Below, in pieces: positions 1-25,865 of a stretch of DNA of 25,865 nucleotides. The translations under genes were made by a program, and so were the position numbers. The notes under the pieces are model-generated. The model had not been told where the DNA came from and did no database searches. It was given only the letters and a program-made list of their open reading frames with translations. Location of the stretch: the IMG/VR virus record IMGVR_UViG_3300047356_000444, positions 1-25,865 of that record; one strand, given 5' to 3'. Source of the DNA: a virus. How positions within the stretch are numbered: position 1 is the stretch's first letter; every line of letters begins with the position of its first letter.

Positions 1-1
1 A

Positions 2-1864
2 TCACCTCTTGGTACTATTGATACATTAAATACAACTGATGTTATTGCTGTTACTGGAGGAAATCTAAATCTCAGTTCTGCGGCAGATATTATATTGCAA
101 GCTGTTGACGTTAAACTTGGTACGGGTATTAAATTAAATTCTGCTCTCAATTTAATTGAGACTACTGGAGAGATTAAGACAACTACCAAACTTAATGTTA
201 ATGATAGACTCAGTATTGTTGATAACAATATTTCAACAACTTCTCTTGATGATATTTTACTAACTCCTGGTCTTGGTAAAGTTGCAAAAGTTGATACCTC
301 AACTGCATTCACAATTCCTGTTGGTACTACAAATGATCGTCCTGGTGTGCTCGATGTAGAGAGTGGTCAGATTAGATTTAATACAGATACTAACCAGTAT
401 GAGGGTTATAGTTCTACTGCTGGTGCATGGAATTCTCTTGGTGGTGTACGTGACCTAGACGGAAATACCTATATTCTTGCAGAAGAATTTATCGGTGCTA
501 ACGATAATACACTTTATTTCGTTAATGATGCTGTCACAACAATGAAGTTGGACAGAAACTTCCTTGATTTCTTTACAACTAAAGATATTAAATCTACTAG
601 AATTGGAGCACCAGAAAATAGAAATTGGAACACAAATACTCCTGTTACTCAAGGAGAGTTCTTAAAGTATGGTTTGAATCTATTTGAGGTAATTACTGCT
701 GGTGTCACTGGAACATCAGGTAATGAACCAACAAATACTACTGGAAATAATTTCAATAATGGTAGTGCTGTCCTTAAATATAATTCTCTAGCAGTTGCTC
801 CAATTGACTTCAATGAAGTTGAAATTGTTAGGATTGGTACAAGCAATCCAATTCCTCTAGAAATTAACGGAGATCTAAAACTATTCAATAACACCATTTC
901 TACCAATGTCAATGACATGGTGTTTCAACCAAATTCAGGTCAAAAGGTAAAAGTTAATGCTAATACTTCTTTAGTAGTTCCAGTTGGAGATTCTAACTCC
1001 AGAGGAAATGCTGAGCAAGGATCTATTCGCTATAACACAAGTGACCTAACGTATGAAGGTTATGATGGATCTCAGTGGGGATCTCTTGGTGGTGTTAAAG
1101 ACGTTGATCAGAACACTTACATTATTCCTGAAACTGCTCCTGGTGCAAATGAAAATATTCTATACTTCTATAATAATGGTCTGAACACTCTGCAACTTAC
1201 TGAAAATGCATTAGAGTTTCGTGACATTGATACCATCACTTCTTTGGGAGCAGGTGGTATCAAAGATTTGCTTAATATTAATGCAAATAAAGTTACATTT
1301 GATAATCTCGCAACTACGCTTGATAATACGAGTGCTGATTCTACCTTCTTATTTTGCACAAAACAAAATTTTGATTTAGGTTTATCTGCTGGTTTGACCA
1401 CAGATACATTGGTCAGACTTACAGATGACGGAGATGTATTCTTCAACTTAGGTTTTGGAACAGGAGTTTACAATGGTCTCAAAATTATTGATAGCGAACT
1501 GAGTGCATTTGAACTACAAAAATTTGCAGTTCGCACTGAGCAAAGTAATCTAGTTAAAGATACTATTGATCAAGGTGCCACAGTTCTTTATAATCCTGCA
1601 GTAGAAGCATCGGCAAAGGTAACACTAACAGCACACAATAAAACTTCTGGAAACAAAGAATTTTTAGAATTTGCTGTTATTGATAACGGCACTGATATTT
1701 CATATACTGAATATAATAATCTTAAGACTGGACAAGAAATTGTTTCAGTCGAATTCGATTTTGATGCTAATAGTGATGTTCGCATTACATATACATTAGA
1801 TACGAATTTAAATACAGGTAATCAAGTAGACGTTACAGTCGTCAATCAAGTAACTAAGAGGTAA
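2..1864 (+). CDS. Repeat-built virion structural protein (5' end outside window)
   Basis: The reading frame is already open at base 2 (first visible residues SPLGTIDTLNTTDV), so the true start lies upstream; an in-frame TTG at 95 is not a credible start. The protein is rich in Asn, Thr, Gly and Val with no membrane segment, typical of phage fibre or baseplate-attached proteins. It contains two diverged copies of a module with the pattern PVG-x-RPG/RG, then G-x-IR(F/Y)NT, YEGY, W-x-SLGGV and N(T/I)LYF, about 680 bases apart. Near the C-terminus it has KDTIDQGAT followed by NP, a motif echoed in the next gene (KDTVPQGQT, NP), which suggests related C-terminal domains. It lies 2 bases upstream of the next gene, probably in the same operon. 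A virion structural role is inferred from composition, repeat type and position beside fibre genes; the exact location in the particle cannot be told. Confidence 0.75.
   Translation, partial: SPLGTIDTLNTTDVIAVTGGNLNLSSAADIILQAVDVKLGTGIKLNSALNLIETTGEIKTTTKLNVNDRLSIVDNNISTTSLDDILLTPGLGKVAKVDTSTAFTIPVGTTNDRPGVLDVESGQIRFNTDTNQYEGYSSTAGAWNSLGGVRDLDGNTYILAEEFIGANDNTLYFVNDAVTTMKLDRNFLDFFTTKDIKSTRIGAPENRNWNTNTPVTQGEFLKYGLNLFEVITAGVTGTSGNEPTNTTGNNFNNGSAVLKYNSLAVAPIDFNEVEIVRIGTSNPIPLEINGDLKLFNNTISTNVNDMVFQPNSGQKVKVNANTSLVVPVGDSNSRGNAEQGSIRYNTSDLTYEGYDGSQWGSLGGVKDVDQNTYIIPETAPGANENILYFYNNGLNTLQLTENALEFRDIDTITSLGAGGIKDLLNINANKVTFDNLATTLDNTSADSTFLFCTKQNFDLGLSAGLTTDTLVRLTDDGDVFFNLGFGTGVYNGLKIIDSELSAFELQKFAVRTEQSNLVKDTIDQGATVLYNPAVEASAKVTLTAHNKTSGNKEFLEFAVIDNGTDISYTEYNNLKTGQEIVSVEFDFDANSDVRITYTLDTNLNTGNQVDVTVVNQVTKR
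188..1235 (+). repeat. Two diverged copies of an intragenic module
   Basis: Copy 1 spans roughly 188-590 and copy 2 roughly 869-1235. Each encodes a stretch ending in KV-x-KV followed by PVG, a NT-x6-YEGY segment, W-x-SLGG(V) then KD or RD, and GAN(D/E)N-x-LYF. Similarity is clear in protein but weak in DNA, so the duplication is old. Boundaries are approximate. Confidence 0.7.
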
Positions 1865-1866
1865 AA

Positions 1867-2376
1867 ATGGCATCTAATTTACAAAATTTAGATTCGCTAG
1901 GAGGTTTCTCTGTTGACAATACCACTATTGTCAACGAAACTTTTGACATCAAAAATGTTAATACTCTGCAGGTAAAAAATTCTTTTTTTGCAGATAGTTA
2001 TACAGAGCATTATATTATGAGAGGACTTAACACGTCTATTCTTGAAATTAATGATACTGGTGGTCAAATTTTTCTACCAGACAATACTATTAATTTTATT
2101 GAATCTACTATTGTTGGAGTGAATGATTCTGGTGGAGGAAATTTAGTACAGAAACTGGAAAGTGCTATTTCTGTAAATTCTGCTGGTACTTTAGCAGAAA
2201 TGTCAACAATGACCACTATCATAAAAGATACTGTTCCGCAAGGACAAACTTGGACTATCAATCCTTTTGTCGGTGGTTCTTCAAATTCATTTAGTTATAC
2301 AACTTCTAGAGCAGGTACAACCATTTCAATCAAGTGGATTGCATACACTAGAGTTGTTAGCATTCAATGGACTTGA
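1867..2376 (+). CDS. Small virion structural protein, unknown
   Basis: This 169-aa protein starts at ATG 1867, preceded by AAGAGG, a good ribosome binding site that overlaps the end of the upstream gene. It has no signal peptide, membrane helix or cysteine. Its composition (Asn, Thr, Ser, Ile, Val) and its aromatic C-terminus ending SIQWT suit a beta-rich structural protein. The segment KDTVPQGQTWTINP matches KDTIDQGATVLYNP in the preceding protein, so the two may share a C-terminal assembly or receptor domain. It sits between two structural genes and is followed at once by a late promoter. I do not recognise the family; a fibre- or baseplate-associated role is inferred from context only. Confidence 0.65.
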   Translation: MASNLQNLDSLGGFSVDNTTIVNETFDIKNVNTLQVKNSFFADSYTEHYIMRGLNTSILEINDTGGQIFLPDNTINFIESTIVGVNDSGGGNLVQKLESAISVNSAGTLAEMSTMTTIIKDTVPQGQTWTINPFVGGSSNSFSYTTSRAGTTISIKWIAYTRVVSIQWT

Positions 2377-2377
2377 T

Positions 2378-2385
2378 GCTAAATA
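2378..2385 (+). promoter_or_regulatory. T4-type late promoter (GCTAAATA)
   Basis: The core CTAAATAGA lies two bases after the upstream stop codon, with its end 39 bases before the start of the giant structural gene. T4 late promoters are defined by a single TATAAATA-like -10 element read by the gp55 sigma factor, and this fits that class. The same core with trailing G occurs before most transcription units in this window. Confidence 0.7.
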
Positions 2386-2424
2386 GATAAGAGAATAAAA
2401 CCTACGGCAAAGGCTGAGTAAGAA

Positions 2425-5400
2425 ATGAGTTTTCAGTTAAATTCCGACAGAGAAACTATTAGAGCCATTGCTCCTACTCTAATTGGATCTCAAGAATTAT
2501 CCATTAGGGCAGGTTCTGGTTCTGACGAAAAGGAAGTACTCAGAACTCTACTTGATCCTGGGACAGATTTACCGCGAGTCGGTATCAATAGGACTGGAAA
2601 TAGAATTGACAGGGTTGTAGTAAATTTAGGTGGTACTGGATACACTATTCAACCAACTGTTAATATTGAACCACCTCCAGCTGGTGGTACTCAAGCAGTA
2701 GGTTCTGCAATTATTGATGAAGGTTTTGTTACTGCCGTTCTTATTGACAATCCTGGTAAAGGATACATTACTGCTCCTGCTGTAACAATTAGTGGTGGTA
2801 ATGGTACAGGTGCTCAAGTCGAAGCATTCCTTGATACTGTTGATTTTGAACTTGACATTAATGGTGCTATTAGAACATCTACGTCGATTATTTCAGACAC
2901 GGCGAGAATTCTAAACCTAGATATTGATAACTTCATCACTCCAGATGCTAAGTTTAGAGCACCTGATCTGAAAACTTATATGAACAACACGGGCATCCCA
3001 TGGACTGCCCAAACTATTGTTCAGAAAGATGCTTATAGGTATAGAGGTCCAAACGTTTATCAAGCACTGAATGCTGGTGAAACGGGAACTGTACCACCTC
3101 TGCATAAAGATGGTATTGAAACTAATAATGAAGTTCAATTCAAGCATATTGGTTTTAGAGTAACTGATCCTTCGGCGTTTCAGTATAATGAGACTGGAGA
3201 ATCTGGAGAGTTCCCTCGTTCTATCACACCTCTACTTGGTGATAGATCTACTAAAATTGCAACTACAGAATACGTCCTCAACCTAGCAACGAATGACGTT
3301 GGTGGTCGTATTTACGTTTCAGCACAGATTGGTTCTGACCTAAACGATGGTCGTTCTGCTGTTGCTCCTGTTAGAACAATCAAGAAGGCAGCACAACTTG
3401 CATGGTCAACTCCTGGTGTCAAGGAGACTCTTATTGTTTCTGGTGGTGATTACGTAGAAGATAATCCAATTTCACTACCACCTGATGCATCAGTTGTTGG
3501 TGATAACTTACGTTTGGTTATCATTCGTCCTGCTAACCCAAGAAAGCACATCTTCAAGTTCGGTGACAAGAACTATGTCATTGGTGTTACGTATCGCGAC
3601 CAGGTTGACTCTACTGGAGATGCGGTAGCAACTTGGGACTTTGCGATGGTCTTTGACGACAAGCAAAGAATCAACTATGACTATACAGCAAATGGAGATT
3701 TCGGAACTTCTTTCCCAATTGGAACACAAATTTTTGGACCAGAAAAATTCCGTGCAGACTTCCAAACAAACACAGGTCTCTCAAATCTTACATCAAATTT
3801 AGCAGTCAAAGGTATCAACACTGGTGCTGAAGGTATTATTAATGAAGTAAACTTTGGATCTATCGTTGGACCACAAGCTTATATTTCTGGTAAACTTGAT
3901 TTTTCTGTTACCAGTGGCGCATTTACAGCGGGTGAAACTTTCTTGTTTGGTGGTACAGGGTCTATCAAATGGACTCCAAATACACCATATACAATTGGAC
4001 AATTACTTTGGGCAACTGATAATGTTTATCAAGTAGCTGTTGCTGGTACTTCTGCTGCATCATCACCTATTCACACCACAGGAACAGTTGCTACTGGTCC
4101 CGATACACTAGAACTTACATTCCTTAGAGATGCATACGAATTCGTATCTACTGATATTAGATCAATTAGAGCAGAAGGCGAAGTTGTTTTTGAAGAAACC
4201 GACATTACTGATGCTCTGCCTCTCGTAAGAATTGATTTCTCCAAGCAAGGCACTGCAGAAGTTTCAACTGGTGGTTTCCAAGATCCTAATGTTGTAGAAG
4301 ATAATGGTGGTATTATATTCTACACCAATGCTTTGGTTGGTAGGCAGAACACTCATGATTTTAAGGAAGGACAGGAAATCTTTATTGAGGGAATGCCTAC
4401 CAGTTCTCCTGATCTATCTTTCCTAAATGGAAAGCAAAGAATTTACAAAGTTCTGGAAGATGCTGATGGTCGTTCAAGACGTTTTGTAATCCCTAAGAAA
4501 ACTACGATCACTACAACTGATAATTTTGATCCAGGTCAATTTTCATCTGTAAGAGCTTATGGTAAGTCAATTACCATCTCCTTGCTGAACTCTCCTAATA
4601 GATTCCCAATGGCAACACCTGTTGCCAGAAGATTCCAAGATGCTTGTTTGCAAATTAGAAACAACGTAGAATTTATTGCAGATGAAGTTGTTGGAAAAGT
4701 CAATGATCAATTTAAGAAAGAATATTATTCTGTCTACGAAATTGGTGGCACTCCAGATTCTACACTTACTCCAACTGATGTAGACTATGATCCTGCTACT
4801 GGCATCGCTACATTCACAGTAACTAGTCATGGACTTAGTATTGGAGATGGCGTTAGAATTACGGATAATTCTATCACACAAACCTGTGCGATGGATGGAT
4901 ATAAGACAGAACATACTTCACCTAATTCCCATCATTATTCTAGCGGAAAGACTCTACCAATTCGTTCTTCAGGATTTACAACTGATCAGTTTGAACTTTT
5001 TGTTGGCATCTCTGGTCCTGACCAGCAATATACACCTACTGATGTAACTTACGATCCTGCAACTGGAAATGTAAATCTAACAATTGGTGCTCATACATTA
5101 TCTGTTGGAGAAGGTATTGTTATTGATGACAATTCGTTGTCCTTTACGTGTGACATGGATGGCGATCAGTCAGTTAAGTCTTATCCACGTCCTGGTATCG
5201 ATCCTTTTGCTAGCAGATCTATTCCTATTACAGAAATTTCTGCAACTAGTATTACTATCAATGGAGGAATTTCTGGTCCCAATAAGTATTTCCAACCATC
5301 TGCTGTAAACTATAACGCTGCAACTGGTGACATGACTGTCACAGTTGGTCAGCATGGACTCGGAGTTGGACGCAATGTTGTTCTTGCGGATAACTCATTC

Positions 5401-8400
5401 ACATTCACTTGTGATCAAAATGGATATGCAACCGAGCATACTTATCCACGTCCTGGACAAGATCCACAAGCAGGTAAGTCTATTGCTATTACTGATGTAG
5501 GAACCAATTCCCTAACAGTATCTGGAGCAACTTACACCGCTTCAAGTGGTCAAGTTGACATCACTACTTCCGCACCACACGGAATGCAAGAAGGTGATTA
5601 TATCTTGTTTGAAGATAACTCACTAACCTTTACGTGCAACCTGGACGGGAATGTAGTCAGTAAAAATTATCCACGTCCTGGTTATGACTACCCTAGCGGA
5701 AGATGGTTCCCAATTAGCAACATTTCAGCAAGTGGTTTTAGAGTTAATATTGGACCTTCTAGTTATACTGGAGTACATGCTTTTGTTTCCGCAACAAACA
5801 ATGGTCTAAAACATCAAGACGGAACATTTACAATTAATGTTGGTAACGCAGGTAGTGCATCAGGATCAAATCATCAGTTTGTAAATGCAACTGCTCAAGC
5901 AATTAAGCACGAACCACAATCTGTCCATACGTTTACTGGTTCAACATCTAATTCAGTAAAACATCTACCTCAATCCGCACATACGTTTGTAAGATCTGCA
6001 CCAAACGCTCTATCTATTGGTGGTTCTACTCTCAAAATTTATCTCGGAACATCTACTTTCGTACACACATATGTAAGTGGTGGTGTTGTAACTTACAATT
6101 CTCAAAATTATAATATTACTAATTTTGTTTATGATAATATTTCTACTGGCGAAGCAACTATTACCCTAGCATCTCCAGTTGCTGCTTTGTCTGAAGATGC
6201 TACTATTAGAATTTCGGATTTAGTTGTAGAGTGTGTAGTAGATGGTGTTACTACCCAAAAAACTTATCCAAGTTTTAGCATCCCTGTAAACGATAACAAG
6301 TGTCGTAGAGATGTCGGACATTTCATTAGTGCAATTACTAGAGACCTTGAGTTTGGTAGCAACTATAACGTTATTGATGCAGCGAAAAAGTATATTGATG
6401 GTACTAACACCCAGATTGATTTTGTCAATACCGAAATTATTCAGACAGTACGTGCTCTAGAATATGCAAGAGAACTGATCACTTTTGCTATGAGAAAGTG
6501 GCGTACTGGAACTGGAGCTCCTGGTCAAGCAATTTATGTTCCTCAATATTCTCAACTTGACAGATATTTTGACCCAACAATTATTGATGATATTTCAACT
6601 CCTGCTTGTGCTAACGTAGCATCTGCTATTGATACACTAGCATATCTGTTTATTGATGTTCTTGCTAATGATACCAGTGGAACTTATCTAGATGGTGCTT
6701 ATCTAATTGCTAGAAATAGAGATTTGATTGCTGATGAAGCATACAAACTAGCAATGATCCAATACCCTTCTCTTGGATTAGGTAACATTGATGAGCGTAA
6801 GTGTCGTAGAGATATTAACTTAATTACTGGCGCTATAATTAGAGATCTATCACTGGGAGGAAATGCTGGTATTGTCAATGCAGCAGAATTGTATTTCACA
6901 GGAAGTGCCCTAACTGGAATACCTGCATCTGAACTTGCTCCTACAAGGTTTGCATTCGAGAAAGCAAGAGATTTGTGTATCGCAGCAATGCGTAATTGGA
7001 CAGATGCATCTGGTGCTGCAGTCACCACACCTAATTCAGATATTCCTCAATTTACTGATAGTTCAATTCTTGTAGATCCTACTGGTGTACCTTTATGTGC
7101 AAACGTTGAAGCATCTATTACAACTGCATTCCAACTACTAGATGACATCTTGAGTGGCACTACCTCTCCTGGTGCTACAGTAAGAGATACGGGAACTTTA
7201 TTTGATACTTCAACTATTGCTACTTTCCCTGATAGCATTATTTACGATAGTAAAGGTACAAAACTAACTCCACGTTCTGATTTTGCTGATAATCCTATCA
7301 TTGAAGCATCTCCATATACTCAGAACGCATCTGTTATCTCCTTCCTAGGTGGTGGCGGTGCTGAGGTTGATGGTGATAAGGTTAAGCAACCTAACTGCCC
7401 CTTCCCTGGTCTTGAGTTAGACGGAACAGCATCCTTCCCCAATCAGGGTAAGTCGATGGTTGCATCAGCCTTTACTATCGTTTCTTTCGGTGGTACAGGT
7501 TACAAAATTACTAATGATGGTTATGTTCAGTTAGTTTCTGTATTCGTTATCTTCTGTGCCGATGGCGTCCTTGCTGAGTCTGGTGGTTATTGTTCCATCA
7601 CGAACTCTGCTACAAACTTTGGTATCTTTGCTCTCCGTGGCATTGGATTTAGAAAAGATGCATATGAATTTGATGTTGGTTTAATTAGTAATGTATCTTC
7701 CACTCCTACAGGCAGAACAATCTTCACAGTTTCTGGTTTAGGAAGAGAACCACTTGAGCATTATATTGTTAAAATTGATGGATTCTCGAACGTAGATCCA
7801 GATATTGAATACTTTATTGATACTGTAGAAGGAGTAACAGTTGGTCCTCCTTTCACTGCTCAACTAACACTTGAGTCTGGTTCTGGTGGTGGCGCAGCTT
7901 TAAAAAATGACGCTACTGATAACGCAGTTTCTGTTGGTACTTTGGTTGGTGAAACAGTAAGACTTCACAGACCATCTATTGTTAACTCGTCTTCACATAC
8001 GTGGGAATTTGCAGGATCAGGAACCAACTATAATGCACTACCAGAGAACGGCGGTACTAAAATTGAAGCATACGAACAAGTTTCTGAAAACTATGGTCGT
8101 GTATATGTCTCAGGTACTGACGAACTAGGCGACTTTAAAGTTGGAACATTTGCGAGAATTGAAAACAGAACTGGTAATATTACTTTCACAGGTACTGTTA
8201 CAATTTCGGAAGTTGAATTCTTGAAACTAAAAGGTGGCGACGTTGTTGTTACTGGTTTCGACGCATCCAACACACTTGGTGGTGCAAATACTACTAACTC
8301 TAAACTGCCAACGCAGAAAGCAGTTAAAGATTACATCACCAATAATCTCGGTCCATATCTAAACAAACCATATTCAACTAACCCTGTTCCTAGAGCACTG

Positions 8401-11400
8401 GTTGAACTTACTGATTCTGGTAAGATCTCGGAAGATCAGATTCCCCCTCTACGTCCTTTCCAAGTATTTACGGTTGCAAACCAATCAGAAAGAGTTGCTA
8501 TTGAAGGAGCACTTGCTGGTGATATTGCAATTCAACAGGATACTAACTCTTCATTCATTCTAAACAATGATAATGATAGTTTGTTTGTATCGTTCCCAAT
8601 TGATTCCACTCTTCAATTCACCATTGGTGACATCTTTACTGGCAGTAATTCTGGCGGTAAAATTCAATCAACTGAATATAGAGAAGGTGTTGTTTATCAA
8701 ATCAGTATTACTGATAATGGTTCTGGTTATGTTACTCCCCCTGTTGTAACTATCTCTGGTGGTAATCCTCAAGCAGGTGCTGTTTCAGCATTTGCTACTT
8801 GTTCGATTGCAAATGGTCAAGTTGTCCTGGTCGAGATTCAACTATTCAATAACTATATTGGTGGTAAAGGATACACTACTGCTCCTACAGTTACGTTCTC
8901 TCCTCCAGCAGGTTCTGGAACGCAAGCAGCTGGTGCTGCTATAATTGAGTCCAGACTCTATGGTGATATCGTCAACAATATCAAGATAGAAGATACAGAT
9001 GATATCGAATCTAGTGATATTCCTGCCGAGACTATTGCTATTACCCGTGTTATTAATACTTCTGCGAGTGATAGTAATAACTGGGTATCTCTATCTTCCA
9101 ATCAAATTGCTGCTAATGACATTACATCTGGTGTTATTTCTACCGCAAGATTAGCATTTACTTCAGATGCTGCAAACTCCTTCACATTCCTTAGAGGAGA
9201 TCAGTCATATAATCCTGTTATTCAATCACTCAAGGGTGCTGAGACTAGATATTTTGCTAAGATTACTTCACAAGCAAACAGCAGTTCTTCGCAATTAGTT
9301 TTTGCTACTAATTCAGATGTACTTCTTGGTCATGAAGTTGTAGCAAACATTAATGGTATTCAACCTAATACTAATATTTCTGGTATTCTTACTGCTGCTG
9401 GAACAACCACAGTCTCAATTGATAATCCACTAACAGCTACAATTCCAGTCAACACAGTTATTGAATTTGAGCGTGGTTCATCTCCACTAACATTTGAATC
9501 ATCACTTACTCAAGGAGACTTTATTGAATCCGTTGTTATTGCAGCGGGTGGATCTGGATTTACTGATGGTCAATTCTTTGATGTAGAACTAGATGGTGGA
9601 TCTGGTACAGGACTCAAAGCAAATATTATTGTAAGTGGTGGTACAGTTTCAGATCTAACACTTACTTCTACTGGTGTTGGATTCCTAAATGACTTCACAG
9701 TCACTTCTGCTCCAGCAGCTATTGGTTCTGGTACTGGTTTAGTTCTACTTGCAAAACTCAGTACAGTCAATAAGCAATTTGCAAACGTTGCTGTTGATAT
9801 CTCTAGAGTTTCTGATCTAACTATTTCTGCTGACGAATACGGAACAATTGGTGTTGCTAGATTCTATAAAGATCAATTTAAAATTGGTCTTGCTGGTAAT
9901 GGTTCTATTCAACTTAAGACTGGAGCAGACTCTGGTCTTGATGCTGACCTTCTCGATGGTGTTCAAGGATCTTTCTACCTTAACGCAGGTAATCTAAACG
10001 CAGGTGTTCTGCCCGTTGATAGATTATCTGGTACTTATAATATTAATATTGCTAACCAGTCTGGTAGTACATTAAGACTCAAGTCTTCTACAAGTAACCC
10101 AGCATCGAATCCAAACCCTGATTCGTTTAACGTTGGTATAATTGCAGATACTAGAAATAATGCTGCTGATGGTCTAGCAGATGGTGGCACACGTCACGTT
10201 ACAATGACTATCAGGAATGGTGGATCTGGATTTGATGCAACATTCGGTGGTGTAAGACAACTTGCATTCACTGATAATGATAATATGTATCTTAGAGGTT
10301 CTGGTTCTACCCTAGCAACCTTTAGTACATGGGCAAAGATCTGGTCTTCCCAGAATGATGGCATCAACTCTGGACTTGATGCTGATAAACTTGATAGTCG
10401 TCAAGGAACTTTCTATCAAAATGCTATCAATACAAATGAAGGCACATTCAGTGATCTTAGAATGCCTTCTCACCAAACACAGAAGGACTTCCAAGATAGA
10501 GTTAGAATTCTTGATTGGACAGGTCAACCAAGATTTAAAATTCTTGTTAGAGATGAACTATTAACGGCATCTCCATTCTTAGTTGGTTTGCCAGTTAACT
10601 TGTATGATGCTCAAGGTCTTGCTCCTGGTCGTATTTCAATTACTGATATTGCCATCAACCAAGATGCCAATGATCCTTCTAATAATTTCACTCTAATTAC
10701 AGGTACACTAACAACAGGTAACTTTATTGGAGCGATTGCAATTGGTGATACCGCAATCAACTATCCTTTCCAAGATTTTAGTATTGCGGACCTAGACGCT
10801 AATGCAGATGGACTACCCGATGGTACATTTGAAGTTGGAGGACTAGAAAGTAGTGGTGGTAATGCCAGATTGAAACTTGGTAGAAACGATGGTATCTCTG
10901 CTTCAGATCCTTCCGTCTACTTCAGATCTTCTCTCAACCCATCAACTAACTATAGTTCTGCAATTATTGCTACTGGTGGTAATTCCACCGATGGTTCTGG
11001 TTCTCTGGAATTTAAAGTATCAGATGTAAATCAGTTAACTCTATTAGGCAACATTATTTGGAATGAAGGTAATGTAGTATTCAACTCCTCTAATGTATTA
11101 TCAACAACATCACTGAAGTCTGCTGTAATGAGAGACACTAGTGGAGACTTTAGTGCTGGAACAATCACTGCTTCTCTAACTGGTGCTGCTTCACTTAACG
11201 TTCTTAAGGCAGGCGATACAATGTCAGGTCTGCTCTCCATCTCTGGAGTAGCGGTAGGACAGCAAGCATTGAGCGTATCTGGCAGAGGAGATTTCCTAAG
11301 CAATATTACAGTTGCTGCTGACCTAACAGTCAACACGGACACATTGCACGTTGATGCTATAGATGATACAGTAAGCATTGGCACAACTACTTCTGATTCT

Positions 11401-12432
11401 GCAGTAAAACTTCTGATTGTAGAAGATGGCGATCAAGATGTTGTCCTGAGAATGTATTCAACTCCTAATAGTGGAACACAATATGACTCAAGACTTGAAC
11501 TTCTTGGACAGAGTGGCACTCTAGATGAGGGTCTCCAACTCATGTATGACAACTCTGTTGGTGACGTGTACTTCAAGCAACTATACAATTCTCTAACAAC
11601 AGAAGTTGCAATACATTTCAGCACTGGTGCATTTACTGACGCTCTAACGATTACTGGTAACGGCAATCTGGGTGTACAGATGACTGCCAGTGATGCATAT
11701 GAGTTGGATGTAAATGGATCTTCAAGATTCAAGACTGCTCTTAGCGTTGGTCGTGCAGATAGCAATGCTGGTGCTCCTGCAATTTTCGCAGGCGCAACTG
11801 GTGGATCTAATGGAGCAGGTGGTTATCTAAGTAACTTCCGTGTTGGTAACCAACTTCTACAAGCAGATACTTTTGAAATCACACCTAGTGATGGAACGCA
11901 GGGTGCTCTAACTTGGAAATCTACTCCAGCACTTGCTATCCAAGGTTCCGAGAACCGAGTTGCAATCAATACTCTTCAGTTTGGTGGTACTGATACTACA
12001 GTATCTCCACAGGTTCAAAGAGAATATCAACTGAACATCCAAGGCGATATCAACATCAATGGTCTGGTCTTCCAGAACAACGCTGAGTTCGTTACTTCCA
12101 GATGGACAGAATCTGATAATGAACTGGATATCTACAGAGAGTCTAAGGTCTGGATTAACCCAGATTCAAGTGTTGCTGGATTTACTGGCAACCCCGACTA
12201 TGATCTACAACTTGGTGGAGGTGGCAATGATGGTCACTTCGGACTACATGGTGTAATGTACATTAGAGATACCCCTCAGTGGATTGATACTACTGGCATC
12301 ATCAAAAACTCCGCTAACACATTGTCAGAAAATGTAATTATTCCCGCAAATGCTAATGCAATGTCCATTGGTCCAATTACAATTCAACCAGGCATCACAG
12401 TAGATGTCGTAGGTAACTGGGTAATTATGTGA
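2425..12432 (+). CDS. Giant 3335-aa tail-fibre-like virion structural protein
   Basis: One uninterrupted 10-kb gene. Visible modules in order: a G-x-GY-x4-P-x-V type repeat (residues about 63-136); a probable parallel beta-helix segment starting GGRIYVS (about 293-480); four tandem copies of a roughly 80-aa repeat with DNS, TC, DG and YPRPG signatures (about 783-1120) and a degenerate fifth (about 1234-1283); two helical CRRD modules (about 1292 and 1459); a GGTGYKITNDGYVQ segment (about 1689-1740); a fibre-type LPTQKAVKDYI motif (about 1960); further GY repeats (about 2092-2175 and 2369-2440); two tail-fibre LDAD(L/K)LD motifs (about 2505 and 2651); and AGDTMSG (about 2929). The LDADLLDG and AGDTMSG signatures are typical of phage tail fibres. 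The gene lies where T4 has baseplate/fibre genes ahead of gene 13. No chaperone or enzymatic domain was recognised. It is translated from ATG 2425, with only a weak ribosome site, behind its own late promoter. Which fibre it forms is not known. Confidence 0.85.
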   Translation: MSFQLNSDRETIRAIAPTLIGSQELSIRAGSGSDEKEVLRTLLDPGTDLPRVGINRTGNRIDRVVVNLGGTGYTIQPTVNIEPPPAGGTQAVGSAIIDEGFVTAVLIDNPGKGYITAPAVTISGGNGTGAQVEAFLDTVDFELDINGAIRTSTSIISDTARILNLDIDNFITPDAKFRAPDLKTYMNNTGIPWTAQTIVQKDAYRYRGPNVYQALNAGETGTVPPLHKDGIETNNEVQFKHIGFRVTDPSAFQYNETGESGEFPRSITPLLGDRSTKIATTEYVLNLATNDVGGRIYVSAQIGSDLNDGRSAVAPVRTIKKAAQLAWSTPGVKETLIVSGGDYVEDNPISLPPDASVVGDNLRLVIIRPANPRKHIFKFGDKNYVIGVTYRDQVDSTGDAVATWDFAMVFDDKQRINYDYTANGDFGTSFPIGTQIFGPEKFRADFQTNTGLSNLTSNLAVKGINTGAEGIINEVNFGSIVGPQAYISGKLDFSVTSGAFTAGETFLFGGTGSIKWTPNTPYTIGQLLWATDNVYQVAVAGTSAASSPIHTTGTVATGPDTLELTFLRDAYEFVSTDIRSIRAEGEVVFEETDITDALPLVRIDFSKQGTAEVSTGGFQDPNVVEDNGGIIFYTNALVGRQNTHDFKEGQEIFIEGMPTSSPDLSFLNGKQRIYKVLEDADGRSRRFVIPKKTTITTTDNFDPGQFSSVRAYGKSITISLLNSPNRFPMATPVARRFQDACLQIRNNVEFIADEVVGKVNDQFKKEYYSVYEIGGTPDSTLTPTDVDYDPATGIATFTVTSHGLSIGDGVRITDNSITQTCAMDGYKTEHTSPNSHHYSSGKTLPIRSSGFTTDQFELFVGISGPDQQYTPTDVTYDPATGNVNLTIGAHTLSVGEGIVIDDNSLSFTCDMDGDQSVKSYPRPGIDPFASRSIPITEISATSITINGGISGPNKYFQPSAVNYNAATGDMTVTVGQHGLGVGRNVVLADNSFTFTCDQNGYATEHTYPRPGQDPQAGKSIAITDVGTNSLTVSGATYTASSGQVDITTSAPHGMQEGDYILFEDNSLTFTCNLDGNVVSKNYPRPGYDYPSGRWFPISNISASGFRVNIGPSSYTGVHAFVSATNNGLKHQDGTFTINVGNAGSASGSNHQFVNATAQAIKHEPQSVHTFTGSTSNSVKHLPQSAHTFVRSAPNALSIGGSTLKIYLGTSTFVHTYVSGGVVTYNSQNYNITNFVYDNISTGEATITLASPVAALSEDATIRISDLVVECVVDGVTTQKTYPSFSIPVNDNKCRRDVGHFISAITRDLEFGSNYNVIDAAKKYIDGTNTQIDFVNTEIIQTVRALEYARELITFAMRKWRTGTGAPGQAIYVPQYSQLDRYFDPTIIDDISTPACANVASAIDTLAYLFIDVLANDTSGTYLDGAYLIARNRDLIADEAYKLAMIQYPSLGLGNIDERKCRRDINLITGAIIRDLSLGGNAGIVNAAELYFTGSALTGIPASELAPTRFAFEKARDLCIAAMRNWTDASGAAVTTPNSDIPQFTDSSILVDPTGVPLCANVEASITTAFQLLDDILSGTTSPGATVRDTGTLFDTSTIATFPDSIIYDSKGTKLTPRSDFADNPIIEASPYTQNASVISFLGGGGAEVDGDKVKQPNCPFPGLELDGTASFPNQGKSMVASAFTIVSFGGTGYKITNDGYVQLVSVFVIFCADGVLAESGGYCSITNSATNFGIFALRGIGFRKDAYEFDVGLISNVSSTPTGRTIFTVSGLGREPLEHYIVKIDGFSNVDPDIEYFIDTVEGVTVGPPFTAQLTLESGSGGGAALKNDATDNAVSVGTLVGETVRLHRPSIVNSSSHTWEFAGSGTNYNALPENGGTKIEAYEQVSENYGRVYVSGTDELGDFKVGTFARIENRTGNITFTGTVTISEVEFLKLKGGDVVVTGFDASNTLGGANTTNSKLPTQKAVKDYITNNLGPYLNKPYSTNPVPRALVELTDSGKISEDQIPPLRPFQVFTVANQSERVAIEGALAGDIAIQQDTNSSFILNNDNDSLFVSFPIDSTLQFTIGDIFTGSNSGGKIQSTEYREGVVYQISITDNGSGYVTPPVVTISGGNPQAGAVSAFATCSIANGQVVLVEIQLFNNYIGGKGYTTAPTVTFSPPAGSGTQAAGAAIIESRLYGDIVNNIKIEDTDDIESSDIPAETIAITRVINTSASDSNNWVSLSSNQIAANDITSGVISTARLAFTSDAANSFTFLRGDQSYNPVIQSLKGAETRYFAKITSQANSSSSQLVFATNSDVLLGHEVVANINGIQPNTNISGILTAAGTTTVSIDNPLTATIPVNTVIEFERGSSPLTFESSLTQGDFIESVVIAAGGSGFTDGQFFDVELDGGSGTGLKANIIVSGGTVSDLTLTSTGVGFLNDFTVTSAPAAIGSGTGLVLLAKLSTVNKQFANVAVDISRVSDLTISADEYGTIGVARFYKDQFKIGLAGNGSIQLKTGADSGLDADLLDGVQGSFYLNAGNLNAGVLPVDRLSGTYNINIANQSGSTLRLKSSTSNPASNPNPDSFNVGIIADTRNNAADGLADGGTRHVTMTIRNGGSGFDATFGGVRQLAFTDNDNMYLRGSGSTLATFSTWAKIWSSQNDGINSGLDADKLDSRQGTFYQNAINTNEGTFSDLRMPSHQTQKDFQDRVRILDWTGQPRFKILVRDELLTASPFLVGLPVNLYDAQGLAPGRISITDIAINQDANDPSNNFTLITGTLTTGNFIGAIAIGDTAINYPFQDFSIADLDANADGLPDGTFEVGGLESSGGNARLKLGRNDGISASDPSVYFRSSLNPSTNYSSAIIATGGNSTDGSGSLEFKVSDVNQLTLLGNIIWNEGNVVFNSSNVLSTTSLKSAVMRDTSGDFSAGTITASLTGAASLNVLKAGDTMSGLLSISGVAVGQQALSVSGRGDFLSNITVAADLTVNTDTLHVDAIDDTVSIGTTTSDSAVKLLIVEDGDQDVVLRMYSTPNSGTQYDSRLELLGQSGTLDEGLQLMYDNSVGDVYFKQLYNSLTTEVAIHFSTGAFTDALTITGNGNLGVQMTASDAYELDVNGSSRFKTALSVGRADSNAGAPAIFAGATGGSNGAGGYLSNFRVGNQLLQADTFEITPSDGTQGALTWKSTPALAIQGSENRVAINTLQFGGTDTTVSPQVQREYQLNIQGDININGLVFQNNAEFVTSRWTESDNELDIYRESKVWINPDSSVAGFTGNPDYDLQLGGGGNDGHFGLHGVMYIRDTPQWIDTTGIIKNSANTLSENVIIPANANAMSIGPITIQPGITVDVVGNWVIM
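4771..5786 (+). repeat. Four tandem intragenic repeats in the giant gene
   Basis: Units begin near 4771, 5035, 5296 and 5527. Each encodes Y-x-(P/A)A(T/S)G, then HG(L/M) or HTL, DNS, (F/Q)TC and a DG or NG turn; units 2-4 end in YPRPG. A perfect 15-base identity, ttatccacgtcctgg, occurs at 5181, 5442 and 5667, spaced 261 and 225 bases (87 and 75 codons). This indicates recent duplication or gene conversion. A degenerate fifth unit lies at about 6124-6272 (YDNISTGEA, VVECVVDG, TYPS). Confidence 0.85.
6298..6990 (+). repeat. Two-copy CRRD helical module in the giant gene
   Basis: The two copies begin with an identical 15-base string, aagtgtcgtagagat, at 6298 and 6799, 501 bases (167 codons) apart. 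Both encode CRRD, then (A/I)I-x-RDL, (I/V)(D/N)AA-x3-Y and a helix ending AMR(K/N)W. They are predicted alpha-helical in an otherwise beta-rich protein. Confidence 0.75.
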
Positions 12433-12438
12433 TAAATA
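12431..12438 (+). promoter_or_regulatory. T4-type late promoter (GATAAATA)
   Basis: The core ATAAATAGA overlaps the stop codon of the giant gene and ends 33 bases before the first glycine-rich adhesin gene. There is no clear promoter from 12439 to 17408 apart from a weak candidate at 16218, so this site probably drives the adhesin and the enzyme cassette behind it. Confidence 0.7.
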
Positions 12439-12471
12439 GATAAAGCAAAGAACTCATAAGCAGATTGAAAT

Positions 12472-13530
12472 ATGTCTAGTCTAAACGTAGGAACTGTAAC
12501 TCTGTCTAACGGACTGACACTTCCTTCATATACATCAAGTCCAGATAACAGACCATCACATAGTGCTGGTAGGACTATCTATGATTCGACTTCGGATACT
12601 ATTCAGATATCTGATGGATCACAATGGATTAGTGCGGGTTCTGCGGGTAGTGGTTTGATTACTGCTACTGGCGGTGAAGTTACATTCTCTGGTGGATATA
12701 AAGTTCACACATGGTACAATGTAGGAGAGTATAATTTTAATGTAACGGGAGCTGCTGGTGGTGCTACTGCCGAAGTTCTTGTGGTAGCAGGCGGTGGTGC
12801 TGGTGGAACTATTGGTGGCGGTGGCGGTGGTGGTGGCGTTTGCTACCATGGAACTTACCCAATCTCAACTGGTTCTTATGATGTAAAAGTTGGAGCAGGC
12901 GGATCTACACCTTTGTCTGGTTATCCTGTTGCTAAAGGTCAATCTGGAGGTAATTCTGAGTTTGGAACACATACCGCATTTGGCGGAGGTGCTGCTGGAT
13001 CATGGGGACCTAATGCTAGAGAAACTGGAGAACCAGGAGGTTCTGGCGGTGGTGCATCTGGTCCTGCTCCCAGACAACCACAAAGAGGAGAAGCAACCAA
13101 AGGTAGTGCTCCTGGTGGCGGTGTTACTCATGGAAATCCTGGTTATAGAAACGGCAATAATACTTCTGGAACACACTCTGGTACTCATACTGGCGGTGGT
13201 GGCGGCGGTGCTAACCCCAACAATACAGTTAATGGAAGAGTCGGTGGTGATGGCATCACCTACATGGGTCTAACTGTTGGTGGTGGTGGCGGTGGTGGAA
13301 CCCACGAAAACTATGGTACTGCTCCAATCACAACTCCTGCTGCTCCTGGTGGCGGTGGTCGTGGTGGATCTAGATCATCGCAATATGCAGGTGGCGGTGG
13401 ACAAGGTTGGGGCGAACCAGGACAAGTTAACACTGGTGGCGGCGGAGGCGGCGGCTGGTATAATGGTACTGGTAATGGTCAAGGTGCTGCTGGTGGTCCT
13501 GGCATCGTTCGTGTTCGTCATACAATCTAA
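12472..13530 (+). CDS. Glycine-rich adhesin-like tail fibre protein (copy 1)
   Basis: This 352-aa protein has three parts. Residues 1-55 are a short fibre-attachment-like module (NRPSHSAGRTIYDSTS, then DGSQWIS). Residues about 64-112 are a beta domain (GGYKVHTWYNVGEYNF, then VLVVAGGGAGG). Residues about 105-340 are extremely glycine-rich with Gly runs of up to eight. It ends with the strand GGPGIVRVRHTI. This layout is that of the phage glycine-rich fibre-tip domain, in which poly-Gly sheets present variable loops to the receptor; I compare it with the Pfam glycine-rich domain class from memory. It is paralogous to the gene at 17444. The overlapping V/L-rich reading frames are by-products of GGT/GGC repeats. 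The start ATG 12472 has no good Shine-Dalgarno site. Receptor binding is inferred. Confidence 0.8.
   Translation: MSSLNVGTVTLSNGLTLPSYTSSPDNRPSHSAGRTIYDSTSDTIQISDGSQWISAGSAGSGLITATGGEVTFSGGYKVHTWYNVGEYNFNVTGAAGGATAEVLVVAGGGAGGTIGGGGGGGGVCYHGTYPISTGSYDVKVGAGGSTPLSGYPVAKGQSGGNSEFGTHTAFGGGAAGSWGPNARETGEPGGSGGGASGPAPRQPQRGEATKGSAPGGGVTHGNPGYRNGNNTSGTHSGTHTGGGGGGANPNNTVNGRVGGDGITYMGLTVGGGGGGGTHENYGTAPITTPAAPGGGGRGGSRSSQYAGGGGQGWGEPGQVNTGGGGGGGWYNGTGNGQGAAGGPGIVRVRHTI
12823..12839 (+). repeat. 17-bp perfect direct repeat, copy A
   Basis: The sequence ggcggtggtggtggcgt lies at codons 118-123 of the first adhesin gene and recurs exactly at 17771-17787 in the second. Both copies are read in the same codon phase (GGC GGT GGT GGT GGC GT). 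They are separated by 4948 bases and flank the enzyme cassette. Confidence 0.85.
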
Positions 13531-13533
13531 TAT

Positions 13534-14031
13534 ATGTTTTACAATGTAGAGGAAAATTTCCTCAATAGTGAAGAGTTTGAACAACTAACTAAACAAACAA
13601 TAAACAATCCTTATTTCCCGTTGTATTTGAAGAACCGAGTAGCGTCGGCGTCTTCAAACGACGGGATTTATTTTACCCACAATTTTTTCTTTGCTGGCGA
13701 GGTATGTAGTGATTACTACGATCATCTTTCTCCTATTATAGAAAAAATTAAAACTAAAAAATTTCTAAGAATTCAATTAAATTTATTTCCCAAAACTACT
13801 GAGATCGTGCGCCACGACTGGCATACAGATATGCTTTGGGATCATAGAGGTTGTATAGTCTACCTAAATACTAATGATGGGTCAACGTTATTAAAAGAAG
13901 ATGATGAGAATGCTATAAGCATTCGTTCTATATCAAACAGAGCATTATTTTTCAATCCAGCAAAACCTCATTGTAGTACAACATGTACTGATTCTGAATT
14001 CAGAAGCAATATTATTTTTAATTATGAGTGA
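13534..14031 (+). CDS. 2-oxoglutarate/Fe(II)-dependent oxygenase
   Basis: This 165-aa protein starts 3 bases after the adhesin stop codon and overlaps the next gene by 8 bases. It is a compact double-stranded beta-helix oxygenase by motif: the iron-binding pair H97-x-D99 in DWHTDM, a distal H146 in NPAKPHCST, and R157 eleven residues later, which could bind 2-oxoglutarate. The family hydroxylates or otherwise oxidises a substrate using O2, Fe(II) and 2-oxoglutarate, giving succinate and CO2. Substrates include protein side chains, nucleic acids and small molecules, and nothing here identifies which. Such genes are common in marine cyanophages. No ribosome binding site is obvious, so translation may be coupled to the adhesin. 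The gene looks more AT-rich than the adhesin before it. Confidence 0.75.
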   Translation: MFYNVEENFLNSEEFEQLTKQTINNPYFPLYLKNRVASASSNDGIYFTHNFFFAGEVCSDYYDHLSPIIEKIKTKKFLRIQLNLFPKTTEIVRHDWHTDMLWDHRGCIVYLNTNDGSTLLKEDDENAISIRSISNRALFFNPAKPHCSTTCTDSEFRSNIIFNYE

Positions 14032-14695
14032 ATTATATAATGTTTTTTCTATACCCGTATGGAAAACAAAAATAACTAAAAATGATTATGACAAAGATCT
14101 CATTCTCAATGAGATGCTGTACAATTTTAATGTAGATCCCAAAAGAAATACTTGGGATAAGGTAATGCCAACTACCATGAAAAGTAACTGGCACCATTCC
14201 AATAATGACGAGGCAGACGAAAAATTTAAATCTATCAGTTACAAAGACTCTGGATTGACTTCTGTTATAGACTCAAAGGTTAGAGAATTTGTTTCTCACC
14301 TTGGATTAAATTCCAGCATCAATTATTTTTTTCAAATAACTAATTATACAGTATCTACAGAAGGTTACTTCCTCACCAGTCATGGTCATGGTTGTGACTC
14401 TTTTAGTTCTGTGTTATTTGTGCAATTTGATAAACTTAATCACCCCTCTACATATTTTAATAATCCGTTTAGTTCATCAGATCAAACTAGATGGTTACAG
14501 AAAGACCTATATGATTCGTTTGATAACAAAAATTCATTTTTTAGTTACATGCAAGATACATGGTCAATTGATACTGACGAAGATGATTACATGATTTTTC
14601 CAGGACATGTCAAACACGAAGTTCCTACTGTAGGAAAATCAAACAAAGAACGAGTAACTATTTCATGCAATATTAAGGTGTACAAAAATGTCTAA
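14024..14695 (+). CDS. Putative 2OG-Fe(II) oxygenase of the PF13759/TIGR02466 type
   Basis: This 223-aa protein begins with MSELYNVFSIPVWKTKI, the FSIPVW opening typical of this oxygenase family. Candidate metal ligands are in SHGHGCDSFSSVLF (H120, H122, D125) and in IFPGHVKHEVP (H198), and ERVTISCNI (R210) is the usual 2-oxoglutarate-binding segment. The order of motifs (HxH-rich strand, FPG..H strand, R-x-(S/T)-(I/F)-S strand) matches the family. The spacing of the first motif differs from the classic HxD of its neighbours, so this is a separate subfamily and not a tandem duplicate. It overlaps the upstream and downstream genes by 8 bases each, which implies translational coupling. The substrate is unknown. 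Confidence 0.7.
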   Translation: MSELYNVFSIPVWKTKITKNDYDKDLILNEMLYNFNVDPKRNTWDKVMPTTMKSNWHHSNNDEADEKFKSISYKDSGLTSVIDSKVREFVSHLGLNSSINYFFQITNYTVSTEGYFLTSHGHGCDSFSSVLFVQFDKLNHPSTYFNNPFSSSDQTRWLQKDLYDSFDNKNSFFSYMQDTWSIDTDEDDYMIFPGHVKHEVPTVGKSNKERVTISCNIKVYKNV

Positions 14696-16244
14696 TGAAA
14701 TTAATTCAATTACTATAGTTGGTGGCGGTAGTGCTGGATGGATGTCTGCCGCTACAATGATTAGGTTTTTTCCAGACAGAAAAATTACTATCATAGAAAG
14801 TCCAGACTACCCAATCGTAGGAGTTGGTGAAAGTACACTAGGACATATCAATCAGTGGTTAGATCTGCTAGGAATTCATGAAGATGATTTTATGAAGGAG
14901 TGTGATGCTTCTTACAAATTAAGTATTAAATTTACAGACTTTTATGCAAAAGGAGATGGTGGTTATCATTACCCATTTGGACCACCAATGTTGGATGGAA
15001 CTGAACTTGGGTTTAATGATTGGCAAGTATTAAAACATTTTTCTCCTGGTATTCCTGTACAAGATTTTGCCAGATGTTATAATCCTATAACCCTTTTGGC
15101 AGAGCAAAATAAAATTGATAAAAATGAGAGTGGTCACTTAGATAATTTTAATTTTGCAAAAGATGCTGCATATCACTTTGATGCTGTTAAATTTGGACAA
15201 TGGTTGAAAAAAAATTATTGCCTTCCTAAAGGTGTAGAACTTATTTCATCTTCTGTAAAGAATGCTATCGTAGGTGCAGATGGAGTAGAATCATTAATTC
15301 TCGAAGATGGTACAGAGCATTCTGCTGACATGTATCTTGATTGCACAGGATTTAAAAGTATGCTGTTAGCAGGTGCTTTAAATGAGGAGTTTGTTTCTTA
15401 TAGAGATGTTGTTCCTAACAACAGAGCATGGGCAACTAGATTACCTTATACAGATAAAGAAAAACAATTAGAACCATTTACTAATGGAACTGCTTTATCA
15501 TCTGGTTGGGTATGGAATATTCCTTTGTGGAGTAGAATTGGAACAGGTTATGTGTATAGTGATGATCACATCACACCAGAGGATGCGTTAAAAGAATTCC
15601 AAGAACACATAGGAAGAGATGATCTTGAGTTTAGAGATATCAAAATGCGTATTGGAATTCACAAAAATGTGTGGAGTAAAAATGTAGTTGGTATTGGTCT
15701 AGCAGGAGGTTTTATTGAACCTTTAGAAAGCAATGGATTATTTACTGTACATGAGTTTCTACTCAAACTAACAAAATCTATTTCCAAACCTTTTGTAAAC
15801 CAATTAGATAGAGACATTTTTAACATGTCTGTCCGTGATATATTTGATACATTTGCTACTTTTGTAGGTCTTCACTATAGACTTAGTTCTAGAAACGATA
15901 GTCCTTATTGGAGAGATATTACAGAGAGATCTAATCTATGCGAAGAAATTTTAAAAATTCCCCAAATGCAAACAGATTTTAGACATCTAGCAGTAGCAAA
16001 AATGATTGATGATAAATTCTGTAACGGAGGACAACCTTATATTGCTACAGGTATGCATTATCCAATTGCAGATGAATCAACAATTTGTGCATGGGGATAT
16101 CATAATGAGGTAAACTATAAAAAAATAGCACAGGAATCTGCGTTACGATTCTCTAGAAGAAAACATTTATGGCAATGTGTGGCGGACATTGCTCCAACAT
16201 TGTATGCACATTTGGCAGATAAATATGAATATGAGGTAAATTAA
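14688..16244 (+). CDS. FAD-dependent (tryptophan-type) halogenase, VirX1-like
   Basis: This 518-aa protein is close in length to PrnA and RebH. The N-terminus has the FAD site GGGSAGWMSA (residues 12-21), specific to flavin halogenases. VGVGESTLGHI follows, and then ECDASYKLSIKF, whose K77 matches the catalytic lysine K79 of PrnA/RebH. The diagnostic W-x-W-x-I-P motif is intact at 274-279 (WVWNIP). FIEPLESNGLF supplies a glutamate (E347) matching PrnA E346; the residues lining the halide pocket, ST in PrnA, are SN here. The enzyme uses FADH2, O2 and halide to form a hypohalous species that is passed to the lysine to halogenate an electron-rich aromatic substrate. A cyanophage homologue (VirX1 of phage Syn10) is known to prefer iodide and to accept many substrates; similarity to it is my inference. 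No flavin reductase is encoded nearby, so FADH2 would come from the host. It has a good ribosome site, AAGG, 9 bases before the ATG. Confidence 0.9.
   Translation: MSNEINSITIVGGGSAGWMSAATMIRFFPDRKITIIESPDYPIVGVGESTLGHINQWLDLLGIHEDDFMKECDASYKLSIKFTDFYAKGDGGYHYPFGPPMLDGTELGFNDWQVLKHFSPGIPVQDFARCYNPITLLAEQNKIDKNESGHLDNFNFAKDAAYHFDAVKFGQWLKKNYCLPKGVELISSSVKNAIVGADGVESLILEDGTEHSADMYLDCTGFKSMLLAGALNEEFVSYRDVVPNNRAWATRLPYTDKEKQLEPFTNGTALSSGWVWNIPLWSRIGTGYVYSDDHITPEDALKEFQEHIGRDDLEFRDIKMRIGIHKNVWSKNVVGIGLAGGFIEPLESNGLFTVHEFLLKLTKSISKPFVNQLDRDIFNMSVRDIFDTFATFVGLHYRLSSRNDSPYWRDITERSNLCEEILKIPQMQTDFRHLAVAKMIDDKFCNGGQPYIATGMHYPIADESTICAWGYHNEVNYKKIAQESALRFSRRKHLWQCVADIAPTLYAHLADKYEYEVN
16218..16225 (+). 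promoter_or_regulatory. Weak late-promoter candidate (GATAAATA) inside halogenase 3' end
   Basis: The motif ends 21 bases before the ATG at 16247, which fits the spacing of the other late promoters. It lies inside coding sequence and lacks the G that follows the core in all the stronger sites, so it may be chance. Confidence 0.25.
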
Positions 16245-16246
16245 TT

Positions 16247-16843
16247 ATGGCATATGAAGCGATGTGGTATCAATCACATTTACCAGATGAGTTAATTGAT
16301 CCATTGGTATCAACTTTAGAACAATCTGATAATTTTATTGATTCGGAAACTAAAGGTGGATTAGCATTAGCAGTTAGAGATAGTTCAAACCAATGGATTC
16401 CTGATACTCATTGGATTTGTGGATTGTTATGGCATTATGTTACTCTGGCAAACGATAGTAATTTTGGTTATGACATTAAAGAATTTGATCATAATTCAAT
16501 ACAATATACTAGATACAAAACTGGTCAATATTATGGATGGCATAAAGATGACGGAGTGGGAAGTATAATTTCTCCTGATCCTAAGCACCCAGTTGAATCT
16601 TTTATTGATAGAAATACTAAACAGATTAGAAAATTGTCTGTAGTTGTCCAGTTATCTTCACATGAAGATTACACTGGCGGAGAATTTCAAATGCTAGAAG
16701 ATCAAAATAAAACTTTTTTTGCACCAAAAACAAAAGGAACTATTATTATTTTTGATAGTAGACTTCCTCATAGAGCTAAAAAAGTATTGTCTGGTGAAAG
16801 ACGATCTTTAGTTGCTTGGGTAACTGGACCCCAGTGGAGATGA
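16247..16843 (+). CDS. Prolyl-4-hydroxylase-like 2OG-Fe(II) oxygenase
   Basis: This 198-aa protein carries the complete oxygenase signature. H99-x-D101 lies in YGWHKDDG, and a TGGEFQML strand follows. The distal H175 is in FDSRLPHRAKKV, with R185 in SGERRSLVAWVTGP placed ten residues on for 2-oxoglutarate. The TGGEF, LPHR and GERRSLVAW string is that of PKHD-type/prolyl-4-hydroxylase oxygenases, which act on protein side chains, often proline, or on small molecules. The substrate cannot be read from sequence. It starts 2 bases after the halogenase stop codon with GAGGT upstream, and the next gene begins across its stop codon. It is the most confidently assigned of the four oxygenase-like genes. 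Confidence 0.85.
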   Translation: MAYEAMWYQSHLPDELIDPLVSTLEQSDNFIDSETKGGLALAVRDSSNQWIPDTHWICGLLWHYVTLANDSNFGYDIKEFDHNSIQYTRYKTGQYYGWHKDDGVGSIISPDPKHPVESFIDRNTKQIRKLSVVVQLSSHEDYTGGEFQMLEDQNKTFFAPKTKGTIIIFDSRLPHRAKKVLSGERRSLVAWVTGPQWR

Positions 16844-16845
16844 GT

Positions 16846-17424
16846 ATGAATTGGAATGATTGGTCTGTTATTGTAGTAAAAAATATTATAAATCCTGTAT
16901 TTTTATTTGAACCTGTTCCTTGGGAACGAGGACAATATAGTTATGAGTCCAAGGGAAATGTTATTCATGTTCCTGATGAAGGACAAGTTAGTGGTAGTTT
17001 GTCTAGATATAATCACCCAAAATTTAGGCAATTGCATTTTGATGTAAAATCTAAAATAGAAAATGTAATTAATGATCCTCTGTATCCAACATACTTTTAT
17101 GATAGATTTTATTTTAAAAAACAACTACTAGAAAAACATGTGGATAGACCTGCATGTGAAGTAAGCATCTCTATTAATTGCTCGCATAATTTAGATTATG
17201 ACTGGCCAATATGGTTTACAACTCCAGATGGAGATGATATCCCGTTGATTACAAATCCTGGCGATGGGGTAATTTACAAAGGATGTGAACGACCTCATTG
17301 GAGAGAACCAATGGAAGGAAATTCAGAATCATACTATCATCAAATGTTCATGCACTACGTGCGTAGAGATGGTCCTCATCTAGAACATGCACATGATAGA
17401 TGTAATACTATAAATAGAGTATAG
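16846..17424 (+). CDS. Probable oxygenase-fold (2OG-Fe(II)-like) protein
   Basis: The ATG at 16846 is chosen because GGAG (16836-16839) lies 6 bases before it. The ATG at 16840, in an ATGA overlap, would leave no spacing, and an upstream in-frame TTG (16816) is unlikely. The product is then 192 aa. Candidate ligands are H98-x-D100 in KHVDRPACEVS and H151 in ERPHWREP, preceded by NPGDGVIYKG and followed by QMFMHYVRRDGPHLEHAHDR. The GDG-x-IYKG, HWRE and F-x-HYV-x4-GP order is a pattern I associate with a family of phage and bacterial 2OG-Fe(II) oxygenase-fold proteins. The usual arginine about ten residues after the distal histidine is not obvious, so activity is less certain than for its neighbours. 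It is the last gene of the cassette and contains a late promoter at its 3' end. Confidence 0.6.
   Translation: MNWNDWSVIVVKNIINPVFLFEPVPWERGQYSYESKGNVIHVPDEGQVSGSLSRYNHPKFRQLHFDVKSKIENVINDPLYPTYFYDRFYFKKQLLEKHVDRPACEVSISINCSHNLDYDWPIWFTTPDGDDIPLITNPGDGVIYKGCERPHWREPMEGNSESYYHQMFMHYVRRDGPHLEHAHDRCNTINRV
17409..17416 (+). promoter_or_regulatory. T4-type late promoter (TATAAATA)
   Basis: This is an exact match to the T4 late -10 consensus, followed by GAG. It lies within the last codons of the upstream gene and ends 27 bases before the second adhesin gene. It is flanked by a small dyad (CTATA...TATAG, 17408-17424). Confidence 0.8.
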
Positions 17425-17443
17425 CAAAAAGTCTTGACAGAAC

Positions 17444-18658
17444 ATGTCCGAAATTAATGTTGGTGATTTAAACGTATCTACCGAATTTAACTTACCCCTT
17501 TATAATAGTTCTAACAGACCCGTGAATCCTGCTACAGGATTCATGATATTTAATACTACCGAAAATAAATTGCAGGTATGGACTGGATCTCAATGGAAGA
17601 GTTTTGGTCAACAAAATTATGATATTAGTGCAACTGGCAGCGTAGTTACTAACGATTTAACTGGTGACTATAACGGATACAGAGTTCATAGGTTTACTGG
17701 GGATGGAACTATAACAGTCAACCAAAGTAATCAAGATGGTGGTGTAGAATTTCTACTAATCGCTGGGGGAGGCGGTGGTGGTGGCGTCATCGGCGGTGGT
17801 GGTGGTGCTGGTGGTGTAATCTATAGAAGAGAACTTTATCTAGCACCAGGTACTTATAATATTTCCATTGGTGGTGGTGGCGCAGGAGGAACTGGATGGA
17901 ATAGTCCACAGCAAGAAGGTCGCGCAGGGACTCCATCTGTATTTACCGATAATGCTGGATTTAGTTATGAAGCAGTAGGCGGTGGTGGAGGTTGTGGTCA
18001 TGGCGGTGCTACACCAAATAGAATTGCTGGTCAAGGTGGTTCTGGTGGTGGTTCTGCTAATATCTCTAGAAGAGGTGGCAATGCAATTGGTAAAAACTTC
18101 GGACCTCAAGCAACAGATAAAGCACATGATATCAGATCTGTGTACTTGAGTAGTAACGATGCTATGGCTGATGGTGATGCACTTGGTAGAAGTGCTCAAA
18201 GTTGGGATGCCATCGAAACATCAACTAATGAACACCAAGGAGTTCAAGGAAACGCTGGTGGTATCTGGGGTGATGGAGACGCTGGCGCTGGTGGTGGTGG
18301 ATTTGGCACTAATGGTGGCAATGGTGGTGCTCCCAGAGATACTGGTGGCGAAGGTGGGCACGGAGGATACTTTGATATCAGTGGATCAATGGTTGGTTAT
18401 GCTGGCGGTGGTGGTGGCGGTGTCCGAGGCACAGGTCGCCGTCGTGGCACAAAAGCAGGTGACTATGGTGGAGGAGATGGAGGCAGGGCAACTGGTGCCC
18501 CCGTCAATTTTGGTAGTCCCTCACCTAACAATGCTGAAGCTGGCGCAACTAATCGCGGTGGCGGTGGCGGTGGTGGCGGTTATAACGCCCCACGTGGCGG
18601 TGCTGTAGGTGCTCCAGGTGGATCTGGAGTTTGTATTATTCGATATAGGAAATCATAA
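17444..18658 (+). CDS. Glycine-rich adhesin-like tail fibre protein (copy 2)
   Basis: This 404-aa protein is paralogous to the product of 12472-13530. The N-terminal module has INVGDLNVS, NRPVNPATGFMIFNTT and TGSQWKSFG, against LNVGTVTLS, NRPSHSAGRTIYDST and DGSQWIS in copy 1. A beta domain (GYRVHRFTGDGTITV, then FLLIAGGGGGGG) and a long poly-Gly region follow, and the end GGSGVCIIRYRKS parallels GGPGIVRVRHTI. The glycine-rich loops differ strongly between the two copies, as expected if they face a receptor and diversify. It has one residue block unlike copy 1, at about 225-270, with few glycines (ATDKAHDIRSVYLSSN). It has its own late promoter, whereas the enzyme genes before it have none that is convincing. 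A receptor-binding role is inferred, not shown. Confidence 0.8.
   Translation: MSEINVGDLNVSTEFNLPLYNSSNRPVNPATGFMIFNTTENKLQVWTGSQWKSFGQQNYDISATGSVVTNDLTGDYNGYRVHRFTGDGTITVNQSNQDGGVEFLLIAGGGGGGGVIGGGGGAGGVIYRRELYLAPGTYNISIGGGGAGGTGWNSPQQEGRAGTPSVFTDNAGFSYEAVGGGGGCGHGGATPNRIAGQGGSGGGSANISRRGGNAIGKNFGPQATDKAHDIRSVYLSSNDAMADGDALGRSAQSWDAIETSTNEHQGVQGNAGGIWGDGDAGAGGGGFGTNGGNGGAPRDTGGEGGHGGYFDISGSMVGYAGGGGGGVRGTGRRRGTKAGDYGGGDGGRATGAPVNFGSPSPNNAEAGATNRGGGGGGGGYNAPRGGAVGAPGGSGVCIIRYRKS
17771..17787 (+). repeat. 17-bp perfect direct repeat, copy B
   Basis: This is identical to 12823-12839 and lies in the same codon phase, at codons 110-115 of the second adhesin gene. Confidence 0.85.
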
Positions 18659-18660
18659 AA

Positions 18661-18984
18661 ATGGCATTAGATTTAACGTACATGGCTTCACTATCTGAAG
18701 CACAAAGAGAAGTTTTTGTAACACTTATCAATGATATTGAAAGTGAAGAACCTTTTGGTCCTGGTGTAACTTCTGATTGGGTTGACGAGATGAGAGAAAA
18801 ACTCAGACTATCTGCTCCACGTCAAGAAGATATTGACAAATGCGAAACTTTGAAAAAAATTGCTCCAAGCGATTTAACTTACTCTATTAATAGACTTGCT
18901 GATAGTCAGGGATTACCTGTTATTAGTATTATAGGTAACTCTTTGGAATTGGATAAAATTTTCTGTTCTGAAAAAGAAAACTAA
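18661..18984 (+). CDS. Hypothetical 107-aa protein
   Basis: This is a small acidic, helix-rich protein starting MALDLTYMASLSEAQ, 2 bases after the adhesin stop codon. AGGA about 11 bases upstream serves as a weak ribosome site. It has no membrane segment, and its two cysteines (KCET and IFCSE) do not form a CxxC motif. Position immediately behind an adhesin gene would allow a role as a fibre assembly chaperone, as small proteins often have in tailed phages, but no chaperone motif is visible. The family is not recognised. Its end overlaps a late promoter. Confidence 0.6.
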   Translation: MALDLTYMASLSEAQREVFVTLINDIESEEPFGPGVTSDWVDEMREKLRLSAPRQEDIDKCETLKKIAPSDLTYSINRLADSQGLPVISIIGNSLELDKIFCSEKEN

Positions 18985-18987
18985 ATA
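18980..18987 (+). promoter_or_regulatory. T4-type late promoter (ACTAAATA)
   Basis: The core CTAAATAGT overlaps the stop codon of the 107-aa gene and ends 28 bases before the ATG at 19016. Confidence 0.65.
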
Positions 18988-19015
18988 GTAAAGTACATCA
19001 TTTTATATTACTACA

Positions 19016-19201
19016 ATGGACACTGAACAACTGAGAAAGAATTTTGATGAGCAAATCGCTAGTACAGATAAGCAAATTTCTGAACTAGAAGCAAACCTTG
19101 CTAAAGCAAAAGAATACAAATTGAAACTAATTGGTGGTATTGAAACTCTAGATTTGCTCAACCCCAAAGAGGAAACTCCTTCCGAAGAAGAATCTGAGTA
19201 A
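19016..19201 (+). CDS. Small coiled-coil protein, 61 aa
   Basis: The sequence MDTEQLRKNFDEQIAST continues into a heptad-like stretch (ISELEANLAKAKEYKLKLI, residues about 22-40) and a very acidic tail (EETPSEEESE). This looks like a short soluble coiled coil. It is the sole gene between a late promoter and a terminator hairpin that starts 4 bases after its stop codon. Small coiled-coil genes at this place, just before gp13, recall T4 wac (fibritin), which is far longer; I see no sequence link. The function is unknown. Confidence 0.6.
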   Translation: MDTEQLRKNFDEQIASTDKQISELEANLAKAKEYKLKLIGGIETLDLLNPKEETPSEEESE

Positions 19202-19204
19202 CAC

Positions 19205-19240
19205 AAATCCCTGCTTCCTAAATAGAAGTAGGGATTTTTT
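19205..19240 (+). terminator. Rho-independent terminator with a late promoter as its loop
   Basis: AAATCCCTGCTTC (19205-19217) pairs with GAAGTAGGGATTT (19225-19237) over 13 pairs including one G-T wobble. The loop is the seven bases CTAAATA. The 3' arm runs into TTTTTT (19235-19240). The hairpin separates the small-gene unit from gp13. Confidence 0.85.
19217..19224 (+). promoter_or_regulatory. T4-type late promoter (CCTAAATA) in the terminator loop
   Basis: The core CTAAATAGA ends 28 bases before the gp13 start, the same distance as for the 18980 site. It would start the neck/terminase operon while upstream transcripts are stopped by the same hairpin. Confidence 0.75.
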
Positions 19241-19252
19241 GTATCTAGGTGC

Positions 19253-20083
19253 ATGGCTACACCAACAACTAAAGCAGAACTAATTGCATATTGTGAACGC
19301 CAATTAGGTGCGCCTGTCCTGCAAATCAATATGGATGCCACCCAAAAGGATGACATCATAGATCAGGCGTTGCAATATTATCACGAATACCATTTTGATG
19401 GTGTCGAAAGGATGTATCTAAAGCATCAGTTTACTGCTGCAGAGGTAACTCGTTTCACTGAAACTAATGCTGCATCCACGTCACCTGATGGAACTGGGTG
19501 GGAGAACAGGAGTAACTACATTGAAGTTCCTGAACTTGTTATAGGTATTCAAAAAGTTTTTGGAGTCTCTTCAAATTTCTTGAGGAATAACCTTTTTGGT
19601 ATGAGCAATCAATACTATTTGATGGACCTGTTTTCTTTCTCATCAGGTTCGGCATTTAGTTTTGGTAATTTTGACTTAACAAATTACTATATGATTAAAC
19701 AGCACTTTGAAACTATTGATATGGTTATCAATACAGGTGCGTTTGTTGAGTATAGATTTAATAAAAGACAAGATAGATTATATGTAGATATTGATAAATC
19801 TAGAATTATAGAAGATCAATATTTACTTATTGATTGCTATAGATACCTGGATCCAGATGTACATACTCAAGTTTATAATGATAGTTTTGTAAAGAGATAT
19901 GCTACTGCTCTCATGAAGAGGCAGTGGGGTCAAAACTTGATTAAATATAACAACGTTTCACTTCCTGGTGGCATTAATCTTAATGGTCGCCAACTATGGG
20001 AAGACGGAAACAGAGAAGTTCGTGAGTTGGAATCTAGAATGATGATAGATTATTCACTCCCACCAATGGATATGATCGGATAA
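19253..20083 (+). CDS. 13: Head-tail neck protein gp13
   Basis: This 276-aa protein opens with MATPTTKAELIAYCERQLG followed by INMDATQKDDIIDQALQYYHEYHF, a signature of T4 gp13 homologues. T4 gp13 (309 aa) forms with gp14 the neck that closes the DNA-filled head and joins the tail. The run gp13-gp14-gp15-gp16-gp17-gp18 follows in T4 order, which fixes the assignment. Aromatic-rich middle and C-terminal parts (VERMYLKHQF, KRYATALMKRQWGQNL) are also family features. AGGTG just ahead of the ATG is the ribosome site, somewhat close. Confidence 0.92.
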   Translation: MATPTTKAELIAYCERQLGAPVLQINMDATQKDDIIDQALQYYHEYHFDGVERMYLKHQFTAAEVTRFTETNAASTSPDGTGWENRSNYIEVPELVIGIQKVFGVSSNFLRNNLFGMSNQYYLMDLFSFSSGSAFSFGNFDLTNYYMIKQHFETIDMVINTGAFVEYRFNKRQDRLYVDIDKSRIIEDQYLLIDCYRYLDPDVHTQVYNDSFVKRYATALMKRQWGQNLIKYNNVSLPGGINLNGRQLWEDGNREVRELESRMMIDYSLPPMDMIG

Positions 20084-20084
20084 A

Positions 20085-20969
20085 ATGCCTACCAGTTCCT
20101 ATTTCCCAAGTTACTACGGCGGTACTAGTGGCGAGCAAGGTCTCGTCCAAGATCTTGTGGACGAACAAATTAAATTGTTCGGCACGGATATCTACTACAT
20201 GCCTAGAACTATTCTTAGAGATAATACTCTAGATGATATTATCTACAACAAATATACAGAGCAGTTTCAAATTGAAATGATGCTGCAGAATGTAGAAGGT
20301 TTTGGGTCTCCATCAGAATTTATCAGTAAATTTGGACTTCGTATTACAGACGAAGTTAGATTTTCTGTGTCACAAAGAAGATGGGATGAAGAAGTAACTG
20401 AACATAATCCAACATTAACTGTTGATGGAAGACCCAATGAAGGAGATCTTCTTTATTTTCCACTGACTAAAGATCTCTATGAAATTAAATTTGTAGAAAG
20501 AGAAGATCCTTTTTATCAGTTAGGTAAGGTCTACTACTATACAATGACTGCTGAAATCTATGAGTATGGTAGTGATGACATCTCTACAGGAGTTGCAGAG
20601 ATTGATGTAATTGAGACTCTGTTTAGTAATTCTATTGCTCTCACTATGGCAGTCGGTGGTACTGGAGACTTTACCATCGGTGAAGCAGTTACAGGATCAA
20701 CCACAGGCACAGAAGCAGAAGTAAAATCTTGGGATGCTGGCACAAGAGTTTTACAAGTCATCAACAGAACTGGTACATTTGCTACTGGTGAAGCTATGAC
20801 TGGGAATGACAGCGGTGCTGTTCATGTAGTCGGAACGTTTGACACTCTAAATAATACCAACAGCGAATATGATCAAAATAGAGTCATTGAAACTGCTGCT
20901 GATGACATAATTGATTGGACTGAGGGCAACCCTTTCGGTGAATCAGGTAACTTTACAGGTAGTATCTAA
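20085..20969 (+). CDS. 14: Head-tail neck protein gp14
   Basis: This 294-aa protein starts MPTSSYFPSYYGG, with the family strings DIYYMPRTILRDNTLDD and FGLRITDEVRFSVSQRRW. T4 gp14 (256 aa) is the second neck protein and connects the gp13 ring to the tail. The extra length is explained by a Gly/Thr-rich insertion at about residues 183-250 with two copies of a GDFTIGEAVTG / GTFATGEAMTG pattern, a beta module that recurs in cyanophage structural proteins. Its stop codon shares a base with the gp15 start (TAATG). Confidence 0.92.
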   Translation: MPTSSYFPSYYGGTSGEQGLVQDLVDEQIKLFGTDIYYMPRTILRDNTLDDIIYNKYTEQFQIEMMLQNVEGFGSPSEFISKFGLRITDEVRFSVSQRRWDEEVTEHNPTLTVDGRPNEGDLLYFPLTKDLYEIKFVEREDPFYQLGKVYYYTMTAEIYEYGSDDISTGVAEIDVIETLFSNSIALTMAVGGTGDFTIGEAVTGSTTGTEAEVKSWDAGTRVLQVINRTGTFATGEAMTGNDSGAVHVVGTFDTLNNTNSEYDQNRVIETAADDIIDWTEGNPFGESGNFTGSI

Positions 20970-21772
20970 TGTTTGGGTCACATTTTTACAACGAAATTAT
21001 TCGTAGAAATATTGTTGGGTTTGGAACCCTATTCAATAACATTTCTTTGAAGAAGGTTGATCCTACTGATGGAACTACTGTTCTTGAGGAAGAAAAAGTT
21101 CCTCTGGCATATGGTCCTAAGCAGAAATTTTTGACACGTCTAGAACAAAATCCAGATGTTGATAGAAAAATTGCTATCACACTACCACGTCTTTATTTTG
21201 AAATGACTGGTATTGATTATGACGCCGCTCGTAAAACATCTCCTATTCAAAAATATAGAACCATCATTCAAAATGATGGCACAGAAGTAAAGGAACAATA
21301 TGTTCCTGTTCCTTATAACATTGATTTTGAACTTGGTATTATTGCGAAGTCTCAAGATGACGGACTTCAGATTCTTGAGCAAATTTTACCATACTTTCAA
21401 CCATCATTTAATATTACTATTAACATGATCCCAGACATGGATGAGAAAAAAGATGTTGCTATTACATTAAACAATGTCAGTTATGAGGATGAATGGGATG
21501 ACAATTTTCTTGAGCGCAGATATATCACATGGATTTTATCGTTTACTGCTAAGTCTTACATCTACGGACCATTTGATCAAACAAGTGTTATTAAGAAAGC
21601 AATTGTATATGAAGGACTTGGAACTTCTGTACCAAATAGAACTACAAAAGTTACTTACACACCTAGAGCACTGGAAGATAAGAACAGCGATGGAAACATC
21701 GATGCTCTGGATGATGCACTACTAACATCTTCAGATGACTTTGGATTTAATGAAGGCATTGAACTACTATGA
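20969..21772 (+). CDS. 15: Tail sheath stabiliser/completion protein gp15
   Basis: This 267-aa protein is nearly the length of T4 gp15 (272 aa), and starts MFGSHFYNEIIRRNIVGFG. Family strings are VPLAYGPKQKFLTRL, ITLPRLYFEMTGIDYD and RRYITWILSFTAKSY. gp15 forms a hexamer that caps the tail tube and sheath and binds the neck. It overlaps gp14 by one base and gp16 by four (ATGA), which indicates coupled translation. Confidence 0.93.
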   Translation: MFGSHFYNEIIRRNIVGFGTLFNNISLKKVDPTDGTTVLEEEKVPLAYGPKQKFLTRLEQNPDVDRKIAITLPRLYFEMTGIDYDAARKTSPIQKYRTIIQNDGTEVKEQYVPVPYNIDFELGIIAKSQDDGLQILEQILPYFQPSFNITINMIPDMDEKKDVAITLNNVSYEDEWDDNFLERRYITWILSFTAKSYIYGPFDQTSVIKKAIVYEGLGTSVPNRTTKVTYTPRALEDKNSDGNIDALDDALLTSSDDFGFNEGIELL

Positions 21773-22188
21773 GCAAACTTGAGGATAATATGGAAGATCT
21801 ATTTGACATTGAAATTGAATCTACTGCTATCGAACCATCTAAACCAGTACCACCAACATCAGATAAAGACGACCAGACAAAAGATTACGAATATACCAGA
21901 GGGTCTTTGTACTCGCTCATAGACAAGGGCAGAGAGGCGCTAGACGGGGCGTTAGAGGTTGCTCAGGAGTCAGGGCACCCTAGAGCGTATGAAGTCGCTG
22001 TGAACGCCATGAAGCAGGTAGCAGACGCTACTGATAAACTTCTAGATCTACAGAAGAAGATGAAAGATCTAGAAGCACCCACAAAGAACTCTGTCAATAA
22101 CAAGACCACAAACAATTTATTTGTTGGTAGCACAGCAGACCTACAGAAAATGCTCAAGCAAATAAATAAACAAGAAGAGTCGGAATAA
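21769..22188 (+). CDS. 16: Terminase small subunit gp16
   Basis: This 139-aa protein (T4: 164 aa) has the family core at residues about 43-100: YEYTRGSLYSLIDKGREALD, then SGHPRAYEVAVNAMKQVADATDKLL. This is the helical oligomerisation region. gp16 binds viral DNA ends and stimulates the gp17 motor. The acidic N-terminus and the Asn/Lys-rich C-terminus are less conserved. In T4 gp16 and gp17 are adjacent; here four small genes separate them. Confidence 0.9.
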   Translation: MSKLEDNMEDLFDIEIESTAIEPSKPVPPTSDKDDQTKDYEYTRGSLYSLIDKGREALDGALEVAQESGHPRAYEVAVNAMKQVADATDKLLDLQKKMKDLEAPTKNSVNNKTTNNLFVGSTADLQKMLKQINKQEESE

Positions 22189-22190
22189 AT

Positions 22191-22469
22191 ATGAAGTCTT
22201 TTAAACAACTACGTATTGACATCACCGAAGCAGCAGCCTGGACCAAAAAGTCAGGAAAGAAAAAGTCTGGAGGACTCAACGAAAAAGGACGAAAGTCTTA
22301 CGAAAAGGAAAATCCAGGATCTGACCTCAAAGCACCAAGCAAAAAAGTTGGAAACCCCCGTAGGGCATCCTTCTGCGCTCGAATGAAGGGCATGAGGAAG
22401 AGGCAGAAAAAATCTAATAACACAGGTGATGATCGCCTGTCAAAATCATTGAGAGCTTGGAATTGTTAA
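22191..22469 (+). CDS. Basic 92-aa protein, DUF6321-like
   Basis: This strongly basic protein contains AAAWTKKSGKKKSGGLNEKG, PGSDLKAP, PRRASFCARMKGMRKRQ and DRLSKSLRAWNC. The W-x-KK-x-GGLN-x-KGR-x-SY pattern matches, from memory, a domain of unknown function (DUF6321) seen in phage proteins, and the SFCARM...SLRAW ending is also widespread in phages. The charge suggests nucleic acid binding, but no known fold or catalytic motif is visible. The start lies 2 bases after the gp16 stop codon, so it belongs to the gp16 operon. Confidence 0.7.
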   Translation: MKSFKQLRIDITEAAAWTKKSGKKKSGGLNEKGRKSYEKENPGSDLKAPSKKVGNPRRASFCARMKGMRKRQKKSNNTGDDRLSKSLRAWNC

Positions 22470-22471
22470 TC

Positions 22472-22585
22472 ATGACTGAAAAAAAACCAATCAAAAAAGA
22501 TTACGATGGACCATTGTATGCTCCGTGGTCTAAAGTAGTTGCTGGTAAGAAAGCATTTCAAGATAAGAACATAAAACGTAGCTGA
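22472..22585 (+). CDS. Very small 37-aa protein
   Basis: ATG 22472 follows the previous stop codon by 2 bases. The product begins MTEKKPIKKDYDGPLYAPW and ends NIKRS. It is basic and has no membrane segment or cysteine. The tight spacing, the good start context and the absence of another frame here favour a real gene. No family is recognised. Confidence 0.5.
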   Translation: MTEKKPIKKDYDGPLYAPWSKVVAGKKAFQDKNIKRS

Positions 22586-22596
22586 CTGATACAATT

Positions 22597-22634
22597 TATT
22601 CCACTACATACACTATAATGTTTGTAGTGGAATA
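22597..22634 (+). promoter_or_regulatory. Stem-loop with a sigma70-like TATAAT in the loop
   Basis: TATTCCACTACA (22597-22608) pairs perfectly with TGTAGTGGAATA (22623-22634), a 12-bp stem with a 14-nt loop that contains TATAAT (22614-22619). No strong -35 box stands 16-18 bases upstream, and no T-tract follows, so a terminator is unlikely. The layout resembles the promoter-stem-loop cassettes described in T4-related phages. It may start host-polymerase transcription of the two small genes downstream. Confidence 0.5.
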
Positions 22635-22639
22635 TTATC

Positions 22640-22861
22640 ATGCTTGGCATATATGTAATCGTCACTCTCATTATTCTCATGGTAGCGTATGCTGGCATAG
22701 AAGAAACTATTCGCTTATTTGCTTATACTGATCTGGTGATCAGATATCAGTGGATCAAATTTAGAATGTTTATGATGAGACGTAAATTAGAACAACAACT
22801 AATAAAGGACTTACCAGACTACAACAAACTCATAAAGGAATTAAAAGATGACCAACGATAA
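22640..22861 (+). CDS. Small membrane protein, 73 aa
   Basis: Residues 1-20 (MLGIYVIVTLIILMVAYAGI) are a strong membrane helix. A charged, helical tail follows (RYQWIKFRMFMMRRKLEQQL), then KDLPDYNKLIKELKDDQR. This suggests an N-terminally anchored inner-membrane protein with a cytoplasmic basic/amphipathic part. The start lies 5 bases after the stem-loop. Its end overlaps the next gene by 14 bases. The family and function are not recognised. Confidence 0.65.
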   Translation: MLGIYVIVTLIILMVAYAGIEETIRLFAYTDLVIRYQWIKFRMFMMRRKLEQQLIKDLPDYNKLIKELKDDQR

Positions 22862-23147
22862 GGAACTGTCGGATCTCAAACTTGAGAGAAAAGAATGTCC
22901 TAAATGTGGTGCTATTTGGATTAACGGCAAACATGTGTTTAGTGGCACAGCCGCATCATACGATAGAAGTGAACTAGATCTTGCTGGACTAGTTTGCAAT
23001 AAACTAGGCAACGAGGAATGTATTAATCCATCTAAAGGAAAGGAAGGTGGAACTACTTGGGAATATCGTTCTGGTTTCATTGATGGTGCTTATGCACAAA
23101 AGAAAAAAACAATGGAAGACTTGCGCGATCAATTCGGAGACTTATAA
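22848..23147 (+). CDS. Putative zinc-ribbon protein, 99 aa
   Basis: C17-x2-C20 (KECPKCGAIW) together with C50 (GLVCNKLG) and C58 (NEECINPS) could bind one zinc ion. The rest is polar, ending in a charged segment (KKKTMEDLRDQFGDL). AAGGA 10 bases before the ATG, inside the upstream gene, is its ribosome site. The gene precedes the gp17 late promoter, which overlaps its stop codon. The role is unknown; position suggests early or middle expression from the stem-loop upstream. Confidence 0.65.
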   Translation: MTNDKELSDLKLERKECPKCGAIWINGKHVFSGTAASYDRSELDLAGLVCNKLGNEECINPSKGKEGGTTWEYRSGFIDGAYAQKKKTMEDLRDQFGDL

Positions 23148-23150
23148 ATA
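23143..23150 (+). promoter_or_regulatory. T4-type late promoter (TATAAATA)
   Basis: This is an exact T4 late consensus followed by GT. It overlaps the stop codon of the zinc-ribbon gene and ends 22 bases before gp17. Confidence 0.8.
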
Positions 23151-23172
23151 GTAGTGGTGAACTAGTTTTTTT

Positions 23173-24822
23173 ATGGCATCCGATCAGATTTATCTTGGCA
23201 ACCCGCTACTAAAAAAAGCAAACGTCAAGATTGACTTTACACCTGAACAGGTTAAAGAATTTATCAAGTGCAAGAACGATCCGATATATTTCACTAAGAC
23301 TTATGTCCAGATCGTTTCACTCGATGAAGGTCTGGTGCCATTTAAAATGTGGGACTTCCAGGAAGAGTTAATTAGGAAGTTTCATAAAAGCAGATTTAAC
23401 ATCGCAAAACTACCACGACAGACTGGTAAGTCTACTACTGTTGTGTCTTATCTTTTGCACTATTTAATTTTTAATGATAGTGTTAACGTAGGTATTCTAG
23501 CAAACAAAGCATCGACTGCGCGAGATCTTTTAGCAAGATTAGCTACAGCATATGAGAACCTACCTAAGTGGATTCAGCAAGGTGTGGTAGTATGGAACAA
23601 AGGTAATATTGAGTTAGAGAATGGCAGTAAAATATTGGCAGCTTCTACATCTGCATCTGCTGTCCGAGGCATGTCGTTTAACATCATCTTTCTCGACGAG
23701 TTCGCTTTCGTCCCAAATCACATTGCTGACTCGTTCTTTGCCTCTGTTTATCCTACTATCACTTCTGGTAAATCAACGAAAGTAATTATTATTTCTACCC
23801 CACAGGGTATGAACCACTTCTATAAGATGTGGCAGGATGCTGTTAATGGTAGAAACGATTACACATATCATGAAGTCCACTGGTCACAGGTTCCTGGAAG
23901 GGACGCCAAGTGGAAAGAAGAAACTATCAAGAACACATCCCAACGTCAGTTCACACAAGAATTCGAGTGTGAGTTTCTGGGATCTGTTGATACTTTAATT
24001 GCAGCATCAAAATTAAAAGCATTAGCATTTGACGATCCTATTTCGCAAAGTAAAGGACTTGACATATATGAGAAACCAAAGGACAAGTCTGAATACCTTC
24101 TTACTGTTGATGTTAGTCGCGGTATTGGCGGAGATTATAGTGCTTTTATTGTTTTTGACATTACAACAGTTCCCTACAGGGTAGTAGGAAAATATAGAAA
24201 TAATGAAATCAAACCCATGTTGTTCCCTAACGTTATTAATGACGTTGCCAGAGCATATAATAATGCATGGGTTCTATGCGAAGTGAATGACGTTGGAGAT
24301 TCAGTAGCATCTGTTCTTAACTATGATCTAGAATACCCCAACGTCCTTATGTGTGCTATGAGAGGACGTGCTGGTCAGATTGTTGGACAGGGATTCTCTG
24401 GTAACAAAACACAACTTGGTGTTAAGATGAGTGTTACTGTAAAGAAAGTTGGATGTGCTAACCTCAAACAAATTATTGAAGATGACAAACTCACTTTCAA
24501 TGACTATGAAATTATTAATGAACTTACTACATTCATTCAGAAGAAACAATCCTTTGAAGCTGATGAAGGATTCCATGATGACTTGGTAATGTGTATGGTA
24601 ATTTTTGCTTGGTTAGTTCAGCAAGATTACTTTAAAGAACTAACAGACAATGATGTTCGTCAACGCATTTACCAAGAACAGAAAAATCAAATTGAACAGG
24701 ACATGGCACCATTCGGATTTATTACAACAGGACTAGAAGGAGATGAAGGATTCGTTACTGATGGTGCTGTATGGTATGGTGATACACAAGAAGATGTTGG
24801 TTATATGTGGGATTACCGATAA
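23173..24822 (+). CDS. 17: Terminase large subunit gp17 (packaging motor)
   Basis: This 549-aa protein (T4: 610 aa) has both catalytic halves. In the ATPase domain the Walker A-type motif is LPRQTGKST (R82, K86) and Walker B is IIFLDEFAF (D175, E176). In the nuclease domain the acidic triad is visible as LLTVDVSRG (D313), WVLCEVND (E370) and FHDDLVM (D469/D470). Coupling motif ISTPQGMNHF follows Walker B. It pumps DNA into the prohead through the portal and cuts the concatemer. All key residues are intact, so it should be active. It has no clear Shine-Dalgarno site, with a T-rich run directly before the ATG. Confidence 0.96.
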   Translation: MASDQIYLGNPLLKKANVKIDFTPEQVKEFIKCKNDPIYFTKTYVQIVSLDEGLVPFKMWDFQEELIRKFHKSRFNIAKLPRQTGKSTTVVSYLLHYLIFNDSVNVGILANKASTARDLLARLATAYENLPKWIQQGVVVWNKGNIELENGSKILAASTSASAVRGMSFNIIFLDEFAFVPNHIADSFFASVYPTITSGKSTKVIIISTPQGMNHFYKMWQDAVNGRNDYTYHEVHWSQVPGRDAKWKEETIKNTSQRQFTQEFECEFLGSVDTLIAASKLKALAFDDPISQSKGLDIYEKPKDKSEYLLTVDVSRGIGGDYSAFIVFDITTVPYRVVGKYRNNEIKPMLFPNVINDVARAYNNAWVLCEVNDVGDSVASVLNYDLEYPNVLMCAMRGRAGQIVGQGFSGNKTQLGVKMSVTVKKVGCANLKQIIEDDKLTFNDYEIINELTTFIQKKQSFEADEGFHDDLVMCMVIFAWLVQQDYFKELTDNDVRQRIYQEQKNQIEQDMAPFGFITTGLEGDEGFVTDGAVWYGDTQEDVGYMWDYR

Positions 24823-25049
24823 TGAATTTAGATGATCAATTTAAACTTGAGCATCTACTCCTAAAAGAAAGGAAATGTAGGACGTGTAATAAAACTAAAA
24901 GTTTGTTAGATGATTACTATTTGATAAGGAGAGTCAGGGGAGATCTTCCTTCATCATACTCATATGAATGTAAAGATTGCACTATAGATCGTGTACTAAA
25001 GACAAGACAAAAAGGTAGACCTGTAACAGATCTATATCCAGACTGGTAG
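24822..25049 (+). CDS. Small zinc-finger protein, 75 aa
   Basis: The ATG overlaps the gp17 stop codon by one base (TAATG), and the in-frame GTG at 24807 is a poorer choice. C19-x2-C22 (RKCRTCNKTKSL) and C50-x2-C53 (YECKDCTIDR) form a four-cysteine zinc site. The arrangement CxxC-x27-CxxC with YxxxxR and SYECKDC resembles the zinc-binding front part of recombination endonuclease VII and HNH-type phage proteins, but the catalytic part is missing. It could be a DNA-binding relic or helper of gp17. Being translationally coupled to gp17 suggests a packaging-related role, by inference only. Confidence 0.6.
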   Translation: MNLDDQFKLEHLLLKERKCRTCNKTKSLLDDYYLIRRVRGDLPSSYSYECKDCTIDRVLKTRQKGRPVTDLYPDW

Positions 25050-25089
25050 TGTGTTCATGCATTGTTTCCCCACTCAAGACATTCAAAAA

Positions 25090-25097
25090 TCTAAATA
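25090..25097 (+). promoter_or_regulatory. T4-type late promoter (TCTAAATA) in a small dyad
   Basis: The core CTAAATAGT ends 37 bases before gp18. It sits in the left arm of a perfect AT-rich 8-bp hairpin (25088-25095 with 25100-25107, loop TAGT), with no T-tract. The rest of the 85-base gap (25050-25134) holds only the AAGGAG ribosome site at 25123-25128. Confidence 0.7.
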
Positions 25098-25134
25098 GTT
25101 TTAGATTAAATTTGGACATACCAAGGAGAAAAAT

Positions 25135-25865
25135 ATGGCAAGTCAAGTCTCGCCTGGAGTAATGATCAAAGAGCGTGACCTTACCAATGCTGTTGTGACG
25201 GGTGTTCTGCAGATTCGTGCTGCTCACGCCTCATCTTTTACTAAGGGACCGATCGGTGATATCGTAAATATCAATTCACAAAAAGAACTAATTTCTGTAT
25301 TCGGAACGCCAAACGAAGACAATTCAGAAGATTGGTTGGTTGCTAACGAGTTTCTGAACTATGGCGGTAGACTCGCTGTTGTTCGTGCTTCTAGCACTGG
25401 TCTTCTAAACGCAACTACTGGCAGTGGTGTACTGATCGCCAATGACTTGCAATGGCAAGCTGGTGCTGGCACCTCAGAAACTTTTGCTGCACGTACAGCA
25501 GGAGTACACGGAAACTCTTTGATGGGAGTTTTGGTTGACGCAGGTCCCGATTACATTCTGGATCTCGCAACTGCACCTGCTAATGTAACAATCGCTGTTG
25601 GCGATTCCCTAGCATTTAGTAACGGAACAACTGCTACGGTTGTATCAGGAACACAAACTGCACTGGTAGTCAAGGCAAGCGCAGCATTGACATCAGCAGC
25701 AACACTAACTGATGGTGGAGCAACAGTTGCTCTAACATCGGTAAAAGACTGGTATCTAAACACCGAGGTTGGTTCTACTGGAGTCAGACTTAGTGACATC
25801 GGTCCTCGTCCTGTATCCACACAACATGCTTTGGATAATGGCATTTCTGGTGATGCTCTACACTT
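25135..25865 (+). CDS. 18: Tail sheath protein gp18 (3' end outside window)
   Basis: The first 243 codons are present. They open MASQVSPGVMIKERDLTNAV, continue with SFTKGPIGDIVNI and NEFLNYGGRLAVVRAS, and include AGVHGNSLMGVLVDAG. These are typical of T4-like contractile sheath proteins, which form the outer tail tube that shortens on infection. A Thr/Ala/Gly-rich segment at about residues 150-205 (VGDSLAFSNGTTATVVSG) looks like a surface insertion. The strong ribosome site AAGGAG and a late promoter suit a highly expressed structural gene. Confidence 0.95.
   Translation, partial: MASQVSPGVMIKERDLTNAVVTGVLQIRAAHASSFTKGPIGDIVNINSQKELISVFGTPNEDNSEDWLVANEFLNYGGRLAVVRASSTGLLNATTGSGVLIANDLQWQAGAGTSETFAARTAGVHGNSLMGVLVDAGPDYILDLATAPANVTIAVGDSLAFSNGTTATVVSGTQTALVVKASAALTSAATLTDGGATVALTSVKDWYLNTEVGSTGVRLSDIGPRPVSTQHALDNGISGDALH

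Follow-up and report, generated by a model that had tools for sequence, protein, structure and literature searches.

Why would a virus carry a halogenase and four oxygenase-like enzymes between two glycine-rich adhesins, and on what would these enzymes act? The locus occupies positions 12472-18658 of the window, that is, the whole stretch of 25,865 nucleotides analysed here (IMG/VR record IMGVR_UViG_3300047356_000444, positions 1-25,865), and the genome that hosts it is that of a marine T4-like cyanophage. The cassette belongs to the fibre region, which precedes the neck genes. All seven intact open reading frames reported by the first-pass annotation were recovered on the + strand, with one VirX1-like flavin halogenase and four 2OG-Fe(II) oxygenase-like proteins encoded at 13534-17424 between two paralogous glycine-rich proteins, as had been claimed.

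2425..12432, + strand: giant fibre protein encoded upstream of the cassette (phrog_5342 tail fiber protein, 4822 bits)
12472..13530, + strand: GlyA, putative glycine-rich tail-fibre tip, 352 aa, 30% Gly (PF21722, E 7e-9; AlphaFold model against 7ypx)
13534..14031, + strand: oxA, 2OG-Fe(II) oxygenase-like protein, 165 aa (phrog_274, E 5e-37; iterative searches; motif)
14024..14695, + strand: oxB, 2OG-Fe(II) oxygenase-like protein, 223 aa (PF13759, E 1e-6)
14688..16244, + strand: putative FAD-dependent halogenase, VirX1-like, 518 aa (PF04820; 6qgm; motifs)
16247..16843, + strand: oxC, prolyl-hydroxylase-like 2OG-Fe(II) oxygenase, 198 aa (PF13640, E 1e-13; 3dkq)
16816..17424, + strand: oxD, predicted 2OG-Fe(II) dioxygenase fold (invariant metal residues, AlphaFold, Foldseek)
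17444..18658, + strand: GlyB, second putative glycine-rich tail-fibre tip, 404 aa (PF21722, E 5e-13; paralogue of GlyA)
19253..20083, + strand: gp13-like neck protein (head-tail adaptor), downstream border (phrog_211, E 5e-42)

The claim that the genes are separated or overlap by at most 3 bases holds for GlyA-oxA, halogenase-oxC and, with a later oxD start, oxC-oxD, where gaps of 2-3 bases are found; it fails at oxA-oxB (14024/14031) and oxB-halogenase (14688/14695), which overlap by 8 bases. The later oxD start, near 16846, is likelier than 16816 and matches that of the annotated orthologue. Between oxD and GlyB there are 19 bases. Phage Sf-CH11 has counterparts of all seven genes in identical order, at 79.8% DNA identity, and dN/dS is 0.04-0.18 across all seven genes; the gene run is therefore due neither to chance nor to decay. 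A promoter scan revealed no excess over shuffles.

PF04820 extends over residues 8-424 of the halogenase (E 2e-101), i.e., over most of its length, and the closest solved relative is VirX1 of cyanophage Syn10 (PDB 6QGM; E 2e-108, 42% identity over 430 positions). The motifs common to both enzymes are intact: GGGSAG (GxGxxG) is present at 12 and WVWNIP (WxWxIP) at 274, while SYKLSIKF and FIEPLESNG align with TYKNSIRF and FIEPLESTG of VirX1, so that what we take to be the catalytic Lys and Glu are in place. The earlier description of a flavin halogenase with intact catalytic motifs is thus upheld, and the window enzyme is a putative FAD-dependent halogenase of the VirX1/PrnA type. The same two residues are assigned as catalytic in PMC8407142, where VirX1 is described as a biocatalyst that accepts many small aromatics in vitro, and the available text of which gives no natural substrate. 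The VirX1 gene itself (CPUG_00131, positions 9511-11103 of locus L006) is located in a similar tip-halogenase-oxygenase run. Reduced FAD is needed for the reaction and no flavin reductase was found by Pfam or PHROGs among the 17 window proteins scanned; the host may therefore supply it.

Among the oxygenase-like proteins, oxB and oxC match PF13759 and PF13640, respectively, above the Pfam cut-off; oxA reaches PF13640 only at E 0.03 and groups with oxB and oxC in iterative HMM searches, and oxD has no Pfam match. A match of oxC to the PKHD-type hydroxylase 3dkq was also obtained (E 2e-4). The metal triad HxD/E...H is present in oxA (H97-D99/H146), oxC (H99-D101/H175) and oxD (H108-D110/H161), the three oxD residues being invariant across 29 aligned sequences. 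In oxB, HxH takes the place of HxD, and HxH is found in 139 of the 160 motif-bearing relatives of these loci. The AlphaFold model of oxD (pLDDT 87.7) retrieved 461 Foldseek matches at E ≤0.001, the best of which are 2OG dioxygenases, including prolyl hydroxylases (E ~1e-6), and by its predicted fold oxD is a 2OG dioxygenase. The double-stranded beta-helix is thus assigned to oxD through the model and to oxA, oxB and oxC through their sequence families. Two PHROGs labels were rejected: "ferrochelatase" for oxD (phrog_2954), whose fold and motifs are those of a 2OG oxygenase, and "DNA endonuclease V" for oxA (phrog_274), whose motifs and family kinship lead to the same assignment. Among the Foldseek matches of oxD is 5c5t, the prolyl 4-hydroxylase of chlorella virus PBCV-1, a virus-encoded 2OG hydroxylase; PBCV-1 is a virus of a eukaryotic alga, unlike the phage studied here, and we know of no halogenase or glycine-rich tip linked to its enzyme. 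The PBCV-1 enzyme is mentioned together with collagen in viral tail fibres in PMC9301287, the nearest printed hint at fibre hydroxylation.

The proteins that flank the enzymes both match PF21722 above the cut-off and are 37% identical to each other (alignment A3); a PDB sequence search with GlyA and GlyB returned no match. In the AlphaFold model of GlyA (pLDDT only 71), residues 74-352 match the fibre of cyanophage Pam3 (7ypx; Z 16.7, rmsd 2.6, 193 residues, 26% identity), and the predicted fold is that of the receptor-binding end of the Pam3 fibre, with TNF-like and glycine-rich domains as in Pam3 gp24; GlyB is assigned by its sequence. The N-terminal part of GlyA differs from gp24 and weakly matches a phage major tropism determinant (Z 4.5). 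The glycine-rich domain of the Pam3 fibre was proposed to bind the receptor and was compared with the adhesin gp38 of Salmonella phage S16, which also has a glycine-rich receptor-binding domain (PMC9608196). We infer that GlyA and GlyB are putative receptor-binding tips with a conserved glycine stem and exposed loops. The available text of the same paper mentions no tailoring enzymes for Pam3, whereas the GlyA cassette has five.

The co-occurrence of halogenase and adhesins in other phages, suggested as a check by the first-pass annotation, was examined in the best 80 of 585, 318 and 131 relatives; since the loci are related, the counts are not independent. Eleven of 13 loci fetched with GlyA contain a halogenase, and the remaining two contigs stop before that point. 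In the reverse test, performed with another glycine-rich tip family that was drawn from halogenase-linked phages, a halogenase is encoded downstream on the same strand in 76 of the best 80 of 318 relatives (tip-halogenase gap, median 559 and maximum 2105 bases), with an oxygenase also present in 65 of the 76. The four exceptions (L132, L133, L144 and L188) have merely 1-574 bases left beyond the tips; thus, all 76 loci with more than 574 bases past the tips have the halogenase. The enzyme set is predicted by the type of tip. Downstream of a third, S-SM1 type of tip there are at least two oxygenases and no halogenase in the stretch covered (39/39 and 0/39, respectively, among the loci listed that have at least 2.5 kb downstream; 5 of 44 loci with less were dropped, and 35 more distant ones were counted apart), and PF04820 has no match in the whole genomes of S-SM1 and S-RSM4. 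Sister cassettes carry an extra protein of the JmjC_2 family, which includes ribosomal-protein hydroxylases. There are also minimal loci (L020 and L029) that comprise a tip, a halogenase and gp13, with no oxygenase in the stretch covered.

Across named whole genomes, a halogenase is found within 5 kb of a PF21722 protein in 11 of the 16 having one, against 2.1 expected; the maximum reached in 5000 runs of random placement was 8. S-MbCM6 and S-H38, which have no PF21722 match, were left out of this distance test, one halogenase fragment of Sf-FP1 below the cut-off was dropped, and the fragments into which the halogenases of S-SSM7 and P-TIM40 are split were joined by hand. Additional halogenases of S-RIM44, Sf-FP1 and P-TIM40, which serve as an internal control, are 68-147 kb away from the nearest PF21722 match. 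On a FastTree halogenase tree of 80 rows, from which short-flank loci lacking a glycine-rich neighbour were left out in a way that favours linkage, the linkage label changes 16 times, whereas shuffling gives 25.1 changes (none of 500 shuffles reached so low a number). Linkage of tip and halogenase is thus clustered on the tree, yet was often gained or lost. A chance neighbourhood was rejected on the placement test, the reverse test and the contrast with S-SM1-type tips. As can be seen, the linkage recurs, and the outcome that would have counted against it, a lack of such linkage in other phages, was looked for and not found.

Tips and enzymes are also present or absent jointly at one site. Two S-RIM44 isolates that lack the PF21722 protein lack both fibre-linked halogenases as well; they have a single PF13759 oxygenase at the site, and their only halogenase is the distant one at 167 kb. 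The gp13-side flank is 97.3% identical to that of the cassette-bearing isolate (measured for KU594607), and both S-RIM44 alleles retain the giant fibre gene (51-59% identical protein), while the tips and enzymes differ in kind. With the giant fibre upstream, gp13 and gp14 downstream, and alternative alleles at the same site, the locus has the layout of the host recognition cluster of cyano- and pelagimyophages, a hypervariable island between VrlC and gp14, running from large fibre genes to neck genes, that contains fibres and glycosyltransferases and for which a change of the host surface was proposed (PMC7029224). The word "halogenase" occurs nowhere in the main text of that paper, the available text of which draws no link between oxygenases and tip chemistry.

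Several observations go against linkage or against modification of the tips. 2OG genes are scattered genome-wide: 44 of 115 have a glycine-rich protein no more than 12 kb away, where 19.9 would be expected, an excess of only about twofold. Of the halogenases left once redundancy was removed, 58 are flanked by 5 kb in each direction, and 22 of these 58 lack a glycine-rich neighbour within 6 kb (removal of those below 400 aa and of near-duplicates reduced 159 to 93, and 35 of these had too short a flank). The halogenases of S-MbCM6, Syn1 and S-H35 are outside fibre cassettes, with tip and halogenase 85 kb apart in S-H35, and in P-SSM2 the halogenase has its nearest PF21722 match 56 kb away, two of its neighbours being annotated as L-shaped tail fibre assembly proteins. 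In the virion proteome of S-SZBM1, fibre-region proteins 51 and 52 are listed, and proteins 48 and 49, which judged by their numbers appear to be the pair of glycine-rich tips of this phage, go unmentioned in the main text (PMC9146016); a scarcity of tryptic sites, or unexpected modifications, could likewise account for this.

Comparison of tips from loci with and without a halogenase points to two tryptophans of GlyA as candidate targets:

13003..13005, + strand: codon of GlyA Trp178, candidate halogenation site (Trp conservation versus halogenase presence)
13456..13458, + strand: codon of GlyA Trp329, candidate halogenation site (Trp conservation versus halogenase presence)

At position 178, Trp is found in 7/7 GlyA-type tips, in the tips of the two minimal halogenase loci and in 1 of 21 tips of halogenase-free loci; at position 329 it is found in 7/7 and 0/21, respectively, with a gap in the two minimal-locus tips. 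With one exception, both candidate residues thus appear to track the presence of a halogenase. Locus L230 encodes a glycine-rich protein (2058-3110) with Trp at positions 178 and 313, yet has no halogenase; it is a different glycine-rich protein that entered the S-SM1-type set by size and was kept among the 21. Overall, tips from loci with and from loci without a halogenase differ only slightly in Trp content and not consistently in Tyr content, and GlyB resembles halogenase-free tips in its His content.

We consider it reasonably probable that the cassette serves to tailor the tail-fibre tips after translation. The four 2OG-Fe(II) oxygenases would hydroxylate side chains during virion production, and the halogenase would place Br, I or Cl on electron-rich aromatic residues, with Trp as the first candidate, ahead of Tyr or His. 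The halogenated residues may be exposed in loops of one or both tips; modification would take place before or during assembly and would give the receptor-binding surface a different chemistry. Of the substrates that the first-pass annotation left side by side, a fibre side chain is favoured over a host glycan or lipid and a host metabolite because tip type predicts the enzymes, minimal loci exist and both are jointly absent from the S-RIM44 isolates. Flavin halogenases that act on peptide-borne Trp or Tyr include MibH and SrpI, which halogenate ribosomal peptides, and VhaA of the vancomycin pathway; MibH, which acts after proline hydroxylation, and VhaA require prior hydroxylation (PMC12615548). 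Unlike folded virion proteins, however, the substrates of these three enzymes are short precursors or intermediates of natural products.

The known hypervariable island also harbours host-surface genes (PMC7029224), and the enzymes could therefore be hitch-hiking: their target might be a molecule of the host surface, such as LPS, capsule, a pigment or a lipid, which they would modify, for instance, to prevent superinfection, and they would share with the tips no more than an exchangeable host-recognition island. A jumbo cyanophage, S-SSM6a, has a halogenase together with several 2OG and cupin-like hydroxylases, as in the window, and this cluster was read as producing a secondary metabolite or decorating capsular polysaccharide (PMC7824862); in S-SSM7 the halogenase adjoins heptose, sugar-epimerase and carbamoyltransferase genes. 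Unlike the window cassette, however, the S-SSM6a cluster contains carbamoyltransferases, a methylase and sugar phosphatases, the halogenases of both phages are distant (29% identity), and no glycosyltransferase or sugar family was matched by the seven cassette proteins in Pfam or PHROGs. With a halogenase at 76/76 loci of one tip family that extend more than 574 bases past the tips (best 80 of 318 relatives) against 0/39 of the S-SM1 type, and with minimal tip-halogenase-gp13 loci in existence, we regard action on the host surface as unlikely.

Making or tailoring a small molecule (a PrnA-like chlorotryptophan, an antibiotic or another secondary metabolite), or altering 2-oxoglutarate levels, seems decidedly unlikely to us for this cassette. 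Antibiotic protection (PMC2984593, PMC9964418), halogenated secondary metabolites (PMC7824862) and 2OG/NtcA modulation (PMC3037559) have all been proposed, the in vitro range of VirX1 consists of small aromatics (PMC8407142), and for the more distant halogenases outside fibre cassettes this explanation is plausible. In the window, the reported absence of a synthetase was confirmed: Pfam and PHROGs identified no synthetase or pathway gene beside the tailoring enzymes among the 17 proteins scanned (virion and packaging proteins, two tips, five enzymes and one small unknown; the scan covered ORFs from about 100 aa upwards), and a natural-product cluster with its own synthetase was rejected. Such a cluster would be present only if the tip proteins themselves were the precursors. 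A small-molecule product would also leave the specificity for tip type and the joint absence in S-RIM44 without evident reason. Finally, the enzymes could act on another virion protein, such as the giant fibre encoded directly upstream or the upstream baseplate proteins, or be non-catalytic chaperones of tip folding, as Pam3 gp25 is for fibre gp24 (PMC9608196); we hold this to be very improbable, since the motif residues are intact and both S-RIM44 alleles keep the giant fibre gene while tips and enzymes differ in kind.

The literature already describes the hypervariable region and the families to which the enzymes belong, and the tie between halogenases and fibre tips appears to be new: no halogenase-tail fibre link was found in the available open-access texts, including PMC10452541, PMC9602691, PMC12774648 and PMC10436341. 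The first-pass statement that no function is described for this gene combination therefore stands for the link to the fibre, but not for the halogenase type, which is characterised (VirX1, 6QGM), nor for the distant cluster, which has been interpreted (PMC7824862). That each type of glycine-rich tip travels with a matched halogenase/2OG/JmjC set installing halogenated and hydroxylated residues, and that this is also the natural role of VirX1, is a broader proposal whose chances we see as nearly balanced.

Earlier authors viewed cyanophage halogenases as makers of antibiotics or secondary metabolites, and saw in the many 2OG oxygenases a means of regulating the metabolism of the host or DNA repair. 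If the tailoring of tips is true, these ocean genes would have a different job, and VirX1-type enzymes a natural substrate. A precise mass spectrometry prediction follows for phages that are already in culture. Cyanophages would then carry chemically edited adhesins (here perhaps at Trp178 and Trp329 of GlyA), protein halogenation would be a means of varying phage adhesins, and the chemistry with which these phages grip their receptors would extend beyond the 20 amino acids.

The window source is a T4-like cyanophage, represented by a 25.9 kb IMG/VR viral record whose genes are arranged as listed.

Order of features along the window
left part, upstream of GlyA: virion structural genes, then the gene of a 3335-aa tail fibre protein
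12472-13530, +: GlyA, glycine-rich protein
13534-14031, +: oxA, 2OG-Fe(II) oxygenase-like
14024-14695, +: oxB, 2OG-Fe(II) oxygenase-like
14688-16244, +: halogenase
16247-16843, +: oxC, 2OG-Fe(II) oxygenase-like
16816-17424, +: oxD, 2OG-Fe(II) oxygenase-like
17444-18658, +: GlyB, paralogue of GlyA
right part, after GlyB: small unknown gene, gp13, gp14, gp15, terminase and sheath genes

The first-pass annotation had described a halogenase and four oxygenase-like genes between paralogous glycine-rich proteins, and this was confirmed: all seven cassette genes are intact and co-directional. Their close packing also stands, but not the limit of 3 bases given for overlaps and gaps, since two junctions overlap by 8 bases. 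Relative to Sf-CH11, a phage with the same seven genes in the same order, dN/dS is 0.04-0.18 for every cassette gene; all are therefore kept by selection. In the same comparison dS is 0.67 for GlyA and 0.54 for oxA (12472-14031) and 1.0-1.4 for the rest of the cassette, and recent recombination may have occurred in the left part. A hairpin of 13 pairs with T residues after it lies immediately before gp13 (19205-19237) and may be a terminator or processing site for the end of the cassette.

The halogenase matches PF04820, and among solved structures VirX1 of cyanophage Syn10 is nearest to it (42% identity across 430 positions). The GxGxxG, WxWxIP and Lys + Glu motifs, whose roles are described in part in PMC8407142, are all present; no flavin reductase was found among the 17 window proteins scanned. 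Iterative searches group oxA, oxB and oxC together; oxC is similar to prolyl-hydroxylase-type enzymes, and oxB carries the HxH usual in its group, while HxD is found in oxA, oxC and oxD. The oxD model (pLDDT 87.7) matches 2OG dioxygenases, a Pseudomonas prolyl hydroxylase among them, and its H108, D110 and H161 are invariant across 29 aligned sequences. The PHROGs names of oxD ("ferrochelatase", phrog_2954; 16816-17424) and oxA ("DNA endonuclease V", phrog_274; 13534-14031) appear to be wrong, both families looking like 2OG-Fe(II) oxygenases; these names recur in many public cyanophage annotations seen in this analysis. Both GlyA and GlyB match PF21722. Because the GlyA model (pLDDT 71, pTM 0.71) matches the cyanophage Pam3 tail fibre (Z 16.7, 193 residues) and the Bxb1 tail tip (Z 15.9), the glycine-rich neighbours are very probably receptor-binding tips, for which "adhesin", as they had been called, is a fair word.

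The co-occurrence of halogenase, oxygenases and adhesins was searched for in other cyanophages, as had been suggested, in four tests. The first took the halogenase as its starting point and covered the best 80 of 585 relatives together with named phages. After removal of redundancy, 58 halogenases had 5 kb of flanking sequence on each side; a glycine-rich protein lay no more than 6 kb away in 36 of them, and an oxygenase no more than 3 kb away in 56. Among whole named genomes with a PF21722 match, 11 of 16 had a halogenase within 5 kb of it, against 2.1 expected and a maximum of 8 in 5000 random placements, some of these phages being near-copies (syn9 and Syn10), so that the counts are not independent. 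One further halogenase each in S-RIM44, Sf-FP1 and P-TIM40 lies 68-147 kb from any tip; the linkage therefore concerns one part of the halogenase family. The second halogenase of Sf-CH11 is 8.3 kb from another PF21722 match. The third test used a tip family that differs from GlyA (phrog_863 type; the best 80 of 318 relatives) and found a downstream same-strand halogenase in 76 of the 80 contigs (median gap 559 bases), the other four having at most 574 bases left. The fourth concerned S-SM1-type tips, whose phages lack a fibre-linked halogenase: each of the 39 loci with enough downstream DNA had at least two oxygenases and none a halogenase within the downstream stretch covered, nor was one found in the whole genomes of S-SM1 and S-RSM4. 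Of 35 more distant glycine-rich loci in this survey, five had a halogenase and 30 did not. The four tests agree that the linkage is real, and from the phrog_863 type (76/80) versus the S-SM1 type (0/39), tip type thus predicts the enzyme set.

In three distant phage contigs (L254, L255, L257), a glycine-rich gene directly precedes a halogenase, two oxygenases and an oxD-like gene, with gp13 near this run in L254 and L257. More distant cyanophage halogenases sit outside fibre cassettes (L102-L105, L093, L099) and may have another role; S-SSM5 has a split or partial halogenase at 175 kb.

Isolates of one named species, S-RIM44, differ at the cassette site. In NC_047734 (the RefSeq copy of KX349294, L004), the region from giant fibre to gp13 encodes three glycine-rich tips together with two halogenases, three 2OG enzymes, an oxD relative and a JmjC_2 protein. 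Four S-RIM44 records are without a fibre-linked halogenase, and the two examined, KU594607 and KX349297, carry at the site instead a single PF13759 oxygenase, two small genes and a protein of 294 aa (12% Gly in KU594607); neither genome has a PF21722 match, and the only halogenase in each is distant, near 167 kb. Over 3.3 kb on its gp13 side, KU594607 is 97.3% identical to the cassette-bearing isolate, and the giant fibre upstream is divergent between alleles (51-59% protein identity). Thus, where the glycine-rich tips are absent, both fibre-linked halogenases and most oxygenases are absent too.

Cassette size varies. In two contigs (L020, L029), a glycine-rich tip is followed by the halogenase and then by gp13, and the 9-14 kb covered contains no oxygenase; expanded contigs, e.g., L037, combine three glycine-rich genes with four halogenases and eight oxygenase-like genes. 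JmjC_2 (PF08007) matches occur in 11 of 24 named genomes, inside the cassette in nine, and Sf-FP1 and P-TIM40 have additional copies outside it; Sf-CH11, Sf-FR1 and both cassette-less S-RIM44 isolates have none. PF08007 includes ribosomal-protein hydroxylases, which favours protein substrates. Most phrog_863-type loci have a 130-220 aa protein between tips and halogenase (L004 6032-6493 and equivalents; phrog_1787 in three tested, no Pfam match in two tested) that could be a tip chaperone or enzyme partner and is absent from the window. Carbamoyltransferase genes in the S-SSM5 tip-oxygenase island (L101 6628-8292) and beside the S-SSM7 halogenase (L096 6072-9447) perhaps serve further tip or surface modification.

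Candidate modification sites were sought in tip alignments. Across 90 non-redundant phrog_863-type tips, Tyr136, Asn161, His166, His189 and His210 are each 93-99% conserved, a surprising degree for a variable tip. His166 is replaced by Arg in 3 tips and by Tyr in 2, His189 by Tyr in 3 and by Trp and Ser in 1 each, and His210 by Tyr in 5 and by Trp in 1. Such conservation would be in keeping with electron-rich rings being needed at these positions. Trp178 and Trp329 of GlyA are Trp in 7/7 GlyA-type tips, and Trp178 also in both minimal-locus tips, where Trp329 is not aligned; in tips of halogenase-free loci Trp occurs at 178 in 1/21 and at 329 in 0/21. The single exception comes from L230, whose glycine-rich protein is of a different kind; it speaks against a strict rule. 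Between tips with and without a halogenase, no consistent difference in Tyr content was seen. Trp178 and Trp329 are candidate halogenation sites, from small and related samples.

Among the substrates offered earlier, a fibre side chain is best supported, as tip type predicts the enzyme set, and as the glycine-rich tips, the fibre-linked halogenases and most oxygenases are missing together from two S-RIM44 isolates. Most likely, the oxygenases would hydroxylate, and the halogenase halogenate, side chains of tips that have been synthesized but not yet assembled; the tip chemistry, reaction order, halogen and effect we infer. Such tailoring would resemble that of ribosomal peptides: according to passages of PMC12615548, MibH (ribosomal peptide) acts after proline hydroxylation, and VhaA (non-ribosomal peptide) requires beta-hydroxylated tyrosine.

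Several observations count against tip tailoring: 2OG genes are also scattered elsewhere (44/115 near tips versus 19.9 expected, about twofold), tip and halogenase are 85 kb apart in S-H35, the halogenases of S-MbCM6 and Syn1 are unlinked to tips, and that of P-SSM2, although it adjoins two genes annotated for L-shaped tail fibre assembly, has no PF21722 match closer than 56 kb. The cassette site is described in part of PMC7029224 as a known hypervariable island, so the main rival is a host-surface role for enzymes hitch-hiking with tips, which we regard as unlikely. PMC7824862 reads the distant S-SSM6a cluster as a halogenated secondary metabolite maker or polysaccharide decorator; a small-molecule product is a further, still less probable, rival here. 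The main-text virion proteome of S-SZBM1 (PMC9146016) lists fibre-region proteins 51 and 52 but makes no mention of 48 and 49, which from their numbers appear to be the glycine-rich tips of this phage. They may be missing from the virion, have few tryptic sites or carry modifications that were not expected.

In the portions of the literature covered, antibiotic protection was proposed for cyanophage prnA (PMC2984593, PMC9964418) and modulation of nitrogen metabolism or DNA repair for 2OG genes (PMC3037559, PMC9602691, PMC9146016); Phold finds prolyl-hydroxylase-like proteins widespread in marine phages (PMC12774648), and a viral prolyl hydroxylase is mentioned together with tail-fibre collagen (PMC9301287). 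A tie between halogenase and fibre tip was not found in these portions of the literature on cyanophage halogenases, 2OG genes and fibres. Hence, the enzyme families and the island are already known, while their association with a specific, testable function was not found in print there: modification of the tips by this cassette, which we somewhat favour.
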